Below are positions 1-64,000 of a stretch of DNA of 64,000 bases, piece by piece. Source of the stretch: Roseivirga sp. (lineage in GTDB: Bacteria > Bacteroidota > Bacteroidia > Cytophagales > Cyclobacteriaceae); contig JAAWWF010000083.1 of NCBI GenBank assembly GCA_021404565.1, positions 80,747 through 144,746 on the forward strand, given 5' to 3'. Under the pieces are notes generated by a model. It searched no databases and was not told the DNA's origin. It was given only the letters and a program-made list of their open reading frames with translations. The position numbers and the translations under genes are program-made. Positions within the stretch are counted from its first letter, which is position 1; the number at the start of each line of letters is the position of its first letter.

Positions 1-469
1 ACAGGCCAAAAGACCAGCACTCTTACGCCACTGTAATTTTATGTGCATAACTTTTACAAAATTCTTTTCCGTAATATCATTTTGATTTAAATTATTTTAA
101 ATAAATTTATAGCAAGATCAGTTAATATATTGGGTTGTCGTTCAAATATTCGCTGTCGTTACTACTAACATATTCCGTTAGCGCGGATCACCAACATCAC
201 AATTCTCTGAGGAAGCTTTTTGAGGGAAGAGATTCATTTAATATTCAGGACCTTTTGTCTTAAAAAGGAAGGAAAAAGGTCGGGCACTGAGGAAAGTCCG
301 GTCAACCAGAATGTCGACCTGGGGTCGTCATCTTTTTAACGGAATACACGCATTATATCCGGTCCATCCACTGGGTAGAGTGCTCCATATATCATGCTCG
401 CTTAGCCAGCATAAAACCGGTCTGGGGGCCTTTTAACCATATAGTTATCACACATTAAAACCAACCAAA
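1..469. other. non-coding leader region upstream of the RHS gene cluster
   Basis: No credible reading frame is visible here. The left third (about 50-140) is very AT-rich. From about 240 the base composition becomes more balanced and contains self-complementary stretches, for example GACCTTTT and AAAAGGTC arms at about 249-280, so a long structured 5' leader for the surface gene starting at 470 is possible. I could not fix a promoter or a terminator with confidence. Confidence 0.4.
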
Positions 470-1906
470 ATGAAAGCAAAGTTCTTATTCTCCGCCTTAT
501 TAATGATCAGCGTACTGGGGCTTAAAGCTCAGGACGAAACCGTTAATGGTAACCTGACTGTTAAAGGGAAAACCATACTCAGTGTTGGTATTTCAAGCTT
601 CATCACAGGAAGTGACGACCCGGCCGTCTATCGATCCCTGGGGCTATCTGGCCTCAGTGCGCCCTTCGATGTCGCTGGTAATCTCGTTTTACAAAGCAGG
701 TCGAGCAGTCCACGGGGCATTTACTTTGTCACAGGAACCGTCCCCACCACCAGAATGGTCCTCAGTTCTTCCGGTAAACTCGGCATTGGCATAGACGCAC
801 CAACAGTCTCTCTGGATGTAAGTGGTAGTGGTAAGTTTACCGGCTACCTTGAAATAGGTACAACAGGAAGTGCCAGAGCACTGCGCATTAATTCAGTCGA
901 GCCCTTAATTGACTTGCGGAGCGGAGGGGATGTCAACAAAAGACTCTATGTAAAAGTAAACACCATATCAAATGAGGCTATTTATAATACTACTCTACTC
1001 AGACATTACTTCAATACAGATGTTCAGGCAAACGGCCTTCTTACCGTGAGGGCAGGTGATGTCAATACAACAAGTCTGACCTCAAATAGTGGTGACCTTA
1101 CTTTAGCAGCCGGAACAGATGATCTCTGGCTTAAAACCGGTGGATCCGGCTCAGAGGCGATTGGTTTTGTAGATAACGCAGGAAATATAAAGGCCCTGAT
1201 TGATATGGAAACAGGGAGATTCGGCATTGGCGAAACCAATCCAGGGGCTAAACTTCAGGTTCAGGGAAATACGGCCTTTAATGGAGGTGCCTATGGCTCT
1301 GCTGATATGACCTTAAGAGCAACAAATTCCTCATACGGATTTATCATTAAAGGAAATTCTAACCGAATGTTTTCTGTACTGGACAACAGTGATAACGACC
1401 AGTTTATGGTAGGAAGCAACGGCCACGTTGGCATTGGTACAGGCGATCCTTCAGAAGCCCTGGATGTAGTTGGAAATATTGAAATCAACGGCACTAGCGA
1501 GTTTACCGGCAAAATGACCGTAGACAACGACATTATCACCAAAAAACTCCGGGTAACTGCCAACCCTACAGCCGTACCGGATTACGTCTTCCAGCCGGGT
1601 TATAACCTTAAATCCCTGGCAGAAGTAGAAGCTTATATCAAAGCCAACTCGCACCTGCCTGGTATTGCCTCTGCCACCGAAATAGGCGCCAACGGACAGG
1701 ATGTGGGCGCCTTGCAGCTCAACCTGCTGGAAAAGATCGAGGAGCTGACGCTGTATACTATTGATCAGGAAAAGAAGATAGAAACTCAAAACGTTGAGAA
1801 CAAAGAGTTGAAGGCTAAGAACAAAGTTCTGGAGGATACTCTCTCGGAGCTGTTAAAGCGCGTGGAGCAGCTGGAGAACAAGGACAAAACCTCAAACGAC
1901 CAGTAA
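470..1906 (+). CDS. secreted GIGTxNP-repeat surface protein with C-terminal coiled coil
   Basis: This is a 478-aa protein with a clear signal peptide (cleavage expected after LKAQ, about residue 21). It contains three spaced motifs of the form GIGxxxP followed by a short LDVxG or LQVQG segment (about residues 106, 250 and 320). These are typical of Bacteroidota surface or tail-fibre-like proteins. The C-terminal 80 residues hold the common GYNLKSLAEVEAYI segment and then a heptad-like Glu/Lys/Leu coiled coil (about 420-475). No catalytic residues are seen. The next gene starts 3 nt after its stop codon, so it is almost certainly co-transcribed with the two RHS genes. A role as a fibre or stalk partner of the RHS proteins is inference. 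Homologues are usually annotated only as hypothetical or tail-fibre-domain proteins. Confidence 0.85.
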   Translation: MKAKFLFSALLMISVLGLKAQDETVNGNLTVKGKTILSVGISSFITGSDDPAVYRSLGLSGLSAPFDVAGNLVLQSRSSSPRGIYFVTGTVPTTRMVLSSSGKLGIGIDAPTVSLDVSGSGKFTGYLEIGTTGSARALRINSVEPLIDLRSGGDVNKRLYVKVNTISNEAIYNTTLLRHYFNTDVQANGLLTVRAGDVNTTSLTSNSGDLTLAAGTDDLWLKTGGSGSEAIGFVDNAGNIKALIDMETGRFGIGETNPGAKLQVQGNTAFNGGAYGSADMTLRATNSSYGFIIKGNSNRMFSVLDNSDNDQFMVGSNGHVGIGTGDPSEALDVVGNIEINGTSEFTGKMTVDNDIITKKLRVTANPTAVPDYVFQPGYNLKSLAEVEAYIKANSHLPGIASATEIGANGQDVGALQLNLLEKIEELTLYTIDQEKKIETQNVENKELKAKNKVLEDTLSELLKRVEQLENKDKTSNDQ

Positions 1907-1909
1907 GCC

Positions 1910-4900
1910 ATGAACATCAGAAAATATATAATAGCCCTGCTGGCTGTATGCCTCTGTGGCTTTGGATCTATGGCTCAGGTAGATTCCGGCATCGACCTGC
2001 AGAAAATGGTTCAGGTACCTTCTTCGCCTGAAGCAGCTGGCTTTCAGCAATACGGCAACATGGACGTGAATCTGCATATGGGCAAACCCAACATCGCTGT
2101 TCCGCTCTATGTACATCAAGGCAGAGAAATACAACTACCAATGACACTCAGCTATTCCAGTGGTGGTATTAAAGTACTGCAAATGGCTTCCAATGTAGGC
2201 CTGGGCTGGAGCTTAATTGCTTCCGGAAGCATCACCCGTCAGAAGCTAGGAATGGCAGATGACGAAGGAGTAGCTACTTACAGACCTCGAAATACTAACA
2301 CACAGACCTTTATTGATGAGGTCGCAACACATCAATCAGATCCTACTGTTGAAAGAACTACCGCTCAGTTAAATCTCCTGTTCGACATTCAGAAGAAAAC
2401 GGAAGAAATGAAAGGAGACACACAGCCTGATGTATATTCATTCAGCACCGCCACAGGTTTCTCCGGCACCATTTATTATGACTACCACAATGCCGTAGCC
2501 TATTGTATTGAGGACCCCACGGTTAAAATAACCCCCACACTGGATACTTCAGGGGTGCCTATTGGCTGGTTGATCTATGATGCGTCCGGCAATCAGTACC
2601 ATTTCATGGTAAAAGAGTACACAGAGTATACCTATACCGGTGGAGTTAACGAGTATGCCTCCAGCTATATTTCTTCCTGGTTTCTTGATAAGATCGTATC
2701 AGCTAATGGCAAGGACACTTATGAGTTCAACTATACAGAAAACCCTTACTGGGAAGACAAAGAAGACCTTCATTATATCACGGGTATAGAAAACAGGCCC
2801 ACTCCTACAGGAGGAGGGTCCGGCCTGGCGCAGGCATGCCCGGCAGTTCCGGGTGTCACCAGCCTGAGTAATGGAAGCAAATACGCCATCAAGCCACAGT
2901 ACCTCTCCTCTATTAAATGGAATACAAAAACCATTGCTGATATTATCTATACCAGTACCCGGCTGGACCTACCTAATGGCAAGGAGGTTGACAATATCAT
3001 TGTTTCCAATGGTACGGATGACCTGAAACAGTTCAATTTCAACTATTCCCACTTCGGTGATACAAATAATGGTGCCAGTGGTACAGATAATCGTATAAAA
3101 CTGAGGCTGAAGTTAGACAACATCACCATAGACGGCATGTTGGGGCTTTCTCAGCCAGCCGTTCAAACCTGGTCGTTTGACTATTTTGATGCCAGTGATG
3201 TTCCTCCCCGTGATGTTACAGGTGTAGACTATTGGGGTTACTACAATGGCCAGGACGGTAACTCCGATCTTATTCCCTCCGGCAAATTTGGCAGTACTCA
3301 TTACAGCGGAGCCAATCGCTACCCTTCACTCACACATACAAAGGCAGGTACACTGAGTAAAATCCACTACCCTACCGGTGGATACAGCGAGTTCATCTAT
3401 GAATTGAATGGATATGAACAAACCACGCAGACCACGCAAACCAATAGTTACTTTCTCGAAAGTGTTGAAGGTGGCACTGACCTCAGCGACCCCTATGACT
3501 TCACGGGCTCGACAGCCCCCAAGGCTGTTACCGGTACCTTCACCATTGACAATAATTCCGAAGAATTTTTGATAAGCCTTACCGGAACTGCCCCCCTGGC
3601 AGGAGGAGATGTGTATGTATACGTCTTTCCTGAAGTTACCACCTGGGACCATGCCTATGCCGAGCTGGCTACCGGTGGGGTCAGCAAGACTTATGATGAG
3701 CTGGAAATGGCAGAATCCCAAAGCCTTTCCATCAACAACCTGTCCAACGGAACCTATCGTTACCTGGTCTATAATTCAATAGCCAATTCCACCGTCTATC
3801 TGTCATACACCGCCACAGAAACCATTACGGCCAACTCGACTGTAAATGTCGGGGGATTGAGAATAGCCAGTATTGAAAGTTATACTCAGGCAAGCGAGCT
3901 GGCAGGTAAACGGGTATTCGAATACGCTGAGGCCCAGGTGCAAAAAGACCTCGATTTTGATGAAATCAAGACCACACAGGTCAGAAACGCAGGGACTGAC
4001 TATACCTGCACTTCCTATTATCGCTACTCAAACAATCGTAGCACCGATGTAGGTAAGGATATTTCTTATGGCCTGGTTACTGAAAAATTAGTCGATGGTT
4101 CCAATGACAATGGTTATACAAAACACTATTTCATCAATGAGGATCTCCGGACTTTGAATCCTTACTCCATGCACTTGGTCAGAAATGGCAAACTGTCAAA
4201 ACAGGAGGTATTTGATACCAACGATAACAGATTGGTACTTACCGAAAATGACTATGCACAGGTGCATCTTTCCGGTACAGGAGGAATATATACCCCGGCC
4301 AGAGGTGCCTATTTTGAAACCGAAGAAACCGTGGTTGGTTATCGCAGGCGCATCGATGGCACTACCGCAGGTAATGAGAGCTATGAGTACATTCCCTGGC
4401 ATACCAGTGACCCTGCCAGTAAACCCTCTGTCTGTATTACTTCCACATGCGAGTATGGCTCCTGGGCCATTTATCAGTTATACCCCTTCCGCATGGATTC
4501 CTACTTCACCAAACTGCAAAGCAGCAAAACCACGCAGTTTCTTGATGGCGGTTCACTGGAAACACTCACCACATTCAACCACAACGAAACGACACATTTC
4601 CAGCTGGTTTCGCAAACCATAACGGACAGCGAGGGAGATACATGGACCGTCTATAACTATTACCCCGATGATGTGTCAGCCAATACTTCCCTGCCGGGAG
4701 GCACCCTGGGTACAAACGCTTTTGACGCTATAGGTGAAATGAAAACCAGGCATCAAATCAATCGTTTGGTTCAGACTGAGCAGAAAAAGAACAGTTCAAC
4801 ACTTATTTCCAGGCAAAGAACCAATTACAGATATTGGAACAGTAACTCCGTACAGCCGGAATTTATTCAGACCGCCAAAGCCTCTAATGCCCTGGAAACC

Positions 4901-5329
4901 CGGGTGCGATTTCATGATTACAACACAGATGCCAATCCTCAGGAAGTATCTCAGGAGGGAGGCAATAAAATCGTCTATCTCTGGGGCTACGGAGGCCGGT
5001 ATCCTGTAGCTAAAATTGAGAATGCTGACCACAGCACAGTAGACGCTGTCATATCGCAGTCAACGCTGGATGCTCCGACCAGCGATGCCGTGCTTCGAAC
5101 AGAACTTGACAAACTGCGGTCGGCCACTACGCTGAGACATGCCATCATCACAACCATGACCTATCAACCAGGCATTGGCATAACCAGCCAGACTTCACCG
5201 AATGGCATTACCGCCTACTACGAGTATGATAGTCTCGGCAGGCTCAAATTTGTGAAAGACCGGGATGGCAACATCCTGAAAATGAATGAATACGAGTATC
5301 AGACACTGGTCAATACCACCGGAAACTAA
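1910..5329 (+). CDS. RHS-associated secreted protein (N-terminal partner, YD repeat at C-terminus)
   Basis: The 1139-aa product begins with a signal peptide (MNIRKYIIALLAVCLCGFGSM, cleavage after SMAQ). A beta-rich domain follows with the GLGWSL motif (about residue 98), which is characteristic of the non-toxin partner of Bacteroidota RHS systems. The last 60 residues contain a YD-repeat signature, YYEYDSLGRLKFVKDRDGN, typical of RHS proteins, but there is no RHS core or toxin tip. It lies between the coiled-coil protein (3-nt gap) and the RHS core protein (5-nt gap), so the three form one operon. By analogy with RHS and Tc proteins it probably forms part of the extracellular shell. That analogy is inference. 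The N-terminus and frame are unambiguous because of the signal peptide. Confidence 0.88.
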   Translation: MNIRKYIIALLAVCLCGFGSMAQVDSGIDLQKMVQVPSSPEAAGFQQYGNMDVNLHMGKPNIAVPLYVHQGREIQLPMTLSYSSGGIKVLQMASNVGLGWSLIASGSITRQKLGMADDEGVATYRPRNTNTQTFIDEVATHQSDPTVERTTAQLNLLFDIQKKTEEMKGDTQPDVYSFSTATGFSGTIYYDYHNAVAYCIEDPTVKITPTLDTSGVPIGWLIYDASGNQYHFMVKEYTEYTYTGGVNEYASSYISSWFLDKIVSANGKDTYEFNYTENPYWEDKEDLHYITGIENRPTPTGGGSGLAQACPAVPGVTSLSNGSKYAIKPQYLSSIKWNTKTIADIIYTSTRLDLPNGKEVDNIIVSNGTDDLKQFNFNYSHFGDTNNGASGTDNRIKLRLKLDNITIDGMLGLSQPAVQTWSFDYFDASDVPPRDVTGVDYWGYYNGQDGNSDLIPSGKFGSTHYSGANRYPSLTHTKAGTLSKIHYPTGGYSEFIYELNGYEQTTQTTQTNSYFLESVEGGTDLSDPYDFTGSTAPKAVTGTFTIDNNSEEFLISLTGTAPLAGGDVYVYVFPEVTTWDHAYAELATGGVSKTYDELEMAESQSLSINNLSNGTYRYLVYNSIANSTVYLSYTATETITANSTVNVGGLRIASIESYTQASELAGKRVFEYAEAQVQKDLDFDEIKTTQVRNAGTDYTCTSYYRYSNNRSTDVGKDISYGLVTEKLVDGSNDNGYTKHYFINEDLRTLNPYSMHLVRNGKLSKQEVFDTNDNRLVLTENDYAQVHLSGTGGIYTPARGAYFETEETVVGYRRRIDGTTAGNESYEYIPWHTSDPASKPSVCITSTCEYGSWAIYQLYPFRMDSYFTKLQSSKTTQFLDGGSLETLTTFNHNETTHFQLVSQTITDSEGDTWTVYNYYPDDVSANTSLPGGTLGTNAFDAIGEMKTRHQINRLVQTEQKKNSSTLISRQRTNYRYWNSNSVQPEFIQTAKASNALETRVRFHDYNTDANPQEVSQEGGNKIVYLWGYGGRYPVAKIENADHSTVDAVISQSTLDAPTSDAVLRTELDKLRSATTLRHAIITTMTYQPGIGITSQTSPNGITAYYEYDSLGRLKFVKDRDGNILKMNEYEYQTLVNTTGN

Positions 5330-5334
5330 AAACC

Positions 5335-8300
5335 ATGCGAAAGATGAAAAAGATATTGAAATCACTTCTGATGAGCCTGGTTTTGTTTGCAGGTTTTCAG
5401 CTCAATGCGCAGAATAAACCGGATGCCAACAGTACAAGGCCCACAGCTACCAATGCACTGCCGGCTATAAGCCACAACGGTACTGATAAAATCAACTATG
5501 TACGTACTTTCGATCTTCTGAAGTCCTTTACTACATTTCCTGAAAATGTACCGGGCGGTACTCAGCATTTTACCAATGCCATCAACAATGGTGATATCAT
5601 CCAGGCCACTCAGTATATAGATGGCCTGGGCAGACCCGTGCAAACCGTACTGCGCCAGGGCTCCGGCAATGCCAAGGACCTGATCAGTTATATGCTTTAT
5701 GATCATTTTGGTCGCCAGGTGTATCAGCCTGTGCCCTACGAGCAAACCAGCGCAGACGGTGGAGCTATGGTGGAAAATCCATCCACGAATCAGAACACCT
5801 TTCTGAATAATCACTATGCCGGAGAAGATATTTTCTATGGAAAAATTGAATTGGAATCTTCTCCGCTCAACCGGGTGATCAAACAGCTGGCACCGGGTAA
5901 TAGCTGGGCAGGCAATAACAAAGGAGTAAGTCAGGAGTACGCCACCAATATTGCGGCTGATGGTGTACGTATCTGGAATCCGGTGCCCTACCCGGTAAGC
6001 AGCGGAACTTATGCAGCAGGTGAGTTATCCGTTATGATTACAACGGATGAGAATGATAACCAGGTAAAGGAGTATACTAACCAGAAGGGGCAGGTAATCC
6101 TCAAAAAGGTACAAAAAGAGGCTACCAGGGGAAACGGCCATACAGATTGGCTCAATACCTACTACCTCTACGATGATTACGGAAACCTGAGATATGTGCT
6201 GCCTCCCAGGGCAGTAGAGTTGTTGGAAGCCAACAGCTGGAATTGGGTGGCGGCCAGTGTAGATGAACTTGTTTTCATTTATGTATATGATCACAGAAAC
6301 AGAATTACCTCCAAAAAGGTACCTGGGGCCCATTCGATATTTATGGTATATGACCAACTGGACAGACTGGTACTGACCCAGGATGGAGAACAGCGGGATA
6401 TCCCAGGGGCGAGCGACCAATGGACCTTTACCAAGTACGATGAACTGAACAGGCCTGTACTCACTGGCTTTATTACCAGTACCAATACCCATGCCCAGAT
6501 GCAAACTGCGATGGATAACTTCCAGGGTTCACTGTATGTAGAGCGGGAAGAACTGACAGGGGCCGGTGTACTGGAGGGGGCTACCATTACGGTCAGCAAC
6601 CGGGATACCAATATCAATACCTACCGAAGTAAAACTGAGGGGTATATTGATTTCCTTCCTGGCTTCGAAAGTGCCACCAACGATGACTTTGAAACGGAAA
6701 GGAATGCTTCTCTTACCTATGAGTACACCAACTTCCAGGGTTACTACGATGCTACTTTTCCCAGATTGGTAGACCACCCGGGCTATGAATTCAACACCGT
6801 TAACTATTATGATGATTATGATTTCACCCCAAAGGAGTGGGATGATGGTTTTGTCGGCAAGGGTTTTTATGCTTCCGGGACTGAAAATGCGGTAACACCG
6901 GCTGAATACACCAATGTGCGCGGTATGGCCACCGGTAGTAAAGTGCGCATTCTGGGTACAGACGACTGGTTGACAACCGTCATGTTCTATGATGATCGTG
7001 GTCGGGTGGTACAAATCCAGGGGGATAATCACCTTAGTGGTACTGATATCACCACCACCCAATATGATTTTGCAGGGCGGGTATTACATACCTATACAGT
7101 GCATCATAATCCACAAGCGACCACCAATGCGACCACGCGTATCTTAAAGGAGTTTGCCTATGATCATGCCGGGCGCCTGCTAACCATCAAGGAGAAACTG
7201 GGTGACACAGGCAGTTTAAAGACTTTGGTAACGAATAACTACAATACCCTGGGGGAACTGGAAACCAAGACCCTGGGCAATAGTCTCGAAACCCTGGACT
7301 ATGATTATAATGTCCGTGGTTGGTTGAAAAGTATCAATGGAGATGAGTTGGAAGATACTGACCAAGGCACTGCTATGACGAATCACTACTTTGCGATGGA
7401 CCTCAGCTACGATTATGGCTTTGAAACCAATCAATTCAACGGAAACATTGCCGGAGTGAAATGGAAAAGCAAAGGCTCAGACCAACACAGAGCTTATGGC
7501 TTTACCTATGACAAGGTAAACAGACTCACCAAAGCGGACTATACGCAGGGCAGTAGCTGGAACAATACCCTCAATGACTTTACCACGGGCTATGATTTCG
7601 ATGCCAATGGTAATATCCTGAAGTTATTCCGCGAAGGTGTGGTAGCGGGAACCATCACTACGCTGGACAGTCTCAGCTATAGCTATGGTTCAGGTTATAC
7701 AAAAGCTTCAAATGCCAACCGGCTCTTAAGAGTAAAAGATAAGTATGGCGACCTGGGACAGGGAGACTTTAAGGATGGTACCAACACCAACGATGACTAT
7801 GTCTACGACCTCAATGGTAATATGACCAAAGACCGTAATAAGGGCATTACGGACATCACTTATAACCACCTCAACCTGCCAGTGGTGGTGAGCTTTGGCA
7901 GCAGCAAGAGTATTACTTATACCTACGATGCGGCTGGTATCAAGCTCAGCAAAGTTGTCAATGACAATGGCAGCTTAACTACCACGGATTATGCGGGGGG
8001 CTTTATTTATGAGAATAACGCGCTACAGCATTTTGCGCATGAGGAGGGCCGGGTAAGAAAGGCCAACAATGGCGATCTGGTGTATGATTACTTTATCAAA
8101 GATCATCTGGGTAATACCCGTATGACTTTGACGGAGGCAACAGAGGTCGTGGAATATCGGGCCAGTATGGAAACAGGTACCAGTCAGGGAGTAGACATGC
8201 AAAGCTACGAAGAATCTCTTTTCCTCAACCTGCCGGCAGTCAGGAGCAGTTTAGAGCCTTTGGCCAATACCACTGACGTTCCAGACATAGTAGATGATAA

Positions 8301-9732
8301 ATCAGCTCGCCTGAACGGATACTATTCCAGTACACGCATAGGTCCTGCTAAGATGATGGTCGTTTCGGCAGGTGATCAGATCAATGTATCTGTCGATTCT
8401 TATCATGCAGGTGCTTACAGCAACACAGGTTATCATAATCAGACCACAATTAAGTCCGCATTGTCGACCGTGCTGGGTACCAGTGCAGCTAATGCCACTG
8501 AAGCCAATGGTATCAGCAGCATTGTGAACGGCTTATCTCCTGCATCCACTGCTGTATTTGTGGGTGGAGACGGTACCCAAAACAGGCCTAAAGCTTATTT
8601 AAATGTGCTCATCTTCGATCAGGATTTCAACTACGAGGGCGGTGAATATTTGCAAACTGACCAGGCAAGTGGCTATAAAACACTTACCATTAGCAAAACA
8701 ATGACCGAAGGAGGTTATGTTTACGTATATTTATCCAACGAAAGTCAGACGGACTTTAACGTGTATTTTGATGACTTGGAGATTGTTCATACTAAGGGTG
8801 CTATCCTGCAGGAAGATCATTATTATCCTTTTGGCTTAACAATAAATGCCCTATCAAGCTCCGCTCCCCTGTCCAAGCCGAACAGGTTTAAGTATAACGG
8901 TAAATCGCTTCAAGAAGAGTTCAATCTGAATTGGTATGATTATGGGGCCAGGAACTATGATGCTCAGTTAGGTAGATGGTTTAGTGTAGATCCGTTAGTC
9001 GAGAAGTACATGAGTTTTAGCTCTTATGCATCAGTTGGTGGTAATCCAATCAATAACCTTGAAATAGATGGTAGATATTGGGTAGGAAAGGATAATAAAC
9101 GGGTAGAAGTAAACATAAACAAAAGAGGCAAAATTAAGCTTGGTAAAAACGCTACTAAAGATCTTAAAAGAATGGCTCGCTATATTTCAAGGTCAACGAG
9201 TAATACGGCAAGAGAGCAATTTGAGGGAGTCTCAGCATCAAAGTCAAGGGTTCATTTTAAATTCACAAGTCAAGGTACTGACCCAGATACATATGCAGAA
9301 CACAAACCGCATGATAAAAATGGGCGTGAATTAAATTATATAGGTGGCCCATATACTGGTAAATTTGATGGAACACCTAAATTGATAAAAGATAAAGAAG
9401 GTAACGATATCTATGCCGAAGCTACGATTTATATCTACGAAGGTTTATTGACAGATGAGGCCATTAATAGTGAACAATGGGTACAGCTTGATCACGGTAT
9501 TGATTTCGTTGAATTGGTTATAGGAATATTTTCTCATGAGACGGAGCACAATCTGAATACTGAAGATATAAAAATTATTCTTGCTCGCTTAAGAGGTGAG
9601 GAAGTTGAACCTCATAGTACAGAAGATGCCGCAGATGAAAGGGAAAGTAAGACCTATAAAGAAATTCTCAATAGGCTAACAAGAAGGAAGAAACAAGAAT
9701 TAAAAGAATGGCGTGAAAAACAGCAGAATTAG
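5335..9732 (+). CDS. RHS-repeat polymorphic toxin with C-terminal HExxH metallopeptidase-like tip
   Basis: The 1465-aa protein has a signal peptide (cleavage after LNAQ, about residue 25; the ATG at 5344 is an alternative start). An N-terminal domain like that found at the start of Bacteroidota RHS proteins (DUF6443-type) comes next. Many YD repeats follow, then the RHS core around residues 1200-1245 (YDAQLGRWFSVDPLVEKY, then ASVGGNPINN). The tip after residue about 1250 is unrelated in composition: lysine-rich and AT-rich in DNA. It carries HETEH at H1401-E1402-H1405, a zincin active-site pattern, with an acidic DAADERE stretch at 1431-1437 that could give the third metal ligand. The tip therefore looks like a metallopeptidase effector. 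The HExxH motif is seen directly; toxin function is inferred from family architecture. The downstream gene overlaps it by 20 nt, as immunity genes often do. Confidence 0.88.
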   Translation: MRKMKKILKSLLMSLVLFAGFQLNAQNKPDANSTRPTATNALPAISHNGTDKINYVRTFDLLKSFTTFPENVPGGTQHFTNAINNGDIIQATQYIDGLGRPVQTVLRQGSGNAKDLISYMLYDHFGRQVYQPVPYEQTSADGGAMVENPSTNQNTFLNNHYAGEDIFYGKIELESSPLNRVIKQLAPGNSWAGNNKGVSQEYATNIAADGVRIWNPVPYPVSSGTYAAGELSVMITTDENDNQVKEYTNQKGQVILKKVQKEATRGNGHTDWLNTYYLYDDYGNLRYVLPPRAVELLEANSWNWVAASVDELVFIYVYDHRNRITSKKVPGAHSIFMVYDQLDRLVLTQDGEQRDIPGASDQWTFTKYDELNRPVLTGFITSTNTHAQMQTAMDNFQGSLYVEREELTGAGVLEGATITVSNRDTNINTYRSKTEGYIDFLPGFESATNDDFETERNASLTYEYTNFQGYYDATFPRLVDHPGYEFNTVNYYDDYDFTPKEWDDGFVGKGFYASGTENAVTPAEYTNVRGMATGSKVRILGTDDWLTTVMFYDDRGRVVQIQGDNHLSGTDITTTQYDFAGRVLHTYTVHHNPQATTNATTRILKEFAYDHAGRLLTIKEKLGDTGSLKTLVTNNYNTLGELETKTLGNSLETLDYDYNVRGWLKSINGDELEDTDQGTAMTNHYFAMDLSYDYGFETNQFNGNIAGVKWKSKGSDQHRAYGFTYDKVNRLTKADYTQGSSWNNTLNDFTTGYDFDANGNILKLFREGVVAGTITTLDSLSYSYGSGYTKASNANRLLRVKDKYGDLGQGDFKDGTNTNDDYVYDLNGNMTKDRNKGITDITYNHLNLPVVVSFGSSKSITYTYDAAGIKLSKVVNDNGSLTTTDYAGGFIYENNALQHFAHEEGRVRKANNGDLVYDYFIKDHLGNTRMTLTEATEVVEYRASMETGTSQGVDMQSYEESLFLNLPAVRSSLEPLANTTDVPDIVDDKSARLNGYYSSTRIGPAKMMVVSAGDQINVSVDSYHAGAYSNTGYHNQTTIKSALSTVLGTSAANATEANGISSIVNGLSPASTAVFVGGDGTQNRPKAYLNVLIFDQDFNYEGGEYLQTDQASGYKTLTISKTMTEGGYVYVYLSNESQTDFNVYFDDLEIVHTKGAILQEDHYYPFGLTINALSSSAPLSKPNRFKYNGKSLQEEFNLNWYDYGARNYDAQLGRWFSVDPLVEKYMSFSSYASVGGNPINNLEIDGRYWVGKDNKRVEVNINKRGKIKLGKNATKDLKRMARYISRSTSNTAREQFEGVSASKSRVHFKFTSQGTDPDTYAEHKPHDKNGRELNYIGGPYTGKFDGTPKLIKDKEGNDIYAEATIYIYEGLLTDEAINSEQWVQLDHGIDFVELVIGIFSHETEHNLNTEDIKIILARLRGEEVEPHSTEDAADERESKTYKEILNRLTRRKKQELKEWREKQQN

Positions 9733-10282
9733 AAAAATAAGATTTTTATTTAACCATTCGACATCGCTATGGTATTGTATTTTGATACTAACCCTTACAG
9801 GATCAGAGTTATTCGGTCAAAAATATGAACCTTACAATTCGGAGACTATTCTAAATGTCATGACTGATTACCTTAACAATGCTTTACCAAAGAAAGCAAA
9901 TGGTAATAGTCGATTTAGTAACTCTAGTGTCCAACCTAAAGGATATTTTATTTTTGACCTTACAGATACGACTAACGCTACAATCAAATCCTCGGGCCAT
10001 ATCGACTTTAGAGAAGGACATGTGTATCATTTTTGTCCTTTCCGAATATGGAATTCTGTCAGTCATATAATGATTCTACACAAAGGAGAATTAAAAATAT
10101 TTCGTGCTTTGAATTGTGACAATAAAGGAGATACTGTTGACGAAGTACTGGATTATTTAAAAGCCGATTACAGTAATCAAAAAGAACTGCTTTTAAGAGT
10201 TGAAAATTATAGGAGCTATGGCCTGTATAGGAAAAGGCATGGAAATAATAGTTTCAATTGCGAGATTTATATAGAAAATTAA
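9713..10282 (+). CDS. candidate immunity protein for the RHS tip, probably exported
   Basis: This 189-aa gene starts with GTG inside the last codons of the RHS toxin (20-nt overlap, different frame), the usual position of a cognate immunity gene. The N-terminus has a basic stretch, then a hydrophobic segment (WYCILILTLTGSELFG, residues about 20-35) that looks like a signal peptide or membrane anchor, so the mature protein would lie in the periplasm or at a membrane. No family is recognised. DNA composition is AT-rich like the toxin tip and unlike the upstream RHS body, which suggests the two were acquired together. An exported immunity protein would mean the toxin acts outside the cytoplasm. 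The alternative is that this is simply an unrelated secreted protein. Confidence 0.7.
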   Translation: MKNSRIRKIRFLFNHSTSLWYCILILTLTGSELFGQKYEPYNSETILNVMTDYLNNALPKKANGNSRFSNSSVQPKGYFIFDLTDTTNATIKSSGHIDFREGHVYHFCPFRIWNSVSHIMILHKGELKIFRALNCDNKGDTVDEVLDYLKADYSNQKELLLRVENYRSYGLYRKRHGNNSFNCEIYIEN

Positions 10283-10300
10283 GATATCCCAAATCTGTTT

Positions 10301-10348
10301 TAATGTGCCAACTTATCTGGGTAGTGTGTAATGTACCAAGTTATCTGA
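10301..10348 (+). repeat. pair of short direct repeats, ATGTxCCAAxTTATCTG type
   Basis: Two 20-nt copies, at 10301-10320 and 10329-10348, match at 17 of 20 positions and read TAATGTRCCAASTTATCTGR. The core (CCAAxTTATCTG) recurs at 10831-10879 and 11012-11033 in the same orientation. They look like eroded ends of an insertion sequence, but no transposase remains, so this origin is only an inference. Confidence 0.5.
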
Positions 10349-10443
10349 TATTGAAAACCAAAGACTTAAGTCTTACCTAGGGTGGGAAGTGAAAAGAGTA
10401 CTTAATCCATTGAAGAGGTTTGTATTAACCAAAACATTGTAAT

Positions 10444-10836
10444 ATGAATCGACACGCATTGAGAGCGAAGTTAGAGCGTAATGGCCTTAAGAAATACGCT
10501 GATAAGCATTTTACAGATGAGACTTCACCTGTGGTAAATGAACTGAAACTAGAGGGTAAGGATGCTGTAATTGGAATACAAACAAAAGATGGGGCTTACA
10601 CAGTTCTGGGAGAGAAGTTTGTCTATTATCTAACACCTTTAGGTGTAAAAGGTCAGATACCTTTGGGTGTTTTTTCTGATGAGTTACATGAAAACGGTAT
10701 GTCTAAAGGGAAGTTATTGGCTCGATATAAATATTTAAAACTGAAGAACGGGCATCGTATTTGGCTAAAGAATAAATCAACCATGTGTGCTCTATGGAAC
10801 ACACTTCTTTGGTTTGAGAGTCTTTCTGATGGGTAG
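10444..10836 (+). CDS. hypothetical protein, orphan gene of the RHS accessory patch
   Basis: This 130-aa protein has no signal peptide or membrane segment and I do not recognise a family. The N-terminal 35 residues are basic and helical. The middle (about 45-80) alternates short beta-like strands (AVIGIQTKDGAYTVLGEKF, then YYLTPLG). The coding region is AT-rich like the toxin tip and immunity candidate just upstream, and it is bracketed by short direct repeats. It may be a second immunity-type or orphan cassette gene left by recombination at the RHS tip. The stop codon lies within the first copy of the downstream repeat pair. A real gene is likely but not certain. Confidence 0.55.
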   Translation: MNRHALRAKLERNGLKKYADKHFTDETSPVVNELKLEGKDAVIGIQTKDGAYTVLGEKFVYYLTPLGVKGQIPLGVFSDELHENGMSKGKLLARYKYLKLKNGHRIWLKNKSTMCALWNTLLWFESLSDG

Positions 10837-10879
10837 TGCCTCCAATTATCGGTAGTGGGTAGTGCCTCCAATTATCTGG
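10831..10879 (+). repeat. exact tandem 20-bp repeat (GGGTAGTGCCTCCAATTATC)
   Basis: The 20-mer occurs exactly at 10831-10850 and again at 10857-10876 (26-bp period). The second copy continues into TGG to give the same CCAATTATCTGG core seen at 10301-10348. The first copy overlaps the stop of the orphan ORF. Confidence 0.7.
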
Positions 10880-10907
10880 TCGCACCAAGAACATAACAAT
10901 ACAGAGC

Positions 10908-10942
10908 ATAAAGGCTGGTTTTTAACCGGCCTTTATCTTTTT
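10908..10942 (+). terminator. intrinsic terminator-like hairpin
   Basis: ATAAAGGC (10908-10915) and GGTT (10917-10920) pair with AACC (10924-10927) and GCCTTTAT (10929-10936) around a TTT loop, joined by one U-G wobble. The 13-bp stem is followed by CTTTTT. It probably ends transcription of the RHS accessory patch before the AraC gene. Confidence 0.65.
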
Positions 10943-11011
10943 ACGATGACCTGCGGGCTTATACAGGTACTAAAAAGGAGCTTAAAACGGAAATATAAAG
11001 GTCAACGCCTC

Positions 11012-11033
11012 CTTAGTGCTGTCAATTATCTGG
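11012..11033 (+). repeat. fifth copy of the TTATCTGG-type short repeat
   Basis: CTTAGTGCTGTCAATTATCTGG matches the repeats at 10831-10879 in the TAGTG, CAATTATC and TGG blocks. It lies 12 nt before a perfect palindrome at 11045-11069. Confidence 0.5.
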
Positions 11034-11044
11034 TATACAGATCC

Positions 11045-11069
11045 GCATTCTCGTTTGCAACGAGAATGC
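11045..11069. repeat. perfect 10-bp inverted repeat with 5-nt loop
   Basis: GCATTCTCGT and ACGAGAATGC are exact reverse complements around TTGCA. No T-run follows, so it is not a standard terminator. It resembles the hairpins of REP or IS200/IS605-like elements, but no transposase is present, so the assignment is open. Confidence 0.6.
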
Positions 11070-11208
11070 TTGAGAAATGTCCTTGGGAAGAAAGCCAATA
11101 CGATTACTCGCAACACATTGACCAAAAAGAGTTGATATCTCCTCAGCTTTCTCATTACTTTGCCAAAAGGGGTAGTCTGAAATAAAGTGCCCCGGCAAGT
11201 CTGATATT

Positions 11209-12225
11209 ATGTCATTTTTATTTCTGTTTGCCAGCCTGGGAGTCATCAATGGAGTGCTATTAAGCATTTACCTGATGGCCCGAAAGCAGACCCGGGTAAC
11301 CGACATCTACTTTGCCGGTATGATTCTGATGCTCTGTATCCGCATTGGTAAATCTGTACTGGTCTACTTCAGCGAAGACACCGATCGCCTAATTCTGCAA
11401 ATCGGCCTTTCCGCTTGTCTCTTTATCGGCCCTTTCTTCTATCTCTATGTCAAAGCATTGCAGCAAAAGGAAAGTGACTTTAAGCGCAAGGATCTGATCC
11501 TTCTTTCCGTATTACTCTTGACCATTGTTACCTTAGGCATGGTCTTCCCCTACCGCAGTCGCCCGGATGTTTGGAATGGCTATATGGTTCGTGGCATTTA
11601 CATAGTTTGGGGCCTTTTTCTGACTATGGGCTTCTATCAGCTCAGGGCGGTATTCAAGAAGCTATATCAATCTCCTCTTAAGCTGGTGCCTGCTGAAAGG
11701 TATATTCTGGCCATTGCCCTCTCCACGCTCTTTATCACACTTACTTATCAGTTTGCCCTGTTTATAGAAGGCTTTACCTATATCTGGGGGAGCCTCATTT
11801 TTTCACTGAGTTTTTATTACCTGGCTGGCAGAGCCCTGTTAAGCCATAAGCCACTTATCCCCAAGGTCAACGCACAGCCTCAACTGGAAAACGGAGCTGC
11901 GCTTTTTGCACAGGTAGAAGAGTTGATGAATACCCAAAAACCCTTTGTTAATCAAAAACTGAAACTCGATGAACTCGCAGTCATGGCCCATATCTCCAGA
12001 CACCTGTTGTCGCGGGTACTGAATGAAGAATATGAACACGGTTTTTCCCATTATATCAAAGCCCATAGAGTAAAGGAAGCACAGCGACTGATCCAGCTCA
12101 GACACGAGCTCTCCCTGGAAGGTATAGGCTATGAAGCCGGTTTTAGCTCTAAGTCCTCCTTTTTTGAAGCCTTTAAAAAACTTACCAATACCACACCCTC
12201 AGCCTATAAAAAGTCCTTAGGGTAA
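11209..12225 (+). CDS. AraC-family regulator with multi-pass membrane N-terminus
   Basis: This is a 338-aa protein. Residues 1-205 contain about seven hydrophobic helices (first FLFLFASLGVINGVLLSIYL, later LIFSLSFYYLAGRALL). The C-terminal ~100 residues form an AraC-type double helix-turn-helix, with the diagnostic second-helix segment IGYEAGFSSKSSFFEAFKKL near residues 305-325. Such proteins anchor the DNA-binding domain to the inner membrane and are common in Bacteroidota; their ligands are mostly unknown. The next gene, 124 nt downstream, encodes a secreted beta-propeller, a likely target or partner. A paralogue with the same layout lies at 60861-61907, also followed by a secreted propeller. 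The start at 11209 agrees with the paralogue's N-terminus. Confidence 0.9.
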   Translation: MSFLFLFASLGVINGVLLSIYLMARKQTRVTDIYFAGMILMLCIRIGKSVLVYFSEDTDRLILQIGLSACLFIGPFFYLYVKALQQKESDFKRKDLILLSVLLLTIVTLGMVFPYRSRPDVWNGYMVRGIYIVWGLFLTMGFYQLRAVFKKLYQSPLKLVPAERYILAIALSTLFITLTYQFALFIEGFTYIWGSLIFSLSFYYLAGRALLSHKPLIPKVNAQPQLENGAALFAQVEELMNTQKPFVNQKLKLDELAVMAHISRHLLSRVLNEEYEHGFSHYIKAHRVKEAQRLIQLRHELSLEGIGYEAGFSSKSSFFEAFKKLTNTTPSAYKKSLG

Positions 12226-12349
12226 AAAGCCACCGTCAAATAAGACTCTAAGTAGTCCAGATTGATCATCCCGAACCTCTTCATCCCTCAAAAACGAGTC
12301 TAAGCACCGGGAATCCGCGTATTTCGAATGAATAAAAATTAACACATTC

Positions 12350-13924
12350 ATGAAGCGTATTCTTCTTTTCCTCCTCCTTTTCACATCAACCCTCACAGGC
12401 CTGAAAGCTCAGTCTGACCAGGATCAGATCAAGGCAGTACTCAACAATTTCATCGAAGGTACCTCCTTCAACTACCCGGATAAAGTACTGGGAGCCTTCT
12501 ATCCAAATACCCCAATGTTTCTCTATAACCGTGCCGACACCGTCTTGATTATGTCTTCGGAAAGGTATGCCTCCCTCTATGGAAGAAAGCAGCCCGGCAC
12601 GCGCAATGCCCGTTACGCAAAAGTATTGGCCATCGATATTGAAAGAGATATTGCTTCGGCAAAAATTGAGACCCTGATGCCTAATTGGGATCAACGATTT
12701 ATAGACCTGGTATTGCTCAAGAAAATTGATGGAATCTGGAAAATTATTTCCAAAGCCGCTACAGCCGAACCCATTCCTAAAACTTATGCCGAAATGACGG
12801 CAAATCCTGCCAAAGAGGTGATTATGAGTGGACTCAATCGTCCGTGGAGCATGGTCTTTCTTTCTGCTGACGAAGCACTAATAGCTGAAAAAGACGGAGA
12901 GCTTCTTCGCGTCAATCTGAAAACAAAAAGCAGGCAAGCCATTACCGGCCTCCCTGGTGACGTAGCCAGAAAAATCAAAATAGACAGCTCAAAGCATGCC
13001 TGGGGTGTATTTCCTCCATCGGCACACGGCAGTATGCAAAGCTACAATGCGGGCTGGTTTCAGGTGCTGACCGATCCCGATTTCGCCAACAATGGTTATA
13101 TCTATCTTTCTTATGCCGCTGAAAACAGTGAACATGCCAGCACCACCAAAGTAATCAGAGGCAAACTCACGGAAAACAGACTCAGCGAGGTACAAACACT
13201 GTTTGTAGCAGCCCCCTATTCCCACGGGCTCTTCCATTATGGCGGAGGTATGATCTTCGGGCCTGATGGAAAATTGTACATCACTGTTGGCGAACGGAAC
13301 CTTTTCGAACACCTCAATCCGGTACCTCCCCTCTCACAAGATCTAACCGATAAGAGAGGCAAGATCATCCGTATCAATCCAGATGGCTCCATCCCTGAAG
13401 ATAATCCTGACTTTGGTCCGGATGCTATCAAAGGACTTTATGCCACAGGCATCAGGGCCGCCCAGGGTCTGGCCATTGATCCGCTGACTGGAAAAATCTG
13501 GTTCAGCGAGCATGGCACCATCCAGGGAGACGAGCTGAATATCTTACAATCAGGGGGCAATTATGGCTGGCCTCATGTAACCTCCGGTGGTTACCGCTCC
13601 AAAGACTACAATCCTCCGGTTATTCCAGGTACTGAATTTACAGACCCTATCCATTTCTGGACCCATACCGTAGCCCCTACCGGCCTGACTTTTTATAGAG
13701 GCAGAGAATTTCCTCATTGGGCAGGGAACCTTATCGTACCTGGGTTGAGCAGAGGTAGCTTATGGCGTATGGTGATCGAAGAGGATCAAGTGGTCAGTGC
13801 TGAAGAGCTTTTTATTAATGACCGGATAAGGCTGAGAAAGGCTGCAATGTCTCCTGATGGACAGCTCTACCTGCTTACAGATGAGGAGAATGGAAGGTTG
13901 ATTAGGGTAGTAAATCAACAATAG
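12350..13924 (+). CDS. secreted PQQ-type sugar dehydrogenase-like beta-propeller with N-terminal NTF2-like domain
   Basis: The 524-aa protein has a signal peptide (cleavage after LKAQ). Residues about 22-150 look like an NTF2/SnoaL-like fold of the lumazine-binding type (DLVLLKKIDGIWKIISK near its end). Residues about 160-520 match the soluble glucose/sorbosone dehydrogenase propeller: LNRPWSMVFL at the start, HGLFHYGGGMIFGPDGKLYI in the middle, and a GDELNILQSGGNYGWPHV block near residues 390-410. Enzymes of this family oxidise aldose sugars with PQQ; activity and cofactor binding here are not proven. The fusion of the two domains is less usual. The gene follows a membrane AraC regulator and probably acts in the periplasm. 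Confidence 0.85.
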   Translation: MKRILLFLLLFTSTLTGLKAQSDQDQIKAVLNNFIEGTSFNYPDKVLGAFYPNTPMFLYNRADTVLIMSSERYASLYGRKQPGTRNARYAKVLAIDIERDIASAKIETLMPNWDQRFIDLVLLKKIDGIWKIISKAATAEPIPKTYAEMTANPAKEVIMSGLNRPWSMVFLSADEALIAEKDGELLRVNLKTKSRQAITGLPGDVARKIKIDSSKHAWGVFPPSAHGSMQSYNAGWFQVLTDPDFANNGYIYLSYAAENSEHASTTKVIRGKLTENRLSEVQTLFVAAPYSHGLFHYGGGMIFGPDGKLYITVGERNLFEHLNPVPPLSQDLTDKRGKIIRINPDGSIPEDNPDFGPDAIKGLYATGIRAAQGLAIDPLTGKIWFSEHGTIQGDELNILQSGGNYGWPHVTSGGYRSKDYNPPVIPGTEFTDPIHFWTHTVAPTGLTFYRGREFPHWAGNLIVPGLSRGSLWRMVIEEDQVVSAEELFINDRIRLRKAAMSPDGQLYLLTDEENGRLIRVVNQQ

Positions 13925-13972
13925 AGATTTTCGCAGCAAAAACAGTCTGAAACCGTCACTTCACAGCCGTAA

Positions 13973-14018
13973 ATTCGTATATATTAACAGGGCGCAAGCT
14001 CTGTTAATATATACGAAT
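13973..14018. promoter_or_regulatory. 18-bp perfect inverted repeat abutting a start codon
   Basis: ATTCGTATATATTAACAG (13973-13990) and CTGTTAATATATACGAAT (14001-14018) are exact reverse complements separated by GGCGCAAGCT. The right arm ends one base before the ATG at 14020, so in RNA the stem covers the whole ribosome-binding region. It could be a DNA operator, a translation-blocking hairpin, or both. Confidence 0.8.
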
Positions 14019-14019
14019 C

Positions 14020-14520
14020 ATGCCAAGACCGAAGAACAAAGAAGAGCTTTTAGATCTGGGAGAAAAGAACTTTCAAAAGCTCCATAATTATATAGATGGA
14101 TTGAGTCCTGAACAGCAAACTGCAACCTTCCCAGAAGGCTATCTGAACAGGAATATCCCGGATGTGCTGATGCACCTGCACGAATGGCACCTGATGCTAT
14201 TGGGTTGGTATGAGGCGGGCATCACAGGCAAAAAACCTGAAATGCCCGCTAAAGGCTATACATGGAAGAGCATGCCCGAGCTCAACCGCAAGATTCAGGA
14301 GCAGTATGCAGATACAAGCCTGGCGGAAGCACAAGCAACCCTATCCGACTCTTATCAGCAAATCCGTTCCACCATTGAAAAGCATACCAACGAGGAACTA
14401 TTTGAGAAAAAACGCTATAAGTGGACGGGCAGCACTTCCATGGGGGCTTATTTCATTTCTGCCACCGCCAGCCACTACGACTGGGCCTTTAAGCTGGTCA
14501 AAAAGTGTTTGAAAGTATGA
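14020..14520 (+). CDS. ClbS/DfsB-family four-helix protein
   Basis: The 166-aa protein starts MPRPKNKEELL, the typical N-terminus of the ClbS/DfsB family (DUF1706-like, DinB-type four-helix bundle). It retains the HEWHLMLLGWY segment (about residues 53-63) and the C-terminal SASHYDWAFK-like helix (about residue 150). ClbS from colibactin producers is a cyclopropane hydrolase that protects against colibactin. Most family members, including those in Bacteroidota, have no known substrate, and no colibactin genes are present here. The gene is monocistronic. A strong hairpin ends 1 nt before its start, so expression is probably conditional. The start is fixed by family similarity. Confidence 0.85.
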   Translation: MPRPKNKEELLDLGEKNFQKLHNYIDGLSPEQQTATFPEGYLNRNIPDVLMHLHEWHLMLLGWYEAGITGKKPEMPAKGYTWKSMPELNRKIQEQYADTSLAEAQATLSDSYQQIRSTIEKHTNEELFEKKRYKWTGSTSMGAYFISATASHYDWAFKLVKKCLKV

Positions 14521-14557
14521 TTTGCCCCAAAACTGCTACGCATCATTCTACATTTTT

Positions 14558-16159
14558 TTATTCAACAATAATATGATGCTTTTCCTGATCACCATTTTCC
14601 AAGGTGATGGTCAGAATATATCTTCCGCTCTTTAAGCTGCGGATATCTATAGTTGTATCACCGGAAAGCTTGCCTTTAAGTACTCTGTTACCTATAAAGT
14701 CGTGTAATTCATAGACGTCTTTAGTCAAAGAGTTGGCAATACGGTTTTTCTCATTACCTGAACTCCTTCTCAATACAGTCAACGTTTCTGATGCTGGATT
14801 AGGAGCAAAACTATAGCGAAAACCACCCGGCTGATAACAGGGGTTGGCATGATGTTCATAGTACATGGAAGAAGTACCGCAAGGCCCAACCGCTCTTACT
14901 CCTATCGTGTAATTCATAATCGAACAATCCATAACAGGAGTGAGAATAACATCATCACTGGTCAAACCAGGCCCTGTCTGTAGTATCCCATTAACATACC
15001 ATTCGTAGGCTGTAGCCTCGGGAACCGGAACGGCCTGAACTTTGATTCTTCCCATAAATTCATCTATCAATACGCTTACAAAACCTGTTGGCTTAGCGGT
15101 ACCGACCTGTATGTCTTTTTGCACAACAATTCCACTCCCAGTAGTTGTTCTGACATAGCCTGAACCACCCGGAGTGAAAGGCTTATGCCGGACGGTGATA
15201 CTGGTGAGATTAGAGGATACCACCTGCAGATTAGAAGACACCTCCCACAAAGTGGATATACCATTGGTTAGATTGTATGTCACATCGGGAGTATCACACA
15301 CCTCATCCGGTCCGTTAAGTTCAGGACATAGATTAGTGACAACGTTTTGTAAAACCGGAGAGCTGGCAAAGGCCTCTCGCATTCGTGTCCCCTGTCCGGG
15401 AGTAAGACTATCAAACGGGTAGTAATAAGACATGATATTATCTAACAAAGGCGTGTACTCATTCGTAACACCCAAGTTGTGATCAGGAGGAGTATCGCAT
15501 ACATAGTCACCACAGTTTACACAATCTGTAACCTCTCCAAGTGGTTCTTCATTAAACACACTCTCAGGACAGGAACCAGGCGGCTGCTGTGCTCCTGAAC
15601 CAAAAAATGTATGCTGTAGATTAAAGCAATGGCCTACTTCATGCGACAACACATGGGTTTCAACCCTGCTTTGCGTAATTACCAGTTCTCTGCTCATCAC
15701 ACCGTTTGCTCTCCCAAAAACACCGTTGTCAAAACTCCCTATTATGTAGATATTCAAGGCATTAGGGTCATTATTAACTTGAACCAGAGCATCATATTCT
15801 GTATCTGTAAGGTCACGGTAAAACGTGCTATTGTCTATATAATCATAGGCCGTGGTGGCCAAATTAGTCACACTTGTCAAATAAATATTATGCGGGTTAA
15901 AGGCGGTATTTAACCGCTCCTCCACACTCTCTAACCTTACAGGATTAAACCCTCCCCGACCATTTGTTTCTCTGACGATATGGTATTTCACATTCACATC
16001 TATCCTTACTGAAGGATCCAGAAAACAATCATTCAATACCGAAGCAACCCGGAGTTGCGACATATTATCCGAATTAATTTCAGCATTTGTTCCGCAGATC
16101 TGCCCATAAGTGGTGTTGATCAGCATTATTGATAAGAGCGTTATAAAAAGTTTTTTCAT
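14558..16159 (-). CDS. secreted M43-like zinc metalloprotease with T9SS sorting domain
   Basis: This is a 533-aa protein with a signal peptide (cleavage near TTYGQ, residue 20). The zinc motif is HEVGHCFNLQH (H173, E174, H177, H183), and a Met-turn NIMSYY follows at residues 241-246, then TPGQGTRMREAF. This is the layout of pappalysin/cytophagalysin (M43) proteases, except that the usual Gly of HExxHxxGxxH is Asn180. Six or more cysteines flank the catalytic core. Residues about 285-440 are Ig/PKD-like, and the last ~80 residues (NPASETLTV, then the final GRYILTITLENG) form a T9SS sorting domain, so the protein is exported to the surface or medium. The gene stands alone and converges on the ClbS gene. 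Activity is likely but the Gly to Asn change is worth testing. Confidence 0.88.
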   Translation of the reverse strand: MKKLFITLLSIMLINTTYGQICGTNAEINSDNMSQLRVASVLNDCFLDPSVRIDVNVKYHIVRETNGRGGFNPVRLESVEERLNTAFNPHNIYLTSVTNLATTAYDYIDNSTFYRDLTDTEYDALVQVNNDPNALNIYIIGSFDNGVFGRANGVMSRELVITQSRVETHVLSHEVGHCFNLQHTFFGSGAQQPPGSCPESVFNEEPLGEVTDCVNCGDYVCDTPPDHNLGVTNEYTPLLDNIMSYYYPFDSLTPGQGTRMREAFASSPVLQNVVTNLCPELNGPDEVCDTPDVTYNLTNGISTLWEVSSNLQVVSSNLTSITVRHKPFTPGGSGYVRTTTGSGIVVQKDIQVGTAKPTGFVSVLIDEFMGRIKVQAVPVPEATAYEWYVNGILQTGPGLTSDDVILTPVMDCSIMNYTIGVRAVGPCGTSSMYYEHHANPCYQPGGFRYSFAPNPASETLTVLRRSSGNEKNRIANSLTKDVYELHDFIGNRVLKGKLSGDTTIDIRSLKSGRYILTITLENGDQEKHHIIVE

Positions 16160-16376
16160 GATTCTGGTATTGAATTTCGACTGTTCTCCCTCCTCTTTGT
16201 TGAAGAGTATGTCATCCTATGGTCCGGGGGGAGATTAGTGATGATGAATAACCATAGATTTAAACAGGTACACCCATGTTGATTCATTGGCGGTGCGGCA
16301 GACTTGACCAAAGCCGTGACGGTGGGGATGAACGCTCATTGATGTAAGGGTGTCTCATACCTTGCCCTATACCTCC

Positions 16377-16407
16377 TTTCAGAAAATTGCTTATCCCCCT
16401 ACTTTTG
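16377..16407 (+). promoter_or_regulatory. Bacteroidota-type promoter for the MFS gene
   Basis: TTTC (16377-16380), a 19-bp spacer, then TACTTTTG (16400-16407) matches the -33 TTTG / -7 TAnnTTTG pattern. The start codon of the transporter follows 16 nt later, so the leader would be very short. Confidence 0.55.
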
Positions 16408-16423
16408 ACCATCTTCCGGCTTT

Positions 16424-17677
16424 ATGAAACTACGCAAGGCCCTCGTTCTTTTTACTTTAATGCTTATAGGTGAAGGGGTCTTTCTGCTACCCTTTGTGGT
16501 TACCCGGGTCTTCCGCCCCACCTTTCTCAAAGTATTCGACATTACCAACCTGGAGCTGGGCACTGCTTTTTCTGTTTATGGCATTGTGGCGATGGTCTCA
16601 TACTTCCTGGGTGGGCCTATAGCTGATCGCTATTCTCCTAAAAAGCTCATCATTGTTTCCCTGATCGTTACAGCAACAGGCGGCATTTTCATGGGATTGA
16701 TCCCATCTCTGGCTACCCTGACCTTTCTCTATGGCTTTTGGGGTCTGAGTACCATACTGCTATTCTGGGCGGCTTTTATCAAGGCCACTCGCCAATATGG
16801 AGGCGAAAACTCACAAGGCAGGTCTTATGGTCTGGTGGATGGCGGCAGAGGCCTGGTAGCTGCTTCAATTGCAACCGGCTCAGTATTCCTGCTCGATTTT
16901 TTTCTGCCGGTGAGTGCCGATGTCGCTACTGTGGAAGATCTTTCAGGGGCCCTCGGCAAGATCATTTTTCTCTTTAGCGCTGTAGTGGTGGCCAGTGGTG
17001 TGCTGGTTTGGTTTATACTACCCAACGAACAGGCAGGAGCAACAGAAAACAGCCAGAAACTTTCACTGAAGGGAGTAAAAGAAGTCGTCCAAAAAAGATC
17101 CATCTGGTTGCAGGCACTCATCTTACTATGCGGATACGTAGGCTATAAATGCACCGATGACTTCGGACTGTATGCCAGCGATGTCTTCGGGTATAATGAT
17201 GTTGACTCGGCCCATATCGCCACGATCTCTTTCTGGGTGAGGCCCTTTGCTGCCCTGGCAGCTGGTATTCTGGGCGACCGCTTCGGGCATTCTAAAATGA
17301 CCGCCATCAGCTTTATCATTCTCATTCTCGGCAGCGTTGTCATCAGCACCGGACTGCTTCAGCCTGGTATGACCATTTTTATTGGCCTGACCATTGCCTG
17401 TACCAGTTTAGGCATTTACGGCCTGAGAGGGCTTTATTATGCACTGTTTCAGGAATCAAAGATTCCGCTGGCCATTACTGGCAGTGCCATTGGCTTTATC
17501 TCCGTGATCGGCTATACCCCCGATATCTTTATGGGGCCGCTGATGGGCTATATTCTGGATAATAATCCCGGAGCGGCAGGTCATCAAATGCTCTTTGGGG
17601 TATTGGTGATTTTTGGTGTGGTGGGTTTACTGGCATCGGTAATTTTCCGGAAAAGCAATCGTTCGGAATTAGCTTAA
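16424..17677 (+). CDS. major facilitator superfamily transporter
   Basis: The 417-aa protein has about twelve hydrophobic segments. The loop-2 signature is present as GGPIADRYSPKK (about residues 64-75) and is repeated in the second half as AGILGDRFGHSK (about 284-295), as expected for the two six-helix bundles of MFS carriers. The first helix has no cleavable signal. Length is normal for a 12-TM carrier. The substrate cannot be told from sequence; neighbours (protease, metallo-hydrolase) give no pathway. The start at 16424 is supported by a promoter match just upstream. Confidence 0.88.
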   Translation: MKLRKALVLFTLMLIGEGVFLLPFVVTRVFRPTFLKVFDITNLELGTAFSVYGIVAMVSYFLGGPIADRYSPKKLIIVSLIVTATGGIFMGLIPSLATLTFLYGFWGLSTILLFWAAFIKATRQYGGENSQGRSYGLVDGGRGLVAASIATGSVFLLDFFLPVSADVATVEDLSGALGKIIFLFSAVVVASGVLVWFILPNEQAGATENSQKLSLKGVKEVVQKRSIWLQALILLCGYVGYKCTDDFGLYASDVFGYNDVDSAHIATISFWVRPFAALAAGILGDRFGHSKMTAISFIILILGSVVISTGLLQPGMTIFIGLTIACTSLGIYGLRGLYYALFQESKIPLAITGSAIGFISVIGYTPDIFMGPLMGYILDNNPGAAGHQMLFGVLVIFGVVGLLASVIFRKSNRSELA

Positions 17678-17787
17678 ATCGCTGACCGTTTATAGTCCGT
17701 CTCCTTAGAAAAGCTTATCATTTTTCGTGATATTGTTAGTAAGCACTTTAGTATCAGTCATAACCAGCATCATCGATCCGAATTTCC

Positions 17788-18729
17788 ATGAAAACCCCTT
17801 CATTTTTCAAAACCCGGTTCTTTAGCCTGTTTATCAATGCCTGCCTTTGTATTCCTTATTTAGCCCAGACACAAACTGAACCTCTACAGCTGAAATACCT
17901 CGGCACTGCCGGTTGGAAGATCACCGATGGTAAAATCATAGTATTGGTGGATCCCTATATCTCCAGGGTAAAACTCGGTACCGGTCCGGGTATCAGCCCC
18001 GATGATGACCGGAAAACGGTTTTGCGTTCCGATTACTTTGTTTCAGATACAGTGGGCATCGATAGCCTCATTACCAGGGCAGATTTCATCCTGGTACATC
18101 ACTCCCATTTCGACCACCTTTCAGATGTACCCTATATCGCAAAAAAAACAGGGGCCAAGGTGATTGGCACCGAAACCACCTGCAATATTCTGCGGGCTTA
18201 TGGTATCCCAAACGACCAGCTGTATCCGGTAAAAGGCGGTGAAGATTATCAATTCGAGAACTTTTCTGTACGTGTGGTTCCTTCCATCCATTCAGCACTT
18301 AACAAAAAGCACTATATCGACAACCGGGTTTATAGCGAAGTGCCTAAAGCCCCGCTTAGGGTCTCTGATTTTATCGAAGGCGGTTCCCTGATGTTTCTGG
18401 CCAGGTTTGACAACCACAAGGTATTGACCATGGGCTCGATGAACTTTGTGGAAAGAGAGCTATTCGGACTGGAACCCGACATTCTGCTAGCCGGGGTAAA
18501 CCAATCACAGTTGGGCCTGTACAAGTACAATGAGCGCCTGCTGGCTGGTACCAATTACCCCAAAGTGATCATTCCCAGTCATTGGGATAATTTTCGCCTT
18601 CCTTACGGATTTTCTCAACAAGCCGCAGTAGAGCTCAAGCTGATTCCATTTAAAGAAGATGTCAAAAAGCTCTCACCCGAAACCAAAGTCATTATCCCAA
18701 CACATCTGGGAACCATTACGGTCAACTGA
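17788..18729 (+). CDS. exported metallo-beta-lactamase-fold hydrolase
   Basis: This is a 313-aa protein with a basic, hydrophobic N-terminus ending in LAQTQT (signal peptide about residues 1-28). The metal-binding motif HxHxDH is present as HHSHFDHL (H105, H107, D109, H110). Further family elements are LGTAGWKI near the N-terminus, SIHSALNKKHY (H293-region equivalent, about residue 171) and a late SHWDNFRLP segment (about 265), consistent with a dinuclear metal site. The fold is that of UlaG/L-ascorbate-lactonase-like or RomA-like hydrolases. The substrate is unknown. It appears monocistronic, with a 55-nt gap to the next gene that holds a new promoter. Confidence 0.85.
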   Translation: MKTPSFFKTRFFSLFINACLCIPYLAQTQTEPLQLKYLGTAGWKITDGKIIVLVDPYISRVKLGTGPGISPDDDRKTVLRSDYFVSDTVGIDSLITRADFILVHHSHFDHLSDVPYIAKKTGAKVIGTETTCNILRAYGIPNDQLYPVKGGEDYQFENFSVRVVPSIHSALNKKHYIDNRVYSEVPKAPLRVSDFIEGGSLMFLARFDNHKVLTMGSMNFVERELFGLEPDILLAGVNQSQLGLYKYNERLLAGTNYPKVIIPSHWDNFRLPYGFSQQAAVELKLIPFKEDVKKLSPETKVIIPTHLGTITVN

Positions 18730-18752
18730 CAAAAAACCGGTTAAACATCCCT

Positions 18753-18760
18753 TACCTTTG
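18753..18760 (+). promoter_or_regulatory. -7 promoter element TACCTTTG
   Basis: An exact TAnnTTTG match lies 24 nt upstream of the ATG at 18785. No clear -33 TTTG is seen at 19-20 bp, so this is a partial promoter assignment. Confidence 0.5.
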
Positions 18761-18784
18761 AAGGCATAAAAAACTGGCTGCAAT

Positions 18785-19444
18785 ATGATTCATCTATTAC
18801 CCGGCAACAGAGCCAACATTGACTCTCTTTCCGTTCCCGACTTTGACTGGGAACAGACCAGGGATGAAAAAGATGTAAAGCAGTGGGTCAACCCTGAACA
18901 AACAATCGCGCTGTCAACCAATTTCTTTAAGGGCAAACCTGATATTCCCACTACAGAAGATATCAATGCTCTGCGCGCCTACTATCGTGGCCAAATCATC
19001 GGGCAAAAAGGCGGACTTATTCAGACCGATCTGACAGAGATCAAGGGGCATACAATCATCAAGACAATTTTTAAGTTCCCTCAATCACCCTCCGGTACGA
19101 CCTACCTCAGTTCACTGACTATACCCTTTGCCAAATATAGCTTTGTGGTCAAAATACAGGCAATGGAAGCCGGTCATACAGGTGTTCGGGACAACATGAT
19201 CGCCAACAAACTGCTAAGGCAAGGTAAAATCTCTACAGATGAAGCTGGCAATTTCAAAGGCTGGTCTTCGGACCCTTACCTCAAAGGCTTTAAGGAAGGC
19301 AATCTCATGAATCTGTCTGAAAATCAGACCTACGACAATCAGTTTCGCATGCATCCGCTCAGTTTATCCAGAAATATGCTGGCCAAAATTGAGGATGAAA
19401 TAGCATTTTCAGACAGTCTCAAAAAACTGAAACCTTTCGGCTGA
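18785..19444 (+). CDS. hypothetical protein
   Basis: This 219-aa protein has no signal peptide, membrane helix or lipobox, so it is probably cytoplasmic. I do not recognise a family. It is a mixed alpha/beta sequence with a beta-rich middle (GGLIQTDLTEIKGHTIIKTI at about 78-97, then SGTTYLSSLTIPFAKYSFVV at about 105-125), and a charged helical C-terminus. Sequences with a WVNPEQTIALS-like opening followed by a beta-sheet sometimes belong to bacterial proteins related to immunity or stress functions, but nothing here proves a role. Genes on both sides run in the same direction but have separate spacing (138 nt to the next gene). Confidence 0.7.
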   Translation: MIHLLPGNRANIDSLSVPDFDWEQTRDEKDVKQWVNPEQTIALSTNFFKGKPDIPTTEDINALRAYYRGQIIGQKGGLIQTDLTEIKGHTIIKTIFKFPQSPSGTTYLSSLTIPFAKYSFVVKIQAMEAGHTGVRDNMIANKLLRQGKISTDEAGNFKGWSSDPYLKGFKEGNLMNLSENQTYDNQFRMHPLSLSRNMLAKIEDEIAFSDSLKKLKPFG

Positions 19445-19581
19445 CAGCCGGCCACTGGTCTGGAGCCGGGAATGGTTTTGGAACTGGACTCTGTGCTCTC
19501 AAGCCTGTTTTTCTAACTTTCAGCAACCCGGAGTCTTCGTTTACGTAAATCCACTAATTTTTTAACCTCTGTTAACCTGCT

Positions 19582-20358
19582 ATGATTCAGAAAGAATTTG
19601 CCATCCAGGCCACGCACATCCTTGAAAAGGAGCCCGAGGTGATCGGCTTTGCCGTGGGTGGCTCCTGGCTTACTAACGAACTGGATGAGTTTTCTGACCT
19701 CGACCTGATCCTGGTTACCAGTGAGAGGATATCCGGCAATAAGGATAAAATGCTCACCTATGCCCAAAAACTCGGCACTCTGCTTAATGGATTTACCGGA
19801 GAGCATGTAGGCGAACCCAGGGTTTTGATATGCCTGTATGACAAGCCACTGCTGCATGTTGACATCAAATTTCTCACCCTTGACGAGCTCACAGGGCGTG
19901 TAGAAACGCCTCACATATTACTGGATAAAAACGATCAGTTAAAACAGGCCTTTGAGAATTCCAAAGCACATTTCCCCTACCCAGACTACCAATGGATTGA
20001 AGATCGTTTTTGGATTTGGGTTCATTATGTGTTGCTAAAAATTGGTCGTGGAGAATATATGGAAGCTGTCGATTTTTTTGGCTTTATGAGAATGACGGTT
20101 TTCGGCCCCTTGCTTCATATCAAAAATGGCAACCAACCCCGGGGTGTAAGAAAAGTCGAAACCGAGCTGACAACTGTCGATTTTGAAGGCCTCAAATCAA
20201 CAATCCCCGAATATTCAAGGGAATCAACCCTGGAAGCCTTAGAAAATGCTATCAGGCTTTATAAAAACCTCAGGTCCGCCCTTTTTACCGAAGAAGTGAC
20301 CTTAAGGAGTAGTACAGAACAAAGAGTGATGGATTATTTTACCGAAATAGCAGGATGA
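19582..20358 (+). CDS. nucleotidyltransferase-domain protein
   Basis: The 258-aa protein carries a polymerase-beta-type nucleotidyltransferase signature: GGSWLTNELDEFSDLDLILV at about residues 27-46, that is GGS followed by the DxD metal-binding pair. A third acidic residue could come from HVDIKF (about residue 95). The C-terminal half is helical. Relatives include aminoglycoside adenylyltransferase-like and MNT-type proteins, and the substrate (antibiotic, nucleotide or protein) cannot be deduced. It overlaps the next gene by 4 nt (ATGA), so the two proteins are made from one message and may act together. Confidence 0.8.
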   Translation: MIQKEFAIQATHILEKEPEVIGFAVGGSWLTNELDEFSDLDLILVTSERISGNKDKMLTYAQKLGTLLNGFTGEHVGEPRVLICLYDKPLLHVDIKFLTLDELTGRVETPHILLDKNDQLKQAFENSKAHFPYPDYQWIEDRFWIWVHYVLLKIGRGEYMEAVDFFGFMRMTVFGPLLHIKNGNQPRGVRKVETELTTVDFEGLKSTIPEYSRESTLEALENAIRLYKNLRSALFTEEVTLRSSTEQRVMDYFTEIAG

Positions 20359-21035
20359 ACAAAGTACGCATGAAACACCTCAACATCAGAGAGCGGCTTG
20401 CTGAAGTACTGGAGCAACATGACATTTCCTTTGAGCAGAGTGAAGAAGGATTGTGGGTAAAGGGTTTAGTAACCTTTGAAATCATGGCCTATGTGACCTA
20501 CCGTGAGCTCAATGATAACATCGCCAGCCGGCTTGATGTAGTAATAAGAGTGGGAGAAGGTGAAATGGTCGAAAGCTTTGGTGATGTCGCCACAAATCTT
20601 GAAGAAGCGATTGCCAGGAACATGGAGAATTTTCTCATGAATACCTTTCACGTTTTGATTAAGGCTTTCTATGACGAATCGGATGAGTATGTCGAAGCCG
20701 AAACCTGGAATATCAACGGAACAGACTGGAGCGTCTGTATTGGCAATATTACCCACAAAAATCAATCAGAGGAATCGGACCTTATTCCTGAAGGATTCTT
20801 TGAAACCGTAGAGTCGGTTATCAAAGAAGCTACACTTGACGAAGACCTACATTGGTTTCGCAGCTTTTATTGCCAGCAAAACCATCAGGAGTTAAGTTCG
20901 GAGTTTATGAAGGACAATGAGTTATACGACACGGGAGTTCAGGCCCTTAGCAACCTACCCTGGAAATCTACCGGGGGTTTCTATACACTCCGTCAGTTCA
21001 CCCTGCTCAAGCGCTTATCACAGCATAAAATATGA
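20355..21035 (+). CDS. hypothetical protein translationally coupled to the nucleotidyltransferase
   Basis: The 226-aa product has no signal or membrane segment. I do not recognise the family firmly. It has a beta-rich N-terminal half (VKGLVTFEIMAYVTYRELND) and a central WSVCIGNITHKNQ motif (about residue 125). A helical C-terminus follows. The ATG at 20355 lies inside the stop of the upstream gene; a second ATG nine codons or fewer downstream (20370) is an alternative. Coupling suggests a shared function with the nucleotidyltransferase, but no toxin-antitoxin signature is visible. Confidence 0.7.
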   Translation: MNKVRMKHLNIRERLAEVLEQHDISFEQSEEGLWVKGLVTFEIMAYVTYRELNDNIASRLDVVIRVGEGEMVESFGDVATNLEEAIARNMENFLMNTFHVLIKAFYDESDEYVEAETWNINGTDWSVCIGNITHKNQSEESDLIPEGFFETVESVIKEATLDEDLHWFRSFYCQQNHQELSSEFMKDNELYDTGVQALSNLPWKSTGGFYTLRQFTLLKRLSQHKI

Positions 21036-21210
21036 GTATTTGGAGCCATGATGGTTTCCCGCCTGAAACAACTTCGAACCATCCGGTGCTGAAATCGAGA
21101 CCAAAACCGCTGTATTCCGTAGATAAGATTAGTCAGTTGGTCGAAAGGTCAGCAAGCCATTAAGCATGTTGTCATTGGCAGTAGCTCAATTTTTTCACTA
21201 ATTTCTCTGT

Positions 21211-21960
21211 ATGAAAAAGCTTTTATTACTGCTTTTCCTTCCCATAACCTTACACACAGTTGAGGCCCAAAGCTCTCCCCTAAAGGCACAGGAAGCACTT
21301 AAGAAGCTGGGCAACAAAATAGATCGGAGCAACCGGGACAAACGGAATCCAGACTATTCTAAGAGTTTTGAGAAGACCCCGCTCGTTTTCAGGGACTGGT
21401 ATTATGGTAAGCTCCTTTTCAGCGACAATACCGCTATGGATTCCATTAGGTTTAATTTTGATGTAGATGTCAATTCCGTGGTTGTACAGTTTGGTATGGA
21501 TATCTCCGCGGTCAGCCTAAAACCCGATGTGGTCGAAAGTTTTCTACTCTACGACCAGGGTCATGAACGCCAGTTCATCAGAAAAATCAAAGCAGACTTT
21601 AAAGACATAAAGTATCACATGCCCTTCTTTGAGGTTGTACTTGGTGAAGATGGGGGTGATAAACTGACCATTCTTAAGCAATACCAGAAAACTCAGGTTT
21701 CAGAAGACAATCAGGGCAGCTATAAGCCGGTTGGTTTTAAGGCAGACGGAACGCAAATCGTCTATAATTTTCGGGTTACTTATTTCAGCAAAAGGGCTGA
21801 GGATTCTACATACCAAAAGTTTGGGCTAAGCAAAAAGAAAATACTGGGTTTGTTCGATAAAGCTAAAGGCAAAGAAGTGCTGGGTTATGTTCGAAGCAAT
21901 GGGCTCAAATGGAGTGATGAACCCGCGATGATGCAGGTCATTGAAAAATTCTTCGAGTAG
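21211..21960 (+). CDS. secreted protein of unknown family, paralogue A of the SusCD-flanking pair
   Basis: The 249-aa protein has a signal peptide (cleavage after VEAQ). It is about half identical by eye to the 245-aa product of 27060-27797, sharing FRDWYYGKLLF, the DISAVSLK segment, FKDIKYHMPFFEV, a KFGLSKKKILGLF motif and the C-terminal LKWSDE. No known catalytic motif is seen. The body resembles a beta-rich periplasmic protein with a basic C-terminal helix. It precedes the SusC gene by 433 bp, in the same direction. Its promoter region shares a TTTTTTCACTAATTT-like block with that of the paralogue, suggesting similar regulation. Function is unknown. Confidence 0.78.
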   Translation: MKKLLLLLFLPITLHTVEAQSSPLKAQEALKKLGNKIDRSNRDKRNPDYSKSFEKTPLVFRDWYYGKLLFSDNTAMDSIRFNFDVDVNSVVVQFGMDISAVSLKPDVVESFLLYDQGHERQFIRKIKADFKDIKYHMPFFEVVLGEDGGDKLTILKQYQKTQVSEDNQGSYKPVGFKADGTQIVYNFRVTYFSKRAEDSTYQKFGLSKKKILGLFDKAKGKEVLGYVRSNGLKWSDEPAMMQVIEKFFE

Positions 21961-22393
21961 CGTTGTTTGGCATTAAATACCAGTAAGTGCTATAGTACTT
22001 CTGTCCTATAATCTATATCTCCACCAACTCCCCCAAAGCCAGATATCGAAACGCTTCATGTATCTATTCACCCCGCCACCGGTATTATATTCCACTATCT
22101 TATCCGATTTCGCAAGTCTCACCAATTGAACAAATTCGAATAAAACTTCTTTACGGAAACAACTATCCGCTTTAAATGCAAAAAAATGTTAATTGTCAGT
22201 AAGGTTACATGACAGGCATAGTTGTCAAAATTGTGGCGATCGAAAAGGCCTTTAACTAAACAGTCTATTCTGTAGCCTTCACGATTACTTTTTAATAGCA
22301 TACTAAGTTGAATTTTTGTGATTTTTTTTTGAGCACAAATTCTCCTTTTGAAAACCGAACTATCAATTTTTTTTAAACTATAAACTACACGTT
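21961..22393. other. intergenic region upstream of susC-like gene
   Basis: Holds no convincing gene. It is AT-rich towards the right, with T-runs at 22322-22330 and 22368-22375, as is usual for the leader of an outer-membrane porin gene. A 60-codon frame on the minus strand (22119-22301) is unsupported. I could not fix promoter elements. Confidence 0.5.
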
Positions 22394-25300
22394 ATGAAGA
22401 GAATTCTATTGACATCCTTGATGTCATTGCTTGTATGTATGTACGTACAAGCCCAAGACCGGACCGTTACTGGTAAGGTAACCGATGAAACCGGTGCCCC
22501 CCTGCCTCAGGTAACAGTTCTGTTAAAGAACACCACGACCGGTACTCCTACCGATGCTGACGGAAACTACCGACTGTCAGTGCCTGAGGATGGAGGAGTT
22601 TTATTATTCAGATTTCTGGGATATACCACGCAGGAGATCGAGATAGGCTCGAAAACTGTAATCAATGTTCAGTTGGCTCCTGAAGCCTTAGATGCCGGAG
22701 AGGTTGTAGTAACAGCCGTAGGTATCAAGGCCAACAAAGCCGCACTGGGTTATTCTATCCAGAATGTTAACCCTGACGATTTGGTTAGTGCAAAAGAAAC
22801 CAACCTTGTGAATGCTCTCAGTTCTAAGGTAGCTGGTGTAAGTGTTGTAAGTTCATCTGGTTCTCCCGGTGCATCTGCTAACATCAGAATTCGGGGTAAT
22901 ACCTCTATTAACGGAAGTAATCAACCTCTTTTTGTGTTGGATGGTGTGCCAATTGACAACAGTTCTTCCGGAAATGGTACAGCGGGTGTAGATAACTCTA
23001 ACAGAGCTATTGACATCAACCCAAATGACATTGCCTCTATGACCGTACTGAAAGGTCCTGCGGCAACAGCCCTTTACGGTATTCGTGCAGCGAACGGAGC
23101 AGTTATTATCACTACCAAAGAAGGTGAATCAGGTGCTCCACGTGTGAAATACAGCACTTCTGCCACTATGGATGAAATCAACAAATTTCCGGACCTGCAA
23201 AATGAGTGGTCACAAGGAAGACCAGTGGGCGGTGTAGCCACCTGGAGAGGTCCTGAGACCTTTGATGGTTTTAGTTGGGGACCTGCCATCAGCAGTCTCG
23301 AGTATGACGGAGATTCAGAATATCTCTTCGATAGCCGTGGTAGACTGGTACCAAGAGGAACCGGCAACGGAGTTCCTGCTCAGGCCTTCGATCAGACTGA
23401 TTTTTTCCGTAAAGGTTATACCCTAGACAACAATGTATCTATTGACGGTGGAACCGAACAATTGAGATATTTCTTCTCTGCTGGTCACCTGTTCCAACAG
23501 GGTGTGGTACCCAATGCCGATTTCAGCAGAACTACTGTTAGAATGAACCTGAATATGAACCTTACAGATAAGCTTACCATGGGTGCTTCAGGTTCTTATA
23601 TCAACTCAGGAGGTAGCAGAATCCAGAGAGGTTCTAACCTTTCAGGTGTAATGCTGGGACTCTTGAGAAACTCGCCAACCTTTGATATGGGTAACGGAAA
23701 AATTGGTCAGGCAGCTGCCGATGATCGTTCTTCTTACCTCTTGGCAGACGGTTCTCAGCGTTCTTACAGAGCTGGTATTTACGATAACCCTTATTGGACG
23801 GTAAACAAAAACCCATTCAATGATGACGTAAATCGTATCATCGGTAATCTGAACCTGAACTACAAGTTGAATGACTGGATAAACATCATGTACAAAGTCG
23901 GTATGGATAAATTTACTGACGAAAGACTTTTTGCCCAGGATATCAACAGATCATACAATGGAGCTACCAGAGATTTAGGAAGTGTAAATCAGCAGACGCG
24001 TACTTCTTCAAATGTCAATCACGATATCATCGTTACTGCCAGAAAATCTATCAATGAGGATTTGAAAGTAAACGGTACTTTCGGTTTTAACTACTGGAAA
24101 CGAGTTTTCACCACCAAAGCAGCAGGAGGTACTACATTAGCCGCTCCTGACTTTTACAACATTGCAAACGCAACAGATGTTGTTGCCTCTGAAAACATCA
24201 GTGAAAGAAGACTCTCAGGACTTTATGCAAACCTGAATTTCGAGTACAAAAACCAGTTCTTCCTTAACTATTCAGGTAGAAATGACTGGTCTTCTACCCT
24301 GCCAAAAGCAAACAACTCATTCTTCTATCAGGCAATAAGTGGAGCCTGGACTGTGACTGAGGCTTTGGATATAGATCAAGGTGTAGTTTCTTACGCTAAA
24401 CTGCGTGCCTCATGGGGTCAGGTGGGTAATGATGCCCCTCTGTTTGCTACTACCAGTTACTTTAACTCTGCCGGTAATACCGGTGATGGTTTCATTGGCG
24501 GTACTGGATTCCCTGCTTTTGGTCTGAATGCATTTGAGCGTTCTACTCAGCTGGGTAACGATCAATTGAAGCCTGAGACTACCACAACGCTCGAGTTTGG
24601 TGTGGACATGGACTTGTTTGATGGAAAAGTTGGTCTGGACGTAACTTACTACGATGCTGAGACTACAGATCAGATCATCTCTGTACAGGTACCTGCTTCT
24701 ACTGGTTTTACCAACCTGGTTCAAAATGCTGGTTTAATCAGTAACAAAGGTTGGGAGATCGAAGCGGACTGGAACGTTATGGACAAGGGAGATTTCACCT
24801 GGGACATGGCTGCCAACTTCACTAAATCTGAGTCAATTGTTGAAGAGCTGGCTGAAGGCGTGGAAACCATTATTCTTTCTGGTTTTACTTCTACTTCTTC
24901 CAGAGTTGTAGCAGGCGAGCCTTATGGATCAATTTATGGTTCAGGCTTCCAGAAAGATGCTAATGGAAATACTATTATTGATGCTAACGGATATCCATTA
25001 CAGGATCCTGTGATCAGAGTAGTAGGTAATCCTACTCCAGACTGGACAGCAGGTATCAGAAACACCTGGTCTTACAAAAACTTCACTTTAACTGCTCTGG
25101 TTGATATCAGACAAGGTGGTGACGTATGGTGTGGAACCTGTGGTATCATCAACTACTTCGGTACTTCTAAGCTATCAGGAGACCTGAGAGATCAAACTGT
25201 TGTTTTTGACGGTGTATTGGCTGATGGTTCACGTAATACTCAAGCTGTACCGTATGCAGATCCTGCAGGCGGACTTGGTTCTAACTTCTGGGTACGCTAC

Positions 25301-25579
25301 GGTTTTGGCGGACTGAGTGAGCAAAATGTTCATGATGGAAGCTGGGTTAGACTAAGAGAGGTGACTGTTTCTTACAACCTGCCTCAATCAGTACTTTCAG
25401 CACTGAAATTCAATGATGTTAAGATTTCTGCCAGTGGACGAAACCTCTGGTTGAATACGGATTATCCTGGTGTTGACCCGGAAACCAACTTGACAGGAGC
25501 CTCAAACGGTTTTGGCCTTGATTACTTCAACATGCCAAACACCAGAAGCTATAATATCAGCTTAAGCGTCACTTTTTAA
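22394..25579 (+). CDS. SusC/RagA-family TonB-dependent outer-membrane transporter
   Basis: The 1061-aa protein has a signal peptide (cleavage after YVQAQ) and a carboxypeptidase-like regulatory domain at about 22-105 (TGKVTDETGAPLPQVTVLLK). A plug domain follows (about 115-240, with VRIRG-like IRIRGNTSINGSNQPLFVLD), then a long beta barrel ending in Phe (SLSVTF), as required for barrel assembly. It works with the SusD lipoprotein encoded 12 nt downstream to import oligosaccharides or peptides using TonB energy. No glycoside hydrolase, peptidase or anti-sigma regulator gene lies beside it, so the substrate is not indicated. Length is normal for the family. Confidence 0.95.
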   Translation: MKRILLTSLMSLLVCMYVQAQDRTVTGKVTDETGAPLPQVTVLLKNTTTGTPTDADGNYRLSVPEDGGVLLFRFLGYTTQEIEIGSKTVINVQLAPEALDAGEVVVTAVGIKANKAALGYSIQNVNPDDLVSAKETNLVNALSSKVAGVSVVSSSGSPGASANIRIRGNTSINGSNQPLFVLDGVPIDNSSSGNGTAGVDNSNRAIDINPNDIASMTVLKGPAATALYGIRAANGAVIITTKEGESGAPRVKYSTSATMDEINKFPDLQNEWSQGRPVGGVATWRGPETFDGFSWGPAISSLEYDGDSEYLFDSRGRLVPRGTGNGVPAQAFDQTDFFRKGYTLDNNVSIDGGTEQLRYFFSAGHLFQQGVVPNADFSRTTVRMNLNMNLTDKLTMGASGSYINSGGSRIQRGSNLSGVMLGLLRNSPTFDMGNGKIGQAAADDRSSYLLADGSQRSYRAGIYDNPYWTVNKNPFNDDVNRIIGNLNLNYKLNDWINIMYKVGMDKFTDERLFAQDINRSYNGATRDLGSVNQQTRTSSNVNHDIIVTARKSINEDLKVNGTFGFNYWKRVFTTKAAGGTTLAAPDFYNIANATDVVASENISERRLSGLYANLNFEYKNQFFLNYSGRNDWSSTLPKANNSFFYQAISGAWTVTEALDIDQGVVSYAKLRASWGQVGNDAPLFATTSYFNSAGNTGDGFIGGTGFPAFGLNAFERSTQLGNDQLKPETTTTLEFGVDMDLFDGKVGLDVTYYDAETTDQIISVQVPASTGFTNLVQNAGLISNKGWEIEADWNVMDKGDFTWDMAANFTKSESIVEELAEGVETIILSGFTSTSSRVVAGEPYGSIYGSGFQKDANGNTIIDANGYPLQDPVIRVVGNPTPDWTAGIRNTWSYKNFTLTALVDIRQGGDVWCGTCGIINYFGTSKLSGDLRDQTVVFDGVLADGSRNTQAVPYADPAGGLGSNFWVRYGFGGLSEQNVHDGSWVRLREVTVSYNLPQSVLSALKFNDVKISASGRNLWLNTDYPGVDPETNLTGASNGFGLDYFNMPNTRSYNISLSVTF

Positions 25580-25591
25580 TCAGAAAAAGAA

Positions 25592-26998
25592 ATGAAATCA
25601 TATAAAAAACTATTCCTTTCCGTTTTAGCACTCACATTCATTATGTCATCGTGCGATCTTGAAGAATCAAATGTAGACCCTTCAAGACCCCTGAGTGTAA
25701 ACCTGAATTTGATCCTGCCGTCTACCCTTGGTCAGACTGCTTATAATCAAATGGCTCTGCCTGCCAGACAACCTGGTATCGTAATGCAATACTTAACAGG
25801 TATTGATGCGCAACAGGTGGCCTATTCCGAAAACTATCTCTTTACTGAAAATACCTTCAACAACTATTGGAACTTCGGTATCTATGGTGGAGTGTTGAAG
25901 GATGGACGTGATTTGATCGCGTTGGGTACTGAGGCCGAGCAGCCTTACTATGTAGGCATTGGCAAAATTCTGATGGCCGAAGCTTTCGGCAGACTGACTG
26001 CTTCTTTCGGAGATGTACCATTTTCAGATGCTCTTCTGGGCACTGAGTCGTTGAAGCCTGCTTTTGATACACAAGAGCAAGTGTACGATGGTGTTCAAAG
26101 GTTGCTGGATGAAGCCATTACAGAGCTGTCAAAAGCTGCTGTAGCAGGTGGACCTGCGGGTGATGACCTGATCTTTTCAGGAGATGCCGGTCTTTGGATT
26201 CAAACTGCTCATGCGCTAAAAGCCAGATTTCTGATGCACCTGACGAAAAGAAGAAGTGTTTATGGCACTGTTCTTTCAGAACTCGGTCAGGCATTCACTA
26301 CTGCCATCGATGAACCACGTTTCCAGTGGGAATCAGCCATTACTTCGGCTAATCCTTTTGCTAAATTTGGTATCGGTCGCCCTAACACCCTGGCTATCAA
26401 CCCTGGCTTCGGTCAGGCAATGACTACCAGATTGGACCCCAGAGCTTCAAAGTATTTTGAACTGGATGGTACTCAGTACAACTTCCATAATTCGAACAAT
26501 ACGGAGCTGATCTGGGCTCAAAATGCATCTTTGATCCCATTAATCTCACTGGTAGAGTTAAAGCTCTACGAAGCAGAGGCCAAATTGATGACAGGTGATG
26601 CTGCAGGTGCCCAAACAGCGCTTACAGAAGCAGTAGATGCCAGTATGGCTCAAATTGGTGTGAGTGATGCGGCAGCCATTGCTGCTTACAAAACTGCCTA
26701 TGCTGATCTTGCCGCTGGTGCAACGGATCAGGACAAGCTGAACATCATCATAACAGAAGCATATTATGCACTGTATGGTCACCAAATGCACACTGCCTGG
26801 ACCAACTTCAGAAGAACTGGTTTTCCTGCTATGACTCCGGCAGCTAATGGGGCAGGTGGTCTGGATCCATCGGGAGCCATTCCGGTTAGATGGTTGTACC
26901 CCAGTGGTGAACAACAAACTAACGCAGTGAATGTAGATGCTGCTATTGCGAATCAGGGAGGAGCACTTCTTGACGACAATACTTGGGCATTTAGATAA
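25592..26998 (+). CDS. SusD/RagB-family outer-membrane lipoprotein (SusD-like_2 type)
   Basis: The 468-aa protein has a lipoprotein signal with lipobox SSC (Cys21) followed by DLEES, an acidic export signal for surface exposure. The sequence matches the shorter SusD-like subfamily: NLILPSTLGQTAYNQM near the N-terminus, alpha-helical TPR-like segments in the middle (QEQVYDGVQRLLDEAITELS), and a C-terminal YYALYGHQMHTAWTNFRRTGFP block. It caps the SusC barrel and binds the substrate. The 12-nt spacing and a terminator directly after the stop define the pair as one operon. Confidence 0.93.
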   Translation: MKSYKKLFLSVLALTFIMSSCDLEESNVDPSRPLSVNLNLILPSTLGQTAYNQMALPARQPGIVMQYLTGIDAQQVAYSENYLFTENTFNNYWNFGIYGGVLKDGRDLIALGTEAEQPYYVGIGKILMAEAFGRLTASFGDVPFSDALLGTESLKPAFDTQEQVYDGVQRLLDEAITELSKAAVAGGPAGDDLIFSGDAGLWIQTAHALKARFLMHLTKRRSVYGTVLSELGQAFTTAIDEPRFQWESAITSANPFAKFGIGRPNTLAINPGFGQAMTTRLDPRASKYFELDGTQYNFHNSNNTELIWAQNASLIPLISLVELKLYEAEAKLMTGDAAGAQTALTEAVDASMAQIGVSDAAAIAAYKTAYADLAAGATDQDKLNIIITEAYYALYGHQMHTAWTNFRRTGFPAMTPAANGAGGLDPSGAIPVRWLYPSGEQQTNAVNVDAAIANQGGALLDDNTWAFR

Positions 26999-27016
26999 GT
27001 CAACTATTTAAAGAAG

Positions 27017-27045
27017 GGAGTCGCTGTTAGTGACTCCTTTTTTTT
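27017..27045 (+). terminator. intrinsic terminator after the susCD operon
   Basis: GGAGTCGC (27017-27024) pairs with GTGACTCC (27030-27037), one G-U pair included, followed by eight Ts. It separates susCD from the paralogue gene starting at 27060. Confidence 0.9.
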
Positions 27046-27059
27046 ACTAATTTTTATTT

Positions 27060-27797
27060 ATGAAAAAGTCGCTCTTTCTGTTATTCCTCATTTCGTTGAC
27101 CTCACCAGCATTGCTGGCACAAACACCATTGATGTACGAACAGGAAGCCCTGAAACGGCTGAGTGACAAAATATACCATTCTAGCGTGGACAGTAAAACC
27201 TCTGACTATCCCCGGGATTTTAAAAAAAACCCACTCGCTTTTAAAGACTGGTACTACGGTAAAATCAATTTCAGAGATAATACAGAAATGGATTCGATGC
27301 GGTTTAACTACGACTTCAATGTAAATGCCATTGTTGTACAGTTTAATCTCGATATTTCAGCCGTAAGCCTTAAGCAAGACCTTGTACAAAGCTTTACGCT
27401 CTACGACAATGTCGTTGAACGGAAGTTTATCAGAAAAACCAAGGGAGACTTCAAGGACATCAAATACAATATGCCCTTTTTTGAAGTATTAATGGGTGAT
27501 GACTCAAAAGACACCCCCACCGTCCTTAAACAATACCAAAAAGAGCTGTTTTCTGCCGAGGGTCAGGTGAACTATGGCGGAGAAGTAGCAGAAGATCAGT
27601 ATGACTTTCATGCCGGCTACTTTATAAGAACGAAAGGAGAAACCAGCTACCGAAAGTTTGGACTAAGCAAAAAGAAAATTCTGGGACTCTTTGAAAAGGC
27701 CAAAAGCAAAGAAGTACTCGCTCACGTTCGAAGCAACAATCTAAAATGGAGTGATGAATTCGAGATGATAAAGGTCATCAGAAAATACCTTCAGTAA
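27060..27797 (+). CDS. secreted protein of unknown family, paralogue B of the SusCD-flanking pair
   Basis: The 245-aa protein has a signal peptide (cleavage after LLAQ). It is a clear paralogue of the 21211-21960 product and shares FKDWYYGKINF, the DISAVSLK segment, FKDIKYNMPFFEV, a KFGLSKKKILGLF motif and the C-terminal LKWSDE. The pair brackets SusC and SusD. It starts only 15 nt after the end of the T-run of the susCD terminator, so either it has its own promoter overlapping that terminator or it depends on read-through. It converges on the Crp gene. Function is unknown. Confidence 0.78.
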   Translation: MKKSLFLLFLISLTSPALLAQTPLMYEQEALKRLSDKIYHSSVDSKTSDYPRDFKKNPLAFKDWYYGKINFRDNTEMDSMRFNYDFNVNAIVVQFNLDISAVSLKQDLVQSFTLYDNVVERKFIRKTKGDFKDIKYNMPFFEVLMGDDSKDTPTVLKQYQKELFSAEGQVNYGGEVAEDQYDFHAGYFIRTKGETSYRKFGLSKKKILGLFEKAKSKEVLAHVRSNNLKWSDEFEMIKVIRKYLQ

Positions 27798-27823
27798 TGA
27801 ATAGAGTAAAAACGAATAAGAGG

Positions 27824-28453
27824 TCACATTACCTCTACCCTGTTCCTGAACAATTCCACTTTCTCTTCCCTCTCTAGTTTTTTCAATAAACGCGAGACCA
27901 CGACCCTTGATGTGTTCAGCTCCTGGGCGATTTGTTCATGCGTTTTATGGATCACATAAGAGCCCGAACTTTGCTTTTTATCCAGCAGGTACCTCATCAG
28001 GCGCTCGTCCATATTCATAAAGGCAATGCTGTCCACTGTTTGCATTAGCTCATCAAAGCGCTGCTGATAGGAGTCAATCACGAATTTTCGAAAGGAGCGA
28101 TATTTACCCATCCACTCGTCTACCAGGTTCATGGGTACCATCCACAGCACGGTATCTGTTTCTGCCACCGCCTTAAACTGGCTTATCTGAGTCCCAAGGC
28201 AACAGCTGATTGACATAGCACAGGCATCTCCTCCCTCCAGGTAGTACAGAAATATCTCGTTGCCCTCAGCATCTTCCCGCATAATACGCAGTGTGCCTTC
28301 TATCACCAGCGGTAAAGCCATTGCCCTCATACCCGGACTGATCAGAGGCACATCCTCGCCTACCCTCATCAACCTTCCGGTTTGTTCCAATTCGGCTATT
28401 AATTCAGGTTCTAAACCCAGTCCGGCCAAAGTAACTCCTAACTGATCTGTCAT
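27824..28453 (-). CDS. Crp/Fnr-family transcriptional regulator with clustered cysteines
   Basis: This is a 209-aa regulator. The N-terminal cyclic-nucleotide-like domain (about 10-115) lacks the arginine signature of cAMP binders that I would look for. It carries the stretch GGDACAMSISCCLGTQIS (about residues 74-91) with three cysteines. The C-terminal winged helix includes THEQIAQELNTSRVVVSRLL (about 169-188). It lies 61 nt downstream of a sulfide:quinone oxidoreductase gene in the same direction. Control of that gene in response to sulfide or redox state is a reasonable inference, supported by a Crp-type site upstream of it. The ligand is unknown. Confidence 0.88.
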   Translation of the reverse strand: MTDQLGVTLAGLGLEPELIAELEQTGRLMRVGEDVPLISPGMRAMALPLVIEGTLRIMREDAEGNEIFLYYLEGGDACAMSISCCLGTQISQFKAVAETDTVLWMVPMNLVDEWMGKYRSFRKFVIDSYQQRFDELMQTVDSIAFMNMDERLMRYLLDKKQSSGSYVIHKTHEQIAQELNTSRVVVSRLLKKLEREEKVELFRNRVEVM

Positions 28454-28514
28454 CTCTTGGTAATCGTCTGATTATAGAAGGAAATATAATGGTTCAGGGT
28501 TCCCGGCAATGCCG

Positions 28515-29777
28515 TCAAACTACCTCACCCTTCATCATTTTATTCCAATATAGGTAGGGAAGCATATATTTCTTAAGTATCCATAGTCTCCAATGCTCCT
28601 TATAAGAGTCGAAGATCAGCATCTTTTTCAATTGTGGATCTGGTAGCAAGTTCTGCTTATAATCGAACTCTGCCAATACCATTTTCCCATACCCAGTCAC
28701 CAAAGGACAAGAAGAATATCCATTGTATTTCATGCCCGTGATCTGTTCACTTTTAATAAGCTCCAGCAAATTCGCCACCACAATGGGTGCCTGTTTTCTG
28801 ATCGCGGCTCCGGTTTTGGCAGTAGGCAAGCCTGCTACATCACCCAGACTAAAAATATTCGGATATTCAGTGTGCTGCAGGGTTTCAATATTCACCGACA
28901 ACCATCCGGCCTCATTGACCAGTGGTGAATTTCTGATAAAGTCAGGAGCCTTTTGGGGTGGTGCCAGGTGCAGCATGTCATAGGGCATCACAATCGAAGA
29001 GCTTCCCTGCATTTCTTCCTTAAGCACATTTCCCTCGTTCACCACACACATATTTTCCTCAGGATGTACACTTTTGAAGGTTACCTGCTGATTATCCGCA
29101 TCAATTTTTACGGGTGCATAAAAAGGTTTGAAGTGGATGCCATACCGGTGGATTACCTCCATCAGGGTTTTGGCGATAGCGGGCACGCCAAAAATCACTG
29201 TTCCTGGTGTGGCAAACACCACATTCGTCTTATCTGCCAGACCGTTCTTTCTAAAGTAATCTGCCGACAGGTAGGCGGTTTTCTGTGGAGCTCCTCCGCA
29301 TTTGATAGGTGTGATGGGCTGCGTAAAAATGGCATTGCCTCCTTTAAAATTCTTCAGCACCTCCCAGGTATGTTTGGAATTCGTGTAGTTGCTGCACACA
29401 TTGCCCTTTCCTAACACTTCCGGCAGGCCTTCTATTAACTCAGGAGCCATTACAAGACCAGGAGCTACCACCAGGTAATCATAGCTATAGGTGCTTCCAT
29501 CCCTGGTAGATACCGCATTGTTCTCAGGGTCGAATTTCTCAGCAAAGTCCTTTATCCAGATAACTCCCTTAGGAATCAGATCCTTCATAGGACGAGCCGT
29601 TTTATCATAGTCATATGCATTGGCCCCTACCAGGGTCCAGGCAGGTTGGTAATAATGGGTATCGGCTGGTTCTATTAAGCCTATATCCAGTTTTGAGTTG
29701 GCTTTCAGCAACTGAGCGGCTGTCATTATACCGGCAGTGCCCCCTCCTATGATGAGAATTTGATATGACTTTTTCAT
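28515..29777 (-). CDS. sulfide:quinone oxidoreductase-like flavoprotein (type II-like)
   Basis: The start is placed at 29777 (MKKSYQILIIGGG), giving 420 aa. A further 32 codons upstream are open but do not look like protein from this family. The FAD-binding GGGTAG is at residues 11-16. The family block PIKCGGAPQKTAYLSADYF contains Cys160, and Cys357 lies in YSSCPLVTGYG. These two match the redox-active cysteines of type II (human SQOR-like) enzymes, which oxidise sulfide and reduce quinone. A second FAD segment, NIFSLGDVAGLPTAKTGAAI, is at about 308-327. The hydrophobic, basic C-terminus fits membrane association. It is followed by a Crp-family regulator. Family assignment is strong; the physiological acceptor is inferred. 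Confidence 0.9.
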   Translation of the reverse strand: MKKSYQILIIGGGTAGIMTAAQLLKANSKLDIGLIEPADTHYYQPAWTLVGANAYDYDKTARPMKDLIPKGVIWIKDFAEKFDPENNAVSTRDGSTYSYDYLVVAPGLVMAPELIEGLPEVLGKGNVCSNYTNSKHTWEVLKNFKGGNAIFTQPITPIKCGGAPQKTAYLSADYFRKNGLADKTNVVFATPGTVIFGVPAIAKTLMEVIHRYGIHFKPFYAPVKIDADNQQVTFKSVHPEENMCVVNEGNVLKEEMQGSSSIVMPYDMLHLAPPQKAPDFIRNSPLVNEAGWLSVNIETLQHTEYPNIFSLGDVAGLPTAKTGAAIRKQAPIVVANLLELIKSEQITGMKYNGYSSCPLVTGYGKMVLAEFDYKQNLLPDPQLKKMLIFDSYKEHWRLWILKKYMLPYLYWNKMMKGEVV

Positions 29778-29854
29778 ATTCCTCGATTTATGGTTAGCTC
29801 GTCTATAGCAGACAAATTCAATCACTAAGGTTAACCAGGAATACCGCAAATCTC

Positions 29855-29870
29855 TGTGACTTTGGTTACA
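29855..29870. promoter_or_regulatory. Crp/Fnr-type binding site upstream of the SQR gene
   Basis: TGTGA-CTTTGG-TTACA matches 9 of 10 positions of the TGTGA-N6-TCACA consensus. It lies about 78 bp upstream of the SQR start codon. The neighbouring Crp-family gene (27824-28453) is the obvious candidate regulator. Confidence 0.6.
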
Positions 29871-29922
29871 CAAGAAAATGACCTTTATCAGCCTTAGAAA
29901 CTAACGGGAATGAAGAGGGCAT

Positions 29923-29965
29923 AAAAAAAGCGGCCTAAGCCGCTTCCCTGACTGTTAAACAGTCA
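29923..29965 (-). terminator. tandem hairpins with T-run ending the ferritin transcript
   Basis: Read on the minus strand, TGACTGTT/AACAGTCA (29949-29965) forms a first stem. AAGCGGC/GCCGCTT (29928-29945) forms a second stem followed by a T-run (29923-29929). The ferritin stop codon is 20 nt upstream. Confidence 0.88.
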
Positions 29966-29984
29966 ATCAATATTTTGGAATAAT

Positions 29985-30533
29985 CTATTCTCCGGCATCA
30001 GCCGCTGCTGCAGCATTGCCAAGGTTAAGAATCTCTTTGTCAATCGTCCAAAGACCTACACCGTCTTCACCAATCAGGTCAAAGAGTTCTACAGCTCTTC
30101 TGGCCAGGGTTTCTTCTTCACGTTGCTCCTCAACAAACCAGTTTAAGAAGTTCATTGTGGTGAAATCCTTGATCTCATAGCAGTGATTTACAATCTCATT
30201 GATTGAATTCGTTACGGCAATTTCATGCTCCAGAATGGATTCAAAAACTTCCCTCAGTGAAGTAAAGTGATGCTGAATTCCGGTAATTTCCGGCTGAATA
30301 GAATGTCCGCCAGCTTCATTTACATAATGAAACAGTTTGAGCATATGGCCTCGTTCTTCCTCAGAATGCATATATAAAAACTGGGCAGAATGATCATAAC
30401 CAGTCATTTCACACCAGGAAGCCATTGATAAATACGCAGCAGAAGATTCACCTTCCATCGCGATCTGACGATTTAAAAGTTCTTCAGTTGCCTCCGTAAG
30501 AGAGCGTTTTGCTGTTACTCTTTGTCTTTCCAT
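29985..30533 (-). CDS. ferritin (FtnA-type, non-haem)
   Basis: The 182-aa protein has the four-helix ferritin signature. Helix A carries the glutamate near SLTEATEELLNRQIAMEGES and the YLSMASW motif; helix B carries HSEEERGHMLKLF with the EExxH iron ligands. Later helices include NSINEIVNH and LNWFVEEQREEE. It has no haem-binding Met as in bacterioferritin. It stores iron and limits Fenton chemistry. The gene is monocistronic, with its own promoter and a palindrome over the -33 region, and a tandem terminator. The C-terminal AAAAADAGE tail is low-complexity. Confidence 0.95.
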   Translation of the reverse strand: MERQRVTAKRSLTEATEELLNRQIAMEGESSAAYLSMASWCEMTGYDHSAQFLYMHSEEERGHMLKLFHYVNEAGGHSIQPEITGIQHHFTSLREVFESILEHEIAVTNSINEIVNHCYEIKDFTTMNFLNWFVEEQREEETLARRAVELFDLIGEDGVGLWTIDKEILNLGNAAAAADAGE

Positions 30534-30559
30534 TTCGATGATCTTTTCTGTTGAATGTG

Positions 30560-30598
30560 CAAAGGTAATTATTAACCCAACATAGATTGCAATCTATG
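30560..30598 (-). promoter_or_regulatory. ferritin promoter with overlapping 18-bp palindrome
   Basis: On the minus strand TACCTTTG (30567-30560) is an exact -7 element, 27 nt from the ATG. Upstream at 30581-30598, CATAGATTGCAATCTATG is a perfect palindrome covering the expected -33 position; its ATTG may serve as that element at a slightly long spacing (22 bp). It is a likely operator for an iron or redox regulator. Confidence 0.65.
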
Positions 30599-30610
30599 GT
30601 TTGATTATAA

Positions 30611-32098
30611 TCAGTCCAGATAAGAACTACCAAAATTCAGGTAAGCAACACCGGCCGACCAAAACAAGCCTACTTTCGCTTTTTCAAACTCGGCTCTTAG
30701 CTTCATCAATTTGATCTGAGACTCCAGCAGTTTGTCCTGTTGAAAATTGATCTTGAATAAATCACTCTCTCCATTAGTGAGATTAAACAGTTCTGCCTCC
30801 AGCAGGCGCTTGTAATTATCCACTGCTCCCTGCATCAGCTCCAACATGTCCTTCGAGTTGTTCAGGGCGAAATACCCGGCACTGATATCATTCACAATCT
30901 CCCTTTGTCTCAGGTTGAATTCATAGCTCGTCTGATCAATCTTAACACGTGTTTGCTTCAACTTTGCACGTTCTTTTCTCAGAAATAACGGGAATTCAAA
31001 CACTACTCCCAGTTTATAGTTATTCCTCAACTGCACATCTACAAAATCGCCTCCTGCCCCTATGGGTGAATTGATAAGGTTATAGTTCAGGTCTACTCTC
31101 GGTTTTAGGTTTTCTTTTGCGAGGCGCTCATCAATGGTCAGCTGACTGAGCTTACCACTGGTTTTAACCAAATCAGGGTGCCTCAGCAAAGCCAGCTCTG
31201 TAAGACTGTCCAGGGTAGTAATAGGAACGAGGGCCTGGTCCTCCAGTTTCAAATCAGGAATCAGCTCATCTTTCAACTCCAAAGGCTCCTGATTCTCTCC
31301 CCACAGGTAATTGGATAGCACCAAACCTGATCTCTTAAAATCTATCAAGGCAGCTCGTCTGTCTACCTGTCTGTTTTGCAAGGTAATGGCCGCCTGTACC
31401 GTATCGATGGCCGCCACCTCACCAAAATCAAAGTCAAGCCTCACCCTACGGTAAATCTCCTCTGAAATGCTCATACTCTCATCTATAAGCCTGAAATTAT
31501 AGTATGCGAAATACCAGTTCCAATAGTCCTTGGCGGCAGAAAGCAGTATTTTATTGATCAGCTTAATTCTCTCCGCCTGATTGATCTCACTAAAAATCTG
31601 TGCCTGCTTTACAGCTGCCCTACGCTGGTCTATCAACAAACCTCTGCCAATCGGCAGGCTTAGCCCCGCTGTGACCTGGCGAAAATCATCACTTCCAGGT
31701 ATGGTATTTTCAGGATTAAGAAAAACACCCTTGTTTCGATCTACACTGATTTTCGGGTCGATTGGAAACCAGGTGGGTACTTTGAGTGAGGTATTAAAGA
31801 TGTCATAATACTCTGTACCTTTAAAGTTTTTTACATCCCAGGAAGCCTCAAGCTTCGGGTCAAAGGCACCACGGGCCAGCCTCAGCTCTTGTCGGGCAAT
31901 TTCAGGTAACAATTCAGCCTGCTTTACCACCGGATGATTGGCCAGTACAAAAACTACAAAAGACTCCAGAGAGAGCAGTTCAGATGAATCTGAGGGAGCC
32001 GTTACCAATAGCTCTTCCAGTGATTTGACATCAATATTCTGTGCCCGAACAGACTGCAGACAGCTTAATGTCAGTAATATGATCAAAAGCTTCCTCAT
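30611..32098 (-). CDS. TolC-family outer-membrane efflux protein
   Basis: The start is placed at 32098 (MRKLLIILLTLSCLQSVRAQ), giving 495 aa with a good signal peptide. The longer frame to 32146 overlaps the upstream gene and lacks a signal at its true N-terminus. The long helical body has paired heptad segments with TolC-like motifs (VKQAELLPEIARQELRLARG near the N-terminus, and the AEFEKAKVGLFWSAG end of a helix). It forms the outer-membrane duct for the HlyD/ABC pair encoded just upstream; the HlyD stop and this start are 1 nt apart. The four genes probably form one export operon. Confidence 0.88.
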   Translation of the reverse strand: MRKLLIILLTLSCLQSVRAQNIDVKSLEELLVTAPSDSSELLSLESFVVFVLANHPVVKQAELLPEIARQELRLARGAFDPKLEASWDVKNFKGTEYYDIFNTSLKVPTWFPIDPKISVDRNKGVFLNPENTIPGSDDFRQVTAGLSLPIGRGLLIDQRRAAVKQAQIFSEINQAERIKLINKILLSAAKDYWNWYFAYYNFRLIDESMSISEEIYRRVRLDFDFGEVAAIDTVQAAITLQNRQVDRRAALIDFKRSGLVLSNYLWGENQEPLELKDELIPDLKLEDQALVPITTLDSLTELALLRHPDLVKTSGKLSQLTIDERLAKENLKPRVDLNYNLINSPIGAGGDFVDVQLRNNYKLGVVFEFPLFLRKERAKLKQTRVKIDQTSYEFNLRQREIVNDISAGYFALNNSKDMLELMQGAVDNYKRLLEAELFNLTNGESDLFKINFQQDKLLESQIKLMKLRAEFEKAKVGLFWSAGVAYLNFGSSYLD

Positions 32099-32099
32099 C

Positions 32100-33455
32100 T
32101 TACTTACCAGCCATTTTGCCCTTAATACCCTCTTCGGGTGTTTCATAAAAGCTCGGAGGAAATCCGTTGAGCTGTCGCCATATCTCGTACCACACTGCCA
32201 CGTTGTCCAACATCACCCAGCCTTTGGTGCCCGAGCCGATTCTCAGCTGCTCAGGCCATGGCTCATCATTAGGGTCGGGAGTAACCAGAATACGGTACTG
32301 TCCACCCACGCTGTTTACCCGGTCAATGACCTTTACCACTCCTCCGAAGGTACCTACGGATACACTGGGCCAACCGGAAAACTGCAGGGCAGGCCAGCCG
32401 TCAAACTGTATTCTCACCTTTCTGCCGGGCTGAATCAAGGGTACATCCAGGGCCTTGACATACATTTCTACCGCCAGATCAGGGTCTTCCGGTGAGATCT
32501 GTACGACAGACTCTCCCTCTTTAATGGTCTCTCCGATACCGGCCTTCATCGCCTTTACGATATATCCATCCTGGGGTGCTATGATCTGATACTGCTCGTT
32601 CCGAATGCTCAGGTTGGCATACTCGTTCTCCAGTTTGGTCAGAGATGCCTCAGACTCAAATACATCCGCCAGGGTATTGCTCAGGTCAGACTGTGCCTTA
32701 CTGATTTTGTCTTTGTACTCAGCCTCTACCGCATTAATGCCTACGGTAGTGTTAATCACCTCGGTCTTACTCTCCAGAAATTTGTTCTCAGCACTTATCT
32801 GCTTCATTTTGGAGGCCTGATACTTTGACTCAATCTCCTGAAACTTGGTCAGTGCGATATTCCCGGCATCAAAACGCCTTTTGTTCCTGCCGAAAATATT
32901 TTCCTGGTTAGCAAACCTTACCTTTTCAGCCTCATAATCCACACTGTCACTTGTCAGCTTAAATTTTGATTGCTGTAGCTTGTTAACAGCCTGCTGCCTT
33001 TTAGCAATCAGTAATGACTCCAATGCCTCAATCTGATTTTCAAGTGCAGAGGCCTTTTCTCTTTTTGAAGCAATGCCTCCACTCTTGGCATCAATCTGAT
33101 CCTGCGTTCTGCGTAAAAGCTGCGGATCGAAGTATTTGTCTTTTACCTCAGATAGGGTAAGTATGGTATCTCCCTTATTTACAAACTCCCCTTCGCTTAC
33201 CTTCCAGGAAGATATTCTACCGGCAATGGCCGTTTCAACAGATTGTGGCCTTTGTGAGGGTGAAAAAGCGGTAAGCTTACCCTTTCCCCTGATGTTTTGC
33301 TGCCATGGGAAAAAGAGCAGGATAAAGAACAGGAAGGTAACCGTCATCAACACCTTGGCCAGTACTTTACCCGCATTGGGGGTCTTCAATGTCTTGAATA
33401 AAATGCTCTGATCGTTCAGTTCATTCACCCGGTTATTTTTTGATAAGTTCAGCAT
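32100..33455 (-). CDS. HlyD-family periplasmic adaptor
   Basis: The 451-aa protein has a cytoplasmic N-tail, one membrane helix (about residues 33-50, VLMTVTFLFFILLFF) and a lipoyl-like half at about 68-100 (AGRISSWKVSEGEFVNKGDT). A long coiled coil (about 115-270) and the second lipoyl half (APQDGYIVKAMKAGIGETI at about 295) follow. A beta-barrel segment includes GRKVRIQFDGWPALQF. This is the adaptor of type I-like export or multidrug systems. It is encoded between the ABC protein (4-nt gap) and the TolC protein, so it links inner and outer membrane components. Confidence 0.92.
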   Translation of the reverse strand: MLNLSKNNRVNELNDQSILFKTLKTPNAGKVLAKVLMTVTFLFFILLFFPWQQNIRGKGKLTAFSPSQRPQSVETAIAGRISSWKVSEGEFVNKGDTILTLSEVKDKYFDPQLLRRTQDQIDAKSGGIASKREKASALENQIEALESLLIAKRQQAVNKLQQSKFKLTSDSVDYEAEKVRFANQENIFGRNKRRFDAGNIALTKFQEIESKYQASKMKQISAENKFLESKTEVINTTVGINAVEAEYKDKISKAQSDLSNTLADVFESEASLTKLENEYANLSIRNEQYQIIAPQDGYIVKAMKAGIGETIKEGESVVQISPEDPDLAVEMYVKALDVPLIQPGRKVRIQFDGWPALQFSGWPSVSVGTFGGVVKVIDRVNSVGGQYRILVTPDPNDEPWPEQLRIGSGTKGWVMLDNVAVWYEIWRQLNGFPPSFYETPEEGIKGKMAGK

Positions 33456-33459
33456 GGCT

Positions 33460-35634
33460 TCAGACTTTGATGATTTTGTTGAGATAACCTGCCGACAGCA
33501 GTTCCGGATAAGTACCCTCTATGGCAACCGTACCTTCTTCCATCAGGATAATTCTATCACAGGCCGCCATGACCATAGGGTCGTTTGATACGGCCACCAG
33601 GGTACACAAAGCTTCTTCGGTCACCAGTTGAACCAGCTTCTCCTTTTCCGAGCGCTGGAAGGAACCAAAGAAATCGTTTAGAATCATAAGCCGTGGCTTT
33701 TTCACCAGGCATCGCGCCAGAATAAGCTTGCTTACGAAAGAACTGGAAAAGCCCTTTCCTCCACTCAATATATTGGTATTCAACCCATCGGGGAGCATGT
33801 TGATTTTATCTGCAAGGCCTACCTTGGCGATAGCTTCTACAGCATCACGGGTAGATACCTGTGGCTTACCCACTACGATGTTTTCCAGAATGGTACCCTC
33901 GAAAATATCTTCCGTGGATACGTTTTTGGCCATCTTATCACGCAAATTGGCAAGGTCCAGATCCCTGAGACTATATTCATTAATAGTCAGGGCTCCCTCG
34001 AACTTTTGATTAATACCCGCTACAGTATTGGTAAGGGTGGTTTTACCAGATTCATTACCACCTGAAATACATACCTTTTCTCCGCAGGCAAAGCCGGTAT
34101 TGATGTTGTGAATCGCTGGTTTGTTAGCTCCGGGATAGGTATAGCTCAGGTTTCTGATTTTCACAGAAAACCCTTTGTTCATGTCTTCTTCGTTCAAATC
34201 AATACCACCGATTTTTTCCAGAGGCAGATCAGTTACCTGGCTTATTTTATCCACGGCCGTGAGCATGTCATATACCACATCCATGTAGGTAATGATCTTC
34301 TCTACAGAGTTGAGAATAAGGATGATGATTACCTCAGAAGCGACAAACTGCCCCAGGGTTATTTCTCCATTGATGACCAATCGGGTGCCTATGATCAAAA
34401 GCCCGCCAGTAATAACTGCCTTAAAAAGCACAATATAAATGTACTGGTTGACCAACACCTTAAAGTGGGTTCTGCGATTGATCAGGTAGCTATTTACATT
34501 GTACTCTGTCTTTTTAATAGGGAGGCTGGTGTTCCCTGAAATCTTGAAAGAATTGAGGGTACGTGCAATTTCTTCCAGCCAGTACACCACCTTATACTTA
34601 TACATAGACTCATTGATAGAGGACTGTAGCCCTCTGGGGCCCGTTAGTCTGAAAATGATAACCAGGGTAAGTACCAGCACCAGCCCGAAAAACACAAAGA
34701 AGGCATGATAGAAGGACAGTAGCAGCAAGCCAAATAAGATCTGAATCAGGCCTGACATTAAATCACCCAGCAACTTAGGCAAGCCTTTCTGGATAGTGAG
34801 TACATCGAAGAAGCGGTTGACCAGCTCAGGTGCGTGTAGCTTGTCAAGAGATTCTACCTTCATGCGGGGAATCCGGAAGGTGAATTCCATGGCCGCCTTG
34901 GTAAAGATTCTCCGCTGTAGGTATTCTACCAGGGTGATCTGCATTACCTGTAAACCTCCTGAAGCAAGTATCCCCAGCAGCACCAAACCAATTAAGAGAT
35001 AGATTGAACTAAAGACTACTCCTCCGGAAACCAGCTCCACTGTGGCCTGTATGCCCAGTGGCAATGTAAGGGAGACAATTCCTACAAAGGCCGCATAAAC
35101 AAAGATGTAGAAGATGTCTTTGCGCTCTTCACTCAATAACCTGAATAGACGCTTTACCGGAGACAATTTCTGTCCTTCCTCATCACCTTCATGTTCGGAA
35201 ACCAGGCTCTTATAACTAAATGCTCCCAGGAGCATTACTTCACCTTTTTCGTTTTTAATCAATCGGTCTTCAAGCCCTTCAAATGCTACTTCCTCTGTAC
35301 TTTGTCCATTGACAATCAGCGCTTTCGTTACCCCCCTTTTGCCTTTATTGAGGATCACCGGTAAAAAAGAGCCCTCTGTCTGGTAAAAGGCAATCATGGG
35401 AATCTGTACTTCCTTCACGAATGCCCTTAGATCCTTTATCTCCAGGGTCTGGTCGAGCAATACTACTCGCACCTTGTTGGCCGATTCTATAAGGTCTCGC
35501 TTAAATTCAAAAGCCTCATCGATACCGTAACGTTTGGAGTTGATATGCAGGTCTTCAAACAGGGCTTCCTCCAGGGTTGCTTCCAGCAGCAGGGCTGTCT
35601 CCTTAATTGTATTGGCTATGTGTTGATTGGTCAT
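33460..35634 (-). CDS. ABC exporter subunit with C39-like N-terminus and degenerate ATPase motifs
   Basis: The 724-aa protein has an N-terminal globular domain (1-150, without a peptidase Cys), a six-helix exporter domain (about 175-460) and an ATPase domain (about 490-724). Walker A is intact (GGNESGKT, K531) and the signature is LSGGKG. However, the Walker B Asp and catalytic Glu positions read ILND (N653, D654), the switch-His position reads SND (N684), and the Q-loop Gln is Ser. The nucleotide-binding domain may thus bind but hardly hydrolyse ATP, or work with atypical chemistry. Context (HlyD and TolC genes directly downstream, TetR upstream) supports an export system. Cargo is unknown. 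Confidence 0.88.
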   Translation of the reverse strand: MTNQHIANTIKETALLLEATLEEALFEDLHINSKRYGIDEAFEFKRDLIESANKVRVVLLDQTLEIKDLRAFVKEVQIPMIAFYQTEGSFLPVILNKGKRGVTKALIVNGQSTEEVAFEGLEDRLIKNEKGEVMLLGAFSYKSLVSEHEGDEEGQKLSPVKRLFRLLSEERKDIFYIFVYAAFVGIVSLTLPLGIQATVELVSGGVVFSSIYLLIGLVLLGILASGGLQVMQITLVEYLQRRIFTKAAMEFTFRIPRMKVESLDKLHAPELVNRFFDVLTIQKGLPKLLGDLMSGLIQILFGLLLLSFYHAFFVFFGLVLVLTLVIIFRLTGPRGLQSSINESMYKYKVVYWLEEIARTLNSFKISGNTSLPIKKTEYNVNSYLINRRTHFKVLVNQYIYIVLFKAVITGGLLIIGTRLVINGEITLGQFVASEVIIILILNSVEKIITYMDVVYDMLTAVDKISQVTDLPLEKIGGIDLNEEDMNKGFSVKIRNLSYTYPGANKPAIHNINTGFACGEKVCISGGNESGKTTLTNTVAGINQKFEGALTINEYSLRDLDLANLRDKMAKNVSTEDIFEGTILENIVVGKPQVSTRDAVEAIAKVGLADKINMLPDGLNTNILSGGKGFSSSFVSKLILARCLVKKPRLMILNDFFGSFQRSEKEKLVQLVTEEALCTLVAVSNDPMVMAACDRIILMEEGTVAIEGTYPELLSAGYLNKIIKV

Positions 35635-35648
35635 TGACGCTTAGGGTT

Positions 35649-36323
35649 TTAACCGATGGTCTTTCTGATCATTTCAAGCAGAAATACAATGTTCTCTGAA
35701 TGAACTCTTCCGTCAGCAGCTTTGTGCTCGGTAAGTGAAGGCAGATGTTCTGCGAAAAACACCTGCTGATGCGAAGCCTCAAGCATGGTGCTTATCAAGG
35801 TATGGGCATAGAGGTAGTCGGGATTGATTTCCAGAACAATGACAGCAATGCGTTTGCAGAGTGATTTAAAGCCACGAAACAGGCCTTCTTTGTTATCCTC
35901 ATCTACCTGTTTGGTGTGATAGGTTTTGTCTGATTCATTGATCACGATTCTTTGCAAGGCCACTTCATCCACCGAGGGAAACATAGGATCAGCCACTTTC
36001 TTTTCTCCCACCAGTCTCACTGCAATGGCCAGGCGTTCCTGAGGATCAACTACATTATTGGTCTCATACTCGATTTTATACTCCAGCCAATTCCAGTACC
36101 AGGCTATGAGGTACACCAGAAGTCTGTGTTTGTTTTCGAAATAGCGATAAATAGAGGCCTCAGTAGACTCGATTTCCACAGAGAGCTTCTTAAAAGTGAA
36201 TTGCTCCAGCCCCATCTCTTCTATCATACAGATGGATTGGGTGATGATTTTCCTACCAAGCTCTGTATCCTGAGGGTCTCTCAAATACAGGTTATCGTTC
36301 ATTTCCAAGCGTAAAAGCGCCAT
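35649..36323 (-). CDS. TetR/AcrR-family transcriptional regulator
   Basis: The 224-aa protein has the N-terminal TetR helix-turn-helix at about residues 25-70 (FTFKKLSVEIESTEASIYRY, then FENKHRLLVYLI), and an all-helical ligand domain. It is the first gene of the operon with the ABC, HlyD and TolC genes (14-nt gap to the ABC gene), so it probably represses its own export system in response to a small molecule. A palindrome 40 nt upstream is a candidate operator. An internal ATG eight codons on (MNDNLYL) is an alternative start. Confidence 0.9.
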   Translation of the reverse strand: MALLRLEMNDNLYLRDPQDTELGRKIITQSICMIEEMGLEQFTFKKLSVEIESTEASIYRYFENKHRLLVYLIAWYWNWLEYKIEYETNNVVDPQERLAIAVRLVGEKKVADPMFPSVDEVALQRIVINESDKTYHTKQVDEDNKEGLFRGFKSLCKRIAVIVLEINPDYLYAHTLISTMLEASHQQVFFAEHLPSLTEHKAADGRVHSENIVFLLEMIRKTIG

Positions 36324-36362
36324 GCTAAACTATCGAATTAAAATGTTAATCAATCAACAATA

Positions 36363-36375
36363 ATAGTATTACTAT
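36363..36375. promoter_or_regulatory. candidate TetR operator palindrome
   Basis: ATAGTA-T-TACTAT is a perfect palindrome lying 40 nt upstream of the TetR start codon, in an AT-rich promoter region. Autoregulation is inferred from position only. Confidence 0.45.
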
Positions 36376-36494
36376 CATTAAAGTCAGTAACATAACGCCC
36401 TTGATCGAAAATGGTTCTGAAAATTTTTGATTTTTATACAGAAGGAGTTTTTAACCTCCTTTGCCAGTCAGGGGAAAACTTAAGGTCAGGGCAC

Positions 36495-36517
36495 AAAAAA
36501 AGCCACTCCCCAGTGGC
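36495..36517 (-). terminator. intrinsic terminator of the candidate RNA
   Basis: On the minus strand GCCACT-GGGG-AGTGGC (36517-36502) is followed by seven Ts (36501-36495). It is a textbook Rho-independent terminator and fits only a minus-strand transcript coming from the ORF-free region. Confidence 0.9.
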
Positions 36518-37128
36518 TCTTTTCTGTATTTTTAAAAATACCCCCAAATAACAAAAGCGGGGGACAATTGCTTGCCCCCACTCATCCTGCATCGACCGTA
36601 GTCATTGCAGAATACCAAGTTACTGTTCAGAACTTCGTCCTCCGTACAATGGCCCAAGCTATTGTCTGGTGGAGTCTGCCTTTTTCCAGCTTCGCCCTAT
36701 GCATACACTCAGTGTAATACAATTAAAATGAAGCATGCAGTTTGAGAGAGTTACCTGCTCGGCAGGCAATTCCCGGACTCTTTACTCAATCATCTCCGAA
36801 GATTTGATTGGGCTGATCCCGCTTTCTGTCGGCATTCCCGAAGGAATTTTGACATTGCGCTGATCAATGGGCTGTCCACCGTAGTTTTCCACCCAAGTCC
36901 GCCAAAGTGATTACCCTGAAGTGCTCACTCTGGGTAGCTTTTTCAACACCTGCTCCGAAGAGCCTGCATCGCCTAGTTCTACCTTCCACATGAATACCGA
37001 GGCATCATGCTTCTGCTTTACTGTCTCAGAACGTCATCTTGCGATTCCGAACCTTTCACTACCATTTTCCGAGCTTCCCCCGAAGAGAGACTGAAGTTTT
37101 ATCTTCTGTTCTTTATCCCTCACTTGGT
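36495..37128 (-). ncRNA. candidate ~630-nt structured non-coding RNA (unknown family)
   Basis: No ORF of useful length exists here on either strand. On the minus strand I see several stable hairpins: GCUC-UUCG-GAGC (36952-36963), AUUCC-UUCG-GGAAU (36834-36847) and a longer CAAUCA/UGAUUG stem capped by UC-UUCG-GA (36787-36810). There is also a GGGGG/CCCCC stem with a GCAA tetraloop (about 36556-36577), and CCUGC/GCAGG and UACAC/GUGUA triloop stems. Three cUUCGg loops in about 200 nt are hard to explain as chance. A promoter lies just upstream (37133-37163) and a strong intrinsic terminator at 36495-36517. It does not carry conserved blocks of RNase P RNA (GAGGAAAGUCC), tmRNA or a group II domain V. 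The 5' end is estimated from the promoter. Confidence 0.65.
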
Positions 37129-37132
37129 ATAC

Positions 37133-37163
37133 CTAAGGTACCCTTAATAACTTTACATGCAAA
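37133..37163 (-). promoter_or_regulatory. Bacteroidota-type promoter for the candidate RNA
   Basis: On the minus strand TTTG (37163-37160), a 19-bp spacer and TACCTTAG (37140-37133) match the -33/-7 consensus (TTTG, TAnnTTTG) with one mismatch. Transcription would start near 37128. Confidence 0.65.
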
Positions 37164-37179
37164 CTTTCTAACTATCTAG

Positions 37180-37247
37180 TTTTCAACAAGTTTCCCACCG
37201 ATTTATACACAGGGTTATCAACAGGGTTATCCACCAAGTTATCCACA
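37180..37247 (+). other. head-to-tail array of DnaA-box-like 9-mers, candidate replication origin
   Basis: Four clear boxes on one strand start exactly 12 bp apart: TTATACACA (37203), TTATCAACA (37215), TTATCCACC (37227) and TTATCCACA (37239). The last is a perfect DnaA consensus. Two weaker relatives, TTTTCAACA (37180) and TTTCCCACC (37191), extend the array to the left. An AT-rich stretch (about 37144-37180) abuts the left end and could be an unwinding element. The whole lies in a ~950-bp ORF-free interval. Alternatively the array could be a DnaA-controlled promoter region for the adjacent RNA gene. Confidence 0.65.
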
Positions 37248-37282
37248 ATCGCCTGTGATTGACTCATTTCATCTCTTCCTTA

Positions 37283-37732
37283 CTACTGATTCACGGTAAT
37301 GGTATAATTACCGGCTATGCCTTCTCCATGATTAGCAGTGCCTGCATTGCCATCTGAGGTAAAAGTGAAGACAAAACTGGTTTCAGTAAGGGTGACGATG
37401 GTGATGGTTTTGCCATCATCTACTGATAGTTGCTGTGCTTCTTCATCAGTCCACTGCCAGGTACCACTGGCACGGAACATATCTCCGGCATTGGTGGTGC
37501 TATAGCCTCCATCGGTAAAGGAGAAGGCAAAGCCGGTGAAGTTGGCTGATGCATCCTGTCCATCGATGATAATGCTGCCGCCCTGGGTAAGGTCCCAGCT
37601 TCCTGATAGCTTTTCAAAGGCCAGTTGCTGGGCCGTGGGATCATCTTCACCACCACAGCCTGTGGTGAAGATGATGAGTGTGAGTAGAACTGTGAGTCTG
37701 AATATTTGTCTGTATATGGATTGCTTTTTCAT
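37283..37732 (-). CDS. small lipoprotein, lipocalin-like
   Basis: The 149-aa protein has a lipoprotein signal with lipobox TTGC (Cys26) and the following GGEDD, a surface-export-type acidic tail. The mature part is beta-rich (KLSGSWDLTQGGSIIIDG, FSFTDGGYSTT, ASGTWQWTDEE), with the GSW opening typical of lipocalin-like domains of Bacteroidota. It lies 7 nt downstream of the giant surface protein gene, so the two are probably co-transcribed. It could be an accessory factor at the outer membrane. Ligand and role are unknown. Confidence 0.85.
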   Translation of the reverse strand: MKKQSIYRQIFRLTVLLTLIIFTTGCGGEDDPTAQQLAFEKLSGSWDLTQGGSIIIDGQDASANFTGFAFSFTDGGYSTTNAGDMFRASGTWQWTDEEAQQLSVDDGKTITIVTLTETSFVFTFTSDGNAGTANHGEGIAGNYTITVNQ

Positions 37733-37739
37733 GCTTGTC

Positions 37740-40700
37740 TTATTTTCTGATCATGATTTTCTTTTGTACGGTGCTGCTGCCATCGGTAAACTGTACCAGG
37801 TAAAGACCATTATGGTATTGGGAGACATCGAGCTTCAATGTGGGCTCTTTGTATTGGCTGATGTCAAAGGTTTTGATGCCTGACATATCATAGAGCTGAA
37901 TATCCAGCGCTCTGCCATTGTATTTGGACAGGTCTATGGTGACTATGTCGGTGGCAGGGTTTGGGTATACATTGATCGACTCTGCCTTGAGCAGGCCATT
38001 GTCTACTGAGGTGATAATGGCTCCGTCTGCTGTGACTGTGAGAATACCGGTGCCTCCATTGGTAATAATGGTGACATCGCCTGTATATACCTGGGCTACT
38101 GTGGGGGTAAAGTTAAGGGTCACTGTCTGACTGGAGGCTGGTGCTACTGTAATGCCGGATACCGGGCCACCAAAGGCGGTTGGGTAAAGAATGCTGCTCA
38201 CATTCAGCGTGGCATCGCCATCGTTGTGGATGATGATATCAAAGGTGGTCGTGATACCCAGTGGGGTGGCAGGGATATCGTTGTTACCGGTGATACGCAA
38301 ATCGGCTTCGGCCACATTGTCGATAGTGATCGTGAAGGCTTTTTCAAAGGTGCCTCCTCTCCCATCATCGGTCTGAATGCGGATATTATAACTCGCCTTC
38401 GTTTCCAGATCAAACGCTTCGGCTGCTTTTAGCTCGTCTCCCGCTATGGTGAAAGAAGCATTGTCTGTATCGCCTGTGCCTGCTACCAGGCTATAGGTAT
38501 GGGTATCGCCTGCATCGTCATCGGTGCTGCTCAGCATGGCTACTACATCGCCTATGGCATTGTTTTCCAGGATGCTGCTGGCTGACAGACTGATATCGGT
38601 GGGGGTAAAGTTGGTATTGTATACCTCTCCTGTAAAGGTAGCCCCCAATACATTACCTGCTACGTCAGTGATACCGCTAATATCACTCAGGATCAGACCG
38701 AAACTGCCTTCTCCAGTGATATTGTCTACCGTGACGGTAATACTGGTACCGGAACTGGCTGAGACACTGGCGACATTGGCGCTTTGGGTATCTGTTAGTG
38801 CAAGGGAGAAGTTGCTGGTACTCAAACCATGTACTTCTTCGCTGAAAGTGACCGTATAATCTACACTGCTCGCTGCGGTTGGGTTAGGGTCTGCCCTGGT
38901 GATACTTTGTACTGTTGGTACCACCGTATCAATGGTTATCAGAAAGGTATTGGTATTGGGACTGGCATTTCCTGCTGCATCCGTAGCCGTAATGAATATG
39001 GTGATAGAGCTGCTAAAAGGCCTGAAAGTTACATCTGCCGTCCAGTCACCGTTGGCATCTGCTGTGGTCGTCTGCAGTGTAAAGGGGCCCGCTCCTACTA
39101 TAATTGTTGCAAAGGGCTCTGCCGTACCGGTATAGATAAGAGTCGGATCGTTGGTGATGATATCGGTACTACTAATTCCGTTATCATCTGAGATACCACT
39201 CAATACCGGATCAACCGGAGTGACTGTGTCAACAGTCAGGGCTAATACTGTACTTAAAGTACTGGTGTTTGTGGCGGCATCGGTGGCGTTGGCTGTGATA
39301 CTGTAGCTGGCATCTGCCAAAGTGGTAGCTGAATGGTTATAGCTCCAGCCGCCTGAACCATCGGTAGTAGTCGTACCAATGCTGCTTCCATCAATAAAGA
39401 CTTCTACTGTGCTGTTGGCTTCGGCTGTTCCGGCAAAGATCAGGGTATTGTCACTCGTGATGTTATCTGCAGAATCTGAACCAGTGTCGTCCGACATACT
39501 GGTGATCACAGGGGTGGCAGGGGCTGTAAGATCGGCCTGGATAGAGAACTGTGCAGCTGCAGTGTTATCATTACCAGCGGCATCCTGAGCAGAAGCAGCA
39601 GCTAAGTCTATCGTAACAGCGCCATCACCAGTCGGAGTCACAGTAACCGTATACACTGCTCCGGAACCAGAGAGATTAGCGGCAGTGCTATTGAGCAATG
39701 TCAAATCAGCCAGGCCTAGCCCGGTTATATCTTCAGAAAAGGTGAGCGTAATATCGAAAACTCCATTGATGGGATCATTGGCCGTACTGGTAATAGTCAC
39801 GGTAGGTGCGATCTCATCATTTTCAATACTCAATTGCGTAGCGGCTGTGTTGTCGTTACCGGCTCCATCTTGTGCCACGTTGGCTGGCACATCTACGGTA
39901 ACTGTACCGTCAGCTGATGGGGTAATGGTAACGGTATAGCTAGTTCCCGACCCTGCAAAGCTACTGGCCGTTCCGTTTCCTACTGATATATCTCCCAGGG
40001 TAAAATCTGTTACAGCTTCATCAAAGGTGAAGGAGGCTGTAAAGGCTCCGCTGACAGGATCACCAGCCGTAGTGCTGATGGTAACAGTCGGATCAGTCTC
40101 ATCATTTTCAATGCTGAACTGAGTGGCGGCTGCGTTGTCATTGCCTGCGGTATCCTCTGCTGCGCCTGTGTTGATGTCTACCGTGACCGCGCCATCGGCT
40201 GATGGGGTGATGGTGGCTGTGTAACTCGTACCTGAACCGGCAAAGTTGCCTGTTACTCCATTACCTACACTAATATCGCTTCCATCAAAACCGGTCACAG
40301 CTTCTGAGAAAGTGATCGTGATATCGAAAGCTCCGGCTATCGGATCACTGGCAATACTGGTTATGGTGACGGTCGGGGCTGTTTCATCATTCTCCAATGT
40401 GATAGTATTGGAAGCGGTATTATCATTACCAGCCAGGTCCTGTACAGAATTAGCCGGCAGGTTTACTGTGACGGTACCATCAGCAGCCGGGGTGATGGTA
40501 ACTACATAAACTCCACCGCTTCCCGAAATTGCAGTTGCACTGCCATTGGTGACAATGAAGTCTCCGGTGGCTATGTTCATTACGTCTTCTGTAAAAGTGA
40601 CAGTGATATCGAAAACTCCACTATGAGGGTCGTTTGCCATTGTGGTCAATGTGACATCGGGGGGAATCACATCCAGTAATATCACCACACCGGTACCATC

Positions 40701-43700
40701 CGTGGTCAGATTGTTCCCTCCAAAGTCTGATATCTCATTATTGTTATTTGTATAGCTAATGGTGAGCTGCGTTACGGCTGTGCTCAGATCGGCTACTGTC
40801 AAAACAATCTGGTTATCACCTGCGATACCATCGGCCTGGGCACTTACGGTAAAAGGCGTATTGTTATCATCTACTATGGTGAAATCTGTCGGGTTGGTCT
40901 CATTGGTCTGTACAAGTTCGCTGAAAGTCACCGTAATTTGCGTATCACTGTTTTTTACAGCGCTTAACATCGTGGGAGCAGAATTGTCAAAATCCGCTGT
41001 TACTCCTACCGCATCAGTTTCCACAAAGGAGCTTCCTGTAGAAGTATCTGATATCTCATTATTGTTATTGGTATAGGTGATGGTCAGGTCTCCTATGGCA
41101 TTGGAGAAATCGGTAACGGTCAATACGATATCCGTATCTCCGGCAATGCCATCAGACTGTGCTGCAACGGCAAAGGTATTGCCCAGAGCATCTGTCACCA
41201 CAAAATCAGTAGGATTTCCTCCATTGGTCTGTACATTCTGGCTGAAGCTTACTACAATCTCTGTATTGCTGTTCACCACAGCACTGACCATTTCCGGAAT
41301 ACTCATTTCTCCCAGATACCAGAACCATTCTCCGGGCTGATAGCTGGCCAGCATTACGTCTTTAATACCATCTCCATTGATATCTTCAAAATCGATGGAA
41401 CCCCTGGTACGATTGCTGTGAGATTGAACTCCTAATGGATAGGCCACATCAGCCAACACATCGGAAAATTCGGCTGCTGTTGGAGTTCCGACATTCTCAA
41501 GCACTTTTACTATTCCCTTAATGTTCTGGAAGTACATGTCATAATCACCATCCTGATCAAAATCTTCAAATACCGGAGTATCAGCACCTGTGAGCCGGTC
41601 ATGAAAACCTTCAAATTTATAAAAGGGGTCAGTAGCTTGTGGTTCGATCTGAAAATCAGGGTTGGTAGCAGTACCTACATTGGTAAACAAAACCACAAAA
41701 CGATGGAAAGAAAGGATGAGATCCTGATCTCCGTCATTGTCCAGGTCGGCAAATGCGGTGGAAGGCGATCTCAGATTTCTTTCATCCTGAAACTCTCTGT
41801 TGTCTATCACAATGGTCTCTACATTTTTCAGGCCAATGGTACTGTTATCTACCAGGGTAAAAACCGGGTTGGTAGCACTACCTGTGTTCTTCAGGTAGGT
41901 AAACACATCAGTCAGGTTAGAATTAGCCTGGGTATGACCAAAATTAAAAGTAGAACCTAAAATCAGGTCGAGGTCACCATCTGCATCCAGGTCGATAAAG
42001 TTTGGACGCGTTCTGTTACTCAGGAATGGTTCATGTGTCCCCACTAAGGCTTCCAGAGCAGGCAAGACCGACTGCTCCCACAGGGGGGTATCAGCCGTGC
42101 CTTTATTTTCATAATAAATCAGTTTTCCACTGATACCGGTCGAGAGAAAATCGACATCCCCATCACCATCTATGTCTCCCAGGGTCACATTGTTTACCAC
42201 TCCATACAGAGTAGGCATTGTGAGTAGTTCCAAACCTCCGGAATTCGTACCGGGAGGGTCGATAAAAGACCCTCCTCCCTGGTAGGTCCATTTCATATTT
42301 CCTGTGAGCCTGTTCGTTTCAGGTACCGACTGGATCATTGGAATACCGATCGCATCACTCAATAATGGATTCCCGCCAAAATCTTTAACTAACTCCGTGT
42401 TGTTTACATAAGTCAGCGTGACGGTGCCTTCTGCAATTCTAAGCCCATGCACGGTCAGGACAATTTCATTGTCACCTGGAATAACATCTTCCAATGCGGT
42501 TACTTCAAAGTTATCTCCCTGACTGTCAGTTACCACAAAGTTGGCAGCAGTATCATCTCCCAGTTGAACGGGTTCATTGAACGTGACCGTAACTTTATGA
42601 TATTCCAATCTCTCAGCACTTATCATCGCGGGAGCAACATTGTCTGTATCAATCACTACTCCGTAGGGATCTGAGGGCACCGCAACGCTGCCGGTTGCAG
42701 CATCGCTGATCTCATTATTGTTATTGGTGTATTGTACCCTGAGGTCGCCAATGGCCGTACTCAGATTTGCGACAGTTAATACAATGTCTGTATCTCCGGC
42801 CGTACCGTCTGCCTGGGCCGTGACAGCAAAGTCATTCCCCAATCCATCCGTCACACTAAAGTCTCCGGGATTGCCCCCATTGGTCTGTACATTTTGGGAA
42901 AAACTCAGGGTAACTTGCGTATTGCTGTTTTTCACAGCGCCTGCCAATACATCGGAAGTAGGCTTGAGTGTTGCATTTAATCTGATATCATCATACCCCA
43001 TCCGCACGCTGCTCGTGGCCAGTAACCTGAGTCGGACAAATTGGGTACCTTCCGGTACACTTAGTACTACCTCTTCCCACTCTCTTCGGCTATTCCCTAA
43101 ACTTTCCGCATTGTCAGGCAATACATTACCAGTTACCACCAATGGCGAAAAGTCGCTGGCATGATCATAGATCACTTCATAGCCCAGATTGGCATTGTGG
43201 CTGTTTTGGTCCTGCCTGTTAAACTGAAAACTTAACCTGAGCTGATCCAGATCGGTAACATCTATGGCTTCAAAAGTCAATGCGTGAAAGCCCTCATTTT
43301 CTATTCTGCTTGATCTGCCGAAATGGTTATCAGCCAGGTCATGGGCCAGCCAGAAAAAAGCACCTTCTGCACCGGCAGTAATATCTCTGTAGCTATTGGC
43401 TTTGGCCCATACAAAATCACCTACCCCATCTACTGGACTGCCATCTACGTCAAGGCTTCCATCTGAGTTATAGGTTACAGGATCAGAAAGAAAATTCCAG
43501 TTGTCGCTGAATGCTGATTCAAAGCTCTGTTTAAACCAGATGCGCTGGATCAATCTTCCGGTCAGGTCTGCTTCCAGCACTTCACCGGGCAGGCTGACAA
43601 TGGCATCAGCACTGTTGGCATAGGTGAGGGTAAGGTTACCGGTGGCCATACTTAAATCAGCCGTTTCCAGCTCAATAATTGAATCGTCTTCTTCAGAAAG

Positions 43701-46700
43701 GACAGCAGTGGCAACGGCATATACTATGCCTGCATCATCGGTGATATTAAAGTCAGAAGGATCAAGTCCATTAATGGACACTGTTTCGCTCATATCCAGT
43801 ATAACCTGAGTATCTGTATACTGAATGGCACCGTTTATTTGTAAAAATGGTAATACGGGCACAGGTGTATCTGTGGTTTCCAGTAATAGCGACCCCGAGA
43901 CAAAATCACTTACTTCATCATTATTGTTCGTATAAGTCAGGGAGAGTTCTCCTACTGCTCCGGATAAGTCAGCGGTAGCGAGTACCAACTGATTATCTCC
44001 GGCTGTACCATCTGCCTGGCTGATAATATTATAGGTAGTACCCATTTCATCAGCTAACACGAAATCTCCGGGATTGCCAGCATGGGTTCTTACAGGCAAA
44101 TTGAATAATAAAGTGATTTCTGTATTTCCGTCCCAACGGGCATATTGCAGAGCTAATTCTTCTTCTACTTCCACTCCCACATCATCGGTGGCGAGATCAT
44201 TATGACCAAAATCAAATATGCCACCGCGGTAGTTTCCGTAGGTAATGGTCACTATTCCCAAATCTGACCTGATCCCTCCATTGACCGTGAGCGTCAACAA
44301 ATTATCCTTGGCCACATTATCTATGGCTATCGGAGTCACGAGCGTTTGACTGAATTGGTACTTAAGTCTGAAGTCACCACTATTATGAATCAAAAGCTGC
44401 ACGGGTTCGCTCAATACCAGGGTTATTTCGGTATCGGAGCTTTTCAGAGCCGAAAGCATGACAGGAGCCGTTTGATCCAGGTCTACTACTACGCCCTCAT
44501 TGTCCGTAAGTACGGCATCCAGTCCCGTATCAAAATCTGCAACCTCATTGTTATTATTGGTATAAGTTACCTGCAAGTCGCCCACCGCCATACTGAAGTC
44601 GGCCACAGTAAGCAGAATATCTGTATCGCCTGATGTGACATCGGCCTGAGCAGATACCGGATAGTCATTTCCACAACCATCGGTTACGGTAAAATCTGTC
44701 GGATTACCACCATTGGTTTGTACATTGAGTGTAAAACTGACCAAGATCTGGTTAGTACCTACCGGTGTAGCCAAAGTCATTTTAGGAGGAAGTAGTACTA
44801 TAACGCCTGTGGCATCAGTAGCGAGGTCATTGCCTCCAAAATCACTGATCTCTGCATTCGTATTGATGTAGGTAAGGGTCAGGTCTCCTTCTGCGTCTGA
44901 GATATCGGCTACCGTTAATACAATTTGCCGGTCTTCTGTTGTGCCATCTGCCTGCTGTGTGACTCCATAGTTTGTACCCGCTTCATCTACCAGGGTAAAA
45001 TCACCGGGATTCCCTCCCTGGGTTCTTACCACATCATCAAAAGTGACGGTAATCTGTGTATTAGTATTTCTTTTGGCCCCGACTATAACAGGTGCATCGG
45101 TATCAGCATCCACGATGACTCCGGCAGCATTGGAAGTAGCAATATCCACCCCGGTGGCAAAGTCTGTGATCTCATTATTGTTATTAAGATAGCTGAGGTT
45201 TAAATCTCCTATAGCCGTGCCCAGGTCGGATACGGTCAGTACAATATCCGTATCTCCTGCAGTTCCATCAGCCTGAGCGGTTACCGCAAAATCGGTGCCC
45301 AGGGCATCTTTTACCACAAAGTCTCCGGGGTTGCCACCATTGGTACGCACATTAGCAGTAAAGCTAGCGGTCAGCTTTGTATCACTGTCTTTGATGCCAC
45401 TGGCCAGAGAAAATAAGGCTTCAGAAGGCCCAAAGAAATAAGCGGCTCCAGCCAGGCTAAGAGGATTTTCTCCCCTCAGGTCGGTGCGCTGGTTTTGTGC
45501 TCCAATGAGCATATTGGGACCATCTATAGAGATATCCCGCCCAAACTGGTCACTAAGGCTTCTGTCTGAAGGAACAATTTTCCTGACTTGTGACCAACTT
45601 CCATCAGCGGCCTGTTCAAAGAGGTAAACCGCCCCCGCCTGAGTGATTTCTTTGGTACCATTGGCATCTGTCTCATTGATAGGACTGCCTATTGCAGCAA
45701 AGCTACCTTTGATCTCCACTCCCAAACCAAAGGTTTCTTCTTCTCCCCGGTCAGAAGCTACCAACTTGGCTACCTGCGACCAGGTATCATCAACAGCTCT
45801 TTCAAAGATATAGGCGGAACCACTTCTGTTGATGGTGTTGGCACCATTCTCATCTTCACTCTCAAAATGTGCACTGGCTATGATCAGGTTGCCGCTCATG
45901 GCCAATTGGTGGCCCAGGAGGTCGGCCTCGTCCCTGTCTGCATGTACCAGTTTCTGAGAGAAGATCCAGGTGCCTGATGCTTCTCTTTTATAAACATATA
46001 CCGCGCCTGCCGAGAGTATAGTATTGGCCTCATTGGCATCTTCATCCTCACCATAAGCGCTGATAGCCGCATAATCTCCGTCAATGGCTACTCCTGAGCC
46101 AAAGCGGTCTTCAATGGTTTGCACAGGTGATACAATTTTCTGTACCTGTGCCCAGCTACCATCAGGTGCTTTTTCGAAAATATAAGCCGACCCGGCATTT
46201 CTGATATTGCCCTGACCATTCTCATCCGTATCATCAACATAAGCAGATACAACAATATAGTCTCCACTTATGGCTACTTCATTTCCGAAGCCACTACTTT
46301 GCGTACCATCTGAAGCACCTATTTTTTTTTTTTCAGACCAGGTACCGTCAGGGGCTTTTTCATAGATATAAGCGGCTCCGGCTCTTACTGTGGTGTTTTG
46401 TCCGTTGACAAAGCCGTTGGCACTGGGGGCTCCCACCACAATATAATCTCCGCTAATCCCTACTGAAGTACCAAAACGGGCACCAGCCGATCTGTCAGAG
46501 GCTACTATCTTCTGTACCTCTTCCCAATTACCTTCATTTTCTTCTTTGAAGATATAAACCGAGCCTGCATCCTGCACGGTATTCTGACCGTTTTCATCTT
46601 CTTCTTCTGTAATACTGGCGACAACCGCATAACCACCATCCATATCGAGATCAGCACTAAAAAAGTCACCTGCCGCCCTGTCAGATGCAGTAATCTTGGC

Positions 46701-48824
46701 AAATTCATCCCAGTCTGACCTCATGGCAATTTCTCCCCTCAACGGGCTTTCTTTGGGTACACCGGCCTGGTTACCATCATGAGGGGTTACCTCAAAGCTG
46801 ATATATTTACCGATATCGGCAGAGGTTTGCAGGTAACTAATGCCTGTAGCCCCGGCAATGGCTGCTTTATTTCTTCCGGTCGCATCATCAGACCGGTACC
46901 ATTGGTAGGTTGAACCACTTTCAGTATCTCCGTCAGCATCGAAGTATCTGTAACTCCCTGTGGCGGCTTTACCTTCACTCAGTACTCCACTGAATGTCAC
47001 AAAACCGGCTGACGGTGCTCTTTGAGGGGTGGTTGTGGGAGCCGGGCCAAAGAAATATATGGCACCGGCATCTTCCAAAGGATCGGCTTCTGATGCCCCG
47101 TATTGCTCGCTGGGTGCTCCTACTATTACATGGTCTCCTGTGATTGCAACTGAAAAGCCAAATTCGGCTCTTTCATTGCGTCTGCTGGGAGCTACCATTT
47201 TTTTCACTTCTGTCCAGCCTGAGGCTTCTTTTCGAAAAAGGAAAGCCGCTCCGGGTGATGTATTGGCCAGGTTTTCAGCATTCTCATCTAATTGGTTACC
47301 ATAAGAGCCAATGATGGCCTTGTCACCATCCACCGAAACCGACCAGCCAAAAAAGCCGGTTGTATTCCGGTCTGAAGAAACGAGTTTTACTTCCTCGGTC
47401 CAGGTATCATTATTTTGGTTGAAAACATATACTGCGCCTGCGGCAAACTTGAAGTCACCTCCATTGGCATCGAGTTGTTCTCTGTGGCTTCCCACCATCA
47501 GCACATCACCGTCCATATCCATGCCAATACCAAAATTATCACTATTGCCCCGGTCTGAGGCCACTACTTTCTGATGAAAAGACCAGGTTTTGTCTGTGTT
47601 CTCTTTAAAAATATAGGCAGCTCCTGCATTATTAATGGTGGCTCCTTCATTCTCGTCTTCATCATCAAATATGGCCCCCACGGCAGCATAGCCCTCGCCC
47701 ATCGCTACTGTATGACCAAAGCGGTCTCTGCTATTGGTACCATTGGGGTTGTCGACCCGTTGCACCTCCATCCATGTATCGTCAGGTTGTTTTCCAAAAA
47801 TATAGGCTGTCCCAAGCTCACCACTGATTCCGGAACCATCAGCCGAACCGACTATGGCAAAATCGCCATTCATTGACAAAGAAAAGCCAAACCTACCCAG
47901 CCTCGCAGGGTCAATAGAGCCGGTTATCTGTTGAACTTCAGACCATATGCCTGTCCCGGTGTCTCTCTGAAAAACGTAAACCACACCAAGGTGAGGTGAA
48001 ATGAAATTCAGGTTGGCTCCTACCATAGCGAAGTCTCCACTGATGGCTACTGAAAAACCAAACTGATCACCAGCTTCAGCATCGGAAGCTACCAGTCTCT
48101 GAAATTCGGACCAGTTGCCATCGGCATCTCTTTTATAGATGTAGGCGGCTCCGGCATCTTCCATATTTCCACTATCTTCCTTGTAGACTCCCACGATAGC
48201 ATATTCTCCATCAATAGCCACTTTAGAACCAAATGACTGACCTTCATCACGTTGAGAAGAGGTTATTTTAGTGATCTCATCCCAATCTGTAGCAGCCGAA
48301 ACAGCCCCTGCAAGATCACTCTCCACGGCCAGTCCGGTTTCTCCTCCACTTCGTGGAGTAACTTCAAAGCTGAAGTATTTTCCAAGGTCGTTGATTGTCA
48401 GCTGGTAGGTCAATGCTGTAGCCCCGGCCACCGCTACTTTTCCTGTACCGTCAATATCATCTGAGCGATACCACTGATAAGTCGTTCCGGATTCGGGATC
48501 ATTGTCATCATCAGAATAGCTGTAAGTACCTGCCAATGTCTTGCCTATGTTTAGTGGCCCAATGATGGCCACCTGCGTGGCCCTTGGCAGAGCAGAGGGA
48601 TTGGATAAGTCAAGATGATTTCGTTCAGGTCTACTTATTATCTTACCTGTTTCTCCTATAATCTCCGTAAACCCGTTACCCGCCCTGGCATGGGCAGTAA
48701 CAGCAAAAAACAGCATTAAAATGACCAGTTTCACCAGAGGTGACCATGGTTTAAATGAAAGGCCAAATAATTTACCGGAGCTGTCACCCCGGAAAACCGG
48801 CTCTTTGTTGTAAAAAATATGCAT
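37740..48824 (-). CDS. giant T9SS-exported surface protein (FG-GAP, Ig-like and cadherin-like repeats)
   Basis: This is an 11-kb gene encoding 3694 aa. The N-terminus carries a membrane-targeting hydrophobic stretch (LVKLVILMLFFAVTAHARA, about residues 31-49) after a long basic tail. Order by eye: an Ig-like domain with TYQWYRSDD (about 75-170); FG-GAP-type repeats (FGxSVAIxGDxAIVGA, about 180-595); a second TYQWYRSDD domain (about 600-695); more FG-GAP repeats (about 700-1125); and six or more SwmB-like repeats (SFSQNVQTNGGNPxDF, about 1130-1740). Then come a sugar-binding-like domain (about 1760-1950), VCBS/FG-GAP repeats (about 2175-2510), four TVTITSxA-type Ig repeats (about 2715-3095), two TAEAN-type Ig repeats, a cadherin-like repeat (about 3405) and a T9SS sorting domain at the end (YPNPATDIVTIDL). 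It is likely a cell-surface adhesin. The gene is followed by a lipoprotein gene. Confidence 0.9.
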   Translation of the reverse strand: MHIFYNKEPVFRGDSSGKLFGLSFKPWSPLVKLVILMLFFAVTAHARAGNGFTEIIGETGKIISRPERNHLDLSNPSALPRATQVAIIGPLNIGKTLAGTYSYSDDDNDPESGTTYQWYRSDDIDGTGKVAVAGATALTYQLTINDLGKYFSFEVTPRSGGETGLAVESDLAGAVSAATDWDEITKITSSQRDEGQSFGSKVAIDGEYAIVGVYKEDSGNMEDAGAAYIYKRDADGNWSEFQRLVASDAEAGDQFGFSVAISGDFAMVGANLNFISPHLGVVYVFQRDTGTGIWSEVQQITGSIDPARLGRFGFSLSMNGDFAIVGSADGSGISGELGTAYIFGKQPDDTWMEVQRVDNPNGTNSRDRFGHTVAMGEGYAAVGAIFDDEDENEGATINNAGAAYIFKENTDKTWSFHQKVVASDRGNSDNFGIGMDMDGDVLMVGSHREQLDANGGDFKFAAGAVYVFNQNNDTWTEEVKLVSSDRNTTGFFGWSVSVDGDKAIIGSYGNQLDENAENLANTSPGAAFLFRKEASGWTEVKKMVAPSRRNERAEFGFSVAITGDHVIVGAPSEQYGASEADPLEDAGAIYFFGPAPTTTPQRAPSAGFVTFSGVLSEGKAATGSYRYFDADGDTESGSTYQWYRSDDATGRNKAAIAGATGISYLQTSADIGKYISFEVTPHDGNQAGVPKESPLRGEIAMRSDWDEFAKITASDRAAGDFFSADLDMDGGYAVVASITEEEDENGQNTVQDAGSVYIFKEENEGNWEEVQKIVASDRSAGARFGTSVGISGDYIVVGAPSANGFVNGQNTTVRAGAAYIYEKAPDGTWSEKKKIGASDGTQSSGFGNEVAISGDYIVVSAYVDDTDENGQGNIRNAGSAYIFEKAPDGSWAQVQKIVSPVQTIEDRFGSGVAIDGDYAAISAYGEDEDANEANTILSAGAVYVYKREASGTWIFSQKLVHADRDEADLLGHQLAMSGNLIIASAHFESEDENGANTINRSGSAYIFERAVDDTWSQVAKLVASDRGEEETFGLGVEIKGSFAAIGSPINETDANGTKEITQAGAVYLFEQAADGSWSQVRKIVPSDRSLSDQFGRDISIDGPNMLIGAQNQRTDLRGENPLSLAGAAYFFGPSEALFSLASGIKDSDTKLTASFTANVRTNGGNPGDFVVKDALGTDFAVTAQADGTAGDTDIVLTVSDLGTAIGDLNLSYLNNNNEITDFATGVDIATSNAAGVIVDADTDAPVIVGAKRNTNTQITVTFDDVVRTQGGNPGDFTLVDEAGTNYGVTQQADGTTEDRQIVLTVADISDAEGDLTLTYINTNAEISDFGGNDLATDATGVIVLLPPKMTLATPVGTNQILVSFTLNVQTNGGNPTDFTVTDGCGNDYPVSAQADVTSGDTDILLTVADFSMAVGDLQVTYTNNNNEVADFDTGLDAVLTDNEGVVVDLDQTAPVMLSALKSSDTEITLVLSEPVQLLIHNSGDFRLKYQFSQTLVTPIAIDNVAKDNLLTLTVNGGIRSDLGIVTITYGNYRGGIFDFGHNDLATDDVGVEVEEELALQYARWDGNTEITLLFNLPVRTHAGNPGDFVLADEMGTTYNIISQADGTAGDNQLVLATADLSGAVGELSLTYTNNNDEVSDFVSGSLLLETTDTPVPVLPFLQINGAIQYTDTQVILDMSETVSINGLDPSDFNITDDAGIVYAVATAVLSEEDDSIIELETADLSMATGNLTLTYANSADAIVSLPGEVLEADLTGRLIQRIWFKQSFESAFSDNWNFLSDPVTYNSDGSLDVDGSPVDGVGDFVWAKANSYRDITAGAEGAFFWLAHDLADNHFGRSSRIENEGFHALTFEAIDVTDLDQLRLSFQFNRQDQNSHNANLGYEVIYDHASDFSPLVVTGNVLPDNAESLGNSRREWEEVVLSVPEGTQFVRLRLLATSSVRMGYDDIRLNATLKPTSDVLAGAVKNSNTQVTLSFSQNVQTNGGNPGDFSVTDGLGNDFAVTAQADGTAGDTDIVLTVANLSTAIGDLRVQYTNNNNEISDAATGSVAVPSDPYGVVIDTDNVAPAMISAERLEYHKVTVTFNEPVQLGDDTAANFVVTDSQGDNFEVTALEDVIPGDNEIVLTVHGLRIAEGTVTLTYVNNTELVKDFGGNPLLSDAIGIPMIQSVPETNRLTGNMKWTYQGGGSFIDPPGTNSGGLELLTMPTLYGVVNNVTLGDIDGDGDVDFLSTGISGKLIYYENKGTADTPLWEQSVLPALEALVGTHEPFLSNRTRPNFIDLDADGDLDLILGSTFNFGHTQANSNLTDVFTYLKNTGSATNPVFTLVDNSTIGLKNVETIVIDNREFQDERNLRSPSTAFADLDNDGDQDLILSFHRFVVLFTNVGTATNPDFQIEPQATDPFYKFEGFHDRLTGADTPVFEDFDQDGDYDMYFQNIKGIVKVLENVGTPTAAEFSDVLADVAYPLGVQSHSNRTRGSIDFEDINGDGIKDVMLASYQPGEWFWYLGEMSIPEMVSAVVNSNTEIVVSFSQNVQTNGGNPTDFVVTDALGNTFAVAAQSDGIAGDTDIVLTVTDFSNAIGDLTITYTNNNNEISDTSTGSSFVETDAVGVTADFDNSAPTMLSAVKNSDTQITVTFSELVQTNETNPTDFTIVDDNNTPFTVSAQADGIAGDNQIVLTVADLSTAVTQLTISYTNNNNEISDFGGNNLTTDGTGVVILLDVIPPDVTLTTMANDPHSGVFDITVTFTEDVMNIATGDFIVTNGSATAISGSGGVYVVTITPAADGTVTVNLPANSVQDLAGNDNTASNTITLENDETAPTVTITSIASDPIAGAFDITITFSEAVTGFDGSDISVGNGVTGNFAGSGTSYTATITPSADGAVTVDINTGAAEDTAGNDNAAATQFSIENDETDPTVTISTTAGDPVSGAFTASFTFDEAVTDFTLGDISVGNGTASSFAGSGTSYTVTITPSADGTVTVDVPANVAQDGAGNDNTAATQLSIENDEIAPTVTITSTANDPINGVFDITLTFSEDITGLGLADLTLLNSTAANLSGSGAVYTVTVTPTGDGAVTIDLAAASAQDAAGNDNTAAAQFSIQADLTAPATPVITSMSDDTGSDSADNITSDNTLIFAGTAEANSTVEVFIDGSSIGTTTTDGSGGWSYNHSATTLADASYSITANATDAATNTSTLSTVLALTVDTVTPVDPVLSGISDDNGISSTDIITNDPTLIYTGTAEPFATIIVGAGPFTLQTTTADANGDWTADVTFRPFSSSITIFITATDAAGNASPNTNTFLITIDTVVPTVQSITRADPNPTAASSVDYTVTFSEEVHGLSTSNFSLALTDTQSANVASVSASSGTSITVTVDNITGEGSFGLILSDISGITDVAGNVLGATFTGEVYNTNFTPTDISLSASSILENNAIGDVVAMLSSTDDDAGDTHTYSLVAGTGDTDNASFTIAGDELKAAEAFDLETKASYNIRIQTDDGRGGTFEKAFTITIDNVAEADLRITGNNDIPATPLGITTTFDIIIHNDGDATLNVSSILYPTAFGGPVSGITVAPASSQTVTLNFTPTVAQVYTGDVTIITNGGTGILTVTADGAIITSVDNGLLKAESINVYPNPATDIVTIDLSKYNGRALDIQLYDMSGIKTFDISQYKEPTLKLDVSQYHNGLYLVQFTDGSSTVQKKIMIRK
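46322..46333 (-). repeat. 12-adenine homopolymer inside the giant surface gene
   Basis: Twelve Ts on the plus strand encode SEKKKIG in frame on the minus strand. Such a tract is prone to slippage in replication or transcription and would shift the frame of about 2,860 downstream codons. Contingency (on/off) expression is possible but unproven. Confidence 0.75.
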
Positions 48825-49176
48825 ATCAATAAAGTGTTTGGTTTAGCTTTTATTTCCTCCGTGTAAAGCAGCGGGCGATACCCCGGTTTACAGGAATCAT
48901 ATTCATGTCATGGAGGGTGGAGAAGTGGCTAAAACCAAAAAATTGAGGCAACATCACACCTGAAAAAATAGATACAGAGGTGATAGTTGATGTAAATCTA
49001 TATACTTCATCTATGCATGTAAATAGACCTTAAGGTCTATATTTCAACTACACTGAGTCAACAAAAACTATGTATTATCTAAGATAGTCAGCATATAATT
49101 CTGAAGAATTTTTACGAAACAGCCCATTGACTGTCCCAGGGGAAATGTTCATCTTGCCTTAGATAAATACAACCTG
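48825..49176. other. divergent intergenic region between giant surface gene and AlkD-like gene
   Basis: No gene is visible. It contains the promoter areas of both neighbours and a perfect 18-bp palindrome, ATAGACCTTAAGGTCTAT (49023-49040), lying about 200 bp from the giant gene's start and about 140 bp from the TTG at 49177. A regulator binding site is the simplest reading. Confidence 0.55.
49023..49040. promoter_or_regulatory. perfect 18-bp palindrome, candidate operator
   Basis: ATAGACCTT and AAGGTCTAT are exact reverse complements with no spacer. No terminator T-run follows on either side, so it fits a dimeric regulator site in the divergent promoter region. Confidence 0.55.
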
Positions 49177-49902
49177 TTGAAAACGATAACTTCCAAAGCC
49201 AGCCTCTCTCCGGTGATTTCGCAACTTTCGCATTACTCAGGAAATGGTAATGTGAATGATTTTTGGAAAACACTAAATACAGACATTCTTCAGCACAAAG
49301 TGAAGTTTCCCATATTGGAGCATGTAGCCATGGAAATCAATCGGATGCTCGACAGAGAGCAGGAGAATCATTTACTGGACCAAATTGCTAAGACAAAACA
49401 CATGTCCGGTTACCCGGTCATTGGCAAACTGATACAGTTGAGACTCGATGAGGGTTTGAAAACACAGTACGACCTGGCCATTGAGCATATTGTACAGGGG
49501 AATGAATGGTATGTATGCGATATCATCAGTGAGCGGGTTCTTGGAGAAGGAACTCTTGAAGACTTTGATACCAGCCTGAATCTGATGAAGGACATGGGGA
49601 ACCATGGTAATTTATGGATAGAGCGGTCCATCGGCATTGCCACACACTATGCGACTAAAAAGAAATTGCCCAAAGAGCAGGTAGAACAGCTACTATTGCT
49701 TATGATTGAGCATGCCTGGAAAACACAGTATTTTACTAAAAAGGGTATTGGCTGGGCCGGCAAAACTATCGGCAAATATCACCCTGACCTGATTCACAAA
49801 CATGTCGACCTTATGAGAAGCACAAAGCTATCGCGGTGGTTTATCAGCAAAGTCAACATCGGCTTGTCCATGGCCAAAGCAGAGCCCTTTCTTTATGAAT
49901 GA
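49177..49902 (+). CDS. AlkD-like HEAT-repeat DNA alkylation repair protein
   Basis: The 241-aa protein is all-helical and looks like an ALK/HEAT-repeat DNA glycosylase relative: paired helices through the length, with a NHGNLWIERSIGIATHYATK segment (about residues 150-165) and a WAGKTIGKYHPDLIHKH stretch near the C-terminus. AlkD-type proteins remove bulky N-alkylated bases without flipping them. Start codon is TTG (49177); no upstream in-frame ATG gives a better start. The stop overlaps the next gene by 8 nt, so it is translationally coupled to a radical SAM enzyme. Family assignment is probable but not certain. Confidence 0.72.
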   Translation: MKTITSKASLSPVISQLSHYSGNGNVNDFWKTLNTDILQHKVKFPILEHVAMEINRMLDREQENHLLDQIAKTKHMSGYPVIGKLIQLRLDEGLKTQYDLAIEHIVQGNEWYVCDIISERVLGEGTLEDFDTSLNLMKDMGNHGNLWIERSIGIATHYATKKKLPKEQVEQLLLLMIEHAWKTQYFTKKGIGWAGKTIGKYHPDLIHKHVDLMRSTKLSRWFISKVNIGLSMAKAEPFLYE

Positions 49903-50779
49903 AATCACGGCCAAAAGCATTCTGAACAAGACCAAAAGAAGAGATCCCTGGTTTCTGGATGACTATACAGTCAATCCTTATAGCGGCTGCTCCTTCAATT
50001 GCCTCTATTGCTATATAAGAGGCAGCAAATATGGTATTCATATGGAACGGAAGCTGGGTGTAAAAACAAACGCTCCGCAGCTGCTCGAACAGGCACTCAG
50101 ACGCAGGGCAGATAAGGGGGAGTATGGTATCATTGTGCTTTCGTCAGCCACTGATCCCTACCTTCAGTTAGAAAAAGAAACAGGCCTGACACGGAAGTTA
50201 TTGAAAGTAATACTGAAATACCGCTTTCCGGTTCATCTGATTACCAAGTCTGACCTGATTTTACGTGACAGGGATCTTATCGAGCAGATTGACCGGAAAG
50301 CGATCCTGCCTAAAGACCTGCCGGGCCTGAAAAGAGGTACCATCCTTACCTTTTCGTTTTCTACAATAGATGAGCATGTGGGCAGTATTTTCGAACCTGG
50401 AGCCGTTTCACCCATCGTTAGACTCAATACTTTGAAGACCTTATCGGACCAGGGGTATCTTACCGGGGTAAGCATGATGCCCCTGCTTCCCTGGATTTCT
50501 GATACTGCTGAAAGTATGGAAGCCATGTTTGCCGCTTTTAAACAGCATGGGGCTCATTACTGCTTTCCTGCCGACCTGGCTCTTTATGGTGAAGAGCCCG
50601 CCAATAGCAAACCTTTAATGCTGAGGGCAATTGAAAAACACTACCCGCAGTATCTGAACAAATACCGGCAGTACTTTACTAACGGTACAGAACTACCTGC
50701 CTACTACCGAAAAGCCTTCTACAAAAAAGTGGAAGATCTGGGAGCGCAATACGGGCTGAGGAACCGCATCCAGCTTTAG
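49895..50779 (+). CDS. radical SAM protein of the spore-photoproduct-lyase-like (SPL) family
   Basis: The 294-aa protein carries the radical SAM cluster motif CX3CX2C as CSFNCLYC (Cys32, Cys36, Cys39), preceded by TVNPYSG, which is typical of SPL-like proteins (Rv2578c-type) rather than of classical methyltransferases. Further family elements are IIVLSSATDPY (about 79-89), TKSDLILRD (about 116) and the MMPLLPWISD stretch (about 193). True SPL repairs spore photoproduct in DNA; many relatives have no known substrate. The overlap with the AlkD-like gene suggests a shared role in DNA repair, which is inference. Confidence 0.85.
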   Translation: MNEITAKSILNKTKRRDPWFLDDYTVNPYSGCSFNCLYCYIRGSKYGIHMERKLGVKTNAPQLLEQALRRRADKGEYGIIVLSSATDPYLQLEKETGLTRKLLKVILKYRFPVHLITKSDLILRDRDLIEQIDRKAILPKDLPGLKRGTILTFSFSTIDEHVGSIFEPGAVSPIVRLNTLKTLSDQGYLTGVSMMPLLPWISDTAESMEAMFAAFKQHGAHYCFPADLALYGEEPANSKPLMLRAIEKHYPQYLNKYRQYFTNGTELPAYYRKAFYKKVEDLGAQYGLRNRIQL

Positions 50780-50887
50780 CAATGATCGACACATATTATT
50801 AAATACATAATTTTTCTTTTAATATTTATTTAATTATCTTTAACCACTTCCTTCAATAGCTGCTCCTACATTCATCCCTGAACCCTT

Positions 50888-52882
50888 ATGAATGTAAGAA
50901 ATGCCATTCTCTTTTTAATCTTTTCTCTGTTCGCCTCTGCTATTGAGCTATGCGCACAAAGCAAGCCTCCTGAAATGCTTGAGAAAGAACTATCTCAGCT
51001 CATCACCGATAGCCTGAAGCTGAAAACGATGAAGGAAATCGCTGCAGGATACAGAAATCTTGATCCGTCAAAACAGGCTGCATTCAGCTATCGTGGATTG
51101 GCTCTTTCTAAACAGACGAAGGACATACGGCATGAAATCCTTTTTTGCAGGGAGCTGGGCATCTTTCATAAGAAGGCCGGCTTGCTTGATTCAGCGCTTT
51201 GGTATTATGAAAAAGCGCTTGGGTTGGCCAGGGTGACGGCTAACGATTCATTTTACTATGCTACCATCATCAGTTTGGGTAATCTCAAAAAGACAGAGGG
51301 AGCCTATAAAGCGGGTGTCCGCTATTTTATCGAGGCCATAACTTACTATGAGAACCGCGTAGACCGGAAATCGCAAATCAATTATCTGACGACACTTTTT
51401 AACCTGGCCAATCTGAACATTCTGCTTCGCGAGTACAACAAGGCATTGCCGGTGCTCAAAAAGATCACCCAACACCCTTTGAGCCAATCGAACCTAGCCC
51501 TATTGCGCGGCAGCTATACCAACCTTCTGGCTGTTTATGTAAAAATCGATGAACCAGACTCTGCACTTAATTACGCTGCTAAGGCAGAGCAAATGGCCCT
51601 CAAAACCAATAACCAACGAAGCCTGGCACACATCTATACCAACATGGGTGCCCTTTACGAGCAAAAGAAGAACTTCCACAGTGCCCTGGTGAACTTTGAA
51701 AAAGCAAAAGCACTTTATAGCCGACTAAATGACAATGGCGGTTTAGCCAGAAGTGAAAACAACCTTGGAAATGTGTACGGTAAACTTGGCTCGTTTACAA
51801 GGGCCGAAAATGCCCTTTTGAATGCGCAGATAATTCTGGAGAAATCTTCAGATGCTTATTCCATCGAGCACAACTATCAAGCTCTCATCAGCCTCTATAC
51901 TAAAATGAGAGATTTTGAAAAGGCCTATCGATTACAAAGTGCTCTATTTCAGCATAAAGACAGCATTCTCAACCTGGAAAGCAAAAAGGCCATGGAAGAA
52001 ATTGAGATACAGTACGAGGTAAGGAAAAAGGATTTGATGGCCAAAAATGCCTTAAAGGACAAAAAACTGGCAGAATTAAGCTCAGAAAAGAGCCGTACCT
52101 ACCTGGCTTTTGGAGGTGCGGGAGGAGGGTTACTCCTCCTCACCTCCTCTTTTTACTTTATGATGTTCAGGTCTCGAAAAAAAAGGCAAATGATCTCCAT
52201 GGAGTTATCGCTTACCCAAAAACAGTTGAAAGCTGAACATCAATACAGACAATCGGAAATCAAGGCGATCAAAGCTCAAATGAATCCGCACTTTATGTTC
52301 AATACCATCAATTCCGCCCAGGCACTTATTCTCAAAGGAGATAAACATGAAGCCTATCGTTATTTATCCAAATTCTCTGAATTGGTTAGGCAAAACCTGA
52401 GCATGAGTGAGAGGCATTTTGTTTATTTCGGGCAAGAGCTTCACCTGATCAACAGCTACTTACAGTTAGAGCAGCTACGCTTTGGGAAGCAATTCACTTA
52501 CAATATCACGGGCACAGAAGCCCTGGAGGATCTAAAACTCCCTCCATTGATTATCCAGCCCTTTCTTGAAAATGCCATCAAGCATGGCCTTCTGCATAGA
52601 AAAGGGAATAAACGGCTCAAAATTGATTTCAAGCTAACAGAAGCGCTTACCTGCACCATCGAGGATAATGGTATCGGGAGAGAAGCTGCAAGGGCTGTAA
52701 ACAAAAGCAAGCTGCTACAACACGAGTCATTTTCCACAGGTGCCATCACCAGGCAACTGGAACTCCTCAGCACACAGCATAATACAGACTTCGGCTTTAG
52801 TATCACCGATCTGTTTGACAGAGAAATGGCCAGTGGTACAAGGGTTATCCTTAGAATTCCATATGTCTCAGATCATGAATGA
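50888..52882 (+). CDS. TPR sensor histidine kinase (LytS/YehU type)
   Basis: The 664-aa protein has a signal peptide or first helix (about 1-22) and tetratricopeptide repeats at about residues 60-370 (e.g. AHIYTNMGALYEQKKNFHSA). A single membrane helix follows (about 405-425), then a histidine-kinase domain of the LytS type. The phosphoacceptor is His468 in MNPHFMFNTINS, and the ATP N-box is PFLENAIKHG near residue 560. The stop overlaps the start of the LytTR regulator gene by 8 nt. The periplasmic TPR region presumably senses the envelope. Cognate partner is certain from operon structure. Confidence 0.9.
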   Translation: MNVRNAILFLIFSLFASAIELCAQSKPPEMLEKELSQLITDSLKLKTMKEIAAGYRNLDPSKQAAFSYRGLALSKQTKDIRHEILFCRELGIFHKKAGLLDSALWYYEKALGLARVTANDSFYYATIISLGNLKKTEGAYKAGVRYFIEAITYYENRVDRKSQINYLTTLFNLANLNILLREYNKALPVLKKITQHPLSQSNLALLRGSYTNLLAVYVKIDEPDSALNYAAKAEQMALKTNNQRSLAHIYTNMGALYEQKKNFHSALVNFEKAKALYSRLNDNGGLARSENNLGNVYGKLGSFTRAENALLNAQIILEKSSDAYSIEHNYQALISLYTKMRDFEKAYRLQSALFQHKDSILNLESKKAMEEIEIQYEVRKKDLMAKNALKDKKLAELSSEKSRTYLAFGGAGGGLLLLTSSFYFMMFRSRKKRQMISMELSLTQKQLKAEHQYRQSEIKAIKAQMNPHFMFNTINSAQALILKGDKHEAYRYLSKFSELVRQNLSMSERHFVYFGQELHLINSYLQLEQLRFGKQFTYNITGTEALEDLKLPPLIIQPFLENAIKHGLLHRKGNKRLKIDFKLTEALTCTIEDNGIGREAARAVNKSKLLQHESFSTGAITRQLELLSTQHNTDFGFSITDLFDREMASGTRVILRIPYVSDHE

Positions 52883-53675
52883 GGAAATGACAGCACTGCT
52901 GGTAGATGACGAGGTCGGTGCCAGAGAAAACATGAAACTCCTCCTGGAGCATTATTGTCCGGAGGTTCGGGTAATAGATGAAGCTGCCTGTGTAGATGAA
53001 GCCGTCATGGCTGTGTTACAACACAAACCCAAGGTAGTTTTTCTGGATGTTGAGATGCCGGGAAAATGCGGTTTTGAGTTGATAGACGCCTTTCAAAGCA
53101 TTGATTTTCAGTTAATCTTTGTCACTTCCCACGATTACTATGCTGTGCGGGCTTTTGATGTCTCAGCCCTCGACTATCTGCTAAAACCAGTGGACCCAGA
53201 TCGCTTACAGGCAGCAGTGGCCAGGCTGACGTTCAAACCTGACCCTAACATTCATCAGAAGCGATTCAAAGCATTTATTGAGAATAACGAAGGCGAAGGC
53301 ATCAGCAAACTTGCTATACCCCATAGAGGTGATTACGACATAATAGATCTATCTCGTATTATGACCATTGAAGCCGACCGCATGTACAGCCTGATAGAGG
53401 TCTGTCCATCTGAGAGCACTCATGGCAAACAGTATACCTACGCGAAAAAGCTCAGCCACTTTGAAGTTTTGCTGCATGAGCATCCGCATTTTCACCGGGT
53501 ACACCGGTCATGGATTGTGAATACGCAACATGTACGATCCTATTCCAAAAGAGAGCATTGCCTTACCCTCACCAATAACAGAAATATTCCGGTTAGCAAG
53601 AGTTATCGCGATCACACTCAGAGCCTCCTCGGTTTCAACCTCTCGCCAGCTATGCTCGGTCAATTGGGAAGTTAA
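52875..53675 (+). CDS. LytTR-type response regulator
   Basis: The start is placed at 52875 (MNEEMTALLVDDEVG), giving 266 aa. Upstream in-frame codons lie inside the kinase gene in another frame and are unlikely to be used. The receiver domain has the acidic pair DDE and the phospho-Asp58 in FLDVEMPG, with the switch Thr in FVTSHD and the conserved Lys in LKPVD. The C-terminal LytTR domain (about 150-255) contains HRSWIVN and the SYSKREHCLTLTN strand block. It works with the TPR kinase; the ATGA overlap couples their translation. Confidence 0.92.
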   Translation: MNEEMTALLVDDEVGARENMKLLLEHYCPEVRVIDEAACVDEAVMAVLQHKPKVVFLDVEMPGKCGFELIDAFQSIDFQLIFVTSHDYYAVRAFDVSALDYLLKPVDPDRLQAAVARLTFKPDPNIHQKRFKAFIENNEGEGISKLAIPHRGDYDIIDLSRIMTIEADRMYSLIEVCPSESTHGKQYTYAKKLSHFEVLLHEHPHFHRVHRSWIVNTQHVRSYSKREHCLTLTNNRNIPVSKSYRDHTQSLLGFNLSPAMLGQLGS

Positions 53676-53799
53676 AGGCGTTCGTTGGGAAACAATTCCC
53701 TTCAAACCCAGGCCTGTTTCCGCTACTTCACATCAGTTAAAACAACCTCAGGATTCAAAACACACATGAGGTTGATGTGAAACCATAATTTTTAAAAAC

Positions 53800-54327
53800 A
53801 TGAAAAGTACTATTGAAACAAAAAACTGCATGCATGACGCATTGTACAAAGGTCGATTCAGTATAAGAAAAAACCTACTTGCTGAGGCACGTGACAGAGG
53901 GTTACAACTGGTAGATGAAAATGTGGTTGTTTTCAGTCATCAGGAAATATCCGCTGTGGCTGCCCCTTTTGATATAGACCCAACAGAACTGGACAAAAAT
54001 CAACCCTTAATCTTCTTTTATTTCAAGGGGAACACCCGGGCTACGCTGAAGGATGGTTTTTATATTGTTCAGGGCAACCTGGATAAAAATGGTATAAGCC
54101 CTAAAAACTTAATATTACTCAATGAGGATGGCAAGGAGGTTCAAACCCTTAAAATAACACAGGGAAAAAATGCTAATAATCAAAGTAAGACAGGCTGGCC
54201 TTATCTTGATGTAACCGATTACCACTATGTAAAGTCCAATGGTAAGACTACCCAAGAAGTCTCAGGAACTCTCAATGGTCATAGCTTTAACATAAAGACT
54301 GTGGTGAAAGTATCACCCAAAGAATAA
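53800..54327 (+). CDS. hypothetical protein
   Basis: The 175-aa protein has no signal peptide or membrane helix. I do not recognise a family. It combines a short helical N-terminus (DALYKGRFSIRKNLLAEARD) with a beta-rich C-terminal half (LKDGFYIVQGNLDKNGIS, then TGTLNG-like SGTLNGHSFNIKTVVKV). Coding potential is good and the flanks have normal gaps. It stands alone between the LytTR regulator and a DUF2911 gene. No function can be assigned. Confidence 0.65.
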   Translation: MKSTIETKNCMHDALYKGRFSIRKNLLAEARDRGLQLVDENVVVFSHQEISAVAAPFDIDPTELDKNQPLIFFYFKGNTRATLKDGFYIVQGNLDKNGISPKNLILLNEDGKEVQTLKITQGKNANNQSKTGWPYLDVTDYHYVKSNGKTTQEVSGTLNGHSFNIKTVVKVSPKE

Positions 54328-54570
54328 AGACAGAATCAATAATTCGGACTTAACAAAAAGTTCGTAAAGAATGTAGCCAAACCTATGGCCGGCAGACCCG
54401 GAGGCTTCAAACGTTTCCGGAGTTTGCTCTTTCTTGTGAAATTGAGTGAAGTAATTTATACGATTACACAGGCTCTATACTTTGGAAGAATTTTGTCATC
54501 TTGCTTACCCTATCAAACCAACACTATAACCCCGGACACGTCTTTAAGGTATGTTACTCAAAACACACAC

Positions 54571-55119
54571 ATGAATAAATATCTCAAACGCGGCCTGATC
54601 ATAGCAGCTGTTCTCGGCATCCTTCTCTATGCCGCTTATCTTTTTATGGTCGCTCAGACCAAGAAGCACAGCCCTGAAGAAACGGTCAACTACAATACGA
54701 ATGGCTATGGCATTGAGGTGTTTTACAACCGCCCTTCTAAAAAGGGTCGTGAGATTTTTGGCAGATTGGTGCCTTTTGGACGGGTATGGCGTACCGGTGC
54801 TAATGAGGCCACGACCTTCGAAACCAGCACCGATCTCACCATTGACGGCAAACCCTTGAAAGCCGGAAAATACACGCTCTGGACCATTCCTGACGCTGAC
54901 AACTGGACTTTGATGTTCAATGCAAAGCAATATAGCTGGGGAGTAAATCGCAATGGTGTTACCCGTGAAGCGGAGCACGATGTATTGCAAGTGAAGGTGC
55001 CTGTTGAATCAGTCGGTAACGTGGTGGAGTTGTTTACAATCGCTCTTGAAGACCGCGGAGGAAAGCCGGTTTTGGCACTTATCTGGGATCAGACCAGGGT
55101 GGCAGTGGTGATGGAGTAG
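54571..55119 (+). CDS. DUF2911-family membrane-anchored protein
   Basis: The start is placed at 54571 (MNKYLKRGLIIAAVLGILLY), giving 182 aa with one N-terminal membrane helix (about 7-27). The open frame to 54385 upstream lacks coding character. The DUF2911 signature is clear: VFYNRPSKKGREIFG (about 51-65), VPFGRVWRTGANEATTFE, and KAGKYTLWTIPD. Members occur in many Bacteroidota; the function is unknown. It is monocistronic and converges on the LuxR-type regulator gene. Confidence 0.85.
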   Translation: MNKYLKRGLIIAAVLGILLYAAYLFMVAQTKKHSPEETVNYNTNGYGIEVFYNRPSKKGREIFGRLVPFGRVWRTGANEATTFETSTDLTIDGKPLKAGKYTLWTIPDADNWTLMFNAKQYSWGVNRNGVTREAEHDVLQVKVPVESVGNVVELFTIALEDRGGKPVLALIWDQTRVAVVME

Positions 55120-55130
55120 CTTCTATGTCA

Positions 55131-55145
55131 CTCGGTAAAACCGAG
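55131..55145. terminator. weak bidirectional hairpin between convergent genes
   Basis: CTCGGT-AAA-ACCGAG forms a 6-bp stem in the 61-bp gap between convergent genes. There is no T-run, so terminator function is uncertain. Confidence 0.35.
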
Positions 55146-55180
55146 CGACTGAGAACTGTAAGGGGCATCAGCCTATTCGT

Positions 55181-55837
55181 TCAAAAATCTTCGAAAAGTT
55201 GATGGTCGATGGCGTACAAGACGAGCCCGGCTACGTTTTTGCTACCGGTTTTCTCCAGTAGATTACGTTTATGTGCTTCTACGGTGCGGGCACTGATAAA
55301 GAGGTTTTCGGCTATCTCCTGATTGCTTTGCTGTTTCAGTACCAGGTGAAGGATTTCCATTTCACGTTCGGTGAGGGCCGGGCTGCTACTCACTGCTGCT
55401 TTTTGCCCTACTCCTCTAAGCTTATTCATGATTACGTGAGTGACTTCGGCAGAATAATACTGACCTCCGTTCATCACCATTTCAATGGCTTCATGGATGG
55501 CTTTTTTGCCGGCATTTTTCAGCACATAGCCCATTACCCCTATTTGCAACATTCGTTTGATAAACTGAGGCTCGTTGAACATCGTCAATGCCACAATCTT
55601 CTGGTCGGGTCTTCTTCGTAAAAGCTCCTTGGCCATGTCTATGCCGTCCATATGGGGCATCTGAATGTCGGTAAGCACAATATCAGCAGTGATTGCCTCC
55701 AGCTTTTCCAGCGCAGTGATTCCATTAGAAGCCGTTCCCACAATCTCGTAGATGGATTTATCTTCCAGATAGCCCAGCAGACCATCTATTACCATGGGAT
55801 GGTCATCTACAATAAAAACCCTGATCGCCTTGCTCAT
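55181..55837 (-). CDS. LuxR/NarL-family response regulator
   Basis: The 218-aa protein has a receiver domain with VDDHPMV (D11, D12), the phospho-Asp57 in VLTDIQMPHMDG, and Lys103-region YVLKNAGKKA. A LuxR-type DNA-binding domain spans about 145-210 (TEREMEILHLVLKQQSNQEI, then ISARTVEAHKRNLLEKTG). Its start lies 1 nt downstream of the stop of the PAS histidine kinase gene, so the two are a two-component pair. Targets are unknown. Confidence 0.93.
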   Translation of the reverse strand: MSKAIRVFIVDDHPMVIDGLLGYLEDKSIYEIVGTASNGITALEKLEAITADIVLTDIQMPHMDGIDMAKELLRRRPDQKIVALTMFNEPQFIKRMLQIGVMGYVLKNAGKKAIHEAIEMVMNGGQYYSAEVTHVIMNKLRGVGQKAAVSSSPALTEREMEILHLVLKQQSNQEIAENLFISARTVEAHKRNLLEKTGSKNVAGLVLYAIDHQLFEDF

Positions 55838-55838
55838 C

Positions 55839-58202
55839 TTAGTTGTGTATTGGTAAACGCGCTATAATGCTGGTGCCATGACCAGGCTTTGAGTCTATCA
55901 GGAGATTCCCCGATAGTGAATTGATACGGTTCTTCATACCGGTAAGACCAAAACCCGTCTTATAAAGGTCGAGCTTATTTTTATCGAAACCAACGCCATT
56001 ATCTTCTATCAGCAGTTGAATTTCCTCTTGAAAACCAATGAGTTGCACCGATACTTTTTTAGCCTTGGCATATTTCAGAATATTGTTCAGGGCCTCTTGA
56101 GTCGTGCGAAATAGTCCCACTTCCACCTTTTGATCCAGGCGTTTTTTCAGATTGCAGTAGTAACTGCAATTAATATCACTGATGCTTCTCATCTCGTTCA
56201 CCAGGTCTTCCAAAGCCTTAGCCAGCCCCACATCATGGATGGCTTTAGGCATCAATCGATGGGCTATTTGCCTGCTCTCGCGGATACCCTTCTCCAGATA
56301 GTCACGACTCTTTGTATAGCGCTCCTGACATTCGGCAGAAAGCTTTTCAATTTCACTATCCAGGTACTGAAGATTCAGCGCACTGACACTGAGTGTTTGC
56401 TGCAGGCCGTCATGAATCTCTCCAGCGATACGCCTGCGCTCATTGTCTTCAGCATGATAGATGGCACCATTTACCCGCTCCTGATTGCGTACTACCGGTG
56501 TGATATCGAAAATACAGCCTTCCAGGGCTTCTACCTCTCCGGCTTCATCCATTACACCGTTCCCTTGCTCCCAGAGCCATTTCTCTCTTCCTCTCCGGTC
56601 AATGATTCGGTAAATCACCCGATACGAGCGTTGCTGTTCCAATGCCTGCTGTACCTGGTCCCACATATCCTGTTGATCGTCTTTGTGAATGAGCCCTCCA
56701 AAACTGATGCGGCTGGGATTACCGTAAAAATCGTTGCACTCATACCCAGTAATTTCAAGGCAGGCAGCACTGATATACTCCATTGACCAGTTGGCATCAT
56801 TGAGGCAGCGATATGAGATTCCCGGAAGATTATTAATCAGGTTGTTGATGCGCCTGTGGCTCTCCTTCAGAGCATTTTCGGCTTCGCGCCTCATGGAAAC
56901 ATCTGTCGCCACCGCCATTACAAACTGTTCACCGCGGATTTTTAAAGGACTCAGTCCTACTTCCACCCAAAAGAGTTCTCCATTCTTGCGCCTGCCTTTA
57001 AGATTCATACCCTGCCCCATAATTCTGGTATCCGGAGCTTCCATGTATTTACCAAAATGAGATTTGCGCCTTTCATCAAACATATCAGGTAGCAACTGGT
57101 GAACCGTCATCTTTGCCAGCTCTTTATGGCTATAGCCAAAAACCTGAAGCATCCTGTCACTATGCAGTTCAATTATCCCCTGACTATTGACCAGAAATGT
57201 GGCATTGGGATCGTGCTGGATGACAGCCCTGAATCGCTCTTCGGATTTTAGTAATAATTTCTCGCTGACCTTTTTTTCATGAATGTCTTCATGGCTGCCC
57301 ACCATTAAAACAGCCTCGCCCTTCTCATTCCACTGCGCCTGTCCAGTAGATTTAAACCATCGATACTCTCCTGATTTGGTTTTTAGTCTGAATTCAGCTT
57401 CGTATGGAGTTCGTTTTTCCAGGTGGTTGAAAAATCTTGTACGGGTTTCGGCTCGCTCCTCCTGGTGAATCATTTCAAAAAACTCTTCTCCAATATGAGG
57501 CATATCACCAGGCTCATATCCCAGTTGCTCATACATTCTGGGGGACCAGTAGTTTTCTTTGGTAAGAGGGTTCCACTCCCAAATACCATCCTGTGAACCT
57601 TCTACCGCCAGTTGAAAACGCCTTTTGCTCCGTTCGAGCGCTTCCGTGCGCTGGGCTACCAGCTTCTCCAGGTTCTCTTCCAACAGGTTGCGTCTCACAG
57701 CACTACCTATTGAGTTGGCCAGCGATTGCAATAGTGATTTTTCAGAATCCGTCCATAGGCGCTCCTTTACAAACTCTACCAGGGCCACAGCTCCCCAGAA
57801 CTTACTCTCTACCATGATTGGGAACAGTATGATAGACTTTGTTCCATCCGCTTTCATGTGCTCCTGCAAGGCGGCTGAGCTATTTGAGTAAAGAATGTCA
57901 TATGATTCACCCCGGCTGAGATAGGTATACAGGTCACCGAGCATTTGCAGAGGCACATTCTGATTACGAAGGGTGCGGGCTTCATCACGATGGCTGGACC
58001 AGAAGTATTTGATAGAGCTGAGTGTCCGGCCTTGCTTATCTTCTTCATTTACGTAAACGCAGCTTGCATTTACACCAAGGTGCTTACCAAGCAGTTCTAT
58101 GGCCAGGTTGATTCCCTTGTCGAACTTTTCAGAGATCATGGCGTTGGTCGCTTCTGCTATTCCCAATAAAAAATCATCAATATGGCTATTGGTATGGCTC
58201 AT
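55839..58202 (-). CDS. GAF/PAS multi-sensor histidine kinase (HisKA_3 type)
   Basis: The 787-aa protein has no membrane helix. Order: a GAF-like domain (about 20-180), a coiled linker, three or four PAS domains with PAC motifs (around 200-325, 330-450 and 455-580), and a HisKA_3 dimerisation domain with His597 in RIAGEIHDGLQQT. An ATPase domain follows, with NNILKYAKAKK and DNGVGFD (about 710-745). HisKA_3 kinases pair with NarL-type regulators, matching the gene directly downstream. It is a cytoplasmic sensor of unknown signal. Confidence 0.92.
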   Translation of the reverse strand: MSHTNSHIDDFLLGIAEATNAMISEKFDKGINLAIELLGKHLGVNASCVYVNEEDKQGRTLSSIKYFWSSHRDEARTLRNQNVPLQMLGDLYTYLSRGESYDILYSNSSAALQEHMKADGTKSIILFPIMVESKFWGAVALVEFVKERLWTDSEKSLLQSLANSIGSAVRRNLLEENLEKLVAQRTEALERSKRRFQLAVEGSQDGIWEWNPLTKENYWSPRMYEQLGYEPGDMPHIGEEFFEMIHQEERAETRTRFFNHLEKRTPYEAEFRLKTKSGEYRWFKSTGQAQWNEKGEAVLMVGSHEDIHEKKVSEKLLLKSEERFRAVIQHDPNATFLVNSQGIIELHSDRMLQVFGYSHKELAKMTVHQLLPDMFDERRKSHFGKYMEAPDTRIMGQGMNLKGRRKNGELFWVEVGLSPLKIRGEQFVMAVATDVSMRREAENALKESHRRINNLINNLPGISYRCLNDANWSMEYISAACLEITGYECNDFYGNPSRISFGGLIHKDDQQDMWDQVQQALEQQRSYRVIYRIIDRRGREKWLWEQGNGVMDEAGEVEALEGCIFDITPVVRNQERVNGAIYHAEDNERRRIAGEIHDGLQQTLSVSALNLQYLDSEIEKLSAECQERYTKSRDYLEKGIRESRQIAHRLMPKAIHDVGLAKALEDLVNEMRSISDINCSYYCNLKKRLDQKVEVGLFRTTQEALNNILKYAKAKKVSVQLIGFQEEIQLLIEDNGVGFDKNKLDLYKTGFGLTGMKNRINSLSGNLLIDSKPGHGTSIIARLPIHN

Positions 58203-58353
58203 GATTTATTCACGACAGGTGAAAGAGGTGCTTACTAAAGTTATAAAATAACTCAGCGACATACGCGGTTTCTTTTCACAGAAATTAACAATCTTTAACA
58301 GGCGCCTTTCGTAAGACAATGACAAACGGTCTTTCGGGATAACATTCCTTTTT

Positions 58354-58361
58354 TATCTTTG
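58354..58361 (+). promoter_or_regulatory. -7 element TATCTTTG of the bat operon
   Basis: An exact TAnnTTTG match lies 22 nt upstream of the ATG at 58384. A TTTC element at 58332-58335 with an 18-bp spacer is a weak -33 match. Confidence 0.5.
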
Positions 58362-58383
58362 GAGGCTGTAACAAAGGCAAGCA

Positions 58384-59355
58384 ATGATCTGGTTTAAAAG
58401 TGTTGGCATTACTGAGGGGATATTCATTGGGTTGTTTGTCGTTTTTTACGTTCTCTATATCATCCGGCTGGTAGTAATTTCAAAAAGGCTGAGCACCAGC
58501 TTCAGACCCCTGATTTTCAAGATTTTTATCAGAACCGCAGCTTTTGCCATGCTGATTATTGCATTACTGGGTCCTTCTTTCGGAGACACCACCAAGGAGG
58601 TGAAATCTGAGGGAAAAGACATATACATCGCTGTAGACCTTTCACAGTCTATGAATGCCGAAGATGTAGTGCCTTCAAGGCTGGATAAGATCAAATACGA
58701 ACTTACTAACAACATTGTTGATGCCTTTAGCTCAGACAGAATCGGGTTGATCATCTTCTCTTCAGAGGCATTTGTACAGTGTCCGCTTACCTACGATCAA
58801 AGTGCCCTGGGGCTCTTTATCGGCACATTGAATACCAGACTGGTACCCAATGCCGGAACTGACTTTGGCGGTCCGCTCAATATTGCCCTGGATAAGTTGG
58901 AGGACCCGAATGGGCCTGTGACACAACAAAAATCAAAGATCATACTACTTATCAGTGATGGTGAAGATTTTGGAGAAGAGACAGAGGAAGCAGCCAAAAA
59001 AGTGGTAAAGAGTGGCATCAAGCTGTTTACGCTGGGCATTGGCACAGAAAGAGGAGGTAAAATTCCACTTAGAAATGGATTTAAAAAAGACAGAAGTGGT
59101 ACTGAAGTGGTCACGCGACTTAACTCCAACTCCCTTCAAAAACTGGCCGATGATACCGGAGGAAAGTACTTCGAAATCAATAAGGACCAGAATGATGTTA
59201 AACGACTTATCAGGGCAATTAACGAGGTAGAAGGTGAACTGAGAGATGCCCGACAAATAGATGCTTCGGCCAATAAGTTTTATATCCCCCTGGCGATTGC
59301 CCTGGGGCTGTTGATGCTCGATGCATTTTTAAGATTGAAGACACTTAGAATATGA
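58384..59355 (+). CDS. VWA-domain membrane protein, BatA/BatB-like
   Basis: The 323-aa protein has two N-terminal membrane helices (about 12-33 and 51-63), a von Willebrand A domain and a C-terminal helix (about 300-320). The MIDAS motif is intact as DLSQS (D85, S87, S89), with TDFGGP and LLISDGEDFG completing the metal site. This is the pattern of BatA/BatB proteins of the Bacteroides aerotolerance operon. The next gene overlaps it by 4 nt. In typical loci MoxR and DUF58 genes precede the VWA genes; none is seen upstream here. Confidence 0.88.
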   Translation: MIWFKSVGITEGIFIGLFVVFYVLYIIRLVVISKRLSTSFRPLIFKIFIRTAAFAMLIIALLGPSFGDTTKEVKSEGKDIYIAVDLSQSMNAEDVVPSRLDKIKYELTNNIVDAFSSDRIGLIIFSSEAFVQCPLTYDQSALGLFIGTLNTRLVPNAGTDFGGPLNIALDKLEDPNGPVTQQKSKIILLISDGEDFGEETEEAAKKVVKSGIKLFTLGIGTERGGKIPLRNGFKKDRSGTEVVTRLNSNSLQKLADDTGGKYFEINKDQNDVKRLIRAINEVEGELRDARQIDASANKFYIPLAIALGLLMLDAFLRLKTLRI

Positions 59356-60113
59356 GATATTTATTAACCGTATTTCTCTTCTTCACGGCCTTTACCGATC
59401 CGGTAACCCGGATTGCCAAGGTAAATGAACTGAAAAGAGATGCCAAGGAGGCCATGGATGAGCAAAACTATGTTCAGGCTGTATTGCACTATGTAGAGCT
59501 GGTTGACTCCTTGCTGATAGATGACGATAAGCTGAAAATGAACATGGCAAATGCTGCCTATAACCTGTCTTATGGCATGGAAGGTCAGCCATTTCAAACC
59601 GAGGCTGGCACACCTGGCGATATCAGCGTGGATACCTCAGACGTATTTAATGCAAATGCGGAACTAAAATTTGCAGTGATGGCAGAGAGTAAATACTTGG
59701 AACTCGTAAGCTCGACTGACAAGACGGTTGCCTCAAGCGCCTATAACCAACGCGGCATTATTGCTTTTATACAGAGTGAGAAAGAAAAAGAAGGCAGCTC
59801 CAAGGATCAGCTTTTTATGGGGGCCCTGGACCATTTTAAAAATGCGCTTCGAAACAATCCCATGAACGATCCGGCCCGCTACAATTACGAGCTTCTGAAG
59901 AAAATCAAAAGAGAACGTGATCAGCAGGAGAATGAAGATGACCTGAAGCCTTCAGACTATGCCAAGATGATGAAAAAGCTGGCGGATGAATTACGTCAGG
60001 AAGGTAAGTTTAAAGAGGCCATGCAAACCATGATGGAATCGTTGGAGAATGATGAGACCACCAAGGCTTACCAACAGTATATGACTAAACTTCAAACCGT
60101 AGCAGCCATATGA
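59352..60113 (+). CDS. TPR-type protein of the bat operon
   Basis: The 253-aa protein has a hydrophobic N-terminus (about 1-16) and repeated helix pairs resembling tetratricopeptide units (DAKEAMDEQNYVQAVLHYVELVDSLL near residue 30, and HFKNALRNNPMNDPARYNYELLKK at about 160-180). A charged C-terminal segment follows (about 195-225). It overlaps the VWA gene and the next gene by 4 nt each, so the three are translationally coupled. It is probably a periplasmic scaffold, comparable to BatC/BatE, but the exact Bat name is uncertain. Confidence 0.75.
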   Translation: MRYLLTVFLFFTAFTDPVTRIAKVNELKRDAKEAMDEQNYVQAVLHYVELVDSLLIDDDKLKMNMANAAYNLSYGMEGQPFQTEAGTPGDISVDTSDVFNANAELKFAVMAESKYLELVSSTDKTVASSAYNQRGIIAFIQSEKEKEGSSKDQLFMGALDHFKNALRNNPMNDPARYNYELLKKIKRERDQQENEDDLKPSDYAKMMKKLADELRQEGKFKEAMQTMMESLENDETTKAYQQYMTKLQTVAAI

Positions 60114-60727
60114 AAACGTTATTTACAACTTTACTCTTGGTCATAGGCTCGGTATGTATGGCACAAAATGCCAGCGACTTTTTCTCCTCTGCCGGTAATC
60201 AGTTTATTGATGGCAATACGGAAACAGCACTAAAAACGGTCAACCGGGGGTTGGATCGTTTTCCAAGCGATGAAAAGCTAAAGAAGCTCAAGGAAGAGCT
60301 GGAGAAGCAGCAAGAACAGGAGCAGCAGGAACAAGAGCAACAAAAACAGCAGGAGGAACAGGAAAAGCAGGATCAGGAGAAGAAAGACCAGCAGCAGAAA
60401 GATCAGCAGGAACAGCAGGAAAAAGACCAGCAAGAACAAGAACAAGAGCAAAAAGATCAGGACCAAAAGCAGGAAAAAGACGAAGGCAAAGAGGACGAAG
60501 AGAAAAAAGACGAGGAGAAGAAAGACTCTGAACCCACTGAAGAGGAAAAGGAGCAAAAGGAAAAAGATGATCTTCAGAAGTTTCTCGATAAGCTAAAGGA
60601 AATGAAGATCAGTCCTGAAAAGGCCCAGATGATTCTGGAGGCTATGAAGAACAATGAGATTCAATACGTACAGCAGAACAAGCGCAAGGCCAAAAAGCGT
60701 AAAGATCGTAGCAAGCCTGACTGGTGA
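60110..60727 (+). CDS. Gln/Glu/Lys-rich BatC-like protein
   Basis: The 205-aa protein has a signal peptide (cleavage after CMAQ) and a short TPR-like helix pair (residues about 22-60). A long low-complexity stretch of Gln, Glu, Lys and Asp (about 63-165) and a basic tail (KRKAKKRKDRSKPDW) follow. Similar acidic, repeat-rich BatC proteins occur in other Bacteroidota. The coding strand is highly repetitive (gag, cag and aaa codons), so length could vary between strains. It ends the operon; no BatD or BatE gene follows. Confidence 0.8.
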   Translation: MKTLFTTLLLVIGSVCMAQNASDFFSSAGNQFIDGNTETALKTVNRGLDRFPSDEKLKKLKEELEKQQEQEQQEQEQQKQQEEQEKQDQEKKDQQQKDQQEQQEKDQQEQEQEQKDQDQKQEKDEGKEDEEKKDEEKKDSEPTEEEKEQKEKDDLQKFLDKLKEMKISPEKAQMILEAMKNNEIQYVQQNKRKAKKRKDRSKPDW

Positions 60728-60742
60728 GTTGATGAAAGTTTG

Positions 60743-60816
60743 TGAGTAATCAGTATTGAGTATTCAGTATAAGGTATAACGTATTGGGTAGTCAGTATAG
60801 ATTGGTACGTATTCAG
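60743..60816. repeat. degenerate AGTATT/CAGTAT micro-repeat
   Basis: The stretch contains repeated units such as CAGTATTGAG, TATTCAGTAT and GTCAGTATAG, about five copies with drift. It lies between the bat operon and the second AraC gene. No gene or hairpin is seen in it, and its role is unknown. Confidence 0.5.
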
Positions 60817-60860
60817 GGCTTTCTGATCTGACCTGGACAGTTAGGTGACTTACATATGAG

Positions 60861-61907
60861 ATGAGTTTAGGAGTACAGGGTCTCTTCTTTTTTAGCGCCA
60901 TCGGTGCCTTTAACGGGTTGATTACCGGTCTTTTCATTATCCTCTTTCATAAAAAGAAAAACCTATCTACTTACTTTCTGGGGATTCTACTGACCATGGT
61001 CAGTATGCGCATCGGTAAATCAGCCATCTATTTCTTTACTCAGGATATCTCCAGAAATTTCCTCCAAATAGGGCTGACTGCCTGCTATCTCATTGGCCCA
61101 GCGCTCTTTTTTTACCTCAAATCGTCTCTCAGAAAAACGAAAAGACTCAGCAAACCTGGCTGGACTCATATTGGTGTGATACTAATACCGGCCCTGGTAC
61201 TTGGTCCTTTATTTCCCTATACAGAGCACCCTGAACTCTGGAGCAAGTACATCTGGCACCTGATCAATCTACAGCTAGCAGTTTATATCATTATAGCAGC
61301 CTTTCAACTTATACCGGTGTTTAAAAAGTGGCTGGATGATTCGGTAAAACCGGAGAAACACGAGCGCTGGCCCCTGATCATTTTTATTGGCAATCTCATC
61401 GTGTGTCTGGCCAATGTAGCCGCCCTGTTTACTACCTATATATTGGGTTCTCTTTCATTTTCTTTGGTATTCTATGCCTCCCTGTTCCTTTTAATGATAC
61501 GAGACCGAAAGGACACTCCTGCTCCCCTTGTTTCAAAGAAGTATACCCGGACCATTAAACGGGAGCAAGCAAATCAGTTAATCGAAGAACTGGAGGTATT
61601 GATGGATCAACAGGCACTTTACAAACAACAAAACCTCAAACTGGCAGATGTCGCTGCTGCACTCAGCATTAGTGCACACCAGCTATCTCAACTCATCAAT
61701 AGCAACCTGGGCAAGAGCTTCTCTCAGCTCATTAGTGAATACCGCGTAGCAGAAACCTGTCGTCTGCTAAAAACTCAGCCACATTATACATTCGAAGCAA
61801 TTGGCTATGATGCCGGCTTTAGCTCCAAGTCTACTTTCTTTACCACCTTTAAGAGAATAAAAGGGCAGACTCCCGCGCAATACAAACAAGCCTTCATTCC
61901 CTCCTGA
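60861..61907 (+). CDS. AraC-family regulator with multi-pass membrane N-terminus (second paralogue)
   Basis: The 348-aa protein parallels the one at 11209-12225. It has about seven hydrophobic helices in residues 1-210 (with RIGKSAIYFF and ACYLIGPALFFYLKS), and an AraC helix-turn-helix (IGYDAGFSSKSTFFTTFKR at about 314-332). Both regulators keep the same RIGKS and IGPxxFxYxK segments, so they are paralogues. The gene directly downstream (91 nt gap) encodes a secreted propeller protein, as at the first copy. The ligand is unknown. Confidence 0.9.
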   Translation: MSLGVQGLFFFSAIGAFNGLITGLFIILFHKKKNLSTYFLGILLTMVSMRIGKSAIYFFTQDISRNFLQIGLTACYLIGPALFFYLKSSLRKTKRLSKPGWTHIGVILIPALVLGPLFPYTEHPELWSKYIWHLINLQLAVYIIIAAFQLIPVFKKWLDDSVKPEKHERWPLIIFIGNLIVCLANVAALFTTYILGSLSFSLVFYASLFLLMIRDRKDTPAPLVSKKYTRTIKREQANQLIEELEVLMDQQALYKQQNLKLADVAAALSISAHQLSQLINSNLGKSFSQLISEYRVAETCRLLKTQPHYTFEAIGYDAGFSSKSTFFTTFKRIKGQTPAQYKQAFIPS

Positions 61908-61998
61908 TTTTTCTTTTCATAAAATATTGGTTCAGGATTATAATCAGGAACCGATTCAGGAACGCCTCCCCTTAGACTTGTGCTAAACAAATCTCACT

Positions 61999-62853
61999 AT
62001 GAAAACAACACACTGCCCTCTGTCGCGGAGCATACTGCTCTGTATCTCCCTGTCTGGCTTGACCTCAACAGTATTTGCTCAACAACTTACTCTCCTCTGG
62101 GAAACCCCTACTCAGCTGCCCGGTGTGGAATCTGTCATCTACCACCCTCAAACCAATGTGATCTATGCAGCCAATATCATTGGGCATTTTATGGCTAAGG
62201 ACGGCAATGGCTCCATTGCAAAAATCAGTCTTGACGGGCAAATCATAGACCCCGAATGGGTCACAGGGCTGGATGCTCCCACCGGACTGGGGATTCACAA
62301 GGGTAAGCTCTATGTCACCGATATCGATCGCCTGGTTGAAATCGATATTACTAAGGCTGAAATCAGTAATACCTGGCCGGTGCAGGGAGCAAAAGCATTT
62401 AACGACATTGCCATAGGAGCTGATGGCACTGTATATGTAAGTGATACAGGTGGTGATGCTGTCTACGCACTGAAAAGCGGAAGTATCACCAAAGTACTGA
62501 GTAATGTAAGGGGACCCAATGGCCTCTTGGAAGCAGATGGGAAATTCCTGATGGTGCTTTGGTATGCTCAGGCATTATACTCTGTTGACCTGAAATCCGC
62601 ACAGCTAATGGAGATAGCAACAGGAATAGCGAATCCGGATGGTATTGAATCCGTTGGAAATGGTGGTTTTCTACTGACCGGGCTAAACGGTCTTATCTAC
62701 TATTTGGATGAGAACGGTCAAAAAACTCTCCTGGCAGACACTTCCGGGGATCAAATTCAGGCTGCTGACATTGACTATATACCCTCAAAAAAACTACTCC
62801 TGGTCCCTACGCTGAACAGCGACAAGGTAATGGCTTACAGGCTTGAGCTTTAA
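61999..62853 (+). CDS. secreted SMP-30/gluconolactonase-like beta-propeller
   Basis: The 284-aa protein has a signal peptide (cleavage after VFAQ) and a six-bladed propeller pattern of the SMP-30/LRE or NHL type: VESVIYHPQTNVIYAANII, DAPTGLGIHKGKLYVTDIDR, FNDIAIGADGTVYVSDTGG (about 134-152) and the later NPDGIESVGNGGFLLTG. Relatives hydrolyse lactones or bind sugars; the substrate is not indicated. It follows a membrane AraC regulator, in the same arrangement as at 11.2-13.9 kb, and probably acts in the periplasm. Confidence 0.82.
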   Translation: MKTTHCPLSRSILLCISLSGLTSTVFAQQLTLLWETPTQLPGVESVIYHPQTNVIYAANIIGHFMAKDGNGSIAKISLDGQIIDPEWVTGLDAPTGLGIHKGKLYVTDIDRLVEIDITKAEISNTWPVQGAKAFNDIAIGADGTVYVSDTGGDAVYALKSGSITKVLSNVRGPNGLLEADGKFLMVLWYAQALYSVDLKSAQLMEIATGIANPDGIESVGNGGFLLTGLNGLIYYLDENGQKTLLADTSGDQIQAADIDYIPSKKLLLVPTLNSDKVMAYRLEL

Positions 62854-63017
62854 TAAATTACCAGAGTCTATAACTACACTTCTCCAATCGCCTTGTTACG
62901 AGAATAGAGACAGGTATCTGGTAATCACATGACGTCCGTAGCAAATGACCGATAGACAACTACTTTCGTAGTACCAACGAATCGGTAAGTTTCTGGTAAT
63001 CAGTTTATCTTGAATCT

Positions 63018-63431
63018 ATGATTTTGCCGTTGACCAAAACCCTGACCTTGCTTACTTTTATTCTGGTTCTTCCTACTTCAGACCTGGATACCTATAGCAC
63101 AATCTCACGAAGCTATTGCACCGAGATCGGGAAATTTAATATGCTATTTGATGAGGATGAAGTAAGTGGCAGCTACTCCCTAACAGTCAAGAATAGTCTG
63201 GGTGCGGTATGGGGTAAACTGGAAGGGAATAAGATGACCGGACGTTGGTTTGATGCCGATGGTGGGGGTGAAATCATCATTACCTTCAATGAGGATTTTT
63301 CCTGGTTTACCACGAAATACAGAAATGACGAAAAACCTGAAACCTGGTATACAGATCAATGGCATGGTGCCCTGAGAACAGGAGATGAAAGTACATTTCA
63401 AAAAGACGGAAAAACCTATCGTTGCGAATAA
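63018..63431 (+). CDS. hypothetical secreted protein
   Basis: The 137-aa protein has a short hydrophobic N-terminus (about 1-18) consistent with a signal peptide. The rest is beta-rich with a lipocalin-like look (SGSYSLTVKNSLGAVWGKLE, and GGGEIIITFNEDFSWFTTKY). No family is recognised. The upstream 165 bp contain two copies of TCTGGTAATCA. It converges on nothing and is followed by the NADAR gene 35 nt on. Confidence 0.6.
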   Translation: MILPLTKTLTLLTFILVLPTSDLDTYSTISRSYCTEIGKFNMLFDEDEVSGSYSLTVKNSLGAVWGKLEGNKMTGRWFDADGGGEIIITFNEDFSWFTTKYRNDEKPETWYTDQWHGALRTGDESTFQKDGKTYRCE

Positions 63432-63465
63432 GGGTCTTACCGGTCGAAGACTGTTTACCCAGGCC

Positions 63466-64000
63466 ATGACCTATAACCTGCAACAGCTCAAAAAAGACTA
63501 TGACTCCGGTAAGAAATTAAAGTTCCTCTTCTTTTGGGGTCACAAGCCTCATCCGGGAGGGGATGTCACCAGTTCGTGCTTTAGCCAGTGGTGGGTAGCC
63601 CCTTTTACAGTAGATGAGAATACATACCCCACGGCAGAGCACTGGATGATGGCTGAAAAAGCAAGGCTATTTGGAGATGTAGAGATGCTTGAAAAGATTA
63701 TCCAGGCTCAATCTCCGGCTCAAGCCAAAAAATTTGGCAGGCAGGTCAGAGGTTTCGATCAGGCAATATGGGAGAACAGGCGCTCTGAAATTGTTGTAGA
63801 GGGTAATGTTCACAAATTCACCCAGCACCCTGAGCTGAAAGACTTTCTGATAAACACCAAAAAACGCATCCTGGTAGAAGCCAGCCCAAGGGATACCATT
63901 TGGGGCATTGGTCTTTCTGCGGGCAATGAAAGAGCCGCTGTACCACTGCAGTGGCGGGGAAAAAATCTGCTGGGTTTTGCATTGATGAAGGTCAGAGATT
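63466..64000 (+). CDS. NADAR-family protein, 3' end outside the window
   Basis: The frame is open from the ATG at 63466 (MTYNLQQLKKDY) to the window edge, at least 178 codons. The NADAR (DUF1768, YbiA-like) signature is clear: FFWGHKP, SQWWVAPF, TAEHWMMAEKARLFGD, FGRQVRGFDQAIWENRR, and DTIWGIGLS. Family members hydrolyse ADP-ribose-linked or riboflavin-pathway intermediates (N-glycosidase activity). The gene is intact here and would end shortly after the window. Upstream codons in the same frame lack an alternative start. Confidence 0.9.
   Translation, partial: MTYNLQQLKKDYDSGKKLKFLFFWGHKPHPGGDVTSSCFSQWWVAPFTVDENTYPTAEHWMMAEKARLFGDVEMLEKIIQAQSPAQAKKFGRQVRGFDQAIWENRRSEIVVEGNVHKFTQHPELKDFLINTKKRILVEASPRDTIWGIGLSAGNERAAVPLQWRGKNLLGFALMKVRD

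Follow-up and report, generated by a model that had tools for sequence, protein, structure and literature searches.

A structured RNA family of Bacteroidota with predicted DnaA boxes upstream of its candidate promoter

Long, stand-alone non-coding RNAs of several kinds have been described in bacteria. 6S RNA consists of one hairpin, the long RNAs GOLLD, ROOL and OLE are represented by Rfam families, and the sequestering RNAs of the CsrB/RsmY type carry repeats that are GGA hairpins. On the DNA side, clustered DnaA boxes are associated with the DARS and datA sites and with DnaA-regulated promoters. For Bacteroidetes, Rfam contains a separate 6S family, 6S-flavo (RF01685), which is listed in PMC2864571.

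Here we describe a locus in Roseivirga sp. that encodes a long RNA on the minus strand. All coordinates refer to the window, which is the whole stretch of 64,000 nucleotides that was analysed (GenBank assembly GCA_021404565.1, contig JAAWWF010000083.1, positions 80,747 to 144,746 of the forward strand). We are highly confident that the locus belongs to a real and new RNA family in Bacteroidota.

No Rfam 15 family matched at its gathering score anywhere in the window, and the eight sub-threshold matches between 35800 and 37600 were all far below gathering. Nine loci from other genera likewise gave no match at gathering score, and 16 further loci gave none except a TPP riboswitch elsewhere in L184, a locus from a MAG labelled Bacteroidales (4177-4273, minus strand). 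A previous sequence-only reading of this DNA had found the conserved blocks of RNase P RNA and tmRNA to be absent from the RNA, and both models match elsewhere in the genome: RF00011 once, on another contig (G000:C75, E 1.3e-17, 67.8 of 97 bits, below the cut-off), and tmRNA with its best over-cut-off match at G000:C6 and over-cut-off matches in six of six genomes. A literature search that covered titles and abstract openings, with preprints and most subscription papers outside its scope, returned no description of the RNA. The novelty of the RNA is thus bounded, not proven, by the lack of a match to an Rfam family, a housekeeping RNA (RNase P, tmRNA, 6S) or the literature.

Predicted promoter, ends and surroundings of the RNA gene

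On the minus strand, TTTG is followed by 19 nt, by TACCTTAG and then by CCAAG from 37127 (Table 1). We take this order of elements to be a Bacteroidota-type promoter, and copies from other genera have TACCTTAG, TACTTTGA or TATATTTG at a roughly equivalent -7 position. A scan for sigma-70-type promoters did not report the candidate RNA promoter at 37133-37163, a miss that is expected for a promoter of a different type. At the other end, an intrinsic terminator with GAGCCACTGGGGAGTGGCTTTTTTT ends at 36495. Promoter, terminator and a length of about 630 nt had all been proposed before, and the sequence bears out all three, with 633 nt between the predicted ends 37127 and 36495. The folding energy of the RNA region is lower than that of 20 out of 20 dinucleotide shuffles (z = -5.47).

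A GC-rich stem near 36557-36581, previously read as a GCAA-capped GC stem, is present within these ends, and a terminator scan reports its inner hairpin (36579-36560, minus strand). Together with the TTTTGTT that follows, this hairpin corresponds to the end of the RNA in other genera (TTTTTGTTTTT) and is probably the ancestral terminator. Beyond it, the Roseivirga form has added TTTGGGGGTATTT and a second terminator; no equivalent of the extension at 36521..36556 was present in the compared sequences from other genera. Within the genus, TTTGGGGGTATTT followed by AAAATAC sits between the two terminator-like hairpins and is invariant in 17 copies.

Table 1. Positions of features in and upstream of the RNA gene (window coordinates)
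Feature	Position	Strand	Basis
Predicted DnaA-box array, four boxes	37203-37211, 37215-37223, 37227-37235, 37239-37247	-	12-nt register
Degenerate array unit (TTTCCCACC on +)	37191-37199		12-nt array
Most conserved upstream block, contains GTGGGAAACTTGTTGAAAACTA (37198-37177)	37173..37198	-	genus alignment
-33 element TTTG (CAAA on + strand)	37160..37163	-	sequence and genus alignment
-7 element TACCTTAG (TAnnTTTG-like)	37133..37140	-	sequence, genus alignment and other-genus copies
RNA gene, 633 nt	36495..37127	-	17 full-length genus homologues and fold z -5.47
Conserved 5' domain	37016..37127	-	alignment and R2; refound upstream of 17/26 other-genus 3' matches
P1 5' strand CCAAG	37127-37123	-	5' domain alignment
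P2	37121-37115 with 37091-37085	-	5' domain alignment
5'-domain hairpin	37084-37070	-	5' domain alignment
Further 5'-domain hairpin, weakly paired in the window copy	about 37053-37027	-	5' domain alignment
P1 3' strand CTTGG, after conserved AACAGTA	36615..36619	-	P1 pair types
P7 hairpin, best supported helix of the RNA family	36583..36614	-	covariation
GC-rich hairpin then TTTTGTT, RNA end in other genera (TTTTTGTTTTT)	36557..36581	-	other-genus comparison
Genus-specific extension, invariant TTTGGGGGTATTT and AAAATAC	36521..36556	-	invariant columns, 17-sequence genus alignment
Final intrinsic terminator, GAGCCACTGGGGAGTGGCTTTTTTT ending at 36495	36495..36519	-	stem bases covary across genus

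The gene upstream of the RNA ends at 37283 and the downstream gene starts at 36323. The latter is TetR-like, with a TetR_N match just under the Pfam cut-off, and lies in an apparent minus-strand operon (32100-36323) of a TetR-type regulator, an ABC transporter-like protein and an HlyD-like membrane fusion protein, the last two assigned by eye. On the other side, a small lipoprotein-like open reading frame (37283-37732) adjoins a repeat protein of 3694 amino acids (37740-48824, minus strand), with a C-terminal type 9 secretion sorting domain apparent by eye. When the open reading frames of at least 90 amino acids were compared among 52 loci of up to 8 kb, no neighbouring protein was common beyond close kin, and the largest cluster contained nine of the 52 loci. 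The restriction of these clusters to close kin indicates that the RNA does not belong to a single operon and is not the leader of any one gene.

Homologues and structure across Bacteroidota

With blastn, searching the window's own genome and 58 relatives, the RNA was found in 18 of the 59 genomes, all of them Roseivirga, and in none of the 40 genomes from other genera. A plain sequence search would therefore have missed the wider family. The sole miss among the 19 Roseivirga genomes is G017, which is 80% complete; G008 has a blast match for the 3' part only, yet its locus (L018) contains the 5' end. For 17 of the 19 genomes, full-length copies were aligned, which measure 502-719 nt. Their mean pairwise identity is 0.75 in the 5' domain, 0.68 in the 3' part, 0.35 in the middle and 0.25-0.28 outside the RNA. 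The cUUCGg hairpins on which the sequence-only reading had drawn are present, but they sit in the stretch that is variable within the genus, and the conserved parts are the two ends.

Further searches used three covariance models: R1, of the 3' end and built from the genus only; R2, of the 5' end; and R3, a cross-genus 3' model whose automatic structure holds the P7 helix only. At E <= 0.01, R1 matched 52 of 245 genomes of the family, some of them weakly with E near 0.01, and 23 of 84 genera. For 17 of 26 R1 matches (21 other-genus loci), an R2 match at E <= 0.2 lies upstream and in the same orientation. A DNA pattern of the 5' end, combining the promoter spacing with the 5' end itself, was scanned over public genomes and gave at least 120 stretches and at least 80 loci; among the matches listed, R3 finds the 3' domain in 52 of these, namely in 52 of the 65 loci labelled Bacteroidota or Chlorobiota and in none of the 15 loci from other phyla. 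Each of the 53 R3 matches at pattern loci, again among the matches listed, is on the strand of the pattern and no more than 800 nt downstream of it. Independent probes for the 5' end and the 3' end converge on the same loci. The copies score 34-88 bits with R3 (34-82 for the 52 pattern loci), and the background, taken as the best match in 1.6 Mb of sampled genome sequence with two known copies excluded, is 20 bits.

The searches at the level of family, order, class and phylum used strict filters, by which weak matches are lost. In the order, R3 matched 36 of 291 genomes; in the class, at E <= 0.001, it matched 28 of 395 genomes and 14 of 196 genera, reaching other families that include MAGs labelled Bacteroidales; R2 at E <= 1 located the 5' domain in nine of 26 tested loci from this class-wide search. 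A phylum-wide draw gave matches in six of 395 genomes, all in Roseivirga's own family, which indicates that the distribution is patchy or the detection poor. Among the named carriers are Algoriphagus, Cyclobacterium, Mariniradius, Cecembia, Rhodonellum, Aquiflexum, Cognataquiflexum, Pleomorphovibrio and Marivirga, and also MAGs labelled Flavobacteriales.

Several genomes hold two or more copies. Nine genomes of the f8 family, only 1.2-1.6 Mb in size, carry the RNA (eight of them with two matches, in a tally of carriers and not of the fraction of f8 genomes), which suggests that the RNA is worth keeping in a small genome. Copies are paired at distances of about 0.4-2 kb in L139, L140, L141, L124, L130, L201 and G202 (L125). 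The window's own genome has a second copy (L290, G000:C77:349907-350002), which is divergent and shorter and has a changed P1, TCAGG:CCTGG. L290, L198, L159 and L213 are short and have no exact DnaA box, and two sub-families may therefore exist.

Comparison of the copies shows a closed RNA in its predicted structure: P1 joins the ends, and the other parts are a 5' domain, a 3' hairpin with an intrinsic terminator, and between them a middle whose length is specific to the lineage. Because minimum free energy folds of single copies are unreliable (the fold of L196 differs from that of L123), helices were judged on alignments. Among 102 copies, P1 is CCAAG:CTTGG in 39, TCAAG:CTTGA in 31, TCAAG:CTTGG in 19, CCAAA:TTTGG in seven, TCAAA:TTTGA in three, and TCAGG:CCTGG, CCAAG:CCTGG and TCAAG:CTTGC in one each; since only copies with at least four of five pairs were kept, the pairing rate is no test and the pair types are the evidence.

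For P7, aligned in 36 sequences of which ten are from the genus, 94.8% of cells are paired versus 65.3% in shuffles, and 155 cells show a double change versus 44.8. Four of the five covariation measures were reached by none of 500 shuffles, and the fifth, the number of pairs with a double change, by 48 of 500. The form of about 295 nt was examined by setting an alignment of 19 of the 24 copies in this length class (L132, L270, L273, L274 and L288 were left out) against the minimum free energy fold of L123, a single member, after deletion of an isolated pair. In these sequences, which are related, 81.7% of cells are paired versus 72.8% in column shuffles and 34-50% when the structure is slid, 176 cells are changed on both sides versus 72.5 in shuffles, and none of 500 shuffles reaches any of the five measures. 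Support is poor for two helices in the middle, where 40.8% and 55.8% of the cells pair. The homologues thus contain many compensatory changes, above the shuffle controls.

The distance between the P1 strands falls mostly into 153-175, 210-251, 476-553 and 585-633 nt, and 13 copies are scattered over 302-449 nt. In the 500-549 class, nine of the 26 copies contain two or three instances of an internal module, GARAHGG-NNNN-CCNCAGA, at around nt 97, 315 and 418. These nine, all with 528-539 nt between the P1 strands, are the only ones among the 102 copies to repeat it; the rest have no module or one. Within the 200-249 class, it is found once in 16 of 33 copies and is absent from 17.

Predicted DnaA boxes upstream of the promoter

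The array upstream of the promoter spans 37191..37247 as a whole and contains one exact TTATCCACA and three boxes with one mismatch. Boxes that point the same way in a 12-bp register resemble the arrays of DnaA oligomers. Over the entire window, boxes with up to one mismatch are not enriched (23 versus 17.8 expected, with 23 reached by 11 of 100 shuffles), and the unusual feature is therefore the tight array. Pairwise identity in the 17 genus copies is 0.879 in the block from -70 to -45, which exceeds that of the RNA itself, 0.77 in the promoter stretch and 0.65 in the array stretch from -131 to -70, versus 0.28 further upstream. A double-box pattern has its best genome match at the RNA locus outright in 16 of 19 genus genomes; the match is tied in G012, two of four equal matches are at the locus in G014, and the pattern is absent in G017.

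Exact boxes (TTATNHACA) were counted in the 140 nt that end 30 nt before the RNA start. Of 102 copies, among which 18 are long ones from a single genus, one had too little upstream sequence and was dropped, leaving 101. The mean is 1.50 exact boxes per copy. The corresponding means are 0.022 for 505 control windows from the same loci and 0.058 for upstream sequence after shuffling, and the initial 140 nt of the RNA contain none. At least one exact box is present in 85 of the 101 copies and at least two in 52; without the 18 long copies these values are 69 and 40 of 83, with a mean of 1.40. No exact box was found in 16 of the 101 copies, among them L290 and the short copies L159, L198 and L213. 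When the count was widened a little, it comprised 157 boxes, 144 of them in the same orientation, and the commonest spacing is 12 nt (19 of 58 neighbouring pairs). Judged by eye, the tandem copies in L139 and L141 have boxes at both members.

An array of DnaA boxes beside the RNA had been reported from the window before. The array is real, but the boxes are more than neighbours, as they recur as a component of the locus in different genera. The sequences strongly suggest that the RNA is transcribed from its own Bacteroidota-type promoter, with mostly one-directional boxes about 60-130 nt upstream. Judging from the known consensus, the boxes would bind DnaA, and we consider control of the RNA promoter by DnaA likely.

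Alternative explanations and proposed role

The main alternative in the sequence-only reading was a decayed protein gene whose remnants resemble hairpins, as one minus-strand frame had seemed partly protein-like, and five of the 102 copies do have an ATG-initiated reading frame of at least 60 amino acids (maximum 118). However, the median of the longest such frame per copy is 24 amino acids at 153-633 nt between the P1 strands; the minus-strand frames of at least 40 amino acids that overlap the RNA in the window are 41, 41 and 52 amino acids long, and neither these nor a plus-strand frame of 57 amino acids has a Pfam match at E <= 0.1. With helices that show compensatory changes, a middle that is not conserved and a length that depends on the lineage, we reject the decayed gene as next to impossible, and the earlier suggestion of an uncatalogued RNA is supported by these changes, the absence of an Rfam family and the lack of any sign of a protein. 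The RNA might also stand in, in this lineage, for a housekeeping RNA that is already known, such as a 6S-like inhibitor of RNA polymerase. Such a replacement would be in line with a long closed RNA that has its own predicted promoter and with the lack of a match to the 6S RNA model (RF00013) in six of six genomes of the group, where the control search rings in five of 14. This is quite improbable, given that Bacteroidetes have the 6S-flavo family, that the RNA reaches the gathering score of no Rfam family, that its branched structure is unlike the single hairpin of 6S RNA, and that several genomes have two or more copies.

A replication origin, of the chromosome or of an integrated element, would also suit the DnaA boxes, the conserved block, which is AT-rich, and the start of a 500-700 nt RNA beside the array; the RNA would then be a primer or regulator like RNA II of ColE1-type plasmids. 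A cluster of boxes is indeed present, but GC skew, read in 20-kb stretches of which single samples are noisy, does not flip at the locus in G001, G002, G016, G179 or G153 (for which an R1 match is the sole sign of the copy, and where one sample 100 kb away has the opposite sign); a sign change near the locus in G013 is ambiguous. In G001, the minimum of the cumulative skew within 3.2-3.6 Mb is at about 3.36 Mb, which places it some 1.7 Mb away from the RNA, and dnaA is 2.26 Mb from the RNA. No cluster of strict DnaA boxes was found in that interval; relaxed boxes that are grouped at 3,283,519, at a distance of 80 kb from this minimum, may represent the true oriC. The RNA loci share no mobile genes, the L121 copy matched no plasmid record, the window copy matched no phage record, and none of the seven viral pattern hits has the 3' domain. 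The RNA locus is therefore probably not a replication origin, and the reading with a primer RNA is very improbable. In a related genus, DnaA boxes between dnaB-like and mpl-like genes (by eye; L057, G031:C1:5049582-5049603) are a possible oriC. The RNA points with the G-rich strand in six sampled relatives, and the local skew of the window agrees; with a G-rich leading strand, as is assumed, the RNA would be co-directional with replication. Alternatively, an array that is tight, one-directional, apparently away from oriC and the outright best double-box match in most genus genomes could be a DNA site that titrates or reactivates DnaA in the manner of datA or DARS, with transcription of the RNA used or tolerated and its sequence of little importance. 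We consider this unlikely, because the RNA is under strong structural constraint and L290, without boxes, retains P1 and the 3' domain.

On balance, we find it rather probable that the locus represents a stand-alone, trans-type structured RNA family with a DnaA-controlled promoter, the RNA acting in trans and perhaps binding protein. DnaA would assemble on the boxes and activate or repress the RNA promoter from about -60 to -130, and the position of the boxes upstream of the promoter fits activation. RNA output would then follow DnaA activity in the replication cycle. The RNA itself may work in trans by binding a protein via conserved internal loops or unpaired motifs, as a scaffold or sponge. 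This weaker step is suggested by the Algoriphagus-type copies, in which as many as three instances of the internal module occur, a repetition that would be expected if the RNA sequestered a protein or served as a scaffold. However, with the module repeated in only nine of 102 copies, the sponge idea may not be general, and action by protein binding is a somewhat doubtful proposal.

We speculate, tentatively, that this widespread RNA, its promoter switched by DnaA via the array in 12-nt register, is a modular RNA that informs other processes of the state of replication initiation. To our knowledge, such a replication-coupled RNA regulator has no counterpart. The family adds a large and well-supported RNA class for Bacteroidota, and the DnaA boxes at its promoter, recurring across genera, provide a lead to its function. 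Whether DnaA is the transcription factor that drives a conserved regulatory RNA has become a directly testable question, and the RNA may tie replication to RNA-based control.

Like 6S RNA and 6S-flavo, the RNA described here is a stand-alone non-coding RNA whose ends pair; unlike them, it is multibranched and about 240-720 nt long, and neither matched in the window in Rfam. With GOLLD, ROOL and OLE it shares a long, branched, non-coding and bacterial nature, but it has no Rfam match at gathering score and no phage association that we found, and it has DnaA boxes upstream. As in the sequestering RNAs of the CsrB/RsmY type, promoter and terminator are its own and the number of modules varies, whereas its repeat is a longer module around GARACGG-NNNN-CCNCAGA and is confined to the 528-539 nt class. 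With DARS, datA and DnaA-regulated promoters, the locus has in common a cluster of DnaA boxes that apparently lies outside oriC; in contrast to them, its boxes lie, in many genera, before a promoter that would serve a conserved structured RNA.
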